From NCBI RefSeq assembly GCF_017642925.1, contig NZ_JAEPOL010000020.1:1-64000 (forward strand): a stretch of 64,000 bases of DNA, in the 5' to 3' direction. A model generated the notes under the pieces. The model had not been told where the DNA came from. It made no database searches and saw nothing but the letters and a program-made list of their open reading frames with translations. The stretch is from Maricaulis sp. (GTDB lineage: Bacteria; Pseudomonadota; Alphaproteobacteria; Caulobacterales; Maricaulaceae). Shown piece after piece: positions 1-64,000 of the stretch. A program made the position numbers and the translations under genes. Within the stretch, counting starts at the first letter, position 1. Every line of letters starts with the position of its first letter.

Positions 1-180
1 ACTTCAAATCGGACACACGATGTCCGCCGTGCATCCCGCACCCCTCTCATCGCTCCAGGGCGCAAGCCCGTGGAGGATTTCGTGCTTCCTCATCTCCAAA
101 CATGCACGATTTTTCCCGGAAGCGCGCAGCGCGGTCCGGGACCGACTGGACGCGGCTCACGCTTCACACCGGTCGGTAGA

Positions 181-339
181 TCCCGGATCTGCAGCCTGCC
201 TGCGCAGGCTTGCATCCGGGAAAAATGGGAGAGGTTGAAATGAACACTTCCGCTTTCCCCGGATTTATTCCGGGGTCTGGCGGCGTTTCAGGAGGAGGCT
301 CCTCCTGGCCCCGGCACGGGGGCCGGGGAAAATGGAGAG
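181..339. repeat. Cluster of GC-rich hairpins in the non-coding stretch before aspS
   Basis: I see no convincing gene in bases 1-474. The stretch contains four inverted repeats: arms TCCCGGAT/ATCCGGGA at 181-188 and 214-221; CCCCGGA/TCCGGGG at 257-263 and 269-275; AGGAGGAG/CTCCTCCT at 290-297 and 299-306; GGCCCC/GGGGCC at 307-312 and 319-324. The first and last are each followed by a near-identical purine-rich tail (CCGGG, then A-run, then TGGGAGAG or TGGAGAG, at 216-234 and 323-339), as if a hairpin-plus-tail module was duplicated. No T-run follows, so they do not look like intrinsic terminators. REP-like intergenic elements are the likeliest explanation, but the family is not identified. 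Confidence 0.5.
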
Positions 340-474
340 AGCGGAGAGAGTGGAGAGCGGTGGAGCGAAGTCACCATCCCAACTGCGCCCGATCCCCCGT
401 GCAGCTTGACATTTCACCCTGCAAACCGGCACATCGCGGCACCTGTCTAACACCGATTTCCGGACGCTTTACCC

Positions 475-2289
475 ATGCACGCATACCGTACCCATACCTG
501 CGCCCAGCTGCGCAAGGACCATGTCGGCCAGACGGCCCGGATTTCCGGCTGGATCCATCGCAAGCGCGACCATGGCGGTCTGCTCTTCATCGACCTGCGC
601 GATCATTACGGGCTGACCCAGGTCGTGCTGGAGCCGGAGAGCGCACACTTCGCCACGCTGGAGCGTCTGCGGGTGGAAAGCGTGATCACGGTGACCGGCG
701 AAGTGATCGCCCGTTCTGCCGAGACGGTGAATGCCAATCTGCCGACCGGCGAGATCGAGGTGCGCCTGGCCGATCTGTCGATCCAGTCGGCGGCCGAGGA
801 ATTGCCGCTGCCGGTGTTCGGCGAGCCGGACTGGTCGGAAGAAGTGCGTCTGAAGCACCGCTATATCGATCTGCGCCGCGAGAGCCTGCACAAGCGTATC
901 GTGCTGCGCTCGAAGATCATCGACTCGATCCGCCGCCGCATGGTCGAGGAGGGTTTCACCGAATACCAGACGCCGATCCTGACGGCTTCCTCGCCGGAAG
1001 GCGCGCGCGACTTCCTGGTGCCCTCGCGTCTGCACCCGGGCAAATTCTATGCGCTGCCGCAGGCGCCGCAGCAGTTCAAGCAGCTGATCATGGTCTCCGG
1101 CTTCGACCGCTATTTCCAGATCGCACCCTGTTTCCGTGACGAGGACGCTCGCGCCGACCGTGCGCCGGGCGAATTCTACCAGCTCGACATGGAAATGAGC
1201 TTCGCCACCCAGCAGGACGTGTTCGACGTGATCGAGCCGGTGATGAAGGGCCTGTTCGACGAGTTCGCCGATGGCCGTCATGTTCCGGACGAACCCTTCG
1301 TGCAGATCCCGTATTTCGATGCGATCCGCTGGTATGGCTCGGACAAGCCGGACTTGCGCAACCCGATCAAAATGTCGGACGTGTCGGAAACCTTCCGCGG
1401 TTCCGGCTTCAAGGTGTTTGCCGGCATGCTGGAGAAGAACCCCAAGGTCGAGGTCTGGGCGATCCCGGCCAAGACCGGCGGCAGCCGCGCCTTCTGTGAC
1501 CGGATGAATGCCTGGGCCCAGAAAGAAGGCCAGCCGGGGCTGGGCTATATCTTCTGGCGCGAGGAAGAGGGTGCCGTGGTGGGTGCCGGCCCGATCGCCA
1601 AGAATATCGGCGAGGAGCGCACCGAGGCGCTGCGCGCGGAGCTGGGTCTGGAAGCCGGCGATGCCGTCTTCTTCGCGGCCGGCGATCCGAAGGACTTCTA
1701 CTCGTTTGCCGGCAAGGCGCGCGATGTGGTCGGCACCGAGCTGGACCTGTGCGAGACAAATACGTTCCGCTTCTGCTGGATCGTCGACTTCCCGATGTAT
1801 GAGTGGGATGAGGAGAACAAGAAGATCGACTTCTCCCACAACCCGTTCTCGATGCCGCAGATCGATCCGGACGAATTCCTGAAATTCGACGGCTCCGACC
1901 AAGAGGCGCTGCTGAGCCTGAAGGCCTTCCAGTACGACATCGTCTGCAACGGTGTGGAACTGTCGTCCGGCGCAGTACGGAACCACCGTCCCGACGTGAT
2001 GCTGAAAGCCTTCGGCTTTGCCGGCTACGACGCCGAGACCGTGGAAGAAGAGTTCGGCGGCATGCTGAACGCCTTCCGCTATGGCGCCCCGCCGCACGCC
2101 GGTATCGCACCGGGTGTGGACCGCATCGTCATGCTGCTGGCCGGCGTGGAGAACCTGCGCGAAGTCGTGATGTTCCCGAAGGACCAGCAGGCCCGCGACC
2201 TGATGATGAACGCTCCGGCCGAGGTGGAGATGAAGCAGCTTCGCGAGCTTCACCTGCGCACCGTGGTGCCGGACAGCAAGAAGGATTGA
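475..2289 (+). CDS. aspS: Aspartyl-tRNA synthetase
   Basis: Class II aminoacyl-tRNA synthetase that charges tRNA-Asp in the cytoplasm. The 604-residue length is normal for the bacterial type. The N-terminal OB-fold anticodon-binding domain begins with MHAYRTHTC and continues with the conserved [11 protein letters not shown] and FIDLRDHYG. Class II motif 2 is seen as [10 protein letters not shown], the bacterial GAD insertion lies in the middle, and motif 3 is near the end ([15 protein letters not shown]). The start matches the usual family start although no strong ribosome-binding site precedes it. The gene stands alone, closed by a terminator at 2314-2349. Identification is secure; whether it also mischarges tRNA-Asn was not assessed. 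Confidence 0.97.
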
Positions 2290-2313
2290 GGCCAGCCCTC
2301 ACGACCGAAAAAA

Positions 2314-2349
2314 GGCCCCGGAGACACCTCCGGGGCCTTTTGCTTTTTT
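2314..2349. terminator. Bidirectional intrinsic terminator between aspS and the metalloprotease gene
   Basis: Perfect 10-bp arms GGCCCCGGAG / CTCCGGGGCC (2314-2323 and 2328-2337) enclose an ACAC loop. An A-run lies on the left and a T-run on the right, so it can end transcription from aspS (+) and from the convergent gene that stops at 2368 (-). Confidence 0.9.
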
Positions 2350-2367
2350 GGACCTGAGCCCCGGGAA

Positions 2368-4635
2368 TCAGGGCGCGGCAGTCTCGTCATTGTCTTCGGC
2401 CTCGGAGATGCCCGGCTGCAGGAAGTGCGGCGCGTCGAACCGGTAGGCCGGCGCGGCCATGCGGCCGGTCGATGCCTCGATCTCGATGGAATAGCCGACG
2501 CCGCTGCACGTCCCGGGCTCGGCGGGCAGGGTGCGGTTGAACACCATCAGGGCCGCATCGGAAAATCCGCTCGTATCGAACACGCCATCCTGTCCCAGGG
2601 GAATGGCGACAACCTCATCTCCGCGGCGGCCCAGGCCGATCAGTTCCAGCCCGTCCTCGCCTTCGAGCGTGATCTGGAAACGGCCGTCCAGATCGAACAC
2701 CAGATAGTCCGCACCCAGTTCTTCCAGTCCGCCCTTGGACATCCAGCGTCCGGTCTCGTCCAGCGTATAGCGCACGGCCACGGAGCCGGAGAAGAGCGGC
2801 GCCAGATCATAGGCCCGGGCATAATTCTGCGCCCGCCAGCGCTGGATCGTGGCGGGAATGTCGGTGCCATATTCGGCCAGTGTCGCGGACGCGGTTTCAA
2901 ACCCGTCCAGCGTCACGCTGTTCTCCCACAGGCGCCGCACCACCGCCTCGCCATGGCTGTCGGCCATGGATTGCAGCAGCGTCCACTGGGCATAGTCATG
3001 GCCGCCGGTCTGGGTGGTCCAGCACAGGTGCGGCGTGTCGAAATCGGTGCCGACATAGTCGGTCGCATCCTGGTCGCTGCCCATCGTGACGGTCTCGATC
3101 CAGGAGGCTGTCGCTTCATAGAGCCAGTCCAGGCCTTCCTCGGCGTCATAGCCGAACTGGACGACATGGTTGAACTCATGGGTGGCGGTGGCGCGCAGCA
3201 GGCTTTCCGCCGGCGCCTCCTTGCCCAGGCCCAGGAAATCATTGTCGATCACGAAGGCGGTCCGGGCCGCCAGGGTTTCGCGGACATCCGGCGTGTTGGG
3301 ATTGTCGAACACGGTCTCGACAGGCTTGGTGAAACCCATCGCCCCGTCGACATGGGCGACATAGGCACGGTAGCGGCCATTCTCGTCGCGCAGCGGTTCG
3401 GCCCAGCCCATCCGTTCGATCTGGGCTTCGTAGGAATCCTGCAGGGCGATACCCACCAGCTCGGCATAGTGCCCCGAGGAGGCGTCTCTACCGTCCAGCG
3501 TGTAGTGGACGATGAAGTCCTCGGTCTCCAGCGTCAGCTCCGGACCGCTCAGCGTGACGACGTTCTCGTTCAGCGCCTGGAGTGTGTCGACGACGCTGGC
3601 GTCCACAGCGCTCAGGACGATGCGGAATTCGCCGCTCGTGTCCGAACCGTGATAGCGCGAGATCTCCAGCGTATAGGTCCCGCTGTGCGCTGCGGTGTAG
3701 GCAATGGCCGAGTTCAGCGTGCCGTCGCCGCGATCGTCATTCATTGCGACGGGAAACCCGTCCGGCCCGTTCAGCGTCAGCACCGTGTCCAGATCGTCGG
3801 TGATTGCATCGGCGACGATCATCACCGTCTGGCCGGCGGTCAGCTCGACCGGATAGCTCTGCTCGCGATTGTCGGCGCCGAGCACGCCCGAGTGTTCGGC
3901 GATGATCTCGCCCTCGACGCTGGCGAAGTCGAACGGCACCTGGGCATTGGGGTCCAGCGCGAGGGAGAGGACAAGATCGCCCTGGCCCTGGCCGTCATAG
4001 CTGCCAACCAGAACGGTGAAGCGGCCCGCTTCGTCAGGCTGGTAGACGATCTGGGAGTTCAGCGAGCCATCGCCGCGATCGTCATTCTGGGCGAGGACAT
4101 TTCCGTCGGCATCCAGCAGGGTGAGCGTGGTGTCCAGCGTCTCGGTGAGGGCAAAGGTCGAGGCGACGAAGATGGTATCGGCGTCCAGATCGATCTCGGT
4201 GCGGACCTCGCTCGCGCCGCTGCCCAGCGTCACGACCTCCTCGCGCAGTGTTTCTGCGGCGTAGGACAGGCCGACATTCGCGCCTTCGGCAATGGTGAGT
4301 TCGAAGGCGCCGGTCGCTTCGCCATAGCCCGTCACGCGCGCTGTATAGCGGCCGCTCTCGGGCGGCATGAAGGTGATGCAGGACTGCAGCGAGCCGTCGC
4401 AATCATCATTCTGCGCGACCGGCTTGCCGTCGGGGCCGATCAGCGCGAGCACGGTGTCGAAATTTTCGATCGAAGCCGTGCTCAGCGTGACGACCTGTCC
4501 GGCCTCCAGCGTCAGCGGAAATTCGGCCTGCGGCGCGGCCTCTGTTACGGCGCCGGCAAACGGGCCCTCAGGTACCTGGGCCATGGCGGCACCGCTGGCC
4601 GACAGGCCAGCCAGAATGATGGTCGATATACGCAT
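2368..4635 (-). CDS. Secreted metalloprotease-like protein with three pre-peptidase (PPC) domains
   Basis: A 755-residue exported protein. The start at 4635 is preceded by AGGGGG and opens a clear signal peptide (cleavage near A-M-A-Q, residue 20). Three PPC-type beta-sandwich repeats follow; each carries the signature D-T-x-L-x-L with an NDD turn (around residues 60-78, 168-186 and 283-301). The catalytic part has a gluzincin-type HEFNH at 486-490 and a candidate third zinc ligand, Glu507, in WLYEATASW. This resembles the MXAN_6640-type putative metalloprotease family. An acidic C-terminal tail ends the protein. Substrate unknown; an envelope or extracellular role is inferred from the signal peptide. 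It is transcribed alone, convergent with aspS. Confidence 0.8.
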   Translation of the reverse strand: MRISTIILAGLSASGAAMAQVPEGPFAGAVTEAAPQAEFPLTLEAGQVVTLSTASIENFDTVLALIGPDGKPVAQNDDCDGSLQSCITFMPPESGRYTARVTGYGEATGAFELTIAEGANVGLSYAAETLREEVVTLGSGASEVRTEIDLDADTIFVASTFALTETLDTTLTLLDADGNVLAQNDDRGDGSLNSQIVYQPDEAGRFTVLVGSYDGQGQGDLVLSLALDPNAQVPFDFASVEGEIIAEHSGVLGADNREQSYPVELTAGQTVMIVADAITDDLDTVLTLNGPDGFPVAMNDDRGDGTLNSAIAYTAAHSGTYTLEISRYHGSDTSGEFRIVLSAVDASVVDTLQALNENVVTLSGPELTLETEDFIVHYTLDGRDASSGHYAELVGIALQDSYEAQIERMGWAEPLRDENGRYRAYVAHVDGAMGFTKPVETVFDNPNTPDVRETLAARTAFVIDNDFLGLGKEAPAESLLRATATHEFNHVVQFGYDAEEGLDWLYEATASWIETVTMGSDQDATDYVGTDFDTPHLCWTTQTGGHDYAQWTLLQSMADSHGEAVVRRLWENSVTLDGFETASATLAEYGTDIPATIQRWRAQNYARAYDLAPLFSGSVAVRYTLDETGRWMSKGGLEELGADYLVFDLDGRFQITLEGEDGLELIGLGRRGDEVVAIPLGQDGVFDTSGFSDAALMVFNRTLPAEPGTCSGVGYSIEIEASTGRMAAPAYRFDAPHFLQPGISEAEDNDETAAP

Positions 4636-4769
4636 GAACGCCCCCTGGAAACGAGTCCGGCCGCCCAGCCGGGCGCCTTGCCCACCGGAGTAGCGGCGTG
4701 CGGCGCGCGGCACAAGAAGGGGGCTGTCACGAATGATGGTGGGGGCTGGACGGCAGGGCCGTCGATGCC

Positions 4770-6014
4770 TCAGCGTTCGGGCGGCGGCGGAGGTGTTTCC
4801 GGCGGCGGGGGGGCAATCCGGAACTCGAACCGCGTGGTCACGCTGCTCCTGTCCGTCTCGCGCTGCAGCTCGCGAAGTGCGCGTTCCTGTTCGCGGGCCT
4901 CGCGCCGCAGCTCGTCCTGCAGCGCACGATGTTCGCGCAGCGCTTCCTCGCGCTCACGCTCGATCTCGGCGCGCTCGACATGGCGCTCACGCTGGATTTC
5001 GCGCAGCTCCCGTTCGGCGCGGGCAATCTCGCGCAGCGCTTCATTGGTGGCTTCGCGGATCGCTTCCCGGTCAAGATCCTCGGCGTGGATTTCCAGCGCC
5101 TGGCCGATCTGGGTGAGCACCTCGATGCGCGCGTTTTCCAGCGCCCGCAACTCCATGACGGTCTCGGCGTCGGATTCGCCCCGCAGGCGCAGCACATAGC
5201 TGTATTCCTGGGCCGGCCCGAAGCGCATTTCGTCGCTGCCGCTGCAGACCGGCAGCTGCAGGCCGTCATTCAGCTCGGTCGCATCATTGCCGCAGGCGCC
5301 GGTCAGGCTGTCCTTGGTCAGGCCGATGGCCTCGCGGATGCGGGCCGAGGAGAAATTCGTACCGGCGAGATTGGCGCCGGTGAAATCGACTTCGCCCAGT
5401 TCGGCATTCTCGAAGCTGGAGCCGGTCAGGTCGGCATTGCGGAAACTCACTTCGGTACCGGTGACTTCGGCAAAGTTGGCGCGGCGCAGTTCGGCCGCCC
5501 GGAAATTCGTCTCGTTCAGCTCGGCGCGCAGGAAATTCACCTGCCGCAGCCGGGCGCTGTTGAAGAGCGTGCCGTCGAGCCGGGAGCCGATGAAGGTGAC
5601 GAACACCATTTCGGTGGCGGAAAAGTCGGTGTCTTCGAGATCGGCGGCCGAGAAGTTCACCCGCTCGATCCGCGAGCCGGATAAGCGGGTGCCGGACAGG
5701 TTGGCGCGCGAGAAGGTGACACCGGTGAGCTGGGAGGCCGGCATGTCGGCATCGGAGAAATCGGTGTCGTTGAACCGGCTCTCCACGATGGTGACGCCTG
5801 GCAGCTCGCTGTCGGCAAAGGATGCGCCCTGGAAGTTCGCGCCGACAAAGACGGCACCGGCCAGGTTCTTGTCGGAGAAATCCCAGTTCTCGAACTCGCC
5901 GCCGATCGTCAGGCCACGCCGCGGATGATCGTCGTCTCCGCCCGCGAAAGCCGGAGCCGTCGCAAGGCAGGTTGCCGCAAGCAAAGCCGAAATGACGCGT
6001 GTCTGTATCCGCAT
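4770..6014 (-). CDS. Exported pentapeptide-repeat protein with C-terminal coiled coil and polyproline tail
   Basis: A signal peptide (MRIQTRVISALLAATCLATA, then PAFA) leads a 414-residue protein. About residues 35-215 are pentapeptide repeats of the A(D/N)LxG type, predicting a right-handed quadrilateral beta-helix. This ends in a cap with GLT, ACG, TEL and a final P-V-C. The next roughly 130 residues are very rich in Glu, Arg and Ala with heptad character, suggesting a long coiled coil. The C-terminus is proline-rich (APPPPETPPPPPE). ATG at 6014 is preferred to GTG at 6020. Its neighbour downstream of the 6140 gene shares the same cap motif, so the two look paralogous. Function unknown; a periplasmic scaffold is one possibility. 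Confidence 0.75.
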   Translation of the reverse strand: MRIQTRVISALLAATCLATAPAFAGGDDDHPRRGLTIGGEFENWDFSDKNLAGAVFVGANFQGASFADSELPGVTIVESRFNDTDFSDADMPASQLTGVTFSRANLSGTRLSGSRIERVNFSAADLEDTDFSATEMVFVTFIGSRLDGTLFNSARLRQVNFLRAELNETNFRAAELRRANFAEVTGTEVSFRNADLTGSSFENAELGEVDFTGANLAGTNFSSARIREAIGLTKDSLTGACGNDATELNDGLQLPVCSGSDEMRFGPAQEYSYVLRLRGESDAETVMELRALENARIEVLTQIGQALEIHAEDLDREAIREATNEALREIARAERELREIQRERHVERAEIEREREEALREHRALQDELRREAREQERALRELQRETDRSSVTTRFEFRIAPPPPETPPPPPER

Positions 6015-6139
6015 ATCCACTCAGATACGGCAGTCGCCGGGGGAGTTCGACTTAAATCACAGTAACCCCGGTGCATATCGTATGAAGCCCGCCTGTCCTT
6101 GGCCAGCCTTGGCGCCGGCTTTCCTTGTGCAGGACGTGT

Positions 6140-6628
6140 CTAATTGCAGCGCGGGATGTGCAGGCCGGCCGGCAGTTCCGTGGACTCGTCGCCGCACGCC
6201 CGGTTCAGCTGGGACTGGGTCAGGCCACGCGTCGTGCCCAGTTCGGCTCCGGACAGGTTGGCGCCCTCGAGATTGGCACCGGTCAGATCGGCGCTGTGCA
6301 GATAGGCGCCGACCAGATTGGCACGGCTGAGATCGGCACCGCGGAAGCTGGCACTGGTGAAACGGCCGCCGAACAGGTTCGCCACCGACAGGTTCGCATT
6401 GTCGAAGCGGGCGCCGTTCATGGTCACGAGGGCCAGGCTGGCCTGGCGCAGGCGACTGCCCGACACGTCGATGCCGGGGAGGTCGAGATAGGACAGGTCG
6501 GCCTGGAACAGGTTGCAGCCGGGGCAGGACTGGCCGGACTGGACCCGGGCAATCTGTGAGGCATCCTGGGCATGGGCGGCGGTCCCGAGGGTCAGGACGG
6601 CCAGGGCGGCAAGCCAAATCCGTTTCAT
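6140..6628 (-). CDS. Small exported pentapeptide-repeat protein
   Basis: A 162-residue protein starting at MKRIWLAALAVLTLG, a signal peptide ending near A-H-A-Q. After a CPGC motif it consists of pentapeptide repeats (LSYLDLPG, ANLSVANLFG, ADLTGANLEG). It closes with the same cap seen in the neighbour ending at 4770: GLT, ACG, TEL, GL, P-x-C. The paired Cys in ACG and the last P-x-C could form a disulfide after export. It lies between the RNR-like gene and the larger pentapeptide gene on the same strand and may share their transcript, though gaps of about 60 and 125 bp separate them. Function unknown. Confidence 0.75.
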   Translation of the reverse strand: MKRIWLAALAVLTLGTAAHAQDASQIARVQSGQSCPGCNLFQADLSYLDLPGIDVSGSRLRQASLALVTMNGARFDNANLSVANLFGGRFTSASFRGADLSRANLVGAYLHSADLTGANLEGANLSGAELGTTRGLTQSQLNRACGDESTELPAGLHIPRCN

Positions 6629-6687
6629 TCTGGAGCGCTCCGAACGACTGGCCTCTCGCGAAGCAAGAGCCGTACCGGTGGACGGGA

Positions 6688-9645
6688 TCAGTCGATGGCC
6701 GGACCCGTCCAGCCGCAAGCATCGCAATTGCGCGGTTCACCGTCACCGCCGGCGACGGTGAAATGGCCGCACTCGGGGCAGGGATCGCCGGAATAGGCCG
6801 TGATGTCACGGCTGCCGGCCCGCGTGATCGTGTGATCCTCGAGCTCGTAATGCCCGGCTTCGCCGGACCCGTCGCCGCGGCCGCTCGCCGCTTTGCGCGG
6901 GGCATTGGCGAACATCAGGATATTGTCCGGCACCTGGCCGCGCGAGAAACCGCGCGAGATGAATTTCGCGGCGTCTTCCTGGGCGAGCTTTTCCTGCTGG
7001 ACACCCTTGCCCAGACCGCCGGGGTCGGCCCGGTCCGGTGAGACTTCCGCCAGATCCTCGCGGCCCAGATAGGACACGCCCAGTTCGCGGAAGAGATAGT
7101 CCAGGATGGAGGTCGCCTGCTGGATCGAGTCATTGCCCTCGACCGGGCCGGCCGGCTCGAACCGCGTATAGACGAAGGCGTCGACATATTCTTCCAGCGG
7201 CACGCCGTATTGCAGGCCGATGGAGATCGCGATGGCGAAATTATTCATCAGCGAGCGGAAGGCCGCGCCTTCCTTGTGCATGTCGATGAAGATCTCGCCC
7301 AGCTCGCCATCGTCGAACTCGCCGGTGTGAAGATAGACCTTGTGACCGCCCACCGTGGCCTTCTGGATATAACCTTTCCGGCGATCCGGCAGCTTGCGGC
7401 GCGCTGCGGGCTTCTCGACCACGCGCTCGACGGTCCGCTCGACAATGCGTTCATGGATCTGCGGCGCGGCGTCGGCGGCATAGTCGCCCTTGTCGAAATC
7501 GATCGCCGGCAGCAGATCGAACAGGCCCGATGCCGTGCGGCGGATATCCAGCCGGCGCAGGCCCAGCTCGGCGCCGGCATCGATCAGCGCCGACACATCG
7601 TCGATCGTCGCATCGCCGTCCAGCTCGAGGGCGATGGCGCAGGCTCCGCCGATCTGCTGTTCGACGGAATGTGCCATGCGCATGATGCCGTGCGGTGCGA
7701 CCGGTGCGAAGACCGACCGGATCTCGGCGGGCAGGGTGGGGGAATCGTGCAGTTCGCCCGTGCCCTGGGCATGGCGGTCGGCGGCAGCGATGTCGGCTTC
7801 GGAAAAGCCCAGAGCGCGGCACAGGGAGGCGCCTTCGGCCTCGACCACATCGCTGGACAGACCCAGCTCGCGGCAGACCCGGTCGCCCAGCGTCCAGCGA
7901 TTGAGGGCATGGCGGATCGAGGCGCCTTCCGCGATCGAATCCTCCAGCCTTTCAAGCACGTCTTCGGGCAGGCCGCGTTCGGCCAGCGCTTCCAGCGACA
8001 GGGCCGGAGCGCCCGCCAGCGTACCACGGCCGGCGGCGTGATCCTCGGCCTGCTCGATGCGGGCGGCTGACTGGTCCAGCGCCTCGAGGCCCTGGCGGAC
8101 GCAACGCCGCAGGGTGCGGCCACCGCCGAACACATCGCCGGTGGTCGTTGTGGCGCCCAGAACGGGGGCCGCACCGTCGCTGTCTGCATCCATCAGGCCC
8201 GCGACAGCGCTGTCGACAGGACCGCAGGCCAGCACCACGCCCGGACGGGCGAGGGCGGCCTTGGGCAGGAAGGGTGTTGCTGCGTCTTCCAGACGCGCGG
8301 CCACCGTCTCGAATCCGGCCGGCAATGTATCGAGCGGAATGTCCGGACCCAGGCCCGGTGCGCTGGCGCCGGTACCGGCTGCCGCATCGCGCAGGGCGAG
8401 GGTCGCCAGCCGGGCGATCGCCGCGGCAGCGGTGCGTCCCTCATCGCTGTCATAGGCCAGCCCGCAGGCGGTCAGCGCTGCGCCAAGCCCCGTCAGGCTG
8501 ATCGTGCCGGCCCAGGCGGCGCCCTTCGGCGCGCTCAGGGCCAGGGCTGCCGCCCAGTAGCGTATGGCATCGAACAGGAGATCGGCGTCGAAACTGCCCT
8601 CCACACCGATATAGGCAGGCAGGTTGACGAACAGGGTCGGTCCGGCCGCGTCCGGGCTTTCATGGAAGGCCAGGGACGGGGTGCCGAAACTCCAGACGGT
8701 CCGGGCGATCCCGGTGCGGAAATCACGGGCGCGGACGCTGCCGCCATCCTGTTCGAAACTCCAGGCCTCGTCCTTGGCAATCGCCTCGCACAGGGCCGGC
8801 GGCACATACAGCCGGGCCTTGCGCTGCGGCAGCGGGTCGGGGATCAGCGCGCCGAGGGCATCGTCGCCGGTTCCCTGGCGGGCCAGCGACAGGGCGCGTT
8901 CGACGGCTTCCTCGGGAACTCCGTCCTTCAAGGCGCGGCGCATCGCCCGGGCAAGGGCGGCATTGCTGCGCGGATCGAAACAGTCGTCGGGCTCGCCGGA
9001 ACAGCGCCGGCAGGCTTCGCCGATGGCTTCCAGCCGCTCGCGGGTGACCCGGGCACCGACCTCGAGGATCGAGCCGCGCAGGGCGGTTTCCGCCACACGG
9101 CGCAACTGGCCGGGGGCGGTGCGGGCGGCCGCGCGGATCTGCAGCGGCAGTTCAGGAGCATCGGGGCTCTCCGGCGTATCGCCATAAGCCCAGTCGACCC
9201 CGCCCTCGGCGATCAGGTTCGCGTCGGGCATGACATGCCGGCTGGTCAGGCTGGCCGCGAGCTCACGGGCAAAGGTCTCCGCCATTTCCGGCGTCTCGAA
9301 CGCACCCTGGCGGGCCGCCGACCAGGCCAGCGATCCGGCGAGGCGCGTCGTTAAGCTTTCCAGCCCGCTCTCGGTGATGCGGGTCTCGTCATCGGCAATG
9401 TGCGGCGTCAGGCTGCCGATCACCTTCACACCCGGCCGCGGCCTGGTGCGCAGCGGGCGGGGCGTATCCAGAAGGTCGGCGAGGCTCTGGGCGGCGTTCG
9501 CGCTCCAGTCGGCAGGAACAATGATCGTCCGGCTGCTGGATGCCAGCTCGGCATCGTCGCCGGATGCGGTCACTGTACGCTCTTCCGGCGCAAGGCGTTC
9601 GCCTTGCCGGGCCAGCTGCTGCGCGAAACGATCGAAGACTTCCAT
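6688..9645 (-). CDS. Class II (B12-type) ribonucleotide reductase-like protein, apparently catalytically dead
   Basis: The 985-residue product follows alphaproteobacterial NrdJ from end to end but is shorter. Recognisable NrdJ segments in order: RLAG...DWAYG (101-154); an acidic helix plus FDP and LARQG (about 208-257); LYVPPAL (279-285); [19 protein letters not shown] (386-404); [11 protein letters not shown] (581-591); the TSCPD-like segment (650-710); and a very well kept block from [19 protein letters not shown] to [15 protein letters not shown] (758-860). A zinc-ribbon tail has CPEC and CDAC. The NPCSE catalytic motif expected near 320-345 reads [20 protein letters not shown] has become PDANLIAE, and the block after WAYG that carries the first redox Cys is missing. 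The start at 9645 has GAGGGTGG upstream. Family membership is clear; loss of reductase activity is inferred. Confidence 0.75.
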
Positions 9646-9851
9646 GCGTCCACCCTCAGACACCGGCCGGGCCCCGGTCATGCGCCGCGAATCGCCCGGA
9701 CAAGCTGCCAGTCTACCGTGTGGCGGGGCCGGTCAGAAGCCTGCGGGCGGGCAGGCTGCGACACCGTGCAGCCGCGTTCGGTACTGGACCCGCCCGCGCC
9801 ATGCGGGCATATAGGCCGCAACCTGTGTCGACCGACTCGGAGCCGCTGACA

Positions 9852-10262
9852 ATGTTCGGAACGATCGCCAAGATTTTCGTGTGGTGGAAAGACGCCACGC
9901 CGGGAACTTTCCTGACGCTGGCCATGCGCGGCGCCAGGAAGGTCGGCGAGGATGAATACGGCAATCGCTATTTCGAGGAGCGCGGCGTGACCGGCCCCGA
10001 CGGCAACAAGCGCCGCTGGGTGGTCTACAAGGGCTATGCCGACGCGTCGCGCGTGCCGTCCGACTGGCATGGCTGGCTGCATCACACCTTCGAGACGCCG
10101 CCCAGCGAAGAACCGCTGCGCCGTCAGCCCTGGGAAAAGGACCACCATCCCAATCTCACGGGCACGGTCTATGCCTATCGCCCGTCGGGCAGCCTGCTGA
10201 CGCCGCAGGGCCGTCAGTCTGCCACCGCCGATTACGAAGCCTGGTCGCCCGACGAAGCCTGA
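9852..10262 (+). CDS. NADH:ubiquinone oxidoreductase NDUFA12-type accessory subunit
   Basis: A 136-residue protein matching the NDUFA12/B17.2 family, a supernumerary complex I subunit shared by mitochondria and alphaproteobacteria. Visible hallmarks are GTFLTLAMRG, the VGEDEYGNRYFE segment, RRWVVYKG, the P-SDWHGWLHHT core and a C-terminal part rich in aromatic and basic residues (HHPNLTGT, then YRP and a DYE-W ending). It probably binds peripherally to the complex I membrane/matrix-arm junction on the cytoplasmic side. In many alphaproteobacteria it sits next to a DUF2155 gene and aat/acc genes, as here, so the order is syntenic rather than functional. Confidence 0.93.
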   Translation: MFGTIAKIFVWWKDATPGTFLTLAMRGARKVGEDEYGNRYFEERGVTGPDGNKRRWVVYKGYADASRVPSDWHGWLHHTFETPPSEEPLRRQPWEKDHHPNLTGTVYAYRPSGSLLTPQGRQSATADYEAWSPDEA

Positions 10263-10341
10263 GTTTTCCGCGGAGAGACGGCGCGGTCCTGCCTCAGCTC
10301 CGTCTCGACACGGTCATAATTGTCAGGGCAGAGTACGCGTC

Positions 10342-10791
10342 ATGAAAACCGTCTTCACCGCCTGTCTCCTTTCCCTGGGTCTTGCCGCCGGCGCGCTGGC
10401 GCAGGACAACGATCCTATCGGCGACATGCTGCGGGGCGATGACCCCGATGCACGCGACGGCGAGGAATTGTCGAGCGAACCGGGCAGCATCGTCGTGCTG
10501 CGCGGTCTGGACAAGGTCACTGCCCGGACCCGCGATTTCGAGATCGCGATCGGCGAGACCGTGAATTTCGGCGCCCTGGCCATCACGCCGCGCTATTGCC
10601 GCCGCCGTCCGCCCGAAGAGACCCCGGAAACCTATGCCTTCCTGGAAATCCGAGACCGCCGCACCGACGGTTTCGGGGTTGATACGGATGGCGAGGAGAT
10701 TTTCTCGGGCTGGATGTTTGCCTCGCGTCCGGCGCAGAACCCGCTGGAACACGCCGTCTACGACGTCTGGGTGATCGACTGCAGGGCCTGA
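10342..10791 (+). CDS. DUF2155 exported protein
   Basis: A 149-residue protein with a signal peptide ([17 protein letters not shown], cut near A-L-A-Q). The DUF2155 domain covers most of the rest: [27 protein letters not shown], then a C-terminal FSGWMFAS and [11 protein letters not shown]. The two conserved cysteines (in R-Y-C and I-D-C) could pair in the periplasm. The biochemical role of DUF2155 is unknown. It follows the NDUFA12 gene on the same strand by about 80 bp. Its last 34 bases overlap the 3' end of the convergent aat gene. Confidence 0.9.
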
Positions 10792-11408
10792 GCCCCGCTC
10801 ATCCCCTCGGGCACGGGTGGAAATCCCGTCTTTATCTTCAGGGCATCGGCCAGGCGCAGATGATACATCGCGCGCGGTATGGTGATCGCGCCGAAGCGTT
10901 CCAGATGTTCTGTGGTGAATTGGGTATCCAGCAGGATGAAGCCGCCGGCCTTCAGCTGGGCGATGAGATGGACCAGCGCCACCTTGGACGCGTCAGTGCG
11001 CCGCGAGAACATGCTCTCGCCGAAAAAGGCCCCGCCCAGCGAAACCCCGTACAGACCGCCGACCAGTTCACCGTCCTGCCAGCTCTCGACGCTGTGGGCG
11101 AAACCCAGCTGGAAAAGTTCGCGATAGAGGCTGAGAATACCGTCATTGATCCAGGTTTCCTCACGGCCCGGCGCCGGTTCGGCGCACCCGGCCACCACGG
11201 CCTCGAAGGCAGTGTCAAAACGGATGTCGAACGCGTCCTGGCGGACCGCCTTGCGCAGGGTGCGCGGAATGTGGAACCCCTCCAGCGGCAGCACGCCCCG
11301 CTCGTCCGGGTCGAGCAGGTAGATCCGCGGATCGTCGCGTCCCTCGGCCATGGGAAACACGCCGCGGGCATAGCATTCGATCAGGTCTTCTGCGCCGAAA
11401 CCGCGCAT
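10758..11408 (-). CDS. aat: Leucyl/phenylalanyl-tRNA--protein transferase
   Basis: Transfers Leu or Phe from tRNA to proteins with N-terminal Arg or Lys, creating N-degrons that ClpS delivers to ClpAP; clpS and clpA are at 35947-38587. The 216-residue protein has the family core: YARGVFPM, the [13 protein letters not shown] segment, [31 protein letters not shown], the conserved D-ASK-ALVHL and [14 protein letters not shown] at 11408 follows a GGGAG and is preferred to an in-frame TTG at 11438. The 3' end overlaps the convergent DUF2155 gene by 34 bp. Confidence 0.95.
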
Positions 11409-11492
11409 CGGGCTACCGCTCCCAACGCGTGACCGCAAACACAGGAACGGTCACGCAATCGCTCAAGATGCGGGACCGCGGGGTCCCGGCGG

Positions 11493-12839
11493 CTAGCCGT
11501 TACGCTTGGCCAGCCATTCCTCAAGCCAGCGGATGTGGTAGTCCCCGTTCACGAAATCCGGTTCCTCGAGCAGGTCGAGGAAGATCGGGATCGTCGTCTC
11601 CACTCCGCCGACCACCATTTCTTCCAGCGCACGGCGCAGGCGCAACAGGGTCTCCGTGCGCGTACGGCCGTGAACGATCAGCTTGCCGATCAGGCTGTCA
11701 TAATAAGGCGGAATGGAATAGCCCGCATACAGGGCGGAATCGAGGCGGACGCCGAGGCCGCCCGGCGCGTGGAAATCGGTCACCGTGCCCGGCGAGGGCG
11801 CGAAGGTCCGGGGGTTCTCCGCATTGATGCGGCATTCGATCGCCCAGCCTTCGAAGGTGATATCGTCCTGGGTGATGCCCAGCGGGGCACCGTCGGCGAC
11901 GCGGATCTGCTCGCGCACCAGGTCGATGCCGGTGATCATCTCGGTGACCGGGTGTTCGACTTGCAGGCGGGTATTCATTTCGATGAAGTAGAACTCGCCG
12001 TTTTCCCACAGGAATTCGATCGTGCCGACGCCGCGATAGCCGATGGCCTCGATGGCCTTGCGAACCGTCTCGCCGATCTTGGCGCGCTCTTCGGGGCTCA
12101 GAGCAGGCGAGGGGGCCTCCTCGAGGATTTTCTGGTGGCGGCGCTGCAGCGAACAGTCACGCTCGCCCAGATGGACGACATTGCCGTGCATGTCGGCAAG
12201 CACCTGGATTTCGATATGGCGCGGCTGGCCGAGATATTTTTCCAGATAGACCGTGCCGTCGCCAAAGGCGGCCGAAGCTTCCGCCGAGGCAGTCTCCATG
12301 GCTTCCTTCAGCTTGTCGGCGCTCTCGGCGACCTTCATGCCGCGGCCACCGCCGCCGGATGCGGCCTTGATCAGCACCGGATAGCCGATCTCCGCGGCAA
12401 TCGGCTGGGCTTCTTCATAGGTCGCCACGCCGCCTTCCGAACCGGGGACCACCGGAATACCGGCTTCCATCACGGCCTTCTTGGCGGTGATCTTGTCGCC
12501 CATCATGCGGATGTGTTCGGCCGTCGGGCCAATGAAGGCCAGGCCATGCGCCTCGACGATCTCGGCGAAGCGGGCGTTCTCCGACAGGAAGCCGTAGCCC
12601 GGGTGGATCGCCTGGGCGCCCGTCACTTCGGCTGCCGTGATGATGGCGGGAATGTTGAGATAGGACTTGCCGGCCGGCGGCGGGCCGATGCACACGCTCT
12701 CGTCCGCCAGGCGGACATGCATGGCATTGGCGTCGGCCTCGGAGTGGACGGCCACCGTGCGGATGCCCATTTCGCGGCAGGCGCGATGGACACGAAGGGC
12801 AATCTCGCCGCGATTGGCGATCAGGATCTTTTCGAACAT
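11493..12839 (-). CDS. accC: Acetyl-CoA carboxylase, biotin carboxylase subunit
   Basis: ATP-dependent carboxylation of biotin on AccB, the first half-reaction of malonyl-CoA synthesis. The 448-residue length is standard. Visible are the N-terminal MFEKILIANRGEIALR, the ATP-grasp glycine loop KAASGGGGRGMK, the ERDCSLQRRHQK and EEAPSP segments, the catalytic EMNTRLQVEHPVTE, and the C-terminal ECRINAE. It lies 25 bp downstream of accB in the same operon, as in most bacteria. Nothing is unusual. Confidence 0.98.
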   Translation of the reverse strand: MFEKILIANRGEIALRVHRACREMGIRTVAVHSEADANAMHVRLADESVCIGPPPAGKSYLNIPAIITAAEVTGAQAIHPGYGFLSENARFAEIVEAHGLAFIGPTAEHIRMMGDKITAKKAVMEAGIPVVPGSEGGVATYEEAQPIAAEIGYPVLIKAASGGGGRGMKVAESADKLKEAMETASAEASAAFGDGTVYLEKYLGQPRHIEIQVLADMHGNVVHLGERDCSLQRRHQKILEEAPSPALSPEERAKIGETVRKAIEAIGYRGVGTIEFLWENGEFYFIEMNTRLQVEHPVTEMITGIDLVREQIRVADGAPLGITQDDITFEGWAIECRINAENPRTFAPSPGTVTDFHAPGGLGVRLDSALYAGYSIPPYYDSLIGKLIVHGRTRTETLLRLRRALEEMVVGGVETTIPIFLDLLEEPDFVNGDYHIRWLEEWLAKRNG

Positions 12840-12864
12840 GTCGGCTCTCGCGTCGGCTTGGGCG

Positions 12865-13347
12865 TCAGGAGAGGACGAAGAGAGCTTCGCCGTATTCCAC
12901 CGGCTGCCCGTCCTCGACCAGGATATCCGTGATCGTACCGGCCTTCTCGGCGGTGATCGGGTTGAAGGTCTTCATCGCTTCGACCAGCAGGATGGTGTCA
13001 CCCTGTTTCACCTGGTCGCCGACGCGCACGAACAGGGCGGCGTCCGGATTGGGCTTCAGATAGACCGTGCCGACCATCGGCGATTTCACCGTGCCGGGCT
13101 TTTCAGCAGCTTCGGCTGCAGCTGGAGCCGCGCCGGGGGCAGCAGCCACCGGTGTCGGAGCTGGCGCAGCGGCCGGGACGGAGACGGTCTGCACGGCCGG
13201 CGCAGCGGTCAGCTGACGGGCAATCCGCAGACGCAGATCGTCATGCTCGACTTCGATCTCGGACAGTTCCGTCTCGCGCAGGATATCCGCGAGTTCGCGG
13301 ACCAGCTGGGGGTCGATCGGGGAGCGGGAACGGGAATCAGAACTCAT
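12865..13347 (-). CDS. accB: Acetyl-CoA carboxylase biotin carboxyl carrier protein
   Basis: The 160-residue carrier whose biotinylated lysine is loaded by AccC. It has an N-terminal helical segment (VRELADILRETELSEIE), an Ala/Pro-rich flexible linker (about residues 58-85) and a C-terminal biotinyl domain (SPMVGTVY...) containing VEAMKTFNPI. The biotin site reads AMKT rather than the commoner AMKM, a tolerated variant. The start at 13347 gives the usual short N-terminus; its ribosome-binding site is weak. Upstream, aroQ ends only 23 bp away on the same strand, so aroQ-accB-accC form one likely operon. Confidence 0.97.
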   Translation of the reverse strand: MSSDSRSRSPIDPQLVRELADILRETELSEIEVEHDDLRLRIARQLTAAPAVQTVSVPAAAPAPTPVAAAPGAAPAAAEAAEKPGTVKSPMVGTVYLKPNPDAALFVRVGDQVKQGDTILLVEAMKTFNPITAEKAGTITDILVEDGQPVEYGEALFVLS

Positions 13348-13370
13348 GATGATCAGGCCTTTGGTTCCGT

Positions 13371-13814
13371 CTATTGCGTTTCGAGGCATCCGGCGGCGGC
13401 AGTGATACCGAGCAGGTAGCTGTTCAGCCCCAGACCGGTAATCGAGCCCCGCGCGGCGGATGCGATGTAGGAGTGGTGTCGGAAAGCTTCGCGTGCCGCT
13501 GTCTGACTCAAATGAACTTCGATGACCGGAGGTTCTATAGCGCGAACGGCGTCATGCAAAGCGACCGATGTATGCGTATAGGCACCCGGGTTGAAGACAA
13601 CTGCAGACGCGTTGACGTTTGCGTCATGCAGCCAGTCGATCAGTTCGCCTTCATGGTTGGACTGGCGAAACACGATGGAAATCCCCAGATCACGGGCGTG
13701 GGCGGTGCAGGCCTGTTCGATGTCGGCGAGCGACATGGAACCGTAGACCTCGGGCTCGCGGGTGCCGAGAAGATTGAGATTCGGTCCGTTGAGGATGTGA
13801 ATGGGTTTGCTCAT
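13371..13814 (-). CDS. aroQ: Type II 3-dehydroquinate dehydratase
   Basis: Shikimate-pathway enzyme that converts 3-dehydroquinate to 3-dehydroshikimate; type II enzymes form dodecamers in the cytoplasm. The 147-residue protein shows ILNGPNLNLLGTREPEVYG (lid with catalytic Arg/Tyr), RQSNHEGELIDWLHDA, FNPGAYTHTSVAL and EVHLSQ with the catalytic His. The last motif usually ends in Asn rather than Gln. It is the first gene of the aroQ-accB-accC operon, an arrangement common in alphaproteobacteria, and diverges from thiS across 34 bp. Confidence 0.97.
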   Translation of the reverse strand: MSKPIHILNGPNLNLLGTREPEVYGSMSLADIEQACTAHARDLGISIVFRQSNHEGELIDWLHDANVNASAVVFNPGAYTHTSVALHDAVRAIEPPVIEVHLSQTAAREAFRHHSYIASAARGSITGLGLNSYLLGITAAAGCLETQ

Positions 13815-13848
13815 GGCCTTGCCTTGAAGCCTCAAGGAGAATTACGAG

Positions 13849-14091
13849 GTGAGTGACGTCAGGACTCACGAAAGGTCAAGCGAAGCCGTGCTGCAGCTAA
13901 CAGTCAATGGCGAAAGCCGGTCGATTGCCGATGGCGCCCGTGTGGCGGACCTGGTGAGCGACCTGAATCTGGACGGACGGAAGATCGCCGTGGAGCGGAA
14001 TCTGGAGATTGTTCCGCGATCGCAATACGCCGGAACGGCGCTGCAGGACGGCGACCGGATCGAGATTGTCGCATTTGTTGGAGGTGGATGA
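13849..14091 (+). CDS. thiS: Sulfur carrier protein ThiS
   Basis: A small ubiquitin-like carrier that delivers sulfur as a C-terminal thiocarboxylate for thiazole synthesis in thiamine biosynthesis. The 80-residue product ends FVGGG, with the required terminal Gly-Gly. The core [20 protein letters not shown] and the [13 protein letters not shown] segment are typical. The start is GTG at 13849, placed behind an AAGGAG. It has about 14 extra N-terminal residues compared with a usual ThiS. The stop is followed after one base by thiG, so the two are translationally coupled. No TPP-riboswitch-like leader fits in the 34 bp before it. Confidence 0.93.
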
Positions 14092-14092
14092 G

Positions 14093-14893
14093 ATGGATGA
14101 TGCCGTAACCCCGAACGTCGCGGAGGACACGCCGCTGGTGGTCGCCGGCCGCACCTTCACCTCCCGCCTCATCATCGGTACGGGCAAATATGCGACCTAC
14201 GCCCAGAATGCCGAGGCGCTGAAGGCGTCCGGCGCCGAGATGATCACGGTCGCCGTGCGCCGGGTGAACCTGTCCAATCCGGACGAGCCGCGCCTGGTCG
14301 ATTTCATCTCGCCCGAGGATTACACCTATCTGCCCAATACGGCCGGCTGCTTTACCGGCGAGGACGCGATCCGCACGCTGCGCCTGGCGCGCGAGGCGGG
14401 CGGCTGGAATCTGGTGAAGCTGGAAGTCCTGTCCGATCCCAAACACCTCTACCCCGACATGGCCGAGACGCTGCGCGCGGCGGAGATGCTGATCAAGGAC
14501 GGGTTCGAGGTGATGGTCTACTGCTCCGACGATCCGGTCTACGCCAGGAAGCTGGAAGAGATCGGCTGCTGTGCGATCATGCCGCTGGGCGCGCCGATCG
14601 GTTCGGGCCTGGGTATCCAGAACCCCGTCAATATCCGCCTCATCGTCGAACAGACCAAAGTGCCGGTGATCGTCGATGCCGGTGTCGGTACGGCGTCCGA
14701 TGCCGCCGTGGCGATGGAGCTGGGCTGTGACGGTGTGCTGATGAACACGGCGATTGCCGAGGCGAAGGATCCGGTCCGGATGGCCCGTGCGATGCGTCAT
14801 GCCGTGATTGCCGGCCGCGAGGCCTATCTGGCCGGCCGCATGCCGAAGAAGCGCTATGCCGATCCGTCCAGTCCGCTTTCCGGTCTGATCTGA
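14093..14893 (+). CDS. thiG: Thiazole synthase
   Basis: Forms the thiazole phosphate ring of thiamine from 1-deoxyxylulose 5-phosphate, dehydroglycine/iminoglycine and ThiS thiocarboxylate. The 266-residue TIM-barrel has the family motifs [36 protein letters not shown] (with the catalytic lysine), [23 protein letters not shown] and [18 protein letters not shown] precedes the ATG within the end of thiS. No thiE, thiO/thiH or thiC lies in the window. Confidence 0.97.
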
Positions 14894-14912
14894 TTCATTT
14901 CGCTCTTGCGAT

Positions 14913-14927
14913 GTTCCGTTTTTGTTC
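14913..14927 (+). promoter_or_regulatory. Candidate LexA box upstream of the VOC gene
   Basis: The sequence GTTC CGTTTTT GTTC is an exact match to the alphaproteobacterial LexA operator GTTC-N7-GTTC. It ends 30 bp before the ATG at 14958, a normal operator position. The only gene it can serve is the VOC protein, since thiG ends at 14893 on the same strand. Confidence 0.6.
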
Positions 14928-14957
14928 TATTCTGATTTCCCAACAGGGAGAACCGGG

Positions 14958-15374
14958 ATGGAACAGCGTATCTCGCTTATCACCCTCGGCGTTGCCGATA
15001 CCGCGCGCTCGCGGGCTTTCTACGAAGCGCTGGGCTGGAAGGCGGCCTTCGAGAATGAGGAAGTCGTCTTCTTCCAGCTGAACGGCATCGTGCTGGGCCT
15101 GTTCCGGCGCGACAGTTTCGATCTCGACATGAAACGCGACAATGACGGCACGGGCCGGATCGCGCTCGCCTACAATGTCCGCGACCGGTCCGAGGTCGAC
15201 CCGGCGCTCGACCGGGCGGTGGCCGCCGGAGGCAGCGTGCTGAAGCGGGCCGAGGAGACCCCCTGGGGCGGATATTCCGGCTATTTCGCCGATCCGGATG
15301 GGCACGCCTGGGAAGTCGCGCACAATCCGGCCTGGACAATCACCGCGGCCGGCCATGTCGAGATGCGCGTCTGA
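14958..15374 (+). CDS. VOC (glyoxalase/bleomycin-resistance fold) protein
   Basis: A 138-residue vicinal-oxygen-chelate protein with two beta-alpha-beta-beta-beta modules: ISLITLGVADTARSRAFYEA-LGW and, in the second half, YFADPDGHAWEVAHNP. The metal-binding positions typical of these enzymes are partly present (E in W-E-V-A), but the substrate cannot be told from sequence. Members include dioxygenases, glyoxalases, epimerases and drug-binding proteins. The likely LexA box just upstream suggests induction by DNA damage, which would fit detoxification or sequestration of a genotoxic compound; that is inference. Confidence 0.85.
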   Translation: MEQRISLITLGVADTARSRAFYEALGWKAAFENEEVVFFQLNGIVLGLFRRDSFDLDMKRDNDGTGRIALAYNVRDRSEVDPALDRAVAAGGSVLKRAEETPWGGYSGYFADPDGHAWEVAHNPAWTITAAGHVEMRV

Positions 15375-15440
15375 CCGCTTGTCCGGCTCGCGATGGCGGG
15401 CATCAGTTCAGGAGGACGGAACCGGCAAGCCCTGCGGTTC

Positions 15441-15926
15441 TCACCTGCGTTCATTGCAGGGGATCATCCGGTCGCCACGCCGGGGCTCGTCGATCCGGCG
15501 GCGCTCTCCCGTCGCATCGTCGATAAAAAGCCGGTGGTTATAGGTGCGCAGGGCGGTCGTCGGTCCCGGGCCGCCGCGGATCGCAAGACGCATCTCCTGG
15601 CGTCCGGTCTCGCCGCTGCCGTCCGGTGCCGGGCCGTGCAGGATCCACAGCATGTCGGTCCAGATCCCGCTGCCGGACGTCAGCCCGTTGGAGTAAAGAC
15701 CACGGCGCTCGTCCAGGCGCAGATATCCGGCAATCTCGCCCTGGCTGTAGATCGTGATCCGGTCGCCGGCGATGTCCCAGACATCCGTGCGGTCCTTGCA
15801 GCCCGTCCCGTTGCCCCAGCCCCAATCGCCATCCTGCTGCACGTATTCGCGCAGCTCTCCCGGCATCTTGCCGCAGGCGGCCGGCAGGATGGCAAGACAG
15901 GCCATGGGGATAAGAGCGTACCGCAT
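15441..15926 (-). CDS. Small exported hypothetical protein
   Basis: A 161-residue protein of no recognised family. The N-terminus MRYALIPMACLAILPAACGK is a signal peptide; PAAC could act as a poor lipobox, making it a lipoprotein, although Pro at -3 is unusual. The mature part is compact with aromatic residues (DGDWGWGNG, WTDMLWILHG), a central ITIYSQGEIAGYLRL and a second cysteine pair (TGCKDR, IPCNER). ATG at 15926 is chosen because it opens the signal sequence. It stands alone between a VOC gene and a DsbA-like gene. Function unknown. Confidence 0.6.
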   Translation of the reverse strand: MRYALIPMACLAILPAACGKMPGELREYVQQDGDWGWGNGTGCKDRTDVWDIAGDRITIYSQGEIAGYLRLDERRGLYSNGLTSGSGIWTDMLWILHGPAPDGSGETGRQEMRLAIRGGPGPTTALRTYNHRLFIDDATGERRRIDEPRRGDRMIPCNERR

Positions 15927-16019
15927 CGCGTCTCCGGGTCCGGTTCCGCCATTGTCTAGCTGAACCGGACCGGACGCGGGCATCCCCTGTTCCGGGGACG
16001 CGAAGGCAGCGTGCAGGGG

Positions 16020-16763
16020 CTACCCGGCGAGCGCCCGCTGCAGGGCTTCGTCGAGCGCGAGTTCGTTGGCGCCGGATACGATCGTGCCGTCGACGATGAA
16101 GAAGGGCGTGCCCGTCACGCCCAGCACTTGGCCGAGCGAGCGCACCTGGCTGATGTGTTCCATGATGGCCGGGCTTTCCATCGCCTCGCGCATGCGCTCG
16201 ACATCCACACCCGACACGCGGGCGAGCTGGTTGATCCGCTCGCTGGGCAGCGGCCCGGAGGAGGACACCATCGCATTGTGGAAGGCCTCGTAGATGTCCG
16301 TCCCCTGTTGCAGGGCCGCGATCGCCGCGCGCGACGCCTCCAGCGAATCCTCGCCCAGGATCGGGTATTCCTTGATGATGAACTGGATGCGGTCGCCATG
16401 CTCTTCGCGCACGTCCTCGACCCAGTCATTGGCGACCCGGCAGTAGGAGCATTTGTAGTCCATGAATTCGACGATCACGATCTCCGCGTCTTCCGGGCCG
16501 AGGCGCGGGTCGCGCGGGTCGTTGTAGATGGCCTCGGACTGGGCTTCGACGGCGTCATAGGCGGCCTGCATCTCGCGGGCGCGGGCCCGGCGCTGCAGCT
16601 CGATCAGGGCCTCTTCGATGATTTCCGGGTTCTCGAGAATGTAGTCACGCACGATGTCGCGCACTTCCTCGCGCTGCGTGTCGGACAGTTGGGCGCTGGC
16701 ATCGCCTTGCTGGCAACCCATCAGGAGAATGGCGGCGGCGAAAATTCCCGCGAAACGTGTCAT
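16020..16763 (-). CDS. DsbA-family thiol-disulfide oxidoreductase lipoprotein
   Basis: A 247-residue protein with an N-terminal lipobox (AAILLMGC, Cys about 17), so it is probably membrane-anchored and facing the periplasm. An N-terminal helical segment (about 30-85, ILENPEIIEEALIELQRR) precedes a thioredoxin/DsbA domain: VEFMDYKCSYC contains the CxxC active site CSYC, and GTPFFIVDG carries the cis-proline. This layout matches the DsbA/BdbD (Com1-like) group in alphaproteobacteria. The start at 16763 is chosen for the lipobox; further upstream starts would bury it. It diverges from mntP. Confidence 0.88.
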   Translation of the reverse strand: MTRFAGIFAAAILLMGCQQGDASAQLSDTQREEVRDIVRDYILENPEIIEEALIELQRRARAREMQAAYDAVEAQSEAIYNDPRDPRLGPEDAEIVIVEFMDYKCSYCRVANDWVEDVREEHGDRIQFIIKEYPILGEDSLEASRAAIAALQQGTDIYEAFHNAMVSSSGPLPSERINQLARVSGVDVERMREAMESPAIMEHISQVRSLGQVLGVTGTPFFIVDGTIVSGANELALDEALQRALAG

Positions 16764-16907
16764 GATCGGACCCCTTGAAACCGGTAGCGCCGCACATCTA
16801 GCCGGTCTTGCCCCGCACTGCGAGGTTTTCCGGTGTAAAATCATCGTGTGAGGCTTCGAAGCGCACCGACCGCTTGCGGGTCTGCACCGTCGCGCCTATG
16901 CGAGGGC

Positions 16908-17483
16908 ATGATCTCGGTTCTCACACTCCCGCTCACCAGTCTTTCCCTGTCGACCGACGCGTTTGCCGCTGCGCTCGCCCGGGGCGCTTCCGATCCGGCC
17001 GCGCGAACCCTGCGCGCCATGAGGGTGGGGGCGGTGTTCGGTCTCGCCGAGGGGCTGATGTGCCTGGCCGGCTGGCTGCTGGCACGCGTGGCCGCGCACT
17101 GGATAACCGCCGTCGACCACTGGATCGCCCTGATCTTGCTGGCAGCGATCGGCGGAATGATGATCCGAAATGGACTGGGGGGTGCGGACGAGGACGTAGC
17201 GGATGAACCGGCCGCCGCTACGTCCGGCCTTCTGGCGACGGTCGTCACGGCGCTGGGGACGAGTATCGATGCCGCCGCCGTCGGGATCGCCCTTGCTCTG
17301 GCAGGCGGTCCGGCCTGGTCAGCCCTGGCGATCGGGCTGACCTCCTTCACCATGGCCAGCCTGGGCTACCGGATCGGTCCCAAAGTCGCCGAGCGGCTGG
17401 GCGGGTTTGCCGAGATCGCCGGCGGGGCGGTGCTGATCGGGATCGGTGTCTCGATCTTCGTCAGCCACATGACAGGCGGCTAA
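16908..17483 (+). CDS. mntP: Putative manganese efflux pump MntP
   Basis: A 191-residue inner-membrane protein with six hydrophobic segments in two repeats. Each repeat carries a polar motif typical of MntP: SLSTDAFAAALARG in the first half and GTSIDAAAVGIALA in the second; the paired Asp residues are part of the metal path. GAGGG stands just before ATG at 16908. I looked for a yybP-ykoY manganese riboswitch in the leader and saw none. Its stop overlaps by 4 bp that of the convergent cupin gene. Confidence 0.9.
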   Translation: MISVLTLPLTSLSLSTDAFAAALARGASDPAARTLRAMRVGAVFGLAEGLMCLAGWLLARVAAHWITAVDHWIALILLAAIGGMMIRNGLGGADEDVADEPAAATSGLLATVVTALGTSIDAAAVGIALALAGGPAWSALAIGLTSFTMASLGYRIGPKVAERLGGFAEIAGGAVLIGIGVSIFVSHMTGG

Positions 17484-17791
17484 TCGCTGTCGATATCCTC
17501 GACGACGAGAATGCGCGCTTCGCCCAGGGGATGGGCGACATGCTCCTCGCCATCGCCGATGGCCAGCGCGTCGCCGGCTTCCAGCAACATGGATTTCTCG
17601 ACGCCGGCCTCGCGGTATTTCATCTCGACCCGGCCATCGAGCACCACGAAGACCTCGTCACCGGTATTGCGGTGCCAGCGATAAGGCTGGTCGGTCCAGT
17701 GCAGGCTGACCCCGGTGGATCCGAACAGGGCGAGGCGCTCGGCGCCCCAGGCCCGTTCGGCGGTGAAGTCCCGTGCGCGGATGCGTTTCAT
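17480..17791 (-). CDS. Small cupin-domain protein
   Basis: A 103-residue single-domain cupin. Motif 1 is seen around RWHRNTGDEVFVVLDGRVEMK, with H and E ligands, and motif 2 around GDALAIGDGEEHVAHPLGEA with the second His. Such one-domain cupins are often metal-binding enzymes or sensors of small metabolites; the substrate is not predictable. The ATG shares its A with the TGA stop of the preceding ridA-like gene (TGATG), so the two are co-translated and probably act on related metabolites. Confidence 0.85.
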   Translation of the reverse strand: MKRIRARDFTAERAWGAERLALFGSTGVSLHWTDQPYRWHRNTGDEVFVVLDGRVEMKYREAGVEKSMLLEAGDALAIGDGEEHVAHPLGEARILVVEDIDSD

Positions 17792-18252
17792 CAGGCGATC
17801 TCGAAAACCGCGTCGACCTCGACGGCGGCGCCCAGCGGCAGGACCGGGCAGGAAACGGCGGAGCGGGCGTGCCGGCCCTTGTCGCCGAACACATCGACCA
17901 TCAGGTCGGAACAGCCATTCACCACTTTGGGAATATCGGTGAAGGACGGGGCTGCGGCCACGAAACCGCCAAGACGCACGACCCGTTTCACGCGCTCCAG
18001 ATCGCCCTCGCAGGCGGCTTTCATCTGGGCGATGAGATTGATGCCGCACAGCCGCGCCGCGGCCTGTCCGGCCTCCAGATCCATGTCATCGCCCAGCGTG
18101 CCGGCGACCAGACCGTCCGGGCCGATGGAGACCTGGCCGGACAGGAAGACCTGATTGCCGGTGCGCACGAAGGGCACATAATTGGCAACCGGGGCGACCG
18201 GCTGGGGCAGGGAAATGCCGAGCTCGGCAAGACGGGCTTCGATGGCGGACAT
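17791..18252 (-). CDS. RidA/YjgF/UK114 family protein
   Basis: A 153-residue RidA-superfamily protein. RidA proper hydrolyses reactive enamine/imine intermediates from PLP enzymes; other subfamilies have diverse or unknown roles. Visible landmarks are NYVPFVRTGNQVFLSGQVS, the long helix around LCGINLIAQMKAACEGDLER, and the end ARSAVSCPVLPLGAAVEV, where the usual catalytic Arg after R-A/S reads C-P-V; the canonical motif is RSCV-AR-LP. It is longer than RidA itself (about 128) and looks like the YjgF/TIGR-type subgroup with an N-terminal AIEARLAELGI. AAGGAG precedes the start at 18252. It is followed by the cupin gene. Confidence 0.88.
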   Translation of the reverse strand: MSAIEARLAELGISLPQPVAPVANYVPFVRTGNQVFLSGQVSIGPDGLVAGTLGDDMDLEAGQAAARLCGINLIAQMKAACEGDLERVKRVVRLGGFVAAAPSFTDIPKVVNGCSDLMVDVFGDKGRHARSAVSCPVLPLGAAVEVDAVFEIA

Positions 18253-18354
18253 GGGGCGCTCCTTGGCTCGATATGCCGACAACTTAGTGATGTATCGGCC
18301 CCATGCAATCTGCCTGCTTGACTTGACGCGAACGTCATCCGGCACAGTGCGCAC

Positions 18355-19221
18355 ATGACGACGATGATCCGTGAAGACGAAATCCGATTCGATGCGCGCG
18401 ACGGCTACTCGCTGTCGGGGCGGATCATCACGCCCGAACAGCCGCGGGCGGCGGTTCTGGTCTCCTCGGGGACGGGCTTTCCCAAGGGCTTCTACCGCCG
18501 GATCGCGCTGGCCGGTGCCGAGCGGGGCTATGCCTGTCTGCTCTATGATTACCGTGGCATCGCGGGATCGGCGCCGGCGCGGATGCGCGGATACAAGGCC
18601 GATATCGTCGACTGGGGCCGGCTCGATTTTCCCGCTGCGCTCGACCGGGCACAGGCCCTGGCGCCCGGCAAGCCGCTCTTCACGCTGGGCCATTCGGTGG
18701 GCGGGCATCTTGTCGGCCTGGCCGACAACGCCGCGAAAGCACGCGCCCATGCCTTCATCTGCGTCGGGTCGGGGCATTGGGGCCGGCATCTGGCCTATTA
18801 CCGGCCGCAGGTTCTGTTCTTCTGGTTCGCCTATGGCTCGGCCTGCCTCGCCCTGAAAGGATATATCCCGCCGGGTGGTATGTGGGGCGGTACGGCCTTG
18901 CCACGGGATGTGTTCCTGCAATGGCGGCGCTGGGCATCCAGACCCGGTTATCTGGGCGATGAATTCGAAGCGATCGGGGAACACTGTTTCGGCGCAATCG
19001 AGGCCCCGATCCGCTCCTACCAGTTCACCGACGATCCGATTGCGACAGCGGGTGCTGCACAGGACATTCTGGACCTCTATTCCGCGGCTTCCACCGAACT
19101 CGTCACCCTTGCCCCGACGGATATCGGCGCCGCGCGTGTCGGGCATTCCGGGGCGTTCCGGCGGGGGGCAGAGGCGCTGTGGCCGATGCCGTACGACTGG
19201 TTCGATACGATGGCAGATTGA
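18355..19221 (+). CDS. Alpha/beta-hydrolase (serine aminopeptidase S33-like)
   Basis: A 288-residue soluble hydrolase. The nucleophile elbow is GHSVGGHL, the oxyanion region is around VLVSSGTGFPKGFY, and LLYDYRGIAGS follows. The acid/base half has DDPIAT (candidate Asp) and VGHSGAFR (candidate catalytic His). This architecture matches a group of uncharacterised alpha/beta hydrolases (YheT/S33-like) with a C-terminal WPMPYDWFD. Substrate unknown. The start at 18355 has a second in-frame Met three codons later; either is possible. It diverges from ridA and converges with dinB with 6 bp between stops. Confidence 0.82.
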   Translation: MTTMIREDEIRFDARDGYSLSGRIITPEQPRAAVLVSSGTGFPKGFYRRIALAGAERGYACLLYDYRGIAGSAPARMRGYKADIVDWGRLDFPAALDRAQALAPGKPLFTLGHSVGGHLVGLADNAAKARAHAFICVGSGHWGRHLAYYRPQVLFFWFAYGSACLALKGYIPPGGMWGGTALPRDVFLQWRRWASRPGYLGDEFEAIGEHCFGAIEAPIRSYQFTDDPIATAGAAQDILDLYSAASTELVTLAPTDIGAARVGHSGAFRRGAEALWPMPYDWFDTMAD

Positions 19222-19227
19222 CGGGTT

Positions 19228-20511
19228 CTAGCGCTCGCGTTTCGGCTTGGCCCGGAAGGCGATTCCCTTGACGACAGCATCGCCGCCGAATTTCGCCCGG
19301 GCCTTGTCGATCGCGCGCTCGGCCGTTGCGCGGCGGATGGCATTGGGATCGAGAAGATCGCCGCTGTCGGCGACGGCGGGCTGGAGGCCGGAAAAGCCGA
19401 TCCCGATCAGCCGGTAGCGCGTACCGTCAATCTCCGGCGCCAGCAATTCCTTTCCGACCCGGAATAGCGTGTCGGCCAGCTGGCTGGGTTCGGACAGGGT
19501 GCGCCGCCGCGTTCGGGTCTTGAAGCCGGACGTCTTCAGCTTCAACGTTACCACCGAGCCGGAAATCGCCTGCGCCTTCATCTGGTCCGACACACGGACG
19601 CACAGGCGCCAGAGCTGCTTTTCCAGCGTCTCCCGGTCGTCATGATCGGCATTGAAAGTGGTCTCGCTCGACACGCTCTTGCGGTCGCGTTCCGGTTTGA
19701 CCCGGCGCGTGTCCTCGCCGCGGGCGAGCCGTGCCAGGTGAAAACCCATCTCGCCATAGCGCCGCGCCATCTCCTTGTCGCCATGCCGGCTGATATCGGC
19801 GAGCGTGCGGATCCCGTCGCGTTCCAGCTTGGCGGCAAAGGCCGGGCCGACGCCATAGATGGCCCGCACCGGCTGCTTCTCCAGGAAGGCCTGCGCATCG
19901 CCTTCCCCGATCACGGCAAAGCCGTGCGGCTTGTCCAGATCGGACGCGGTCTTGGCGAGGAATTTGTTGAAGGACAGGCCGACGGAGACGGTGATGCCCA
20001 CCGTCTCGCGGATACGGCGCTGCAGGCGCAGGAGCGTGAGGGCGGGCGGCGCGCCGTGCAGCCGTGTCGTCCCCGTCAGATCGAGGAAGGCTTCGTCGAT
20101 CGACAGCGGTTCGACCAGCGGGGTGACGTCCTGCATCATCTCGCGGATGCGCCGCCCCTCGGCGGCATATTTGCCGTGTTCGGGCTTGATCACGACGGCA
20201 TCCGGGCAGGCCTGCAGCGCCTTGAACATCGGCATGGCCGAGTGCACGCCATAGAGCCGCGCCACATAGCAACAGGTCGAGACGACACCGCGCTGGCCGC
20301 CGCCGACAATAACGGGCAATTCTTCCAGGGCCGGGTTGTCGCGTTTCTCGATGGCCGCAAAGAAGGCGTCGCAATCGATATGGGCGATCGACAGTGTGTC
20401 GATCTCGCGATGCCGCAGCAGCTTGTGCGAACCGCAGGCGGGACAGGCATCGCCTGCGCTTTCCGGCAATGGCGTCAGGCAGGCGCGGCAATAGCCCGGA
20501 TCGCCGCTCAT
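19228..20511 (-). CDS. dinB: DNA polymerase IV (Y-family) with N-terminal zinc ribbon
   Basis: Error-prone translesion polymerase. The 427-residue protein starts with a four-cysteine ribbon (CRAC and CPAC, about residues 8-25), then the palm with IDCDAFFAAIEKRD (catalytic Asp) and PLSIDEAFLDL (catalytic Asp-Glu), the helix-hairpin-helix thumb (VGPAFAAKLERDGI) and the little-finger domain. The ribbon is seen in many alphaproteobacterial DinB proteins. Its ATG overlaps the stop of the ROK kinase gene by 4 bp (ATGA), so they are cotranscribed, and a consensus LexA box lies in front of that gene. SOS control of dinB is therefore likely. Confidence 0.96.
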   Translation of the reverse strand: MSGDPGYCRACLTPLPESAGDACPACGSHKLLRHREIDTLSIAHIDCDAFFAAIEKRDNPALEELPVIVGGGQRGVVSTCCYVARLYGVHSAMPMFKALQACPDAVVIKPEHGKYAAEGRRIREMMQDVTPLVEPLSIDEAFLDLTGTTRLHGAPPALTLLRLQRRIRETVGITVSVGLSFNKFLAKTASDLDKPHGFAVIGEGDAQAFLEKQPVRAIYGVGPAFAAKLERDGIRTLADISRHGDKEMARRYGEMGFHLARLARGEDTRRVKPERDRKSVSSETTFNADHDDRETLEKQLWRLCVRVSDQMKAQAISGSVVTLKLKTSGFKTRTRRRTLSEPSQLADTLFRVGKELLAPEIDGTRYRLIGIGFSGLQPAVADSGDLLDPNAIRRATAERAIDKARAKFGGDAVVKGIAFRAKPKRER

Positions 20512-21401
20512 CGCGGCTCGGCCGGCCACAGCCAGGCCGCACCCCGCACGCCGGAACTGTCGCCATGGAGATGGCGGACGACGCGGGTCTCCAGCACGTC
20601 GGAGAAGATGTGAGCGGACAGGCGCTCCTGCACCGTCTCTGCCAGGCCGTCGGCATTGGAGACGCCCCCGCCCAAAACGATCACATGCGGGTCGATCAGG
20701 TTGACGACGTTGGCGAGCGCGCGGGCCAGCCGGTCGGCATGGCGGGCCATGCTGTCCCGGCAGCCGGGGTCCGGCGAGCGGGCAATCTCGAGTGCTGTCA
20801 GTGTCGTGCCCGTGCGGCGGGCATGGTCCTGCGCGATGCCGGGGCCGGACAGCCAGGTCTCCAGACAGCCGGTCTGACCGCACCAGCATTGCGGGCCGGG
20901 ATATTCGTCCGGCCGAGGCCAGGGCAGGGGATTGTGGCCCCATTCGCCTGCGATCCGCTGGGCACCGTCGAGCAGCTTGCCGTCGATCACGATGCCGCCG
21001 CCCGTACCGGTCCCCAGGATGACACCGAACACGATGCTGGCGCCGGCCGCAGCGCCGTCGCGGGCTTCGGACAGGGCGAAACAGTCGGCGTCATTGGCGA
21101 GACGGACCGGGCGGTCGAGACGGGCTTCCAGGTCGCTGCCGAGGGCGCGGCCGTTCAGCCATTGCGAGTTGGCGTTGCGGATATGGCCGGTCTTCGGGCT
21201 GATGGAGCCGGGGTGACCAACCCCCACCTTAGCGGGCCCATAATCACTCTCCAGGTGCGCAATAAGAGCAACAATCGTGTCCAGTAGTACGCCATAATTG
21301 CCCGGTGTCGGACGCCGCTCGCGCGCCAGGATCTCGCCGGCGGCATTCATGGCGGCGGCCTCGATCTTCGTGCCGCCCAGGTCGATCCCGATTCGTATCA
21401 T
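20508..21401 (-). CDS. ROK-family sugar kinase, fructokinase (Mak)-like
   Basis: A 297-residue ROK kinase. The phosphate-binding motif IGIDLGGTK opens the protein; GVGHPGSIS, NANSQWLNG and LANDADCFALSEA follow, then GTGTGGG, GEWGHNPLPW and the zinc motif CWCGQTGCLE. The closing GDSSGVRGAAWLWP is close to E. coli Mak, which phosphorylates fructose and other hexoses. The starts considered were GTG 21413 and ATG 21401; the latter begins at the conserved strand. It is the promoter-proximal gene of a two-gene operon with dinB and follows a LexA box, an odd setting for a sugar kinase. Confidence 0.9.
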   Translation of the reverse strand: MIRIGIDLGGTKIEAAAMNAAGEILARERRPTPGNYGVLLDTIVALIAHLESDYGPAKVGVGHPGSISPKTGHIRNANSQWLNGRALGSDLEARLDRPVRLANDADCFALSEARDGAAAGASIVFGVILGTGTGGGIVIDGKLLDGAQRIAGEWGHNPLPWPRPDEYPGPQCWCGQTGCLETWLSGPGIAQDHARRTGTTLTALEIARSPDPGCRDSMARHADRLARALANVVNLIDPHVIVLGGGVSNADGLAETVQERLSAHIFSDVLETRVVRHLHGDSSGVRGAAWLWPAEPR

Positions 21402-21448
21402 GCCGCGCACCACCCGTGGACAAGACTGGTCTTCAAATCCGCCATTTT

Positions 21449-21463
21449 GTTCTTATCTTGTTC
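21449..21463. promoter_or_regulatory. Candidate LexA box upstream of the ROK kinase-dinB operon
   Basis: GTTC TTATCTT GTTC is an exact GTTC-N7-GTTC LexA operator (GAAC-N7-GAAC on the strand of the operon). It lies 48 bp upstream of the ROK kinase start at 21401 and 132 bp before divK. Because dinB is a classical SOS gene and is the second gene of that operon, the box most likely serves the leftward promoter. Confidence 0.75.
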
Positions 21464-21594
21464 CGAAAGGGACGAAAAGTACCCGTTGACTCATGGTTGG
21501 TTAAGGAAGATCGGGTTTGATGCAGGCGGGGTTAAACACGCACGGTACAAACAGTGCATCAAACGGGAAGCGCGTCGCCGACATGCTGCAGGTC

Positions 21595-21960
21595 ATGCCC
21601 AAGAAGGTCCTGATCGTCGAGGATAACGAGCTCAACATGAAGCTCTTCAACGATCTGTTGGAGGCCCATGGCTATGAGACCTTGCAGACCAAGGACGGCT
21701 TCAAGGCGCTTGAGCTGGCGCGCGAGCATACACCCGACCTGATTCTCATGGACATCCAGCTGCCGGAAGTGTCCGGCCTCGAAGTCACCAAGTGGCTGAA
21801 GGATGACGAGACCCTGTCGGCGATCCCGGTTGTGGCCGTGACGGCGTTTGCCATGAAGGGCGATGAGGAGCGGATCCGGGAGGGCGGCTGCGAGGCCTAT
21901 CTGTCCAAGCCGATCACCGTAACCACCTTCATCGAGACGGTCCGGCAGTTTCTGGACTAG
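21595..21960 (+). CDS. divK: Single-domain cell-cycle response regulator DivK
   Basis: A 121-residue receiver domain nearly identical in pattern to Caulobacter Div[18 protein letters not shown], phospho-acceptor Asp53 in [20 protein letters not shown], the conserved [16 protein letters not shown] and YLSKPI with the signalling Lys. DivK shuttles phosphate and allosterically redirects the CckA pathway, thereby controlling CtrA and asymmetric division. Longer in-frame starts exist (21583, 21517), but 21595 matches the family start. Next on the same strand is pleD, as in Caulobacter. The upstream region holds a LexA box that probably belongs to the opposite operon. Confidence 0.95.
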
Positions 21961-21991
21961 GGACAGGCGTTAGCGTTAGGGGCGAACAGGT

Positions 21992-23350
<1,359 letters not shown>

Positions 23351-23389
23351 CGGCTTACAGCTCACGGCTTACAGACTTCAGATGCAAAT

Positions 23390-23427
23390 AGAACGGCCCC
23401 GCCGGATTTCTCCGGCGGGGCCGTTCT
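23390..23427. terminator. Strong hairpin between pleD and rpmG
   Basis: A perfect 17-bp stem (23390-23406 with 23411-23427) closes a TTTC loop. No long T-run follows on either strand, so it may need help, but its placement between two convergent stops supports a bidirectional terminator. Before it, an 11-base direct repeat ACGGCTTACAG occurs at 23350 and 23364. Confidence 0.7.
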
Positions 23428-23474
23428 GTGTCTGTCGTCGCAAGATGTATTCGGAAAAGCGGCGGGCGCCTGTC

Positions 23475-23642
23475 CTACTTGATCTTGGCTTCCTTGAATT
23501 CGACGTGCTTGCGCGCGACCGGGTCGTACTTCTTCAGCACGAGCTTCTCGGTCATCGTGCGGGCGTTCTTCTTGGTCACGTAGAAGTAACCCGTGCCGGC
23601 CGTCGAGTTCAGGCGGATCTTGATGGTTGTCGGCTTCGCCAT
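23475..23642 (-). CDS. rpmG: 50S ribosomal protein L33
   Basis: Translating the minus strand from the ATG at 23642 gives a 55-residue basic protein, [18 protein letters not shown] followed by [16 protein letters not shown] and ending EFKEAKIK. This is the cysteine-free form of L33, typical for proteobacteria. L33 is a small large-subunit protein near the E site. Its place beside pleD and upstream of a transporter/Nudix/rnr/topA cluster matches synteny I know from Caulobacterales. Confidence 0.95.
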
Positions 23643-23839
23643 GGCTCTAAATCCTGTCTGCAGTCCCGGATGTCACGTGCGCCACGGCGCATGCCGTCGC
23701 GGGAGCGCGCGAACATACGCATGGGCGAGTGTGTGTCAACTGTTCTCGGCGGTCGGTCCAGAGAAATCTGAGGAACTCTATTTCACGCAGACCCACGATG
23801 TTATGGTTGTGGGCCGCTGGCGAAGGGGGAGGCCCGAGC

Positions 23840-24208
23840 ATGACCAGATTTGGCTATCCTGAATCTGCTTGGATGAATGCCAAGAAAGAGGCACGAGATA
23901 TATTAATTCGACGGGCATCGGGGAGGATAAATCAAACAATTTCCTATTCAAAACTTGCAGAAATGGTTCGAGCTATCAGCTTTGAAGCACATGAGCATGC
24001 ATTTCACGCGCTACTTGGTGAAATATCAGAAGAAGAGCATGCAGAAGGCAAGGGTATGCTGTCGGTTTTGGTTGTCTACAAAAACGGCCCTCAGATGCCA
24101 GGAACGGGCTTTTTTGAGTTGGCAAAAGAACTCGGTCACGGCTTCGTAAATGAGGAGGAATTTTGGGTGCGAGAATTCGAAAAAGTACTTTCCGTTCACC
24201 AGAAATAG
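23840..24208 (+). CDS. Hypothetical protein of lower GC content
   Basis: A 122-residue, probably soluble acidic protein. The sequence is visibly richer in A and T than its neighbours. Recognisable stretches are SYSKLAEMVRAISFEAHEH, HALLGEISEEEHAEGKGML and GPQMPGTGFFELAKELG. The combination of a LLGEIS segment with GMLSVLVV and PGxGFFELA occurs, as far as I recall, in a scattered family of uncharacterised proteins; no function is known to me. GGGGGAGG lies about 8 bp before the ATG. It stops one base before the stop of the convergent MFS gene, and its composition suggests arrival by transfer. Confidence 0.65.
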   Translation: MTRFGYPESAWMNAKKEARDILIRRASGRINQTISYSKLAEMVRAISFEAHEHAFHALLGEISEEEHAEGKGMLSVLVVYKNGPQMPGTGFFELAKELGHGFVNEEEFWVREFEKVLSVHQK

Positions 24209-24209
24209 A

Positions 24210-25400
24210 TCAAGCTTTCTCTGACCTTCCTTCTTTCAAAACTCGTATTCCTACAGCAAGCACATAGGCTGCCGAGACGGCGGAGAGTGTCCATAACAGC
24301 CCCCAGGGACCGATCGTGTCCATGGCGCTGCCGGCAATCGGCGGGCCGGCGAAACTGCCCAGCCCGTAGGCGAAGATGAAGCCGGCATTGGCCGCCGCCA
24401 CGGCACCGCCGGCAAAGCGTTCGCCCAGGAGGGAGAGGCCGACCGAGTAGAGCCCGCTGGCGACGCCGGCCTGGATGAAGAGGAGGGGCAGGAGGGCCGG
24501 TGTGAAGCCGCCGGCAAGCCCGATCCCCACCGGTACGAAGGTTGTCGTCACGGCGATCCAGAACAGGGTGGCGCGCCGGTCGGTCCGGTCGGCGATCCAG
24601 CCCAGCGGAATCTGGAAGCTCAGCGCGCCCATGGCGACGGCGAACACCATCATGCCGATCGTCGCATGGGTCAGCTCGATCCGCTCGCCATAGACCGGCA
24701 GCAGCGAGAAAAGCAGCGTCTCCAGCGCCCCGAAGGCCAGACCCGCCAGGATAGCGGCGGGAGCCGAGCGGGCCGCGCCCAGCATCGCCTTGAGCGACGC
24801 GCCGTCGCGGTCGGGCGCCACGGCCTGGGGGCCGCGCAGCAGGGCGACGGGCAGGGTGCCCAGAAGGAAGATGGCGGAGGCAACGTAGAAGGGCAGGTCG
24901 CCGGTCGGATCGAGCACCGAGAACAGAAGGCCGCCAACGCCGAAACCGCCCGCCAGTGCCGTGCCGTAGACGCCCAGCATGAAGGCGCGCCGGGCCGGCG
25001 TGACCACCTGGTTGATCCAGCTTTCGGAAATCACGAAGACGACGGTGATATTGCAGCCGCTCAGGAAACGCAGCGCGAACCAGATCGCCACCACCGGGAA
25101 GGCCGGAAAGAGTGCGAACAGGGCTGCGGCGACAACGAGATTGCCGATCAGCATGTAGCGCGGCGGCGCCAGCGTCATCAGGCGCGGCACCAGCGGCGCC
25201 ATCACCAGGGTCGACAGGGCCGCAGCCGCGCCGTTGAGACCGACCAGCACGCCGGACCCCGTCATGTATTCCAGGCGCAGCGAGATCAGCGGCATGGACA
25301 GGCCGAACACGATCCCGCACACGCCGGCACAGCAGATGGCGGCAATCAGGGCGCGCGTATTGCCCCGGCGCAGATCGGTGAGTTCGGCAGCGGCAGTCAT
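24210..25400 (-). CDS. MFS transporter
   Basis: A 396-residue, 12-helix major facilitator superfamily permease. The loop between helices 2 and 3 and the repeated ALRFLSGCN / GVYGTALAGGFGVGG segments are MFS-like, and the second half has GWIADRTDRRA, the classical helix 8-9 loop. N-terminal MTAAAELTDLRRGNTRAL is cytoplasmic. Similar proteins are annotated as YcaD-like or sugar/drug permeases; the substrate is not predictable. The start at 25400 fixes a normal length; longer in-frame extensions run into the non-coding repeat upstream. Confidence 0.9.
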   Translation of the reverse strand: MTAAAELTDLRRGNTRALIAAICCAGVCGIVFGLSMPLISLRLEYMTGSGVLVGLNGAAAALSTLVMAPLVPRLMTLAPPRYMLIGNLVVAAALFALFPAFPVVAIWFALRFLSGCNITVVFVISESWINQVVTPARRAFMLGVYGTALAGGFGVGGLLFSVLDPTGDLPFYVASAIFLLGTLPVALLRGPQAVAPDRDGASLKAMLGAARSAPAAILAGLAFGALETLLFSLLPVYGERIELTHATIGMMVFAVAMGALSFQIPLGWIADRTDRRATLFWIAVTTTFVPVGIGLAGGFTPALLPLLFIQAGVASGLYSVGLSLLGERFAGGAVAAANAGFIFAYGLGSFAGPPIAGSAMDTIGPWGLLWTLSAVSAAYVLAVGIRVLKEGRSEKA

Positions 25401-25464
25401 GCCGCAGCTATAGCCAAAGCGCCGCGATGCGTCTCGTTTCGGGGGCAGGGTGGATTTTTGTTTT

Positions 25465-25534
25465 GCGCGGCGTTGCCGCGCGCCCCTCACCTTAATCCTC
25501 TCCCCGGTGGGGGAGAGAGTATAGAAGTATCCAG
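25465..25534 (+). repeat. Left copy of an inverted intergenic repeat
   Basis: The element reads, from outside inward: hairpin GCGCGG/CCGCGC (25465-25481), CCCCTCACC, hairpin CTCTCCCC/GGGGAGAG (25498-25517) and the inner end GTATAGAAGTATCCAG (25519-25534). The copy at 27560-27674 has the same order in opposite orientation. It lies between the MFS gene start and the low-GC gene. The only other content of 25401-25593 is short AT-rich sequence next to the low-GC gene; no gene is seen there. Confidence 0.7.
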
Positions 25535-25593
25535 AATATATTCGCCGAGGCAACTTTGATAGCGACAAAGAAATAATGTAGCGTCGTCGTTCA

Positions 25594-27291
25594 TCAAAGC
25601 TGGTACCGACGTCGGATAGCGAGAAAAAACAGGAAAAAGAGAACATAGGACGCACTGCCGAAAAGAACGCTAAGATAGCGTACTACGACTTGTGTTTGAG
25701 GTGCATATCTCACCCACGCCGGTTCACTGATATCGAATGTTATTCCTATCGGGGTTGAATTGAGGAAGCTCTCGAAGAGCCATTGCGTCACTAGGAGTGC
25801 ATCTGACACTCTGCCTGTAAACTCCCACCCATCAAAAAAGATTAAACTAAACCCACCCATCAACATGAATATCGCTGCGAGTATAGCAAATATCACTGGG
25901 GGTCTGTTGGTGTTAACTCCATAGTCTGAAAATATTTTGTAGATATGATTTGTTAGCCAAGAAGCGAAGCCGACTTCGCCGATGGGCCGAAGACCATGAA
26001 TCTGCGCCTCAATTTGCTTCAGTTTATAGGCGCTATTGAAGTTCCCATAACTCTCCATAGCCCGCGTCAAGGGGCGAAGTCCGGTCTCAATTTCATCTAA
26101 GGCGTGGCCGTCTTTGCGGCCCTCTCCGCCCCGCGCTGGCGCCAGCTTAATATCACCCACATTGGGTTCTGATGCGAACTGCGTACCTGTGAAATCAATC
26201 GCGTGACTTAGTTCAACGCGCTGCAAGCTGGCGGTTCCAATTCTCCAGCCTCGAATTCGAAACGGCGTTATCACCTTCAGATCTAACAACTGTAGAGAGG
26301 CGATGCTGGCCCCGCGTGGGGGTGCGTTCATTGTCAGGGCGCCGCCTTCGGCGCCCACGGTCACTTCAGTCATCTCTACTTTCGAAATATCGCTTGAGCC
26401 AGGGAGTGCCCCGCGTCCGATAGTAGATGAAGCAATGTCGATCTCGGAGATTCTTGCGACCCCAAGCCCCAAATTGCCAATGCTCGAAAATGCGTTGATC
26501 GAAAGCGAGTGCGCGACTTCACCGCCCCCGCTAAGAGCATTTATGTCGCATCCTTTTATAGAAATTGCATTCAGCTGGCAGGAGTTGAAAGTGGCTATGT
26601 TTAATTCTGATCCATAGATAATAATTTCGCCACCTTTCCTTTCAGAATTTACTAATGATATACGATTAAGTTTCGAGTTTTTGATTTCTAAATTAGAGTT
26701 ATTGTATAAGTCGAATTTACATACGGATTCTGGATAAATGTTGTTGCAATTAAATATTTTGAATGTGACTTCGGACGACAGAACAATATCCAAGTCACCC
26801 ACATAGCACCCTGTCAATTTTACATTCCATTTCAGCGGAGACCTTGAATCAATTTTTTCGGATTGAATAACATCCATATCTTCAATCGATATGTTTGCTG
26901 AATTCGAATAGTAGCTTGTTATCGATAAGTCAAAAATTCTCGTTATTCGCCGATCTTTATCTTGATTGGAAATAATATCAAAAAAGAATTCAAAAAACTG
27001 GCGTGATAGAATCTGGTGGGAACGCTTGTAAATTTTATCTGGGATGCATGACGAACTAAATTCGTCACTTTGGAATGCTCCCACCGGGTATCGATTGAAT
27101 GTAAATTCAGGTTTTCCCTCGATATCATCCAAGAGGCCAATCTGCCTTAACAGCCTCTCCCGCTCCACCTGACTGTATTGTGAGAATCGTCTATCGTAGG
27201 CCTTAGTAACTGCGGCCAAAAAAACTGCTTTACGGGCATCATCATCAGCGTCGGTCGAGAAATCTGAAAAAGAATATGGCTGGTCGTTCAT
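25594..27291 (-). CDS. Beta-solenoid-like protein with C-terminal two-helix pore-like membrane module
   Basis: A 565-residue protein of no family I can name, clearly lower in GC than all neighbours except the 23840 gene. Residues 1-130 look helical and charged. About 140-390 are alternating short hydrophobic strands with Asn and Ser turns (LDIVLSSEVTFKIFN, GGEIIIYGSELNIATF), as in beta-solenoids related to pentapeptide-repeat proteins. A helical linker follows (LTRAMESYGNFNSAYKLKQ, then FSDYGVN). TM1 spans about 464-486 and TM2 about 540-559; between them the segment around STPIGITF resembles a degenerate K-channel pore loop. This layout recalls pentapeptide-repeat proteins fused to two-TM ion-channel domains. 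Channel function is inferred. The gene sits between inverted repeats and was probably acquired. Confidence 0.6.
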   Translation of the reverse strand: MNDQPYSFSDFSTDADDDARKAVFLAAVTKAYDRRFSQYSQVERERLLRQIGLLDDIEGKPEFTFNRYPVGAFQSDEFSSSCIPDKIYKRSHQILSRQFFEFFFDIISNQDKDRRITRIFDLSITSYYSNSANISIEDMDVIQSEKIDSRSPLKWNVKLTGCYVGDLDIVLSSEVTFKIFNCNNIYPESVCKFDLYNNSNLEIKNSKLNRISLVNSERKGGEIIIYGSELNIATFNSCQLNAISIKGCDINALSGGGEVAHSLSINAFSSIGNLGLGVARISEIDIASSTIGRGALPGSSDISKVEMTEVTVGAEGGALTMNAPPRGASIASLQLLDLKVITPFRIRGWRIGTASLQRVELSHAIDFTGTQFASEPNVGDIKLAPARGGEGRKDGHALDEIETGLRPLTRAMESYGNFNSAYKLKQIEAQIHGLRPIGEVGFASWLTNHIYKIFSDYGVNTNRPPVIFAILAAIFMLMGGFSLIFFDGWEFTGRVSDALLVTQWLFESFLNSTPIGITFDISEPAWVRYAPQTQVVVRYLSVLFGSASYVLFFLFFLAIRRRYQL

Positions 27292-27559
27292 AGCGGTCGA
27301 GGCCGGAAGCTTTTGAGACAACGGTCGCGACACAGACGAAAGCGTGGCGCATTTTTCGGGATTGAGGTTTCCTGAACAGCAATCCCCGTCAGCGTAGTTT
27401 GGTTTGTCAATTCGAGCGACGGATTCGAGTCGGATCGTCCGTTGCGCTACCGTCAGTGTGTATTGGTCAGTCGATTTTGTATAGCAACGCGTTCCTCTAT
27501 AGCTCGTCGGCCCGAGCCACCCAACCAGTAGGATTGTGGTGTTTCAAGACGGTTTCCTG

Positions 27560-27674
27560 CTGGATTTATCTATACCCCCTCCCGAGACGGGGAGAGGAGG
27601 TGCTGAACCCCTTCTCCCCCACTGGGGAGAAGGTGCCGCGAAGCGGCGGATGAGGGGCGGCCGCGGGAGCGGCC
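27560..27674 (-). repeat. Right copy of the inverted intergenic repeat, with an internally doubled hairpin
   Basis: Inner end CTGGATTTATCTATAC (27560-27575) matches the reverse complement of the left inner end at 13 of 16 positions. Then come a GGGGAGAGG hairpin, a second CTTCTCCCC/GGGGAGAAG hairpin, GATGAGGGGCG and an outer hairpin GGCCGC/GCGGCC (27659-27674) that touches the Nudix stop. The rest of 27292-27559 shows no gene, tRNA or clear promoter that I can support. Confidence 0.7.
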
Positions 27675-27676
27675 TT

Positions 27677-28357
27677 CTACAGCGGTTCGACCCACATCTT
27701 GCCGCGGCGGTCGCGGATGTGGCGGGGTGGTTCGGGGCGGGGCGGTTGTACGCGGACCAGCTCGTCCAGCACGAAATGCGTCACGCTGGGCAGGTCGAGA
27801 TCGCGGGCCTCGGCGAGCGGCACCCATTGCACGTCTTCCAGTTCCGAGCTGGGCCTGGGCGGACGGTCGCCATGCAGCGCGGCGGCATCGGCCGTGAAGA
27901 ACCAGGTGTCGAAACGGCGGGTGCGTCCCGGCGGGGTGATGGCGCGGGTGATCAGCGACAGGGGCGCCAGGTCGGGCACCACGCCGTGCTGGCGGAAGGG
28001 GGCCCAGTTGGCATGGCGCGAGCGGCAGGCCCCTTCACGGGCGATCAGCAGGCCGGTCTCCTCGGCGGTTTCCCGCACGGCGGCGGCCGCGGCTGCGCGC
28101 GCCCGGCGTTCGGGCAGGAAGCGCTGCATGATGTCCATCACGCCGCGGTCGAGGTCGCGGGCAAAGGGCGCCGTGCCGTCGGCGCGGTCGACCCGGCCGC
28201 CGGGGAAGACGTATTTGTTGGGCATGAAGACATGGCGCGAGGAACGGCGCCCCATCAGCACCTCGGTGCGCGCGCCGCGGCCGCGCGTCAGGATGAGCGA
28301 GGCGGCCAGGCGTGGCCGCATCGGCGGAACATCGCTGCGCCGGCGTTCGTCGCTCAT
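27677..28357 (-). CDS. Nudix hydrolase
   Basis: A 226-residue Nudix protein. The Nudix box is spread over GGRVDRADG and AAAVRETAEETGLLI, where the REUXEEXGU signature supplies metal-binding Glu residues; the first part has an insertion compared with the canonical 23-residue box. The N-terminal RLAASLILTRG and the central NKYVFPGGR fit the subgroup related to NUDT7/NUDT19-type CoA or nucleotide-sugar hydrolases, but the substrate is unknown. Its start overlaps the stop of rnr by 4 bp, so it is the last gene of a topA-rnr-nudix transcript. Confidence 0.9.
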   Translation of the reverse strand: MSDERRRSDVPPMRPRLAASLILTRGRGARTEVLMGRRSSRHVFMPNKYVFPGGRVDRADGTAPFARDLDRGVMDIMQRFLPERRARAAAAAAVRETAEETGLLIAREGACRSRHANWAPFRQHGVVPDLAPLSLITRAITPPGRTRRFDTWFFTADAAALHGDRPPRPSSELEDVQWVPLAEARDLDLPSVTHFVLDELVRVQPPRPEPPRHIRDRRGKMWVEPL

Positions 28358-30624
28358 TTGCGCTTGCCCTTGCGGCCCTGTTTCCAGGGACGGCCCGAAC
28401 GGCGCCCGCCGGGCGGACCGCCATGCTGGCGGCGCCGGCCCTTGGGCACGGGGCCTTTTTCGGCCGGGGTGAGGATGTCGAGCAGCAGGCCGCCGGTGAC
28501 CGGCTGGGCCTCCTCGATCCGCACCGTCACCGGCATGCCCAGGCGATAGCGGCTGCCGGTCTGCAGGCCGACCAGGGCGTGGGCGGCCTCGTCATGCTCG
28601 AAACGCTCATCGCCGAGCCGGCTGATCGGCACCAGACCGTCGGCACCGGTCTCGTTGAGGCGCACAAAGGCGCCGAAACGGGTCACGCCGGTAATCCGGC
28701 CGTCGAACTCGCCACCGACCTTGTCGGCCAGGTAGAGCGCGATGAAACGGTCGACCGCATCGCGTTCGGCCGCCATGGCGCGGCGTTCCGAATGGGTGAT
28801 CTCCTCGGCGATCACGGTCAGGCGCGAGCGTTCCTCGTCGGTCTGGCCGTCCGGCCCCAGATTGAGGGCGCGGATCAGGGCGCGGTGCACGGTGAGGTCG
28901 GCATAGCGCCGGATCGGCGAGGTGAAGTGGGCATAGCGGTCGAGATTGAGACCGAAATGGCCCTGGTTCTCGGTGTCGTACACCGCCTGCGACTGGCTGC
29001 GCAGCACGACCTCGTTGATCGTCTCGTAGTGTTCGGAGGATTTCGCCTGGGCGAGCAGCGTGTTGAAGCGCCCCGTGACGACACGCTCGCCGCGGGTCCA
29101 TTTCAGGCCCACTGTCGGCAGGAAACCGGCGAGATTGTCGATCTTCTCCTTCGAGGGTTCCTGGTGGACGCGGTAGATCAGCGGCGTGCGCTTGTCTTCC
29201 AGGCTTTCGGCCGCACAGACATTGGCCTGGATCATGAACTCCTCGATCAGCTTGTGGGCATCGAAGCGTTCGCGGGTCTCCACGCCGGCAACCTTGCCGT
29301 CCTCACCGATCCGGACCCGGCGTTCCGGCGCGTCGATCTCCAGCGGCTCGCGGCGCTGGCGCGCCTCACGGACCGAGAAATAGGCGCCCCAGAGCGGTTT
29401 CAGGACCTCCTCCAGCAGCGGGCCGGCCTTGTCGCCGCCCTTGCCGTCGATCGCATCCTGGGCCTCCTGATAGGCCAGTTTGGCGGCGGACTTCATCCAG
29501 CCGCGCAGGAAGCGGTGGGCGCGCTTATTGCCGTGCTTGTCGAAAACCATGCGCACGGCCAGGCAGGGCCGTTCTTCATTCTCGCGCAGCGAGCACAGAT
29601 CGTTGGACAGGCGTTCCGGCAGCATCGGCACGACGCGGTCGGGCAGATAGACCGAATTGCCGCGCTTGAAGGCACCGCGGTCGAGCGCACCGCCCGGCGT
29701 GACATAGGCGGCCACGTCGGCAATCGCGACGATGACCTGCCAGCCGCCGGCATTCTTCGGATCCGCGTCCGGTGCCGCCCAGACCGCATCGTCATGGTCC
29801 TTGGCGTCTTCCGGGTCGATCGTGATCAGGGGCAGGTTGCGGATGTCCTCGCGGCCGGCCATTGTGGCAGCCTTGACCGTGTCGGCCTCGCGCTGTTCGG
29901 CCTCGGAGAAGCCCTGGGGCACGCCGTGGGAATAGAGCGCGATCAGGCTGCCGGCGCCGGGCGCGCTGGCATCGCCGACGACTTCCACGATCTGCGCCGT
30001 CTTGAGGCCGTGGCGGCGCTCCTTGACCAGCTGGCACAGGACGAGATCGCCATCATTGGCCTTCTCCGCCTCGCCGCGGGCCGGCACGAGTTCATGGCGC
30101 GAGCGGCGGTCGACAGGCAGGAGGCGCATCGGGCCGGATTTCGGTTTGCGCAGCACGCACAGAAGCTTGTGGGCGCTCTGGCCCAGACGTTTGATCAGGC
30201 GGGCTTCATAGCCGCCCTCATTGTCGGGCGTGAGACGCACCAGCGCCTTGTCGCCGATGCCCAGGGCCGGCTCACCCTTGCCGCCGGCCCCTTCGCCGGG
30301 CGCCAGACGGATCGGCGGGGCGTCGCGATCGGGACGCACCGGTTCGGCCAGCAGCTCGCCATCATTGTCGCGATCGGTGATCTCGACCACGGTGACCGAG
30401 GGCAGGGCGCCGGCCAGGGCATAGGTCTTGGAGGCGGTGCGCTTGATGGCGCCATCCGCTTCCAGCGCCGCCAGCGCGTCTTTCAGATCGCGCTTGGCGT
30501 CGGTGCCCTTGAGCTTGAGCGCACGCGCGATCTCGCGCTTGCCGAACGCGCCTTCGCCCAGCTTGATAGCTTCGATCACCGCCTCGCGCAGGGAGCCGGC
30601 TTCGTTATGCGTGTCGCCGGCCAT
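28354..30624 (-). CDS. rnr: Ribonuclease R
   Basis: A 3'-5' exoribonuclease of the RNB family that degrades structured RNA. The 756-residue protein has an N-terminal winged-helix region (IKLGEGAFGKREIARALKL), cold-shock domains, and the RNB catalytic block with PLITIDPEDAKDHDDAVWA (acidic residues that hold two metals), FPTVGLKW-type and YAHFTSPIRRYADL motifs. An S1 domain (GRITGVTRFGAFVRL) and a basic tail rich in Lys, Arg and Gly follow. It starts 6 bp after the topA stop and overlaps the Nudix gene, so all three are cotranscribed. Confidence 0.97.
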   Translation of the reverse strand: MAGDTHNEAGSLREAVIEAIKLGEGAFGKREIARALKLKGTDAKRDLKDALAALEADGAIKRTASKTYALAGALPSVTVVEITDRDNDGELLAEPVRPDRDAPPIRLAPGEGAGGKGEPALGIGDKALVRLTPDNEGGYEARLIKRLGQSAHKLLCVLRKPKSGPMRLLPVDRRSRHELVPARGEAEKANDGDLVLCQLVKERRHGLKTAQIVEVVGDASAPGAGSLIALYSHGVPQGFSEAEQREADTVKAATMAGREDIRNLPLITIDPEDAKDHDDAVWAAPDADPKNAGGWQVIVAIADVAAYVTPGGALDRGAFKRGNSVYLPDRVVPMLPERLSNDLCSLRENEERPCLAVRMVFDKHGNKRAHRFLRGWMKSAAKLAYQEAQDAIDGKGGDKAGPLLEEVLKPLWGAYFSVREARQRREPLEIDAPERRVRIGEDGKVAGVETRERFDAHKLIEEFMIQANVCAAESLEDKRTPLIYRVHQEPSKEKIDNLAGFLPTVGLKWTRGERVVTGRFNTLLAQAKSSEHYETINEVVLRSQSQAVYDTENQGHFGLNLDRYAHFTSPIRRYADLTVHRALIRALNLGPDGQTDEERSRLTVIAEEITHSERRAMAAERDAVDRFIALYLADKVGGEFDGRITGVTRFGAFVRLNETGADGLVPISRLGDERFEHDEAAHALVGLQTGSRYRLGMPVTVRIEEAQPVTGGLLLDILTPAEKGPVPKGRRRQHGGPPGGRRSGRPWKQGRKGKRK

Positions 30625-30629
30625 CCGCT

Positions 30630-33260
<2,631 letters not shown>

Positions 33261-33392
33261 TTGCGTCCAGACATGAGGCTATGGGCCGCCGGGCGGCAGC
33301 CAAGGCGCGCGAAAGTGTTCGAGCCGACAGGTTGTGTCAACCGACGCAAAGATTCCAGCCCGCCGCACAGGACGGGCGTTGACGGGGAAGGG

Positions 33393-34709
33393 TCAGCGGC
33401 CCGGAGCGACCGTGAAACAAGCCTGGCTGCGGGCGGACAGATCGCTGCAGGCGCGGCGCGCCTCGGTCTCGGTCAGGGCCTCGAAACGGGCCCGCCACAG
33501 GCGGTCGCCGGCGACGTCGACGGCGCGGGCTGCAGGCTGGGCGGCATTGAGCGCCAGCGAGAAACCGGTGACGCGCTGCAATTGCTGGTGCGCGGCATCG
33601 GCGGAATTGTAGGCGCCGACCTGGACCGACCAGGCCCCGCGCAGAAGGTCCGGCTCGGCCGCAGCCGCACGGGCCGGTGCGGCCTGTTGCGTCACGGCCT
33701 GGTGTGCGACGGGCGCCTGGAGCTCATCCTCATCGGCCAGCACGACCTGCACGGGCGGAGCAGCCTGGCTCGAACCCATTTCCGTCGGTGCGGCAAGATG
33801 AAGCGCCGCGACATCGATCGCGATCAATTCCTGCTGGCGTATCGGCGAGACGCGCGGCGAGGAGAGGGCGGCGAACAGGCGCGTATCCTCGCGTTGTTCC
33901 AGGGTGGCAAAGGCGGCTTCGAGGAGTTCTTCGGCGTGGGCATCGCGCGAGGCGGAACTCGGCCCGCCCATCACGACGGCAACGAGGCGGTGTTCGCCGC
34001 GTTCTGCCGAGACGACAACATTGAAGCCGGAGGCGCGGATATAGCCGGTCTTGAGACCGTCCACGCCTTCGACGCGGCCGACCAGCGTATTGTGATTGCG
34101 GTAGGTGCGGCCATTCCAGCGGAAGCTCTCGGTGTTGAAATACTCGAAATAGTCCGGGAAATCGCGGTGCAGGGCGATTGCCAGGCGGGCCATGTCGCGG
34201 GCCGTCGTGGTCTGGCGCCGGTCGGGCAGGCCGGAGGCGTTGCGGAAAGTCGTGTTTTCCAGCCCCAGCTCGCGCGCGGTCTGCGTCATCATCTCGGCAA
34301 AGCGGGTTTCGCCGCCGCCCAGGCGCTCGCCGACGGCAACGGCCACGTCATTGGCACTTTTCACCACGAGGGCGCCGATCGCGTCTTCCACACTGATCGT
34401 GTCGCCGGCCGAGAAACCGAGCCGGGAGGGCACGGCATTGGCGGCATTGGCAGAGACGCGGATCTGGTCGTTCAGGCCGATCTCACCCTGCTCGATGGCG
34501 TCGAACAGCATGTAGAGCGTCATCATCTTGGTCAGCGAGGCGGGATAGCGCGCGGCTTCCGAGCGTCGTGAATGCAGGACAACGCCCGAGTTTTCGTCGA
34601 CCACGAAGGCGGCATAGCGCGACGTGTCGGCATGGGCGTTGTCCGGCGTGGCCAGCAGCAGGGCGGCCAGGGCCAGGAGGCTCAGGAAAAGGCGGCGTGC
34701 GGTAACCAT
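33393..34709 (-). CDS. D-alanyl-D-alanine carboxypeptidase (PBP5-like) with SPOR domain
   Basis: A 438-residue exported peptidoglycan carboxypeptidase. A signal peptide (FLSLLALAALLLATPDNAHA) is followed by an S11 domain with all three motifs: SLTK (Ser58, Lys61), SAN and KTG in DGLKTGYI. It trims the terminal D-Ala of stem peptides in the periplasm. After an Ala/Pro-rich linker, the last 75 residues form a SPOR domain (AWSVQVGAYNSADAAHQQL), which binds denuded glycan at division sites. In this lineage S11-SPOR fusions are common. It has its own promoter region, divergent from the phasin gene. Confidence 0.94.
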   Translation of the reverse strand: MVTARRLFLSLLALAALLLATPDNAHADTSRYAAFVVDENSGVVLHSRRSEAARYPASLTKMMTLYMLFDAIEQGEIGLNDQIRVSANAANAVPSRLGFSAGDTISVEDAIGALVVKSANDVAVAVGERLGGGETRFAEMMTQTARELGLENTTFRNASGLPDRRQTTTARDMARLAIALHRDFPDYFEYFNTESFRWNGRTYRNHNTLVGRVEGVDGLKTGYIRASGFNVVVSAERGEHRLVAVVMGGPSSASRDAHAEELLEAAFATLEQREDTRLFAALSSPRVSPIRQQELIAIDVAALHLAAPTEMGSSQAAPPVQVVLADEDELQAPVAHQAVTQQAAPARAAAAEPDLLRGAWSVQVGAYNSADAAHQQLQRVTGFSLALNAAQPAARAVDVAGDRLWRARFEALTETEARRACSDLSARSQACFTVAPGR

Positions 34710-34868
34710 GGCCCGCACTGTCCCGCAAGGCCGTTTCCAGCTGGTTAAGCCCGGCTCATCAGGAATTACGACATTTTTGTGCGCCGCACAAAAATCGCTT
34801 GACGCTACCGGGTGCACGGCGTATGTTTGCTGCGACTGCGAAGAGCGGTCGCAACACAAGTTTGAACC

Positions 34869-35537
34869 ATGACCGACGACAAAATCCAGACGACCGGCAC
34901 CAAAGCAACCGCTGCTCAAGCGGACGCCCCGGCTGCGCCCAAGGCAGCGCCGGAGACGGTGAAGCCGGTCAAGGCGTCTTCCAAGGCGGCTCCGGCGAAA
35001 GCCGCAGCGCCGAAGAAGGCGGTCGGCAAGCCGGCGGCGCCGAAGTCCAAGTCCGCCAAGGTCAAGACGGCTGCCAAGCCCGCCCCCCGGACGGCAGCCC
35101 GCACGAAAGCGAGCAATCCCATGAACCAGACGATCGAAAGCATGACCACCGCGAGCAATGAAGCGCTCAAGGAAGGTTTCGAGAAGACCCTGAAGTCCGT
35201 CACCGAAGCGAGCAATTTCCACAAGGAAACCGTCGACGCGATGATCGCGTCCGCCACGGTCGCCGGCAAGGGCTTCGAAACGGCCAACACCAATGCGGTG
35301 ACCTACGCGAAGTCCTTCATGGAAGACAGCGTCACCGCGACGAAGGCGTTCGCCTCGGCCAAGTCGGTCCAGGAGATCTTCGAGATCCAGTCCGAATTCA
35401 CCAAGACGGCGATGGACAACTACCTCGCCGAACTGAACAAGACGACCGACCTGTTCTCGGACGTTTTCAAGGATACGCTGAAGCCGCTCAACGCACGCGT
35501 CTCGGCCGCCGTGGAACTCGCGCAAGCCCAGCGCTGA
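34869..35537 (+). CDS. Phasin with Lys/Ala/Pro-rich N-terminal tail
   Basis: A 222-residue protein. The C-terminal about 135 residues (from MNQTIESMTTASNEAL) match the phasin family: amphipathic helices with SVTEASNFHKETVDAM, AKSVQEIFEIQSEFTK and a DLFSDVFKDTL end. Phasins coat polyhydroxyalkanoate granules. The first 80 residues instead look like a histone H1 tail (APAKAAAPKKAVGKP), as in PhaF of pseudomonads, which ties granules to the nucleoid. An internal start at the family Met (residue 84) is conceivable, but the frame stays open and well coded from 34869. An intrinsic terminator follows. Confidence 0.88.
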   Translation: MTDDKIQTTGTKATAAQADAPAAPKAAPETVKPVKASSKAAPAKAAAPKKAVGKPAAPKSKSAKVKTAAKPAPRTAARTKASNPMNQTIESMTTASNEALKEGFEKTLKSVTEASNFHKETVDAMIASATVAGKGFETANTNAVTYAKSFMEDSVTATKAFASAKSVQEIFEIQSEFTKTAMDNYLAELNKTTDLFSDVFKDTLKPLNARVSAAVELAQAQR

Positions 35538-35568
35538 CGCTCCGGCGAATCAAGTTTTCCTCCCCGAC

Positions 35569-35602
35569 TGGGCCCGGTGATCTTCACCGGGCCCATTTTT
35601 TT
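35569..35602 (+). terminator. Intrinsic terminator of the phasin gene
   Basis: A 12-bp stem TGGGCCCGGTGA / TCACCGGGCCCA (35569-35580 and 35584-35595), a three-base loop and seven T form a textbook rho-independent terminator. Confidence 0.93.
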
Positions 35603-35946
35603 CGGGTCATCCCGCCTGTGGATAGATCGGCTGAAAAGCCGTTATTCTTGGGGCGGAACGCCAGCCATGGCTTGCGTCTACGGGTTCTCGCCCTGTAGCC
35701 TCGACCCCGGTTTTCCGGGTGCCGGAGGCCTGTCCTCCCCGACCGGGCCTGATATCGAACCGGTGGTTCCCCTGTAAATTGAGGGGCCCCCTTCTTATGT
35801 CCTCGCGGACGAAACGGGAAGAAAGAAATTGGCCGCCGTGCTATCTTTTCGCCCGGGAAGCGGTTCCGGCCGCGTCGGACGTCTTGTGCTGACGGCCCTC
35901 CGATGTGCAATCGGAGGCGCGATGTATAACCGAGTACGATTAAAAT
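35603..35946. other. Non-coding stretch with many hairpins before clpS; possible small RNA
   Basis: No protein gene is supported here. Several inverted repeats follow each other: CGGCT/AGCCG with a GAAA loop then TTATTCTT (about 35627-35648), CGCCAGCC/GGCTTGCG, CTACGGG/CCCTGTAG, GGAGG/CCTCC, CCCCT/AGGGG, and a perfect CCTCCGAT/ATCGGAGG stem at about 35898-35918. The density exceeds that of other gaps in the window. A structured RNA or a long clpS leader would explain it. I compared it by eye with SRP RNA, tmRNA and RNase P signatures and found none, so the class remains open. Confidence 0.4.
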
Positions 35947-36276
35947 ATGACCGAACGAAATCATGAAGATGCGGGCGAAGAAGAGGGCACTGGCCTTGCC
36001 ACGAAGACGCGCCCGGCGACCAAGAAACCTTCGCTTTACCGTGTCCTCTTACTAAATGACGACTACACGCCGATGGAATTCGTGGTCGAGGTTCTCGTCC
36101 GGATATTCCGAAAATCGCCCGAGGATGCAGCGAGAATCATGCTGCATGTACATCAGAACGGGGTCGGTATGTGCGGCGTGTACACGTACGAGGTTGCCGA
36201 AACCAAGGTAGCCCAGGTCATGGACGCCGCACGGCGGGCCCAACACCCGCTCCAGTGCACAATGGAAAAGGAATAG
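35947..36276 (+). CDS. clpS: ClpA adaptor ClpS
   Basis: A 109-residue adaptor that binds N-degron substrates and hands them to ClpAP. The core has [41 protein letters not shown] and the closing [10 protein letters not shown]. The N-terminal 30 residues are charged and flexible, as needed for docking to ClpA. It is followed after one base by clpA. With aat at 10758 the full leucyl/phenylalanyl N-degron route is encoded in this window. Confidence 0.96.
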
Positions 36277-36277
36277 A

Positions 36278-38587
36278 GTGGTGCCCTCATTCTCTTCAGA
36301 TCTCGAAGACAGCCTGCACCGCGCTCTGGGCTACGCCAATGAGCGTGGGCATGAATTTGCCACCCTGGAGCACCTTCTCCTCGCGCTCGTGGACGATCAG
36401 GACGCCAGCGCCGTGATGAAGGCGTGCGATGTCGATCTGGATGAGCTTCGCGCCACCCTGACCGAATACGTCGACAATGAATTGTCCGAACTGGTCGTCG
36501 ACGATGACGAGGACGCCAAGCCGACGGCCGGCTTCCAGCGCGTGATCCAGCGCGCCGTCATCCACGTCCAGAATGCCGGACGCGAGGAAGTCACGGGCGC
36601 CAATGTGCTGGTCGCCCTGTTTGCCGAACGCGAGAGCCACGCGGCCTATTTCCTCGCCGAGCGCGACATGACGCGCTACGACGCGGTGAACTTCATCTCC
36701 CACGGCATCGGCCGCAAGCCGGGCGCCTCGGAAGAACGCGCCGTGCGCGGGGCCGAGGAGGCCGAGGAGCCCCAGAAGGACGGCGACGCGCTGACCGCCT
36801 ATTGCGTCAATCTCAACGACAAGGCGCGCAAGGGCGGGGTGGATCCGCTGATCGGCCGCGAGGCCGAGGTGGAGCGCTGCATCCAGGTTCTGGTCCGCCG
36901 CCGCAAGAACAATCCGCTGCTCGTCGGCGATCCCGGCGTCGGCAAGACCGCCATCGCCGAAGGCATTGCCCGCAAGATCGTCGAGAACGAGGTTCCCGAC
37001 GTGCTGGCCGGTGCGACGATCTACTCGCTCGACATGGGCTCGCTCCTGGCGGGGACCCGTTATCGCGGCGATTTCGAGGAGCGCGTGAAACAGGTCGTCA
37101 AGGAACTCGAGGACAAGGACAATGCCGTCCTGTTCATCGACGAGATCCACACCGTGATCGGTGCGGGTGCGACCTCCGGCGGCGCCATGGACGCCTCCAA
37201 CCTCCTGAAGCCCGCGCTTCAGTCGGGTGGCCTGCGCTGCATGGGCTCGACGACCTACAAGGAATACCGTCAGCACTTCGAGAAGGACCGGGCCCTGGCG
37301 CGGCGCTTCCAGAAGATTGACGTCTCCGAGCCGTCCGTGCCCGATGCGATCAAGATCCTGCAGGGCCTGAAGTCCTATTTCGAGGACTTCCACGATGTGC
37401 GCTTCACCAATGAGGCGCTGAAATCGGCCGTGGAACTGTCGGCGCGCTACATGGGCGACCGCAAGCTGCCGGACAAGGCGATCGACGTGATCGACGAGGC
37501 CGGTGCCCAGATGCGTCTGCAGCCGGTGTCCAAGCGCAAGAAGACGATCGGCGTGAAGGAAGTCGAAGCCGTGGTCGCGACCATGGCCCGCATCCCGCCG
37601 AAGACGGTGTCCAAGGATGACGAGCAATCGTTGAAGAATCTGGAGACCGATCTGCGCCATGTCGTGTTCGGCCAGGATAATGCGATCGAGAAGCTGGCGA
37701 CGGCGATCAAGCTGTCCCGCGCCGGCCTGCGCGAGCCCAACAAGCCGATCGGCTGCTACCTCTTCTCCGGCCCCACGGGCGTCGGCAAGACCGAGGTGAC
37801 CAAGCAGCTGGCCGACATCATGGGCGTCGAGCTGCACCGGTTCGACATGTCCGAATACATGGAGCGTCACGCCGTTTCGCGGCTGATCGGCGCCCCTCCG
37901 GGCTATGTCGGCTTCGACCAGGGCGGTCTTCTGACCGACGCCGTCGACCAGCATCCGCACTCCGTGCTGCTGCTCGACGAGATCGAGAAGGCCCACCCGG
38001 ACCTGTTCAACATCCTCCTGCAGGTGATGGACAATGGCACGCTGACCGACTCGAACGGCAAGAAGGTGGACTTCCGCAATGTCATCCTGGTGATGACCAC
38101 GAATGCGGGCGCTGCCGATGCGCAAAAAGAGTCGATCGGTTTCAATGCCGGCAAGAAGACGGACGAGGCCGATGCCGCGGTGGAACGCCTGTTCACCCCG
38201 GAATTCCGCAACCGTCTGGACGCCGTCATTCCGTTCGCGCCGCTGTCCAGCGACACGATCGGCCGCGTCGTCGAGAAGTTCGTCCTGCAGCTGGAAGCCC
38301 AGCTGATCGATCGCGGCGTGACCTTCGAGCTGACGCCGGAAGCGACGGCCTGGCTGTCCGAGCGCGGCTATGATAGCCGCTTCGGTGCCCGTCCGCTGGC
38401 CCGGGTCATCCAGGAGCACATCAAGAAGCCGCTGGCCGACCAGATCCTGTTCGGCGAGCTGAAGAAGGGCGGTCTGGTGAAGGTCGATATCGACCCGGCC
38501 GATGCCGACCGGCTCGACTTCCACATCACGCCCGGCGACCGGCTGCTGCCGCGCAACGCCAAGAAGAGCAAGAAGGAAGAGGTCTGA
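36278..38587 (+). CDS. clpA: ATP-dependent Clp protease ATP-binding subunit ClpA
   Basis: A 769-residue AAA+ unfoldase working with ClpP. The N-domain (FSSDLEDSLHRALGYANERG) binds ClpS. Two nucleotide-binding domains show Walker A motifs GDPGVGKTA and GPTGVGKTE with Walker B residues in VLFIDEIHTVIGAG and LLLDEIEKAHPD. The C-terminal D2 small domain carries the usual FTPEFRNRLDAV and GYDSRFGARPLARV. The IGF-type ClpP-docking loop reads SIGFNAG. The start is GTG at 36278; a second GTG follows directly. A strong terminator ends the clpS-clpA operon. Confidence 0.97.
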   Translation: MVPSFSSDLEDSLHRALGYANERGHEFATLEHLLLALVDDQDASAVMKACDVDLDELRATLTEYVDNELSELVVDDDEDAKPTAGFQRVIQRAVIHVQNAGREEVTGANVLVALFAERESHAAYFLAERDMTRYDAVNFISHGIGRKPGASEERAVRGAEEAEEPQKDGDALTAYCVNLNDKARKGGVDPLIGREAEVERCIQVLVRRRKNNPLLVGDPGVGKTAIAEGIARKIVENEVPDVLAGATIYSLDMGSLLAGTRYRGDFEERVKQVVKELEDKDNAVLFIDEIHTVIGAGATSGGAMDASNLLKPALQSGGLRCMGSTTYKEYRQHFEKDRALARRFQKIDVSEPSVPDAIKILQGLKSYFEDFHDVRFTNEALKSAVELSARYMGDRKLPDKAIDVIDEAGAQMRLQPVSKRKKTIGVKEVEAVVATMARIPPKTVSKDDEQSLKNLETDLRHVVFGQDNAIEKLATAIKLSRAGLREPNKPIGCYLFSGPTGVGKTEVTKQLADIMGVELHRFDMSEYMERHAVSRLIGAPPGYVGFDQGGLLTDAVDQHPHSVLLLDEIEKAHPDLFNILLQVMDNGTLTDSNGKKVDFRNVILVMTTNAGAADAQKESIGFNAGKKTDEADAAVERLFTPEFRNRLDAVIPFAPLSSDTIGRVVEKFVLQLEAQLIDRGVTFELTPEATAWLSERGYDSRFGARPLARVIQEHIKKPLADQILFGELKKGGLVKVDIDPADADRLDFHITPGDRLLPRNAKKSKKEEV

Positions 38588-38610
38588 TCCCTCTCCATCA
38601 ATGAAACGGA

Positions 38611-38637
38611 AACGGCGCCCCGCGGGGCGCCGTTTTT
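38611..38637. terminator. Intrinsic terminator after clpA
   Basis: A perfect palindrome with arms ACGGCGCCCCG / CGGGGCGCCGT is preceded by an A-run and followed by TTTTT. Placed between clpA (+) and the AraC-type gene (-), it probably works for both. Confidence 0.9.
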
Positions 38638-38648
38638 CGTTTCGGGGT

Positions 38649-39728
38649 CTATTCTGCTGCCAGCCGGGAAAGGGCGCTGCGTCCGGCGGCCCGGAAGGCG
38701 CGCGGTGTCTGGCCGGTCATCTCCTTGAAGGCCCGGTTGAAGGGGCCGATCGAGGCGAACCCGCTGTCGAGAGCGATTTCCAGAATCGACAGGTCCGCAC
38801 TGTCAGGCGCGTGCAATTGCGCCATGGCGTGCTCGATCCGGTAGCGATTGACCAGCCGGTTGAAGTTCGGCTGGCCCAGACCGGCCGTGATGGCCCGGCT
38901 GATCCGGTAGTCCGGTTCGCGCAGCCGGCGGGCAAGGGCGGCGACTTTCAGCTCCGGGTCGAGATAGAGCTGCTCCGAGGTCAGCACATCCCGGATCCGG
39001 CGGCCCAGGGCGCGATCGTCGGCGCTGGCCGGGCCGGCCGTGCGGGCCGGGGCCTCGGCCGCCAGCGGATGCGTGGCGCGGTAGCGGATGGCTACGCTCA
39101 TCACGATCAGGATCGCCAGGGCGCAGGCGGCCTGGCTGCCGGCCATCAGTTCGGCGGGCAGGGGCGCACTGCCATGGTCCAGCAGCATCACACAGGTCGA
39201 CACGCACAGACCGAAAGTCGACAGGTAAAGCAGACGCATGCGGCGTTCGTTTCTGGCCAGTCCACCGGACCAGCCGCGCAGCCCTTCCCAGAAGGCCAGC
39301 ATCAGCACGGTCGAGCTCAACAGGGTCTGGAACCCATCCAGCCCGTCGGCCACGGCCGGGAAATAGATGTGTCTGACCGCGTCCGGCATGATGGGGCTGA
39401 GTACAGCCTGGTCGATCACGGTCGGCGCAAAAATACCGGCCACCAGCAGGAGCTCGACGGGACCGATGACCGTGCGGGTCCTGAACAGAGCCCGGGCGAC
39501 CAGCCAGAAAACGCTGCAGGTACCGCATCCGGCAATGATGAGCAGGGGTGTTAGAGGGCCGAGGGCATCGCCGAAAACCTCGCGGACCATGACCGCCGTC
39601 AGACCGGTGCAGAAAACCGCCCAGGTCAGGTGCAGGGTCGTGCGCTTCGGCATGGCGGCGATGGCGATGATCCAGGTCAGGGCGAGACCGGCCACTGCCA
39701 GCTTTATGGCATCCGCGATTTCCAGCAT
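38649..39728 (-). CDS. Membrane-anchored AraC-family transcriptional regulator
   Basis: A 359-residue protein with about six or seven hydrophobic helices in the first 230 residues (AIKLAVAGLALTWIIAIAA onward) and an AraC-type double helix-turn-helix in the last 100 (LKVAALARRLREPDY and LSILEIALDSGFASIGPFNRAFK, then GQTPRAFR). Such membrane AraC regulators bind DNA from the membrane after sensing an unknown signal. GGGAG precedes the ATG at 39728. It diverges from a DUF2306 gene, with a perfect palindrome between, so that gene is its likely target. Confidence 0.88.
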   Translation of the reverse strand: MLEIADAIKLAVAGLALTWIIAIAAMPKRTTLHLTWAVFCTGLTAVMVREVFGDALGPLTPLLIIAGCGTCSVFWLVARALFRTRTVIGPVELLLVAGIFAPTVIDQAVLSPIMPDAVRHIYFPAVADGLDGFQTLLSSTVLMLAFWEGLRGWSGGLARNERRMRLLYLSTFGLCVSTCVMLLDHGSAPLPAELMAGSQAACALAILIVMSVAIRYRATHPLAAEAPARTAGPASADDRALGRRIRDVLTSEQLYLDPELKVAALARRLREPDYRISRAITAGLGQPNFNRLVNRYRIEHAMAQLHAPDSADLSILEIALDSGFASIGPFNRAFKEMTGQTPRAFRAAGRSALSRLAAE

Positions 39729-39804
39729 GTCCCGACTCCCGCCTGTCCGTGTCGCTGCAAGCATGCGGCGTGCCAGGGGCGCCGGTCAAACCTGCTCTGG
39801 GAAA

Positions 39805-39847
39805 GTGCCAGTATAGCCGATTTCCAAATCGGCAAGACAAGTGGCAC
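39805..39847. promoter_or_regulatory. Nested palindrome, candidate operator between the AraC-type gene and DUF2306 gene
   Basis: An exact inverted repeat GCCGATTT-CC-AAATCGGC (39816-39833) lies inside an outer pair GTGCCA (39805-39810) / TGGCAC (39842-39847). It is in the middle of the 182-bp divergent promoter region. No T-run follows, so an operator is more likely than a terminator. Confidence 0.5.
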
Positions 39848-39910
39848 CCGGCCGCACTCAATCCCGCATATCCGGGCGTCTCATGACGCTGCATCCAAAA
39901 GGGATTTGTC

Positions 39911-40735
39911 ATGTCCGAAGCCGTTGCGCCTGCTGTGCGCCTGCCATCCATTCCGCTCGCCCAGCGTCTTTTAAAGGGGGCGGGCGCGCTCTGGTTCCTG
40001 GCCGTCATCGCCGGCCAGTGGCTGTTCGTCTATTATATCCTCGCCGCCTATATGCCACCGACCCTGTCGGGGGCGTGGGAGCGCTGGGACGAGACCGGCC
40101 TCATCCACGGCTTCATCGAGGGCGATCTGCCGGGCAATCTGGGCTTTATCAGCCATGTCCTGCTGGCGGCGGTGATCACGCTGGGCGGGACGCTGCAGCT
40201 GATTCCGCAATTGCGCCAGCGTGTGCCTGTGCTTCATCGCTGGATGGGGCGGACCTTCCTCGCCGTCAGCGTCTTCATGGCGGTGGGCGGCATCGTCCTG
40301 ATCTGGGGCCGGGGCACCCGCCTCAACGACGTGACGGGCCTCGCCACGACAATCGACGGCATCCTGATCCTGGTCGCAGCGGCCTTTGCGCTGCACTTCA
40401 TCCGCCGTCGCCAGATCGACCGGCACCGGCGCTGGGCCATGCGGCTGTTCATCTTCGTCAGCGGCGTCTGGTATCTGCGTGTCGGCTATATGGCCTGGGG
40501 GATCACCACGGGCGGGGCCGGGATCGGCGAGCGCATGAACGGGCCGACGGACTACCTACTGGCCTATGCCTGCTTCCTTTTGCCCTGGGCGGTCCTGGAA
40601 CTCTATCTGCGCGCCTGCGACAGCCGCGCCGTGCCGGTGAAGCTGGGCATGGCCGGGGTGATGCTGGCTGCGGCGGGCATTACCGCACTGGGCGTGTTCG
40701 GCGCCTGGATGGTGATGTGGAGCCCGCACGTGTGA
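39911..40735 (+). CDS. DUF2306 membrane protein
   Basis: A 274-residue inner-membrane protein with about seven helices. DUF2306 features are the HVLLAAVITLGGTLQLIPQL helix, the HRWMGRTF loop and the second basic loop DRHRRWAMRLF; the conserved His residues could bind a metal or heme, though this is not established. Residues 60-100 form a larger non-cytoplasmic loop. The neighbouring membrane AraC regulator on the opposite strand probably controls it. Function unknown. Confidence 0.85.
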   Translation: MSEAVAPAVRLPSIPLAQRLLKGAGALWFLAVIAGQWLFVYYILAAYMPPTLSGAWERWDETGLIHGFIEGDLPGNLGFISHVLLAAVITLGGTLQLIPQLRQRVPVLHRWMGRTFLAVSVFMAVGGIVLIWGRGTRLNDVTGLATTIDGILILVAAAFALHFIRRRQIDRHRRWAMRLFIFVSGVWYLRVGYMAWGITTGGAGIGERMNGPTDYLLAYACFLLPWAVLELYLRACDSRAVPVKLGMAGVMLAAAGITALGVFGAWMVMWSPHV

Positions 40736-40835
40736 GGGGAGGGACGCGAGCGCTGCGGATACCGCAGCGAACCGGCACGCAGGATGTAAACTCGCGATAT
40801 CGGGCCGATTCCGGCCGTTGTCTGTGGTGTCCGTC

Positions 40836-42074
40836 ATGCGTGTCCTGTCCGTCCTGCTTCTCTCACTCGCCGTGCCTTGCAGCGCCCTGGCCCAGACCGC
40901 TGACGGTTTGCAGGCCGATGCGGCGGCCATGCTGGACCTGGTCGAGCACAATTACGCCTATCCGGAACGTGTGCCGGAGGGGTGGGCGGATCATCACGCC
41001 GGCCTTCGCGATGCGATCGGCCAGATCGAGAGCCGGCGTGACCTGCTCGGCTTTGCCGAAACGGCGCTGCACCGCCTGTGCGATCATCACGCGATCACCG
41101 GCGCCTCCTCGGCGGATTCTGCGGCACTCGTGCCCAGCTTCACCGATCTGTGGGTGGAAGAAGCCGACGGCAATTTCCGCATCACCCAGGTCCGGCGCGG
41201 CAGTCCGGCTGCGGCAGCCGGACTGTTGCCCGGGGATGACCTTGTCGCAATCGGTAGCGTTTCGACCGGGGATGCCGTGGAGGCTTTCTGGGATGGCGAA
41301 CCGCCTCGGGGCGAGACCTGTGCGGGCTTTGCCGCGCGGGTGCTGGCTGCGGGACCGCGGCAGGGTGCGCGGCGCCTGACAGTGCAGCGGGATGGCCAGG
41401 CCATCACGGTCGAGATCGACGGTCTCTACACCCGTGGCATCGAGCGGCCCGACGGGGCCCTGGCGGTTCAGGACATCGCGCCGCGGGTTCGCCATATCGT
41501 CTTCAATGACAGCCTGGGCGACGCCGCGACGATTGCGGCGTTCGATGCCGCGGTATCGGAGGCGCCGGCGGGAACGCGCTTCATCATCGATCTGCGCGAG
41601 ACGCCATCGGGCGGCAATACCAGTGTGGGGCGTGCGGTCCTGGGACATTTCACCGACACCGTCGCGCCCTACCAGCGGCATGCCCTGCCGGTCGAGGCCC
41701 GCGAAACCGGTGTGCAGAGGTCCTGGATCGAGGAGGTTGCACCGCGCCAGCCTGTTTTCGCCGGTGAGCGGCGGGCGGTCGTGCTTGTCGGCCGGTGGAC
41801 CGGGAGCATGGGCGAGGGGATGGCGGTCGGGTTCGATGCGCTGGGCGTGGACGTGATGGGTTCGCCCATGGCGGGGCTGCTGGGTGCAATCGGCGATTAC
41901 CGGCTTGAGGAGACCGGCTGGATTTTCAAACTGCCCTTCGAACGCCTGTCGCATGTGGACGGGACGCCGCGCGAAGCCTTCACGCCGCCCCTGCACACCC
42001 AGCCCGGTTTTGCCGGCGATGCAAATAACGACCCGGCCCTGGCCGCGGCTGTGGACTGGCTGAGCCAAGGCTGA
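40836..42074 (+). CDS. Exported S41-family (tail-specific protease-like) peptidase
   Basis: A 412-residue protein with a signal peptide (MRVLSVLLLSLAVPCSALAQ). An N-terminal helical segment (DLVEHNYAYPERVPEGW) precedes a PDZ-like part (ITQVRRGSPAAAAGLLPGDDLVAIG) and a C-terminal crotonase-like S41 domain with RHIVFNDSLGD and the catalytic-serine region VLVGRWTGSMGEG. The Lys of the S41 Ser-Lys dyad is not obvious from the sequence. Probable periplasmic processing protease. A CGCTGCGG/CCGCAGCG hairpin at 40751-40769 stands before it. Confidence 0.82.
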   Translation: MRVLSVLLLSLAVPCSALAQTADGLQADAAAMLDLVEHNYAYPERVPEGWADHHAGLRDAIGQIESRRDLLGFAETALHRLCDHHAITGASSADSAALVPSFTDLWVEEADGNFRITQVRRGSPAAAAGLLPGDDLVAIGSVSTGDAVEAFWDGEPPRGETCAGFAARVLAAGPRQGARRLTVQRDGQAITVEIDGLYTRGIERPDGALAVQDIAPRVRHIVFNDSLGDAATIAAFDAAVSEAPAGTRFIIDLRETPSGGNTSVGRAVLGHFTDTVAPYQRHALPVEARETGVQRSWIEEVAPRQPVFAGERRAVVLVGRWTGSMGEGMAVGFDALGVDVMGSPMAGLLGAIGDYRLEETGWIFKLPFERLSHVDGTPREAFTPPLHTQPGFAGDANNDPALAAAVDWLSQG

Positions 42075-42118
42075 CCCGCTGGCTTGACGGATGCGGGCAG
42101 GTCGGGAGGGATGCCTGC

Positions 42119-43915
42119 ATGTCCGATCCGCGCTCCATCCTGCAATCTGTCTTCGGCTTCGATGCTTTCCGGCCCGGCCAGGCCGGTATTGTCGACCATA
42201 TCCTCGAAGGCACGCCCACCCTGTGCGTCATGCCGACCGGGGCGGGCAAGTCGCTGTGCTACCAGGTGCCGGCCCTGCTGCTGGACGGGCCGACCATCGT
42301 GGTGTCGCCGCTCACGGCGCTGATGGACGATCAGGTCGCCGCACTGAAGGCAAACGGTGTGGCGGCGGCGGCGATCCATTCCGGCCGCACGCGGGAGGAC
42401 AATGTCGAGGACTGGCGGCGTTTCCAGGACGGCGAGATCAAGCTGCTCTACCTGTCGCCCGAGCGTCTGATGACCGGGCGCATGCTGGCGGCGCTGGAAC
42501 CCGTCGCGCCGGCGCTCTTCGTGGCCGACGAGGCGCACTGTATCTCCAAATGGGGCGCCAGTTTCCGGCCGGAATACGAACAGCTCGCCGCGCTGCGGAC
42601 CCGTTTCCCCGACGCCCGGCTGGCGGCCTTCACGGCGACGGCGGATGCGGCCACGCGGGATGATATCGCCGCCAAGCTGTTCGGCGGGGGCGGGGAGATC
42701 GTGGTGCACGGTTTCGACCGGCCCAACCTCTTCCTGGGCGTCGAGCCGAAGGCGAAAGCCAAGGCGCAATTGCTGGACTATCTGAAGGACCGGCGTGACG
42801 TGTCCGGCATCGTCTACTGCTTGTCGCGCAAGGATACCGAGGCGATCGCCGAGACACTCGTCGCCGAAGGCTATCGCGCCTTGCCCTACCATGCCGGACT
42901 GGACGCCGCCGTGCGGCGCGAAAACCAGGAAATCTTCATGGCGGAGAGCGCCGTGGTGATGGTGGCGACCATCGCGTTCGGCATGGGGATCGACAAGCCG
43001 GATATCCGCTATGTCGTCCATCTCGCCATGCCGGGCTCGATGGAGGCCTATTATCAGGAGATCGGCCGTGCGGGCCGTGATGGACGGCCGGCCGAGGCGA
43101 TGATGTTCTTCGGCCTGTCGGATGCGCGTATGCGGCGGCAATTCATCGATCAGGATGGCGAGGACGACGCCCACAAGCGGCGCGAACACAAGCGTCTGGA
43201 TGCGCTCTTGGCCTATTGCGAGGCGACGCGTTGCCGGCGGCTGGCGTTGCTGGCCTATTTCGGCGAGACCGGCGGCAAGCCGTGCGGCAATTGCGATGTC
43301 TGTGTCGATCCGCCCAAGCTCGTCGACGGCACGCGCGAGGCACAGATCCTGATGTCGGCCATCGTGCGGACCGGGCAGCGTTTCGGTGCGGCCCATATCA
43401 TCGATGTGGTGCGCGGAGCCGATACCGAAAAGATCCGCGAGCGCGGGCATGACCGGCTGCCGACCTGGGGTGTCGGCGCCAACCGGCCCAAACCCTTCTG
43501 GCAGGGTCTGGTGCGGCAATGCCTGGCAGGCGGGTTTCTCGAACTCGATATCGAGGGTTTCGGCGCGCTGAAGCTGACGCCGTCCGGCGACGCGGTGCTG
43601 AAGGGGCGCGAGCGTCTGGAGATTCGCGAGATCACCCTTTCGCGGCAGGAAAAACGGCGTCAGAAAATCGCTGCGCTACCCGACGATGCCGATATCGATA
43701 CCGGCCTGCTGGCCGAGCTGAAAGGCCTGCGCAAGACGCTCGCCGCCGAGCGCAATGTGCCGGCCTATGTTGTGTTCGCCGACGCCACGCTGATCGAGAT
43801 GTGCCGTCTGAAACCGGCAAGCATCGACGATCTCGGCCTGGTCAAGGGCGTGGGGCCGAAGAAGCTGGGTGAGTACGGCGCGGCCTTTCTCGAGGTGATC
43901 GCCCGGCGCAGCTGA
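42119..43915 (+). CDS. recQ: ATP-dependent DNA helicase RecQ
   Basis: A 598-residue 3'-5' helicase for recombination and fork repair. Motif I is VMPTGAGKSLCYQ, motif II reads VADEAHCISKWGASFRPEY (usually CISQWGHDFRPEY), and motif VI is YQEIGRAGRDGRPA. The RecQ-C-terminal zinc site has CRR, CGNCDVC; an RQC winged helix and an HRDC domain (ERNVPAYVVFADATL, then KGVGPKKLGEYG) close it. The Q-to-K change next to the aromatic-rich loop is unusual but may not alter activity. Stands alone. Confidence 0.95.
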   Translation: MSDPRSILQSVFGFDAFRPGQAGIVDHILEGTPTLCVMPTGAGKSLCYQVPALLLDGPTIVVSPLTALMDDQVAALKANGVAAAAIHSGRTREDNVEDWRRFQDGEIKLLYLSPERLMTGRMLAALEPVAPALFVADEAHCISKWGASFRPEYEQLAALRTRFPDARLAAFTATADAATRDDIAAKLFGGGGEIVVHGFDRPNLFLGVEPKAKAKAQLLDYLKDRRDVSGIVYCLSRKDTEAIAETLVAEGYRALPYHAGLDAAVRRENQEIFMAESAVVMVATIAFGMGIDKPDIRYVVHLAMPGSMEAYYQEIGRAGRDGRPAEAMMFFGLSDARMRRQFIDQDGEDDAHKRREHKRLDALLAYCEATRCRRLALLAYFGETGGKPCGNCDVCVDPPKLVDGTREAQILMSAIVRTGQRFGAAHIIDVVRGADTEKIRERGHDRLPTWGVGANRPKPFWQGLVRQCLAGGFLELDIEGFGALKLTPSGDAVLKGRERLEIREITLSRQEKRRQKIAALPDDADIDTGLLAELKGLRKTLAAERNVPAYVVFADATLIEMCRLKPASIDDLGLVKGVGPKKLGEYGAAFLEVIARRS

Positions 43916-44012
43916 GGGTTTAATTGCAGTCAGCCGCTCTCTCTGAGGGGTATGTGCGGGTGACAGCTCCGCCGTTTCATGGCCTCAATCAGGCTCACGC
44001 CGAGGAATGGAC

Positions 44013-44426
44013 ATGCGCCGGTCTGGACTGCCCTATCTTGCCCTTCTGAGCCTGGTCGCCGTTCAGGTGATCTATGCGGGCTATTGGGCGCTGCACGATA
44101 TCTCGGCCCGGCTGGGCTTGTGGGCGGATACCGATGCGGCGAGGACGTTCGTTTCTTCGCTGACCGTCACGCAGGAAGTCCTGTTCTTTTCCCACGTCGT
44201 CATGAATGTCGTCGTGCTCTTTCTGGTGTGGAAATTGCGCTGGTGGGCGCTGCCGGCCTTCATCCTGTCCTTCGTGCTCGACCGGGCGGAATGGGTGATC
44301 ATGGCCGGCAATGTCGTATTCTCGAACATGGTCGCGGTCGATGCCTGGACGGTGTTTTCCTTCACGCTGCAAGGCATGATCATCGCCTTGCTCGTGGTCC
44401 TCGTGTCCGAGGGCCGGTTGCGCTGA
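44013..44426 (+). CDS. Small four-helix membrane protein, hypothetical
   Basis: A 137-residue protein with hydrophobic segments at about 5-25, 55-75, 80-100 and 110-130, separated by short loops (SARLGLWADTDAART between the first two). No family recognised. GAGG sits 7 bp before ATG at 44013, which is preferred to ATG at 44007. Charged residues are few and mostly at helix ends. Nothing around it hints at a function. Confidence 0.6.
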   Translation: MRRSGLPYLALLSLVAVQVIYAGYWALHDISARLGLWADTDAARTFVSSLTVTQEVLFFSHVVMNVVVLFLVWKLRWWALPAFILSFVLDRAEWVIMAGNVVFSNMVAVDAWTVFSFTLQGMIIALLVVLVSEGRLR

Positions 44427-44533
44427 ACGCGCTCTCAGGAAATTGCGCGTGACGACGGACACGCTGCCTGAAAAAAGATGCGCATATTCTATGCGGTGTC
44501 CCGCTTGTTCTCCCCGGCCTTCAGGACACGACC

Positions 44534-44755
44534 ATGCCACCTGTCACAAAGCGTACCCTTTCCGTCGATCTGCCTGACGCACTCGTGCGCCGGGCTGCAC
44601 GCCATGTCGGCCCGCACGGGTTCAGCGCCATTCTGGAGCAGGCCCTGCTGCTGTGGCTGGAAGAGCACGAGGCGATGCAGACACAAGCACAGGCGCCTGA
44701 CGTATCGAACGCAGCCTATGGTCAGACCGGCCCCGCTTCGCGCGAGATCGTCTAG
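44534..44755 (+). CDS. Small ribbon-helix-helix-like protein
   Basis: A 73-residue protein. TKRTLSVDLPDALVRRAA predicts a DNA-binding beta-strand followed by a helix, and FSAILEQALLLWLEEHEAM a second amphipathic helix, the pattern of RHH (CopG/CcdA-like) regulators. The last 25 residues are Ala/Gln-rich and probably disordered. AGGA lies 8 bp before the ATG. RHH proteins are often antitoxins, but no toxin gene adjoins on this strand. Its TAG shares the four bases CTAG with the stop of the convergent HIT gene. Confidence 0.6.
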   Translation: MPPVTKRTLSVDLPDALVRRAARHVGPHGFSAILEQALLLWLEEHEAMQTQAQAPDVSNAAYGQTGPASREIV

Positions 44756-45189
44756 GGCTTTTCGATCGCCGCAGCGATCTTGTCGGCCTGTGCCTTCAGC
44801 TCGTCCATATCCGCCTGGCCGCCGCCATGCGCGCCCAGAGCCACCCCGTCCATGCGCGGAATGATGTGGAAGTGGACGTGAAAGATGGTCTGCCCGGCCG
44901 GCGCGCCGTTGAACTGGGTGATCACGATTCCGTCCGGCTTGAGAGCAGACTTCACCGCATTGGCGATCCGCTTGACCCGGACGATGGTGGCCTGCAGGGC
45001 TCCGTCGGTCATCTCCAGCGCATTGCGCACCGGCTCGCGCGGCACGACGAGTGTGTGGCCGGGTGCCTGCGGAAACAGATCCATGAAGGCAAGCACGTGC
45101 TCGTCCTCATAGACCTTCACGCACGGCATCTCGCCCTTCAGGATTTTCGCGAAGATATTTTCGGGATCGTAGGGGCCGGTGAGGCTCAT
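44752..45189 (-). CDS. HIT family protein (Hint-like)
   Basis: A 145-residue histidine-triad nucleotide hydrolase. The catalytic HVHFHIIPR carries the HxHxHxx triad; FAKILKGEMPC and GHTLVVPREPV are family landmarks. Hint proteins remove AMP from phosphoramidates and aminoacyl-adenylates. The start at 45189 has AGGAAACCGAG before it and fits the family length. Upstream on the same strand is a DUF2007-like gene. Confidence 0.94.
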   Translation of the reverse strand: MSLTGPYDPENIFAKILKGEMPCVKVYEDEHVLAFMDLFPQAPGHTLVVPREPVRNALEMTDGALQATIVRVKRIANAVKSALKPDGIVITQFNGAPAGQTIFHVHFHIIPRMDGVALGAHGGGQADMDELKAQADKIAAAIEKP

Positions 45190-45251
45190 CTCGGTTTCCT
45201 TGCATAGCGGCGACACAGCGCAGTCTATGGAAAGCCGATATGGTTTGGGGT

Positions 45252-45755
45252 TCAAGCGTCCGGTGCACGGCTTCCGATTGCCGGGTCGGCATTCGGCATT
45301 CCTGCTTTTGACAGGCCATTCGGGTTATAACCCAGCTCTTCCGCCGTAAAGGGGGCAGGAGGTTTGCGATCCGGTGTCCAGTGGTGACCGCAGGCACGAC
45401 AGTGCCGACGTTGCCGTTTTAGCCGGTAGTTGAAGCTGAAGGAGAAAACCAGAAAGAACAGGGCTTGCATGAACCAGTCGGTCGCACGCCTGGCCTCGAA
45501 GCCGCACTCCGGACAGGCTTCCACGGGTTCGGGTGACGTATGCCGCCAATCGCGGGCAATTTCGCGGGCCAACTCCATGTCTTCGACATATACCCAGATG
45601 CGATAGCCGCCATAGGTTAGACGACGATCGGGATACAGGCTGTGAATATTGAGGTCTGGCTCCGCGACCCGGACGCCGCCAGCCCGCAAGGCCGATGCCA
45701 GGACAGCACCCTCAACCGGGTCAAACAGGGCGGCGATCTGGATCCAACTGGTCAT
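45252..45755 (-). CDS. DUF2007-like N-terminus with zinc-ribbon and one membrane segment
   Basis: A 167-residue protein. The first 70 residues (AALFDPVEGAVLASALRAGG, then YRIWVYVEDMELA) match the DUF2007-type putative signal-transducing domain. A four-cysteine ribbon is split by one hydrophobic helix: CPEC, then WFMQALFFLVFSFSFNY, then CRAC. The ATG shares its A with the TGA of the upstream FemAB-like gene (TGATG), so both are cotranslated. Function unknown. Confidence 0.75.
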   Translation of the reverse strand: MTSWIQIAALFDPVEGAVLASALRAGGVRVAEPDLNIHSLYPDRRLTYGGYRIWVYVEDMELAREIARDWRHTSPEPVEACPECGFEARRATDWFMQALFFLVFSFSFNYRLKRQRRHCRACGHHWTPDRKPPAPFTAEELGYNPNGLSKAGMPNADPAIGSRAPDA

Positions 45756-46933
45756 CAATCGTGACGTTTAAAGGGGCTCTCCGCATCCTGCAATGCGATA
45801 TCCGTCTCCACGGCGGCGCGTTCGCGAACGAGAAAATCGGCAACGGCGTCGCGGAATCCTTCATTCTCGATATAGTGTGCCGAATAGACCGGGCGGGGCC
45901 GGTAGCCGCGCGCCAGCTTATGTTCGCCCTGGGCCCCGGCTTCAACACGGTCGAGGCCGCGCGCGATCGCGATATCGATGGCCTGGTGGTAGCACAGTTC
46001 GAAATGCAGGAAGGGATGGTCGTCCAGACGTCCCCAGTAGCGGCCGTAAAGCGCGTTCGAGCCGATAAGGTTGAGCGCGCTGGCGATATAGCGCCCGTCC
46101 TTTTTTGCCATCACCAGGATCACCCGGTCGGCCATGCGCCGGTGCAGCAGGTCGAAAAAGGCGCGGTTGAGGTAGGGATAGCCCCATTTGCGCGAGCCGG
46201 TCTCCTGGTAGCAGGCAAAGAAGACATCCCAGTGTGCCGGCTGCAGCGCACCGCCGGAGAGGTGTTCGATCTCGATACCGGCCTGGGCCTCGCGCCGCTC
46301 CTTGCGCAGGGCCTTGCGCTTGCGCGAGGAGAGGTCGGCGAGAAAGGCGTCATAGTCGGCATAGCCGCGATTGGACCAGATATACTGGCGATCGAGGCGC
46401 TGCAGCAGGCCGTAGCCTGCCAGCTCGCTCCATTCGGCTTCCGCCGGAAAATTCACATGCCAGCCGGACAGGCCCCATTGCTGCACGGTCTGGATGGCGG
46501 CGGCAGCCAGCGCGCGGCGGATACCGGCCTCGCCGGACAGAATCCGCCGCCCGGTCACCGGAGAAAAGGGCACCGCGGTCAGAAGTTTCGGGAAATACTG
46601 TCCGCCGGCGCGTTCATAGGCGTCGGCCCAGCCATGGTCGAAGACGTATTCACCCATGGAATGGGTCTTCAGATAGAGCGGCAAGGCGCCGCGCAGCTGG
46701 CCCGAAGCGTCTTCGACAATGAGGTGGCGCGGCAGCCAGCCGGCCTCTTCGCCGACACAGCCGCTGGCTTCGAGGGCTTCAAGGAAGTCCCAGCTGATGA
46801 ACGGGTCGTATTCCGCGCCCGGCGGATTCGCCACGGCGTCCCAGGCAGCCGGTTCGATCCCGGACAGCCCGGTGACCGAACGCAGGGTCAGCTCCGGCGA
46901 GGACCGGTCGTCATCGGCGGGAGGCGGTGTCAC
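45755..46933 (-). CDS. FemAB-like/GNAT-fold peptidogalycan-type acyltransferase (DUF482)
   Basis: A 392-residue protein of the DUF482/FemAB-like family. Landmarks are DPFISWDFLEALEASG near the N-terminus, a middle HLIVEDASGQLRGALPLYLKTHS, the FLADLSSRKRKALRKERR linker with clustered basic residues, and ASALNLIGSNALYGRYWG in the second GNAT half. Relatives transfer aminoacyl or acyl groups, in some cases in peptidoglycan or lipid metabolism, but this group is uncharacterised. A DUF2007-like gene follows with overlapping codons; an M48 protease gene precedes its stop region on the same strand, 14 bp away from this start. Confidence 0.85.
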   Translation of the reverse strand: MTPPPADDDRSSPELTLRSVTGLSGIEPAAWDAVANPPGAEYDPFISWDFLEALEASGCVGEEAGWLPRHLIVEDASGQLRGALPLYLKTHSMGEYVFDHGWADAYERAGGQYFPKLLTAVPFSPVTGRRILSGEAGIRRALAAAAIQTVQQWGLSGWHVNFPAEAEWSELAGYGLLQRLDRQYIWSNRGYADYDAFLADLSSRKRKALRKERREAQAGIEIEHLSGGALQPAHWDVFFACYQETGSRKWGYPYLNRAFFDLLHRRMADRVILVMAKKDGRYIASALNLIGSNALYGRYWGRLDDHPFLHFELCYHQAIDIAIARGLDRVEAGAQGEHKLARGYRPRPVYSAHYIENEGFRDAVADFLVRERAAVETDIALQDAESPFKRHD

Positions 46934-46947
46934 AGCCTGGCAGTCCG

Positions 46948-48318
46948 TCAGTTCATCCGCTGACGTTCACGGCGGCGCATTTCGCGCAGATCGTCCTCGG
47001 TCGGTTGCGAAACGGCCTGGATTTCCGTGGCGCGGAACCAGGAGGTGCTTCCCTGGTCGAGGCCTTCGCGGGCACGCATGGCGAACTGGTAGGCCCGCAT
47101 CCGGTCGCCGACGGCAAAAGCCTGTTCCGCGACGGCCAGCTGGGCGAGGGCGGTATCGCCATTGCGGTCGTGCAGGATGGAGAGCTGGTACCAGGCGAAG
47201 GCGTTGTCCGGCTCGATATCGAGCGCAACGCGCAGGTGCTGGGCCGCCTCTTCGCGATAATCCGGGTTCTCGGTCGCGATCATGGCAATCGCCAGATTGA
47301 CCCGCAGCAGCGGCGCTGTCGGCTCAAGCTCCACCGAACGCCGGTGCGGCCCGATCGCGTCTTCGGGATGACCGCTCTCGAACAGCATCTGGCCGTGAAG
47401 CTCATGGAAATAGGGATTGTCCGGTTCTTCCGCGAGCAGGCTCTCGATCTCCTCGACCGCGCGCTCCAAACGGGCATCGTGATAATAGGCCACGGCCCGG
47501 GCATAGCGCGCCGGCAGCGACGTATCGCTCTCCGGATAGCGGAAGAAGACATACTCGGGGTCTACGAGAAAGCCGTAGATCTTGGCCTGGATGCGGCGCA
47601 GTTCCGCGATGTCTTCCGGGGAGTCCGGTTGACCGTGATAAGGCGAAGCGGCCACGCCGCGGCGCAGCGACTGGATCCGGTCCGATGACAGCGGATGCGA
47701 GCGGAAATAGGGGAAGCGCCGGGCCTGGGACATTACTTCCTGATAGCGGAAGCGCTCGAAAAAGCCGACAAGGCCTTCCGGATTCTCGCCGGCGGCTTCG
47801 AGGAACTGGAGCGCGGCCTGGTCGGCGCTGGCTTCCTGGGCGCGGGAATAGGTGAGGTAGGACAGGGCGCCGAACTGCTGGCTCGAGGCCATCAGGGCAC
47901 CGGCCGCGCCGCCTTCGCCGGCCAGCGCGGCCAGTACGCCAAGACCGAGGCTGACGAACATGGGCGTGCGCGCGGCGGCCATGGCGTCGCCAGAGCGCGC
48001 CAGGTGGGCGCCGGTGATGTGCCCGGTTTCGTGTGCGATGACGCCCTTGAGCTGGTTGGGTGTATCGGCTTCCACGATCATGCCGGTGTGCATGAAGATG
48101 TTCTGACCGCCCGTCACGAAGGCGTTGATTTCCGGATCGGCGACCAGATAGAAATCGACATCATTGATGTTGAGGCCGGCGGCCTCGATGATCGGATCGG
48201 CATATCCGCGCATGACATGCTCGATCTCGGTGTCGCGGATCAGTGACTGTGCCCAGCCTGCCGATTGGGCGGTCACGGCAAGACTGACAGCTGCGGCGAT
48301 GGTTTTCAGGACGGACAT
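46948..48318 (-). CDS. Periplasmic M48 metalloprotease with TPR repeats (BepA-like)
   Basis: A 456-residue exported zinc protease. The signal peptide ends near G-W-A-Q; the catalytic motif is HETGH in GVIAHETGHITGAHLA, with a downstream Glu in AQEASADQAAL. From about 280 on, TPR repeats (LPARYARAVAYYHDARLERA, NPYFHELHGQMLFESG) form the substrate-binding region, as in BepA/YfgC, which clears misfolded outer-membrane assembly substrates. The GGAGG 7 bp before ATG at 48318 decides the start. It stands upstream of the FemAB-like gene. Confidence 0.92.
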   Translation of the reverse strand: MSVLKTIAAAVSLAVTAQSAGWAQSLIRDTEIEHVMRGYADPIIEAAGLNINDVDFYLVADPEINAFVTGGQNIFMHTGMIVEADTPNQLKGVIAHETGHITGAHLARSGDAMAAARTPMFVSLGLGVLAALAGEGGAAGALMASSQQFGALSYLTYSRAQEASADQAALQFLEAAGENPEGLVGFFERFRYQEVMSQARRFPYFRSHPLSSDRIQSLRRGVAASPYHGQPDSPEDIAELRRIQAKIYGFLVDPEYVFFRYPESDTSLPARYARAVAYYHDARLERAVEEIESLLAEEPDNPYFHELHGQMLFESGHPEDAIGPHRRSVELEPTAPLLRVNLAIAMIATENPDYREEAAQHLRVALDIEPDNAFAWYQLSILHDRNGDTALAQLAVAEQAFAVGDRMRAYQFAMRAREGLDQGSTSWFRATEIQAVSQPTEDDLREMRRRERQRMN

Positions 48319-48498
48319 CCTGCCTCCACTACTCGGCCCCCGCCTTTTCATGTCTGCATGATAGCAGCGCGATCCCCATGCGCCACCCGGTGATTTAGGC
48401 GCGCCGGCCCGCTGTGCAAGCCCGCGTGCAAGCCGATGTGCCTCGAAGGCAGTCGGCCCGGCCTCGCTGAGCGCGCGAGAGGCCGGGCCGGTCTGCGA

Positions 48499-51114
48499 TC
48501 AGTTTCCGAACAGGCCGGTCCGGTTCCACCAGCCGCGGCGCTTGGGCTTGTCGTCAGCCTTGGCGTCCGCATCGGCTGCAGCCGGCTCAGGCTGGGCTTC
48601 CGGTTCCGGGCTCGGTTCCGGAGCGGGCTCTTCCGTGGCGGCATCCTCGGCCTCGGTTGCCGGCGGGGTTTCCGGTTCGGCCTTCTTGCGGCGCGGTGCC
48701 CGGCGTTTCGGCTTGGGCTTTTCCTCCGCGGCCGGCTCTGCAGCCGGTTCGGAGGGCACTTCAGCCTGGGCTTCTTCGGCCGGTGCGGCCTCGGCATCGG
48801 CCGCCTTCTTGCGCGGACGGCGCGTCCGGCGCTTGGGCTTCTCGTCCTCGGCTGCCGGCGTTTCGGTCGCTTCCGGCGCCTCGGCCTGGACGGTCTCCTC
48901 GGCAGGAGCCGCCTCGGCCGCCGCATCGGCCTCGTCCGTCTTCTTGCGACGGGTCCGGCGCTTCGGCTTGGGTTTTTCTTCCGCAGCCGATTCCTCGACG
49001 GTCCCGGCGTCGGCAACCGGCTCGGCCACGGCTCCGGCCTCCTCGGCCAGCGCGTCTTCGATCACTTCGCGGGCTTCGCCCTCGATGACCTCGCCCTCAG
49101 CGGCCTGCTCGTCGCTTTGCCCTTCGGCACTGCGGCGGCGGCCACGGCCACCCCGGCGGCCGCGGCGGCGGCGCTTGCGGGGCTGATCGTCACCGTCTTC
49201 GGTGCCGTCTTCGTCAGAGCCGGTGTCGGCCGCTTCGGTGGCATCGCCATCCTCGACCTTGATCACATCCATCGCGCTGGACGTGTCCTCGCCGGAACCC
49301 GGCTTGCGGCGGCGACGGCGGCGGCGCCGTCGGCCGGACGCTTCGCGGCTCTCCTCGGTCTCGTCCTCGACTTCCACGGGATCGGGAATATCGATCTCCT
49401 CGATCGACTCGACGGAGAGCGGTGCGACGGGCAGTTCGTCGCCCGGTTCGCGGCTTTCCAGCGCCTCGATGGTGAATTCCGGCGCCATGATTGTGTCGTC
49501 GGCGGCCACGGCGATGCGAATGGCGAAGCGTTGCTCGATCGCCAGCAGGTGATCGCGCTTGTCGTTGAGAATGTAGATCGCAACGGCAGTCGGCAGCGAG
49601 ATGCGCACGCGCTTGGCCTTGCCGCGCGTGGCCTCGCGCTCCAGGCCGCGCAGGGCGACGAGGGCGCTCGATTCTGTGGAGCGCAGATGTCCGGAACCGC
49701 GGCAGGTCGGGCAGGGTACGGTCGAGCCTTCGAGCAGGCTGGTTCGCCGACGCTGGCGCGAGATTTCCATCAGGCCGAACTGCGAGATGCGGCCGACCTG
49801 CAGGCGGGCCCGGTCGCGCTTGAGCACGTCCTTCATCTTCTTTTCGACGGCCCGGTTATTCTTGTTCTCATCCATGTCGATAAAATCGATCACGATGAGA
49901 CCGGCCAGGTCGCGCAGACGCATCTGGCGGGCCGCCTCGGCAGCGGCTTCCATATTGGTCTTCAGCGCCGTCGCCTCGATATTCCGCTCGCGCGTGGAGC
50001 GGCCCGAATTGACGTCGATGGAGACCAGGGCCTCGGTCGGGTTGATGACGATATAGCCACCGGACTTCAGGGGCGCGATCGGCGAGTAGATCGCTTCCAG
50101 CTGCGCCTCGACCTGGTGCTGCAGAAAGAGCGGCACGGTCTCCTTGTAGTGCTGCACCTTCTTGGCGTGAGACGGCATCAGCATCCGCATGAAGGCCTTG
50201 GCCTCCTTGTAGGCTTCCTCGCCCTCGACCAGCACGCTGTCGATCTCCTTGTCATAGAGATCGCGGATGGCACGCTTGACCAGATTGCCTTCCTCATAGA
50301 TCAGCGCTGGCGCGACGGACTTCAGCGTCAGCTCGCGGATATTCTCCCACAGCCGGACGAGATAGTCGGCATCGCGCTTGATCTCGGTCTTGGTACGGCT
50401 GGCGCCGGCGGTGCGGATGATCAGGCCGACACCCTTGGGCAGGTCGAGCTCGTTCACCACGGATTTCAGGCGCTTGCGGTCGGCTGCATTGGAAATCTTG
50501 CGGGAAATGCCGCCGCCGCGCGGCGTGTTCGGCATCAGCACGCAATAGCGGCCGGCCAGCGACAGATAGGTCGTCAGGGCAGCGCCCTTGTTGCCGCGCT
50601 CTTCCTTGGCGACCTGCACCAGCAGGATCTGCCGGCGCTTGATGACTTCCTGGATCTTGTACTTGCGGAACATCTGCCGGCGGCGGCGGGCCGCCTGGGC
50701 ATCGTCGACATCGTCCTCGGAATCGTCGCCGATGGTTTCCGGCGCTTCCGGCGCGTCCTCGCCATCCTCGGCGTCGTCGGAAGCCGCGGCGTCCTCGACA
50801 TGCGGTTCCTCGTCCTCCTCGCGCGCAGCGGAGGCTTCTTCCTCGGCGAGGGCGACACGATCCTCATAGGGGATCTGGTAGTAGTCGGGATGGATTTCGT
50901 TGAAGGCCAGGAAGCCGTGGCGATTGCCGCCATACTCGACGAAGGCCGCCTGCAGCGACGGCTCTACGCGCGTGACCTTGGCGAGGTAGATGTTGCCGCG
51001 AATGGGCCGGCGGGCTTCCGCCTCGAAATCGAAATCCTCAACTTTGGAACCGTCTACGACAACGACGCGGGTCTCTTCGCGATGACCTGCGTCGATCAGC
51101 ATTTTCTTGGACAT
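48499..51114 (-). CDS. rne: Ribonuclease E
   Basis: An 871-residue endoribonuclease that starts decay of most mRNAs and scaffolds the degradosome. The catalytic half has an S1 domain with an acidic insertion (AAREEDEEPHVEDAAASDD, about 90-140), the DNase-I-like core with VSIDVNSGRSTRERNI, and the zinc-link CPTCRGSG. From about 560 on the protein is disordered and alternates acidic Ala/Glu stretches with basic clusters of KRRTRR type; it ends with RRGWWNRTGLFGN. AGGAGAG precedes the ATG. The 488-bp leader is unusually long. Confidence 0.96.
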   Translation of the reverse strand: MSKKMLIDAGHREETRVVVVDGSKVEDFDFEAEARRPIRGNIYLAKVTRVEPSLQAAFVEYGGNRHGFLAFNEIHPDYYQIPYEDRVALAEEEASAAREEDEEPHVEDAAASDDAEDGEDAPEAPETIGDDSEDDVDDAQAARRRRQMFRKYKIQEVIKRRQILLVQVAKEERGNKGAALTTYLSLAGRYCVLMPNTPRGGGISRKISNAADRKRLKSVVNELDLPKGVGLIIRTAGASRTKTEIKRDADYLVRLWENIRELTLKSVAPALIYEEGNLVKRAIRDLYDKEIDSVLVEGEEAYKEAKAFMRMLMPSHAKKVQHYKETVPLFLQHQVEAQLEAIYSPIAPLKSGGYIVINPTEALVSIDVNSGRSTRERNIEATALKTNMEAAAEAARQMRLRDLAGLIVIDFIDMDENKNNRAVEKKMKDVLKRDRARLQVGRISQFGLMEISRQRRRTSLLEGSTVPCPTCRGSGHLRSTESSALVALRGLEREATRGKAKRVRISLPTAVAIYILNDKRDHLLAIEQRFAIRIAVAADDTIMAPEFTIEALESREPGDELPVAPLSVESIEEIDIPDPVEVEDETEESREASGRRRRRRRRRKPGSGEDTSSAMDVIKVEDGDATEAADTGSDEDGTEDGDDQPRKRRRRGRRGGRGRRRSAEGQSDEQAAEGEVIEGEAREVIEDALAEEAGAVAEPVADAGTVEESAAEEKPKPKRRTRRKKTDEADAAAEAAPAEETVQAEAPEATETPAAEDEKPKRRTRRPRKKAADAEAAPAEEAQAEVPSEPAAEPAAEEKPKPKRRAPRRKKAEPETPPATEAEDAATEEPAPEPSPEPEAQPEPAAADADAKADDKPKRRGWWNRTGLFGN

Positions 51115-51602
51115 TAAAAGTCTCTCCTGCGCACGCCTGCAGGACGGGCCGCTCCTCTGGAACGGCGGAAATCGTCGGCGGCGGCGGGGGTGTGATGGAC
51201 GGGGGGCTGCCTGTCGTCGTCGATCTCAAAAACACTGGCGATCGACGTTGCATCAGGCGCTCCTCGCGCATCGGCAGTTACCATGTGCGCCTCCCGGCCT
51301 GCTGTCAGGGCGTCGGGCGCGGCGGTCGGGGCTCCGGTCTTCAAGAGATCCGGAACGGCGATAGTGATTCCGGCGGCCCTGGGGCTTGGCCGGTCCTGCC
51401 CGGCGGCCCGATCCGCGAATAAAAAACGCGAGGTCGCCAAGGCGTTGGCAACATGCAACATTCCAAACGCGAAGAAAAGTGTTTGTCGCCGTCCCGTGCT
51501 TGCAGGAAATTTCTTCGGGGGGCATCAACGAAACGTCAAGCTCCGCGCCCTAGTCTGGCAAAAAAGCCGTTTGGGAATCACGGTAGTTAAGATGGTGTGG
51601 AA
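51115..51602. other. Long divergent leader between rne and the amidase gene
   Basis: No gene is firmly supported. It must hold the promoters of both rne (leftward) and the amidase (rightward). On the minus strand an open frame of 115 codons (ATG at 51461, TAA at 51114-51116) ends so that the last A of TAA is the A of the rne ATG. A CCTGC/GCAGG hairpin lies close to the rne ribosome-binding site, and A/T-rich TTTTTTATTC occurs around 51420 on the minus strand. RNase E leaders in other bacteria bind RNase E itself for feedback control. Confidence 0.45.
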
Positions 51603-52817
51603 ATGCGGATTCGTTTGTTTGTATCGGCCATTGCGGGCCTTCTGAGTTTCGCGGGCGCAGGCCTTGCGGACCAGGAAATCCGTGATGTGCGCTTTGGCGT
51701 CGATGGCGAACGCACCCGCGTCGTGATCGAAACGGCCGAGCCTGCCGATTTTCGCGCCTTCACCCTGGACGGGTTTTCCGACCGTCTTGTCGTCGACATG
51801 CCCGACATGCGCTGGTCCGTGTCCGGACTGACGACAGGCGAGGGCATGGGGCACGGCCTCGTCGATACCTTCCGCTTTTTCAACAATTCCACGTCCAGCT
51901 CGCGCGTCGTGTTCGAACTGGAGCACCCCGCCGTCATCATCGACCAGTTCGCGCTCGATCCGAGCGATCCCGGCGGCAATCACCGCCTGGTGATCGATGT
52001 CGAGCGCGTCACCGCGGAAACCTTCGAGACCTCCTCCGGCTTTTCCCATACCCGCGCCGAAAGCCTCGATTCCCTGATCGCGGAACGCGTCGAGGCGGTC
52101 TATGTGCCGCCGGAGCGCGAGCGCCGCGTGATCGTCGTCGATGCGGGGCACGGCGGCAGTGATCCCGGTTCAATCGGCCGGTCCGGTACGCATGAGAGCG
52201 ATGTCGCCCTGGAAGCTGCGCGCGAACTTCGCCGCCAGCTGGAGGCGACGGGGCGCTATGAGGTCTTCATGACCCGCGAACGGGATGTCTACCCGTCCTG
52301 GGGCGAGCGTGTCGCCGTGATGGCCGATGTCCGTGCGGACCTGTTCATTTCGCTTCACGCGGATTCGTCGGGCAATTCGGGGGTTCGCGGTGCGGCGGTC
52401 TATACGCTCAACGACACGGCCGAGAACCGGGCCCGCCAGCGCGCCCGCCAAGATGCCGACCACACGATGCAGGTCGATGTGAACAATATCCTCGTCGAGC
52501 TGGAGCTGCGCGAGAAGCGAAACCAGTCCTCGGCCTTTGCCGAAGTCCTGCTGCAGCACCTCGGCTCGGCCGGTCCGCTGCTGGCCAACCCGCACCGCCA
52601 GGCGAATCTCTTTGTCCTGCTGGATCCGCGCGTGCCGGCCGTCCTGCTGGAAATGGGCTTCCTGACCAATGCGACGGACGAGAGCAATCTCACCTCGGCC
52701 AGCGCCCGGCGGACGCAGATGTCAGCAGTGGTCCGCGGCATCGACAGCTATTTTGCCCAGCGTGGTGACGATGTGCAGTTCGCCGGCAGTGACACGGTTG
52801 CCGCCCGGACGCGGTAA
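51603..52817 (+). CDS. amiC: N-acetylmuramoyl-L-alanine amidase (AmiC-like) with AMIN domain
   Basis: A 404-residue exported zinc amidase that cleaves the bond between MurNAc and the stem peptide during daughter-cell separation. A signal peptide (MRIRLFVSAIAGLLSFAGAG) precedes an AMIN domain (DVRFGVDGERTRVVIETA) that targets the septum. The Amidase_3 domain has the zinc ligands in VVDAGHGGSDPGS, the Glu in HESDVALEAA, SLHADS, and the catalytic Glu in LLEMGFLTN. ATG 51603 is used; GTG 51597 is possible. PBP1A and prfB follow, an order known in this lineage. Confidence 0.94.
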   Translation: MRIRLFVSAIAGLLSFAGAGLADQEIRDVRFGVDGERTRVVIETAEPADFRAFTLDGFSDRLVVDMPDMRWSVSGLTTGEGMGHGLVDTFRFFNNSTSSSRVVFELEHPAVIIDQFALDPSDPGGNHRLVIDVERVTAETFETSSGFSHTRAESLDSLIAERVEAVYVPPERERRVIVVDAGHGGSDPGSIGRSGTHESDVALEAARELRRQLEATGRYEVFMTRERDVYPSWGERVAVMADVRADLFISLHADSSGNSGVRGAAVYTLNDTAENRARQRARQDADHTMQVDVNNILVELELREKRNQSSAFAEVLLQHLGSAGPLLANPHRQANLFVLLDPRVPAVLLEMGFLTNATDESNLTSASARRTQMSAVVRGIDSYFAQRGDDVQFAGSDTVAARTR

Positions 52818-52922
52818 CCCCCTATGATCGAACGCCGCGGACGGTCATAATACGGCCGTGGTTTTGGGTATCGTGCCGATGGTCACGATGGGGGGCTGCA
52901 TGTCGAGCGGCCAGAGGGCGTA

Positions 52923-55430
52923 ATGAAGATTTTCACTCTGCGTAACATGATGCGTACCGCTTTGTGGGGCGGCATCGCCGCTGTCGTGTTGGGCGTGATC
53001 GCGTTCGTGGCTGCGGCTGTCTATGTGGTGCGCGTCACCGACGACCTGCCGAATCACGAACAGCTGGCCGAATACCAGCCGCCCATCATGAGCCGGGTGC
53101 ATGCGGGCGATGGCCTGCTGATCGCCGAATACGCGCGTGAGCATCGCGTTTTCGTGCCGATCGACAATATCCCGCAGAATGTCGTCCACGCCTTCATTTC
53201 CGCGGAAGACAAGAATTTCTACGAGCATGGCGGTCTGGACCTGCGCGGCATCATCCGCGCGGCGATTTCGAATGTCGGCAATGTGCTCAACGGGCGCCGT
53301 CTCGAGGGCGCCTCGACCATCACCCAGCAGGTCGCCAAGAACTTCCTCCTGTCCTCGGAGCAGCGCATCGAGCGCAAGGTGCGCGAGATGATCCTGTCGC
53401 GCCGGATCGAGCGCGCCTTCACCAAGGACCAGATCATCGAACTCTATCTCAACGAGATCTATCTGGGCAACCGCGCCTACGGCGTGGCGGCGGCGGCGCT
53501 GAACTATTTCGGCAAGTCGCTGGACGAGCTCGAGCTGCACGAGATCGCCTATCTCGCGGCGCTGCCCAAGGGGCCGTCGAATTATCACCCCGAACGCAAT
53601 CGCGAGGCCGCGATCGCCCGCCGCAACTGGGTGATCGAGCGGATGGCGGAGAATGGTTATGTCTCCGAAGAGGCCGCCCGCGAGGCCCAGGCCCAGCCGC
53701 TGGAGACCGTCGACCGCCTGTCCGGCGCGACCTACACAGCGGCCGAATATTTCGTCGAGAATGTCCGCCGCGAAGTCTTTTCCATGTATGGCGAGGACGA
53801 GCTTTATGATGGCGGCCTGTCGATCCGCACGACGCTGGATACCTCGATGCAGCTGGCCGCGCGGCGTGCCCTGCGCGACGGGCTGGAAGCCTATGACCGC
53901 CGCCACGGCTATCGCGGCCCGCTGGCCACGATCGAAACCGGCGAGGGCTGGGTCGAGCGCCTGTCCGAGGTCGAGATTCCCGGCGATCTCGATGATGGCT
54001 GGATGCCCGCCATAGTGCTGGAAACCACTGCCGACACGGCCCGGATCGGTTTCCTGAACGGTGAGGAAGGCGAGATCCCGATGTCGGCCCTGGAATGGGC
54101 CCGGGAAACCCTGGCGGACGGTCTGCTCGGTGCGGCGGTCCGTCGCCCGTCCGACGTGCTGGGCGAGGGCGATGTGATCCTGGTCGCCTCGATTGCCGAC
54201 CAGGAAGGCTATTCGGAAGGCCAGTACGGGCTGCGCCAGGTGCCGCAGATCAATGGCGGTATTCTGGCCATGGACCCGCATACCGGCCGCGTTCTGGCAA
54301 TGGTGGGCGGGTATTCCTTCCAGCACAGCCAGTTCAACCGGGCCACCCAGGCGCGCCGTCAGCCCGGCTCCTCCTTCAAACCCTTCGTCTATGCCGCTGC
54401 GCTGGACAATGGTTACACGCCGGCCAGCCTGATCCTGGACGCTCCCTTCATCGCGACCGGCGGTCCGGACGAGCGCTTTTACATGCCCTCCAACTATTCG
54501 GAACGCTATTACGGCATGTCGACCCTGCGCCTCGGCCTAGAGCTGTCGCGGAACGTGATGACCGTGCGTCTGGCGCAGGAAATGGGCATGGAGCCGATCG
54601 CCGAATACGGCGAACGCTTCGGCATCTATGACGATCTCGAGCCCGTCCTCGCGATGGCACTGGGTGCCGGGGAGACCACGCTCTACCGCCTGGTCTCGGC
54701 CTATGCGACGCTGGTCAATGGTGGCCGCCGCGTCGAACCGACCATCATCGACCGGGTGCAGGACCGCACGGGCTCAACGATCTTTGCCCACGAAGTCCTG
54801 CCCTGCGACACCTGCGACGTCTCCGAATGGTCGCCGGAGCTGCACGAGCCGCAATTCCCGGAAACCCGCGAGGAAGTCGTCGATCCGGTGACGGCCTATC
54901 AGGTCGTTCACATGCTGGAAGGCGCCGTCGAACGCGGAACGGGTACGGCCCTGCGGCCGCTGGGCCGTCCGCTGGGCGGCAAGACCGGCACGACCAATGA
55001 TTTCCGCGATGCCTGGTTTGTCGGCTTCGGGCCTGACCTTGTGGTCGGTGTCTATGTCGGTTTCGACACGCCCTACCAGCTGGGCAATGGCGAAGCGGGG
55101 GGCGTTGTTGCCGCGCCGATCGCGCGCGACTTTCTGGAAGTCGCACTCGAGAATTATCCGGTTGCGCCGTTCCGTGTGCCCGAGGGTGTGCGTCTTGTGC
55201 CGATCGACCGTTCCAACGGCACGCCCGGTGCTCTGGGCCAGTCGGGTGTGATCCTGGAAGCCTTCCGTCCCGGAACGGAGCCGTCGCGCACCTCCGAGGA
55301 CGAGGAAAGCGGGCTCTCCTTTGCCCGTGACAGCGTTAGCGACGACCCGCTGGCTCTCCTGCTGTCCCGGCAGGAGCAGCAGGAAGAGGACGAAGGTCCG
55401 GAGGATGACGAGCTGGGCGGTCTGTACTGA
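52923..55430 (+). CDS. mrcA: Class A penicillin-binding protein 1A
   Basis: An 835-residue bifunctional cell-wall synthase. One N-terminal membrane helix (about 15-38) anchors it. The GT51 glycosyltransferase has catalytic Glu95 in AEDKNFYEHGG, then GASTITQQVAKN and the KVREM and LYLNEIYLG motifs. An OB-like insertion lies between the domains. The transpeptidase has its nucleophile in PGSSFKPF, SRN in LELSRNVMTV and KTGTT near 685. The tail is acidic (EEDEGPEDDELGG). GAGGG precedes the start. It lies between amiC and prfB. Confidence 0.96.
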   Translation: MKIFTLRNMMRTALWGGIAAVVLGVIAFVAAAVYVVRVTDDLPNHEQLAEYQPPIMSRVHAGDGLLIAEYAREHRVFVPIDNIPQNVVHAFISAEDKNFYEHGGLDLRGIIRAAISNVGNVLNGRRLEGASTITQQVAKNFLLSSEQRIERKVREMILSRRIERAFTKDQIIELYLNEIYLGNRAYGVAAAALNYFGKSLDELELHEIAYLAALPKGPSNYHPERNREAAIARRNWVIERMAENGYVSEEAAREAQAQPLETVDRLSGATYTAAEYFVENVRREVFSMYGEDELYDGGLSIRTTLDTSMQLAARRALRDGLEAYDRRHGYRGPLATIETGEGWVERLSEVEIPGDLDDGWMPAIVLETTADTARIGFLNGEEGEIPMSALEWARETLADGLLGAAVRRPSDVLGEGDVILVASIADQEGYSEGQYGLRQVPQINGGILAMDPHTGRVLAMVGGYSFQHSQFNRATQARRQPGSSFKPFVYAAALDNGYTPASLILDAPFIATGGPDERFYMPSNYSERYYGMSTLRLGLELSRNVMTVRLAQEMGMEPIAEYGERFGIYDDLEPVLAMALGAGETTLYRLVSAYATLVNGGRRVEPTIIDRVQDRTGSTIFAHEVLPCDTCDVSEWSPELHEPQFPETREEVVDPVTAYQVVHMLEGAVERGTGTALRPLGRPLGGKTGTTNDFRDAWFVGFGPDLVVGVYVGFDTPYQLGNGEAGGVVAAPIARDFLEVALENYPVAPFRVPEGVRLVPIDRSNGTPGALGQSGVILEAFRPGTEPSRTSEDEESGLSFARDSVSDDPLALLLSRQEQQEEDEGPEDDELGGLY

Positions 55431-55504
55431 CCGTCTTGTCTCGCGCCTCGCGCACCTCTATCCCGGCAGTCACACCTGTTTGAATCAGCCAGGCCTTTGC
55501 CATC

Positions 55505-56636
55505 ATGCGACCTGAAATCCAGAGCCTTTCCGATGAAATCCAGCAGGCAGTGGGCCTGCTGAGGAGGCGTCTTTGACTGGGATACTGCCCAGAAACGCCT
55601 CGACGAGCTGAACGCGAAATCCGAAGCGCCGGACTTCTGGAACGATCCCCAGAAGGCCCAGGTCCTGATGCGCGAGCGCAACCGGCTTGAGTCGGCGATC
55701 GAGACCGTTGTCGAGGCCGAGCGCGAGCTGTCCGACGCCATCGAGATCATCGAACTGGCCGAAATGGAAGACGATGCGGACATGGTCGAGGAGGCCGTGT
55801 CCGGCCTGAAGCAGCTGGCCGAGCGTATGCGCCGCGCCCAGCTGGAGACGCTGCTCTCCGGCGAGGCTGACGGCAATGACGCCTTCCTGGAGATCCACTC
55901 CGGTGCCGGCGGTACGGAAAGCCAGGACTGGACCGCCATGCTGGCGCGGATGTATTCGCGCTGGGCGAATGCGCATGGCTACAAGGTCGAAACGATGGAA
56001 GAGCAGGCCGGCGAAGAGGCGGGCCTGAAGTCCACCACGCTGCTGGTGAAGGGCGAGAATGCCTATGGCTGGCTGAAGACGGAAAGCGGTGTGCACCGGC
56101 TGGTGCGGATCTCGCCTTTCGACAGCTCTGCCCGCCGCCACACCAGCTTCTCCTCGGTCGGCGTCTACCCGCAGATCGACGATGCGATCGATGTCGAGAT
56201 CGACGAGTCCAAGGTGCGCACCGATACCTATCGCGCCTCGGGAGCGGGCGGCCAGCACGTCAACAAGACCGACAGTGCCGTACGTCTGACCTACGACATG
56301 CCCGGCGAGGACAAGCCGATCGTCGTGCAGTGCCAGAATGACCGTTCCCAGCACAAGAACCGCTCCCAGGCCTGGGACATGCTGCGCGCGCGGGTCTACG
56401 AGATCGAGCTGCAAAAGCGTGAGGCCGCGGCCCAGGCCGAAGCCGACAGCAAGACCGAGATCGGCTGGGGGCACCAGATCCGCTCCTACGTCCTGCAGCC
56501 CTACCAGATGGTCAAGGATCTGCGCACCAATGTCGAAACCTCGAACACGTCCGGCGTGCTGGACGGCGATCTCGACGAATTCATGGCGGCAGCCCTGGCC
56601 GCGCGTGTCGGGGGCGACGACGAGGCCGAGGGCTAG
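55505..56636 (+). CDS. prfB: Peptide chain release factor 2, made through programmed +1 frameshift
   Basis: RF2 terminates at UGA and UAA. Translation starts at ATG 55505 ([19 protein letters not shown]), reaches an in-frame TGA at 55574-55576 after 23 codons, and must shift +1 to continue as [14 protein letters not shown] to 56636, 376 residues in all. The anticodon-mimic SPF motif is in [12 protein letters not shown], and the catalytic GGQ in [14 protein letters not shown]. The second-frame part alone would lack the N-terminal domain, so the frameshift product is the functional one. Low RF2 raises frameshifting, giving autoregulation. Confidence 0.97.
55561..55577 (+). promoter_or_regulatory. 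prfB programmed frameshift site
   Basis: GAGGAGG (internal Shine-Dalgarno, 55561-55567), three bases, then CTT TGA C (55571-55577). This matches the E. coli layout of SD, three-base spacer and CUU-UGA-C slippery stop. Confidence 0.95.
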
Positions 56637-56659
56637 GCGGGCGAGCGGGGTTTGACGAC

Positions 56660-57064
56660 ATGGAGAGCTGGTACATCGCGTTGCGCCATATCCATATGAC
56701 GACGATTGCGCTGAGCGGGGTTTTCTTCCTCGTCCGCGCGATTGCCGTCAATCTGGCCGGGGCCGGCTGGCCCCGCCTGCGGCCCGTGCGCATGAGCAGC
56801 TATGCAATCGACACCGTATTGCTGGTCTCGGCGATCGCCCTGACCGTGGTGACCGGCCAATACCCCTTTGCGGATGCCTGGCTGACGGTGAAGGTTGTGC
56901 TCCTGATCGTCTACATCGCCCTGGGCATCATCGCCTTGCGGCCAGCGCGTCCGGCACCCGTGCGGCTCGTCGCGACCGCCGCCGCGGCGACTGTCTTTCT
57001 TTTCATCGTCACCGTCGCCCGGACCCATCATCCCATGGGCCTGTTCTCGGGGCTGCCGCTCTAG
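56660..57064 (+). CDS. SirB2 family membrane protein
   Basis: A 134-residue protein with four membrane helices. The N-terminal WYIALRHIHMTTIALSGVFF carries the SirB2-typical His residues; LVSAIALTVVTGQYPF and WLTVKVVLLIVYIALG follow, and the end has VARTHHPMGLF. Function of SirB2 is unclear; a link to quinone or heme enzymes is only suspected from the His pattern. It follows prfB by 23 bp. Its TAG overlaps the stop of the convergent regulator in a shared CTAG. Confidence 0.85.
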   Translation: MESWYIALRHIHMTTIALSGVFFLVRAIAVNLAGAGWPRLRPVRMSSYAIDTVLLVSAIALTVVTGQYPFADAWLTVKVVLLIVYIALGIIALRPARPAPVRLVATAAAATVFLFIVTVARTHHPMGLFSGLPL

Positions 57065-57369
57065 CCGTCCTTATCTCCGGACTGTCCCAGCAGCCGGCCG
57101 ATCGCCTCGATATAGGCGGCGAAAGCCTTGCGGCCGGCGGGCGTCATGCGGACCCGGGTCAGCGGCTTGCGGTTCAGGAAGCTCTTGTCGATGGCGACAT
57201 AGCCGGCGTCCTCGAGTTTGCGCAGATGGATCGACAGATTGCCCTGCGTCGCGTTGAGCACCGTCTTCAGTTCCGTGAAATCGGCCACATCGGTATTGGC
57301 CAGATGGGTCATCACACCCAGCCGGATACGTCCGTGAATGATGTCGTCGATGTCGTCGATACTGCTCAC
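57061..57369 (-). CDS. Small winged-helix transcriptional regulator
   Basis: A 102-residue protein of the short MarR/ArsR-like type (HTH_27-like). IIHGRIRLGVMTHLAN, FTELKTVLNATQGNLSIHLRKLEDAGYV (recognition helix) and RVRMTPAGRKAFAAYIEAI fit the winged helix with a C-terminal dimer helix. These regulators usually sit in an operon with a membrane protein, and here the gene follows one by 10 bp. The start is GTG at 57369. Ligand unknown. Confidence 0.88.
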   Translation of the reverse strand: MSSIDDIDDIIHGRIRLGVMTHLANTDVADFTELKTVLNATQGNLSIHLRKLEDAGYVAIDKSFLNRKPLTRVRMTPAGRKAFAAYIEAIGRLLGQSGDKDG

Positions 57370-57379
57370 GGTCGTGCCG

Positions 57380-58006
57380 TCATGCCTCTGCTTGCGTTGG
57401 CCGCGCTGCCCGCATGAGCAGATAGCCCGGCAGGGACATCAGCAGCAGGAGGGCGAGGCTGGTGATCAGCAAAAAGCGGTTATTCACGCCGTTCACGGCC
57501 AGCAGGATGGCCGCGGCAAACCAGCCGAGCGAGACGGCGCCCTGCCACAGGCGGCGGCGCAGGCGGAAAGCGATGAACCAGGTGCCGCCGAACAGCGCGA
57601 AGACGACTTCGGCGTGCAGCAGCCAGGGTTCCGCGCTGCCGGTGCGGTAGGACATCAGGCCGAAAATCACCACCAGGCACAGATTGATCAGGCCGGCGGC
57701 GATGAAGGCGGCTTCATAGGCGCGGCCGGAGAGGGTTTTCGGTCCCTTCGACCAGTCGCGCATGGTGACCGTGATGATCGTGCCCAGCACACCGGCGTTC
57801 GCGATCACCACGACAGCCAGGTCGGCGAGTGGGGGCAGATCCACATGACCGCCAAAAGAGAGGTACTGGATGAAGGTCTGGACGGCATAGAGGCCGCCGC
57901 AGATGAAAAGGACCAGTCCCAGGGAATGGGAGGGTGTTTCATCGCCGGTCGCCAGACCGCGCATGAAAGCGAGGTCGGCACGGGCATCAGCAAGCTTGTC
58001 GGTCAT
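57380..58006 (-). CDS. Six-helix membrane protein paired with the regulator
   Basis: A 208-residue protein. A cytoplasmic N-terminus (TDKLADARADLAFMRGLATG) is followed by about six hydrophobic helices in pairs. No named family is recognised; similar small integral proteins often lie beside winged-helix regulators such as the downstream gene. AAGGGG is well placed before ATG at 58006. Upstream is the acyltransferase, 66 bp away on the same strand. Confidence 0.7.
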   Translation of the reverse strand: MTDKLADARADLAFMRGLATGDETPSHSLGLVLFICGGLYAVQTFIQYLSFGGHVDLPPLADLAVVVIANAGVLGTIITVTMRDWSKGPKTLSGRAYEAAFIAAGLINLCLVVIFGLMSYRTGSAEPWLLHAEVVFALFGGTWFIAFRLRRRLWQGAVSLGWFAAAILLAVNGVNNRFLLITSLALLLLMSLPGYLLMRAARPTQAEA

Positions 58007-58072
58007 GATCTGCCCCTTGGGCAAGGGCCCGGACGGGCCTTCGCAGGTCACGTCCGGGCAGTATGAATTGAT

Positions 58073-59293
58073 TCACGCGGAGGCCTTATCGGCAACTGGC
58101 AGGCCGGATGAGCGCTCGTCCTGCCTGGGCCGGCGGCCATTGAGCCAGAGGCCGAGCCAGGTGTGGCGGACACCGATCTGATAGCTCGCCAGCAGCAGGA
58201 CCATCGAGAACACGACGATCAGGGTCAGCTTCAGCACGCCGGGCAGGGCGACGTCCGACAGGGCGATCTGCAGCGCCATTACCAGCGGCAGGTGCATGAG
58301 ATAGACCCAGTAGGATGCATCGGCGAGATAGCGCCAGGTGCGGCTGGCCCGGCTGAAGACATGCAGGGCGAGCCCGGTCAGGCCGAATGTCCAGGTCCAG
58401 ATACCCAGCGCATAGGCGGCGGAATAGATCAGCCGGTCCGTCCCCGGCTGTGCCGGCATCAGCAGCGGCTCGATACCGGTGATGGACAGGCACACAATCG
58501 TCAAGGCGATGGCGGCGGCGAGATTGATGTGCCAGCTGCGCTTCCAGGCAGAGAGGACCAGGTCGCTGTTGCGGCGGACGGCCCAGCCGGCCGCAAAGGC
58601 CGTGCCGTAGGCGATCAGGGCGCCATTGTTCGGAACCAGGCCGGTGTCCGGCGTGGGAATGCCGAACCATTGCATCCAGAACGGCGCTGTGGCGAACCAG
58701 GCGAAGGCGGGCAAGGCCAGAGCCACGGCGCCCAGTGGTGTTGTGGCCAGCACGCGTGTTGCTGCGTCGATCAGGCTGCCGGTGCGGTCCTTGCGGTCGA
58801 ACATGCGCATCAGGGCCGTGAGCGGGAGGCTGACCAGGTAGAAGCCGGTCAGCAGGTAGAGAAACCACAAATGGGTCAGCGGGAATGTGCCGACGGTGAG
58901 GGGCGGAGCCTCCTGGTCCGGCAGTTCGCCGCCATTGGCCTTTGCCACGCCCCACAGGAAGACGCTGGCGATGGCGATGAATATCGGCAGCCAGAGTGTA
59001 ACGAGCGGCAGAAGGATCCGCTGCCCGCGGTCGAGCGCGAAGCGGGCAAGGCTGCGGCGCTCCAGAACGAACCGGGCGAAATAGCCGGCGATCAGGAAGA
59101 ACAGCACCATGCGGAACATGTGCGGGACATAGAAAAGCAGGGAAAACTCCGTGGCGGCTGCATTGTCCTGCACGATCCAGACCGGCGGGCCGGGAATGAA
59201 GGACATCGAGGCGTGCAGCACGACGCCGAGCAGGAGCGCGATCGCTCTGACGGCGTCGAGCGCATGGAGGCGGGTTGAGGTTTCACTGGACAT
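58073..59293 (-). CDS. Acyltransferase 3 family membrane protein (MdoC/OpgC-like)
   Basis: A 406-residue protein with about ten membrane helices. Family landmarks are RLHALDAVRAIALLLGVVLHASMSF at the N-terminus (conserved Arg, Asp and His), FLIAGYFARFVLERRS, and LADASYWVYLMHLPLVMAL. Members transfer acyl groups such as succinyl or acetyl to glucans, lipids or exopolysaccharide. The match to OpgC-type proteins is by overall pattern, and the acceptor is unknown. No other polysaccharide gene adjoins. Confidence 0.87.
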   Translation of the reverse strand: MSSETSTRLHALDAVRAIALLLGVVLHASMSFIPGPPVWIVQDNAAATEFSLLFYVPHMFRMVLFFLIAGYFARFVLERRSLARFALDRGQRILLPLVTLWLPIFIAIASVFLWGVAKANGGELPDQEAPPLTVGTFPLTHLWFLYLLTGFYLVSLPLTALMRMFDRKDRTGSLIDAATRVLATTPLGAVALALPAFAWFATAPFWMQWFGIPTPDTGLVPNNGALIAYGTAFAAGWAVRRNSDLVLSAWKRSWHINLAAAIALTIVCLSITGIEPLLMPAQPGTDRLIYSAAYALGIWTWTFGLTGLALHVFSRASRTWRYLADASYWVYLMHLPLVMALQIALSDVALPGVLKLTLIVVFSMVLLLASYQIGVRHTWLGLWLNGRRPRQDERSSGLPVADKASA

Positions 59294-59406
59294 GACAGTC
59301 TCCGATCAGGTTGTCTGACATGTATCACCAACAAGTTTATAAAACAAACATATCTTTCAATGTGTGCCAGTGCCGCCAAGACCGTTGCCAATTGTGCTGC
59401 AGGCAA

Positions 59407-59436
59407 GAAAAAACCGGCGCCTGGGGAGGCGCCGGT
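59407..59436 (-). terminator. Intrinsic terminator of the M23-bactofilin operon
   Basis: Arms ACCGGCGCC / GGCGCCGGT (59413-59421 and 59428-59436) with loop TGGGGA; on the minus strand the stem is followed by a T-run (A-run at 59407-59413). Confidence 0.87.
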
Positions 59437-59463
59437 CTTGTCGTTCTGAAATTTTGATCCGGG

Positions 59464-60000
59464 CTAGAAGCCGGACTTCGATGCCGCAACCGGCGGCTCG
59501 AGCGAGTCGAGCGGATCGGGCTTGCCCGGGGCCGGCGGCTTGCTGTCGGCCTTGGGCGCATCGACCTTCGGCTTGGCCGATTTCGGTGCGTCGCCGGTCT
59601 GCATCGGATCGGATGCGTGGCGGCAGTGGCCGTCGAAATAGGCACCGGCTTCCACGGAGAGCGTCGCGTGGACGATGTCGCCCTCGATACGTGCGGTCGA
59701 GGCCAGCTGGACCTGGCGGGCACGGACGCTGCCGGTCACCTTGCCGCGGATCACGACGGTCTCGGCAGAAACTTCGCCCGAGACAGAGGCGTCCTCGCCG
59801 ATGATCAGGGATCCGGCGCGAACATCACCGTCGACCTGGCCGTCGAGCTGGATTTCGCCGTCGGAAACAATCGACCCGGTCAGAACCAGATCGCTGGACA
59901 GAATGGACGGAGCTTTCGATTTCATGGCGGTCCTTTTCGGGGGAGGGGCAAACGACGCTCCGCTGTCGGAGGACGAGGTCTCTTTAGCCTTGTTGAACAT
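59464..60000 (-). CDS. bacA: Bactofilin cytoskeletal protein
   Basis: A 178-residue bactofilin. The polymer-forming beta-helix (DUF583) covers about residues 30-130 with repeats such as GSIVSDGEIQLDGQVDGDV and GKVTGSVRARQVQL. N-terminal residues 1-30 are disordered and may contact the membrane; the C-terminal 45 are Pro/Lys-rich (PKSAKPKVDAPKADSK). Bactofilins organise wall enzymes at stalk or bud sites in Caulobacter and Hyphomonas. The gene begins inside the end of the M23 peptidase gene (17-bp overlap), so both are cotranslated. Confidence 0.96.
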   Translation of the reverse strand: MFNKAKETSSSDSGASFAPPPKRTAMKSKAPSILSSDLVLTGSIVSDGEIQLDGQVDGDVRAGSLIIGEDASVSGEVSAETVVIRGKVTGSVRARQVQLASTARIEGDIVHATLSVEAGAYFDGHCRHASDPMQTGDAPKSAKPKVDAPKADSKPPAPGKPDPLDSLEPPVAASKSGF

Positions 60001-61234
60001 ACTGGCCGGCTCTCAACAAACGTTCCGGATCGATAGCCGATCCGTTGTACCAAATTTCATAATGCAGATGGGTCGCGGTACTGCGTCCCGTGGACCCCAT
60101 CCCCCCGATGAGTTGTCCGCGGTCAACCGTATCGCCCCGTCGCACTGCGATTTCGTGGAGATGGCCGTAACGGGTCACAAAGCCGTAACCATGGTCGATC
60201 TCCACCGTGCGACCATAGCCCGACCGCCAACCGGCGTAAATCACTTCGCCAGGGCCGGTCGCAATGATCGGTGCCCGGCGGTAGGCGGCAAAGTCGAGGC
60301 CGTAATGCGAGGTGGGGCGTCCGTTGAACGGATCGATCCGGACCCCGAAATCCGAGGTGCGGCGATAGGTGTCGCCGATCGGCACTCCCAGCGGGCCGGA
60401 GGTCACGAAGTCCTCGAGTTCTTCCACTTCCAGCAGGCGTGCCGCGATGCGGTTGATGCGCGAGGAAAAAGCGTCATCGAGTTCGAAGTTCGGGTTGGAG
60501 CCGGCGGAGAAAAGGTCGGTCTCCGAAATCGGATGGAAGGGACCGCCGCGTTCTTCGCCTTCGCGCTGATCGGCAATCACGTCCTCGATGTCCAGCCCGG
60601 TCAGACGCAGAACAGCGCGCAGATTCTGCAGGCGGGCTTCGGTGGCGTCTTCGGCACGGGCCAGCACGGCATCCTGCTCGCCCATGAGATAGGCAATCTG
60701 GTCTTCCGGCGCGTCGGAGGTAACAGAGGCGACGGCAGCCATCGGATCGCGGGCCTCGCGTGGAGACGGGTCGGCCGGCGCTGCGGCCATCAGGACCCGG
60801 CCATCGTCGAGGGCGGGCGAGGGCGACATCTCGGTTCCCGTCAGCTGTTCGGCAAAGCTGACCAGCTGGCGCAGCGTCTCGTGACGCATCTGGAATTCGT
60901 ACGCGGTGCGGTCGAACTCCTCCATGCGCGATTCCATGAAGGAGATGACGGTGGCCTCATTGGCCTGGGCCTCAGCGACCATGCGGTGATAGTAGATCCG
61001 GTCGCGCTCGATCTCGGCATCCTTTGCTGCGATGGCGCGCCCGTGAAAAGCGACGGAAACGGTCGAGAAGCACAGCCATCCCGCCAGAGCTGTCGCCCCG
61101 AGGAGTGCGCCGATCTGGACGCCGGTGGAGATCGCGAAATAACGGACTTGCCCGTCACTCCGGTGATAGATCTGCCGATCCGGAAACCAGCGCTGAGCCG
61201 TTCCCCAAACAGCTTCTTTGACTCGTGATAACAT
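59984..61234 (-). CDS. Membrane-anchored M23 peptidoglycan endopeptidase (LmdC-like)
   Basis: A 416-residue protein with a short cytoplasmic N-terminus (MLSRVKEAVWGTAQRW), one membrane helix at about 38-60, a periplasmic coiled-coil region (AIAAKDAEIERDRIYYHRMV) and a C-terminal M23 domain. Zinc ligands are in SDFGVRIDPFNGRPTSHYGLDF (H and D) and THLHYEIWY (HLH). In Hyphomonas an M23 peptidase gene, lmdC, overlaps the bactofilin gene, and the two shape the cell together. The same gene order here argues for the same function. A short cytoplasmic tail could touch the bactofilin filament. Confidence 0.93.
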   Translation of the reverse strand: MLSRVKEAVWGTAQRWFPDRQIYHRSDGQVRYFAISTGVQIGALLGATALAGWLCFSTVSVAFHGRAIAAKDAEIERDRIYYHRMVAEAQANEATVISFMESRMEEFDRTAYEFQMRHETLRQLVSFAEQLTGTEMSPSPALDDGRVLMAAAPADPSPREARDPMAAVASVTSDAPEDQIAYLMGEQDAVLARAEDATEARLQNLRAVLRLTGLDIEDVIADQREGEERGGPFHPISETDLFSAGSNPNFELDDAFSSRINRIAARLLEVEELEDFVTSGPLGVPIGDTYRRTSDFGVRIDPFNGRPTSHYGLDFAAYRRAPIIATGPGEVIYAGWRSGYGRTVEIDHGYGFVTRYGHLHEIAVRRGDTVDRGQLIGGMGSTGRSTATHLHYEIWYNGSAIDPERLLRAGQYVQQG

Positions 61235-61338
61235 GCGTTACGCCGCTTAGATTTTGCCTGCCCCAAATTCCCTGCGCGAGCATGTGACACAAAAGCCCGC
61301 TGGATATCAATACACGCCAATGCAAGAGCTGCGCCGTC

Positions 61339-62148
61339 TCAGACGAGGGGGCCGTAAAAATCCGCCGGCAGATCGGCACGCTTGCGCGCATCGGTATTGA
61401 AGGGAGGTTTGAGGCGCCCGCGGAAATATTTGGTTACCAGGGTCTGAAAATGTGACGCCGGTTCGTGGCCCGATTTTTCGCATAAGTATCTGAACCAGCG
61501 GGCGCCTGCGGCGACATGCCCCACTTCTTCTTCATAAATGATCCGAAGAATTTCGGCGCTTTCGCGGTCACCGGCAGACATGAGCCGCTCGATCATGCCG
61601 GGTGTCACATCCAGTCCGCGCGCCTCCAGAACCATGGGGGCCACGGCAAGCCGGGCGTCCAGTGCGCCGGCCGTGGTCTGGGCCGAATCCCACAATCCGT
61701 CATGGGCGGGCAGGGCGCCGTAATGGCTGCCCATGGCTTCCAGACGGTCGGCCACCATCTCGAAATGGCGGGCTTCGTCATCGCCGACACCGACCCAGTC
61801 GGTGACGAATTCCGGTCGCCGGGCATCGTCCAGCGCCGAATCATGGGCGAAGCGGACGACCATGTCGAAGGCGAGGTCGATCGCATTGAACTCGATATGG
61901 GCGATCGCGTGCATCAGGGCGCAGCGGCCGGCGAGCGTATTCAGCCGCCGGCGCGGAACCTTGCCGGGCGCCACGCAGACCGGTTCAGCAGGCCGTGCCG
62001 GGCGTTCAGGCGCCTCGACCGGCTCGCCAAGCGGTACGACCCCGCCGGTCCAGGCCCGGGCTGCCTCGCGTGCCGCCGCCGCCTTGGCGCGCGGTTCCGC
62101 CGTTTCCAGAACCCGCAGCGCCAGGCGAAGAAGCGTCTCGTCGCTCAT
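61339..62148 (-). CDS. DUF455 ferritin-like protein
   Basis: A 269-residue protein of the DUF455 ferritin-like family. The putative di-iron ligands lie in ALMHAIAHIEFNAIDLAFDM (E and H), DDEARHFEMVADRLEAMG (E and H), and EILRIIYEEEVGHVAAG (E and H). The first 55 residues are Ala/Arg-rich. A C-terminal KPPFNTDARKRADL is typical of the family, whose physiological role is not known. The ATG shares its A with the bcp stop (TGATG), linking it to peroxide defence. Confidence 0.9.
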   Translation of the reverse strand: MSDETLLRLALRVLETAEPRAKAAAAREAARAWTGGVVPLGEPVEAPERPARPAEPVCVAPGKVPRRRLNTLAGRCALMHAIAHIEFNAIDLAFDMVVRFAHDSALDDARRPEFVTDWVGVGDDEARHFEMVADRLEAMGSHYGALPAHDGLWDSAQTTAGALDARLAVAPMVLEARGLDVTPGMIERLMSAGDRESAEILRIIYEEEVGHVAAGARWFRYLCEKSGHEPASHFQTLVTKYFRGRLKPPFNTDARKRADLPADFYGPLV

Positions 62149-62618
62149 CAGGCGAGCTTGCGGGCCGCCTCGAGCACGGCGTCGGCATGGCCCTTCACTT
62201 TCACCTTGCGCCAGATCTCGGCGATTTTTCCGTCCGGACCGATCAGGAAGGTCGCACGTTCGATGCCCATGTATTCGCGGCCATAGAGCTTCTTGAGCAC
62301 CCAGACGCCATAGGCTTCGCAGATCTCGCCGGCCTCGTCGGCGATCAGTGCCACTGAAAGGTCATGCTTGGCCTTGAACTTGTCATGCTTTTGCACGCTA
62401 TCCTTGGATACCCCGATGACGACCGTGTTGGCAGCCTCGAAGTCGGCCTGTGCACGGGTGAAGTCGATGGCTTCCGTGGTGCAGCCCGGCGTATCGTCTT
62501 TCGGGTAGAAATAGAGCACAACGGTCTTGCCGCGCAGATCGGCCAGGTCGATCTCGTTTCCGCCATCGGCGGGCAGTTTGAAAGTCGGAGCAAGGTCGCC
62601 GGTTTTGAGTTCGCTCAT
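62148..62618 (-). CDS. bcp: Thioredoxin-dependent peroxiredoxin Bcp
   Basis: A 156-residue peroxiredoxin that reduces peroxides using thioredoxin. The peroxidatic Cys is in YPKDDTPGCTTEAIDF. The second Cys, present in E. coli Bcp five residues later, is replaced (AIDF), so this is a 1-Cys form or uses another thiol. A Cys in EICEAYGVWVLKK is the only other candidate resolving Cys. AGAGGG is 5 bp before the ATG at 62618, preferred to 62621. Followed by the DUF455 gene with overlapping codons. Confidence 0.95.
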   Translation of the reverse strand: MSELKTGDLAPTFKLPADGGNEIDLADLRGKTVVLYFYPKDDTPGCTTEAIDFTRAQADFEAANTVVIGVSKDSVQKHDKFKAKHDLSVALIADEAGEICEAYGVWVLKKLYGREYMGIERATFLIGPDGKIAEIWRKVKVKGHADAVLEAARKLA

Positions 62619-62720
62619 CATATCCCTCTTGCGCTTGTTACCGTGGATGCGGGCTGATGAGTGTAAAATGCGCGTAGAATCCGGCGCGTCCAGTCTTCCC
62701 GCTGCGGTCGGGAGGCGCTG

Positions 62721-64000
62721 ATGCTGCGCAAATCCCTGCGCTGGAGCCTGATCTACCTGCTCGAGGCGGTCGCCGTCCTGCTGGCGCTGGCGATCTTCGG
62801 CATTGCTGCAGTCCTGTGGCGTCTGTCCAGCGGTCCGGTCGAGCTCGATTTCCTGCGCGAGGATGCCCAGCACATGCTGGCCCGGGCCTTCGAGGGCGAT
62901 GTCGTGGCGCTCGGCCGGTTGCAGGCCGGCTTCGACCCCCAGACACGCGCCCTCATGCTGATGGCGGGTGATGTCACGGTTGCCGACGAGACCGGTGACG
63001 TCATTGCCCGGGCGCCGCGCATCGAGGCCGGTCTGGCGGTCGATTCCCTTTTGCTGGGCCGGCTGGAACCGGTCGCCCTGAACATCCAGGGCGGCTCGCT
63101 CTCGCTCGTCCGCCGGGCCGATGGCGCTGTCGGGGCGGGACTGGGCAGTGCGGAGCGCGTGGCGGCCAATGCGCAACTGCCCGAGCGGGGCGGCGATGAG
63201 AGCGCCAGCCTGTTCCAGCTTCTGGCGGATCCGCAAAATCCCGCCAGCCGCCTGAGCCGGTTGCAGCATGTGCGTATCGAAGAGGCGGCCGTGCGGATCG
63301 TCGACGCCCAGAGCGGGATCGCCTGGCTGGTGGATGATGCCGGTGTGCGTTTCGAGCGTGACGATACGCGCATTCTGGCCGAGATCGAAGGCCAGTTCGC
63401 GACACCGTCCGGCTTTGCGCCGGTCGAGCTGCGTCTGCAGGCCGGCGCCGATCTGGAGACGCTGCTGTTCGAGGCGCGCTTCCAGCAATTATCGCCTGCC
63501 GGCGTGCTGCCTGACAGCGGCCCCCTGGCGCCGCTGCGGGCAGTGGATGCGCCGGTCTATCTGGACTTTGTTGTCGATGCGACGCGCCAGGGCGGAATCC
63601 GCACGGCCTCCATCGTGCTGGATGTGGGCGATGGTGAAATCCTGACGGGGGGTGAAGCCCGCCGGATCGCCGGCGCGCACCTCTCGGCCCGTTTTGACCC
63701 GGTTGAGAGCACGATGAGCATCCATGAGGGCTGGATCGAGTCGGATGTGTTCTCGGCCCGCCTTGAGGGCGAGGTGACCGAGATCGGCGGTTATAGCGGC
63801 GCCCTGCCGACCCGCGGCCGCTTCGATATCCGTGTCGGGGAAGGCTTCGTGGCGCTGGGCGATGTGTTTGAACGCGACCCCTCCTGGGAAGCGCTGATCG
63901 CCCAGGGCGACATCCGGCTGGACGAGTATGCAGCGACGCTCGACCGGCTCGAACTCGCTGTCGATACCATCCGCGCCGAGCTGGCCGGCGAGGTGTCGCT
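62721..64000 (+). CDS. AsmA/YhdP-like large membrane-anchored protein (partial, runs off the window)
   Basis: The frame opens at ATG 62721 (GGAGG 8 bp before it) and has no stop before 64000, so at least 426 residues. One membrane helix near the N-terminus (IYLLEAVAVLLALAIFG) is followed by long beta-rich stretches (GFDPQTRALMLMAGDVTVAD, RIEAGLAVDSLLLGRLEPVAL). The pattern fits the AsmA/DUF3971/YhdP group of long proteins proposed to carry phospholipids between membranes. The end lies outside the window, so the assignment is provisional. Divergent from bcp. Confidence 0.65.
   Translation, partial: MLRKSLRWSLIYLLEAVAVLLALAIFGIAAVLWRLSSGPVELDFLREDAQHMLARAFEGDVVALGRLQAGFDPQTRALMLMAGDVTVADETGDVIARAPRIEAGLAVDSLLLGRLEPVALNIQGGSLSLVRRADGAVGAGLGSAERVAANAQLPERGGDESASLFQLLADPQNPASRLSRLQHVRIEEAAVRIVDAQSGIAWLVDDAGVRFERDDTRILAEIEGQFATPSGFAPVELRLQAGADLETLLFEARFQQLSPAGVLPDSGPLAPLRAVDAPVYLDFVVDATRQGGIRTASIVLDVGDGEILTGGEARRIAGAHLSARFDPVESTMSIHEGWIESDVFSARLEGEVTEIGGYSGALPTRGRFDIRVGEGFVALGDVFERDPSWEALIAQGDIRLDEYAATLDRLELAVDTIRAELAGEVS

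Follow-up and report, generated by a model that had tools for sequence, protein, structure and literature searches.

The window analysed here comprises 64,000 nucleotides of a Maricaulis sp. genome (contig NZ_JAEPOL010000020.1) and harbors an nrdJ-like reading frame, which is mapped together with its landmarks and neighbors in Table 1. The true start of the gene is likely the in-frame ATG at 9645, corresponding to residue 13 when counted from the first ATG, and the plus strand at the same coordinates is interrupted by stops. Landmarks in the order typical of the class II ribonucleotide reductase (RNR) NrdJ run through the protein, i. e. WAYG (residues 164–167), FDPRSN (235–240), a barrel segment (407–416), an 11-residue segment (593–603), RRKGYIQK (767–774), CPEC (968–971) and CDAC (986–989). 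That these landmarks are kept from end to end had been proposed in the initial annotation and is borne out by profile searches: the NCBIfam NrdJ model NF005736 matches with an E value of 5e-134 and 448 bits, below its cut-off of 1737, and the Pfam domain TSCPD (PF12637) reaches 46.7 bits, above its cut-off of 22.8. When the PDB was searched by sequence at E values up to 1, only the class II RNR chains 7b9p and 7b9q matched, both titled Rhodobacter sphaeroides. Near the gene, no Rfam RNA, including the B12 riboswitch, was found at gathering score within window positions 1–20000. In seven of 23 short forms of the protein (see below), the YebC/TACO1 N-terminal domain is matched weakly (best E 1.7e-05), within a segment that active NrdJ also has.

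Table 1. Features at the nrdJ locus (positions refer to the window).
Feature	Position	Strand	Basis or remark
nrdJ orthologue lacking catalytic residues by alignment, 997 aa (985 aa from 9645)	6688..9681	−	ORF, NF005736 match, alignment
Ten-residue segment replacing the PNSPQWFN stretch of active NrdJ	9205..9234	−	
Deletion behind WAYG that took out the first active-site redox Cys	9112..9180, approximate	−	boundaries by eye
Cysteine cluster C224, C227, C234	8980..9012	−	alignment
YebC/TACO1-like segment, residues 236–265	about 8887–8976	−	
Ten-residue junction at which the NPCSE finger loop is deleted	8638..8667	−	alignment
Ten-residue conserved barrel landmark	8434..8463	−	
TSCPD (IscU-like) core, residues 757–880	7042..7413	−	PF12637 match 773–867 = 7081–7365
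Proposed zinc-ligand cysteines C968, C971, C986, C989 (CPEC...CDAC)	6715..6780	−	assignment from passages of PMC5704485
NDUFA12, divergent neighbor retained at dead and at many active nrdJ loci	9852..10262	+	
Pentapeptide-repeat gene directly downstream of nrdJ	6140..6727	−	
Second pentapeptide-repeat gene	4770..6020	−	

Short and full-length nrdJ genes share one chromosomal place, which is flanked by accB, accC, aat, a DUF2155 gene and NDUFA12 on one side and by pentapeptide-repeat genes and aspS on the other. The window gene is thus an nrdJ orthologue by descent and the positional orthologue of alphaproteobacterial nrdJ. The two pentapeptide-repeat genes (4770–6727, minus strand) are found downstream of nrdJ in many genomes of the order and, judged by eye, likely carry signal peptides.

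The protein was compared across 61 genomes representing its own strain, genus, family and order. Among these, 58 match the window protein at one locus each, comprising 15 full-length proteins, 41 short forms, one gene cut by a contig end (G033) and one fragment of 158 codons (G008). Residue counts were made without G033 and the alignment combines the 15 full-length with the 41 short orthologues. PNSPQW and NPCSE are present in all 15 full-length proteins. In the short forms, the NPCSE segment is deleted throughout, with gaps at the Asn and the thiyl cysteine in 41/41 and a gap (36) or an Ala (5) at the Glu. The first active-site redox cysteine is a gap in 41/41 and the second is a cysteine in 0/41. 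The window protein itself possesses neither a finger loop with NPCxE and its thiyl cysteine nor the active-site redox pair. The six-cysteine tail array of the C-terminal cysteine-rich domain (CRD) of NrdJ is likewise incomplete. With tail columns paired by spacing with residues of Stackebrandtia nassauensis NrdJ, whose ligand and redox assignments are taken from passages of PMC5704485, the cysteines aligned with the proposed zinc ligands Cys-920, 923, 936 and 939 are kept in all 41 short forms, and those aligned with the proposed redox pair Cys-933 and Cys-945 in none of them. By alignment, the window nrdJ has evidently lost its radical loop, its active-site redox cysteines and its tail redox pair. 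The initial annotation had regarded NPCSE, PNSPQWFN and the stretch with the first redox cysteine as replaced or missing and had proposed a pseudoenzyme; both readings withstand the alignment, which places no catalytic or redox cysteine in register in any short form, and the frame remains open over 985 codons under purifying selection. Two findings go beyond what had been noted: of the six tail cysteines only the two proposed as redox pair are lost and the four proposed to bind zinc remain, and the pattern spans the order rather than a single odd gene. A further cysteine cluster, CxxCxG(x4)CFDP, which perhaps constitutes a metal site, occurs in both the short forms and the active NrdJ of family f1 and is missing from the examples of f2 and f4 that were inspected.

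The opposite picture is found at the C-terminal end. Considering columns in which no more than one of the 15 full-length proteins deviates, short forms keep 1% of them in reference positions 201–250 around the first redox cysteine and 10% in positions 451–500 around the radical loop, versus 94–99% in the four blocks of positions 951–1150 within which the TSCPD core lies. In a second, overlapping set of 34 full-length proteins, including other orders, and 30 short forms, the short forms reach a retention of at least 90% in 69 out of 73 near-invariant columns of the core. The TSCPD profile matches in 23/23 short forms scanned, and many of the invariant core residues are charged. Hence, the earlier observation that conservation is strongest in the C-terminal block and not in the active site holds across the sample, and the hint that this block has a role of its own gains strong support from the column conservation; an allosteric partner, a dNTP or B12 sensor and a scaffold had been named as candidate roles. 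Since the TSCPD end is kept almost unchanged despite the catalytic loss, a second job of that end is suggested.

An AlphaFold2 model of the window protein (mean pLDDT 81.6, pTM 0.71, with 498 of its 996 residues scoring at least 90) finds its best PDB match in 7b9p, the NrdJ of R. sphaeroides (E 4.5e-31, TM 0.52/0.57). In this prediction the old barrel, which is ten-stranded in RNRs, is still modelled as a class II RNR. The isolated C-terminal region yields a poorer model with a mean pLDDT of 74.4 and a pTM of 0.50, and a Foldseek search with this model returned no PDB match at E values up to 0.001, with IscU entries appearing at E 0.48–0.90.

Selection was assessed by Nei-Gojobori dN/dS across 18 congeneric orthologues, in all of which the frame is open; dS is partly saturated, and 29 of 153 pairs have a whole-gene dS below 1. 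Median dN/dS amounts to 0.33 in the N-terminal region, 0.29 in the barrel, 0.28 in the post-barrel region, 0.028 in the core and 0.22 in the tail. For codons 1–158 alone, comparison with the closest relative G008 gives 0.34, based on ten changes of each kind, synonymous and nonsynonymous. Constraint is extreme in the core and moderate in the rest of the protein. All regions lie well below 1, so that this comparison, which had been suggested as a check in the initial annotation, speaks against neutral decay. The frame is under purifying selection, and by sequence the protein retains its fold along with the TSCPD core and the four proposed zinc-ligand cysteines.

Within Caulobacterales, the C-terminal region was found in 141 of 150 genomes, active and dead forms counted together. 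The length of the dead forms varies between about 750 and 1,050 aa in this order. Frames shorter than 1,100 aa, a few of them cut by contig ends, account for 18/24 in family f1, 30/30 in f2, 27/27 in f3, 29/30 in f4 and 0/30 in f5; the f4 exception (G544) likewise lacks NPCxE. By frame length, three of the five sampled families contain the short type only. The region is absent from nine genomes, namely from all six sampled of genus g9 (G026, G444, G445, G504, G513 and G522) and three of twelve of genus g21 (G038, G447 and G463), which represent natural deletions. In a tree of the C-terminal region, from which G028 was left out, a weakly supported branch (75/96, recovered in 73% of bootstrap trees) separates the short forms from the rest, which is compatible with one origin, and a single short-form clade is not rejected by the AU test (p 0.263). 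On the rpoB tree, two changes or losses are needed. A tree including other dead lineages calls for four changes of type, with most deep forks open and several rows very long.

The gene of Caulobacter deserves attention in this context. Passages of PMC6538847 show Caulobacter crescentus CCNA_01966 as NrdJ in a figure of the B12 pathway, and it is annotated as a B12-dependent reductase in the part of PMC5869019 concerned. In a Caulobacter vibrioides control genome, NF005736 matches below its cut-off only, a weak result, as class I subunits of other genomes reach this level, too. Family f3, whose members are all short by frame length, includes G050, the RpoB of which has its best match in PDB entry 7ye1 (2745.6 bits versus 1778.1 for the next), which we take to be the Caulobacter polymerase. 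Because all f3 frames including that of G050 are short and the C. vibrioides match stays below cut-off, the Caulobacter gene is probably dead as well, as far as frame length and profile score can tell.

Similar forms occur beyond the order. A search of 389 genomes of the class, few of them from this order, located the C-terminal region in 267. Outside the order, among the matches listed, frames measure at least 1,062 aa; the exceptions are G223, G292 and G411, the last two with a contig end near the frame. Fifteen cases chosen from the class and order searches yielded three more groups without NPCxE, i. e. f22, f77 (G132 with 663 aa) and f119 (G223 with 912 aa). In a sample of f22, a match to the query was obtained in 113 of 120 genomes, and NPCxE is absent from all 14 frames translated among the 113. 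The f22 and f77 proteins read lack the zinc-finger CxxC pair at their end. G223 contains a second, near-identical short gene (L236, L239) on a small contig whose end cuts it, which may be an assembly artefact. In ten dead sequences from outside Caulobacterales, retention at 90% is limited to 32 of the same 73 columns; judged by these columns, the core is constrained much less, or in another way, in these lineages, and together with the missing zinc finger of f22 and f77 this suggests that the kept function may differ outside the order. Two f22 genomes (G589 and G642; L250–L253) encode elsewhere an intact NrdJ of 1199 and 1192 aa, respectively, in which PNSPQW and NPCSE are present and the tail has two CxxC pairs; in both genomes the dead gene beside NDUFA12 persists nonetheless. 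As a mirror case, G019 of family f1 encodes a 901 aa NrdJ (L195:2005–4710) with PNSPQW, NPCSE and a six-cysteine tail, in which TSCPD gave no match at E values up to 1. The dead gene of G589 and G642 and the G019 enzyme devoid of the core suggest that core and catalysis are separable in both directions.

The other RNR genes of the Maricaulis genome also support the pseudoenzyme reading. Following the earlier suggestion to look for a second intact nrdJ or nrdAB, nrdA, nrdB and a separate, compact class II RNR were found, all above their family cut-offs. The latter, an NrdJ_Z (TIGR02504; L034:3471–5231, contig C1), has 587 aa and NPCGE, and TSCPD is not among its listed matches. Among the relatives, the large-subunit profile (PF02867) matches in 61/61 genomes and the class I small subunit in 60/61; the only genome without the latter (G044, family f5) possesses a full-length NrdJ.

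Taken together, these results suggest that Maricaulis nrdJ descended vertically, lost reduction in place and was kept for a non-catalytic function of its TSCPD region, perhaps nucleotide-responsive assembly, an explanation that we favor on balance. Its parts are not equally firm: the core very probably has a non-catalytic function, that it senses nucleotides is a tentative suggestion, and an action on class I RNR is unlikely. According to this scenario, the second function of the core would already have been present in active NrdJ, and the catalytic barrel would have decayed around it. The core may act as a nucleotide-responsive assembly module that answers purine deoxynucleotides and drives oligomerization, which is the least certain step, with the barrel remnant as a dimerizing scaffold and the zinc finger in a structural role. 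The resulting oligomer could then regulate or scaffold a partner. An assembly role is proposed because the corresponding domain of S. nassauensis NrdJ is, according to passages of PMC5704485, required for dATP/dGTP-induced tetramers. The same passages state that the domain raises the apparent effector affinity and mention indirect hints of a third nucleotide site, for which binding assays were inconclusive. In the part of PMC9669993 concerned with the IscU-like domain of class II RNRs, its role is described as unreported. Nucleotide-dependent assembly is thus the preferred, yet unproven mechanism. One point against this explanation is that the gene is dispensable over evolution, given its absence from nine of 150 genomes of the order.

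Conceivably, the TSCPD region of the dead enzyme serves a role unrelated to nucleotides, such as protein or RNA binding, perhaps tied to its divergent neighbor. NDUFA12 is an accessory subunit of complex I. It is present at 34 of 36 loci with frames below 1,060 aa and at 43 of 92 longer, mostly full-length ones, where classes are defined by frame length (the cut G033 is classed as short and an extended Maricaulis frame as long, and the Maricaulis loci include duplicates), and it also lies beside the f22 and f77 forms. The constancy of this neighbor could point away from a nucleotide mechanism. NrdR-like boxes, scored against a consensus of 12 positions, are rare before nrdJ of the order (2/19 full-length and 1/42 short genes; Fisher p 0.23), so that a role in dNTP supply is not favored; at a score of at least 10/12 on the same consensus, they precede 34 of 69 full-length nrdJ genes outside the order, versus 4 of 650 shuffles. 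The absence of a box was also considered as a mark of the dead form and discarded, as active nrdJ genes of the order mostly lack boxes, too. The many invariant charged core residues would fit a nucleotide-unrelated role, although they do not indicate a purpose. However, the occurrence of NDUFA12 near many longer genes implies that the neighborhood is probably ancestral, and nucleotide-dependent oligomerization is the only non-catalytic property described for the domain in passages of PMC5704485. We consider a nucleotide-unrelated role possible, if rather doubtful.

As a special case of the assembly model, the protein could regulate class I NrdAB via nucleotide-dependent hetero-oligomers. All 41 short-form genomes contain a class I small subunit, but the same applies to 14 of the 15 genomes with full-length NrdJ. 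Moreover, nrdJ is not co-located with nrdAB in the Maricaulis genome, and NrdR-like boxes precede nrdA (10/12) and nrdB (11/12) there, but rarely nrdJ of the order. Such a regulator thus appears improbable. Still less credible is an electron-delivery or structural partner acting in trans on another class II RNR, comparable to NrdJb of Pseudomonas aeruginosa. The compact enzyme with no TSCPD among its listed matches could be such a client, and passages of PMC5704485 describe electron transfer between the subunits of S. nassauensis NrdJ. Yet, TCEP-driven turnover of that enzyme needs each of its six cysteines (same source), the compact enzyme occurs in just nine of 41 short-form genomes, and with the tail redox pair lost in 41/41 a trans electron donor was rejected. 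A pseudogene in the course of being lost would account for the fast barrel divergence, the variable frame lengths and the missing genes, but is highly improbable in view of the open frames, the presence of the region in nearly all genomes of the order and dN/dS medians of 0.028 in the core and 0.22–0.33 elsewhere, which speak against neutral decay. A residual reductase with an unusual active site, which the confidently modelled barrel and the remaining cysteines might recall, is hardly conceivable with the finger loop deleted in 41/41 short forms and was rejected, the remaining cysteine cluster lying outside the active site and being found in active f1 relatives and missing in f2 and f4 examples.

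Returning to the favored reading, its more general form would likely hold: the IscU-like TSCPD region may be an independent non-reductase module around which the reductase decayed in several alphaproteobacterial lineages, and the genes that carry the nrdJ annotation in much of Caulobacterales, with C. crescentus NrdJ probably among them, would encode a conserved non-enzyme. Neither a catalytically dead class II RNR nor a phenotype of this gene was found described in the open-access literature. Orthologues devoid of catalysis with a nearly letter-for-letter core separate the function of the domain from electron transfer and render it testable by deletion. If true, automatic annotation as B12-dependent reductase is wrong for many Caulobacterales, as are models of B12 or nucleotide metabolism that rest on it.

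The closest known relatives are class II RNRs with a CRD, such as S. nassauensis NrdJd (described in passages of PMC5704485) and R. sphaeroides NrdJ (7b9p). With these the window protein shares domain order, fold, TSCPD core and zinc-ligand cysteines, and with alphaproteobacterial nrdJ the chromosomal place; unlike NrdJd and 7b9p, it is devoid of the radical loop and of both redox cysteine pairs, that of the active site and that of the tail. NrdJb from the split class II RNR of P. aeruginosa, as outlined in parts of PMC5704485 and PMC9669993, combines an IscU-like domain with a zinc finger on a chain without a working active site, to which the TSCPD region and the proposed zinc-ligand cysteines of the window protein would correspond. 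However, NrdJb serves an active NrdJa, whereas the window protein has no redox pair, retains a fused barrel remnant, and belongs to a group of which most genomes have no other class II RNR. The compact NrdJ_Z of the same genome has only the RNR superfamily in common with it, being a different gene with NPCGE and 587 aa. Some herpesviruses encode catalytically inactive relatives of the class I large subunit. Here, too, a relative of the RNR large subunit has been retained for a role other than reduction, but these proteins are of class I, viral and retain another part of the protein, so that an analogy is drawn here and no relation claimed.
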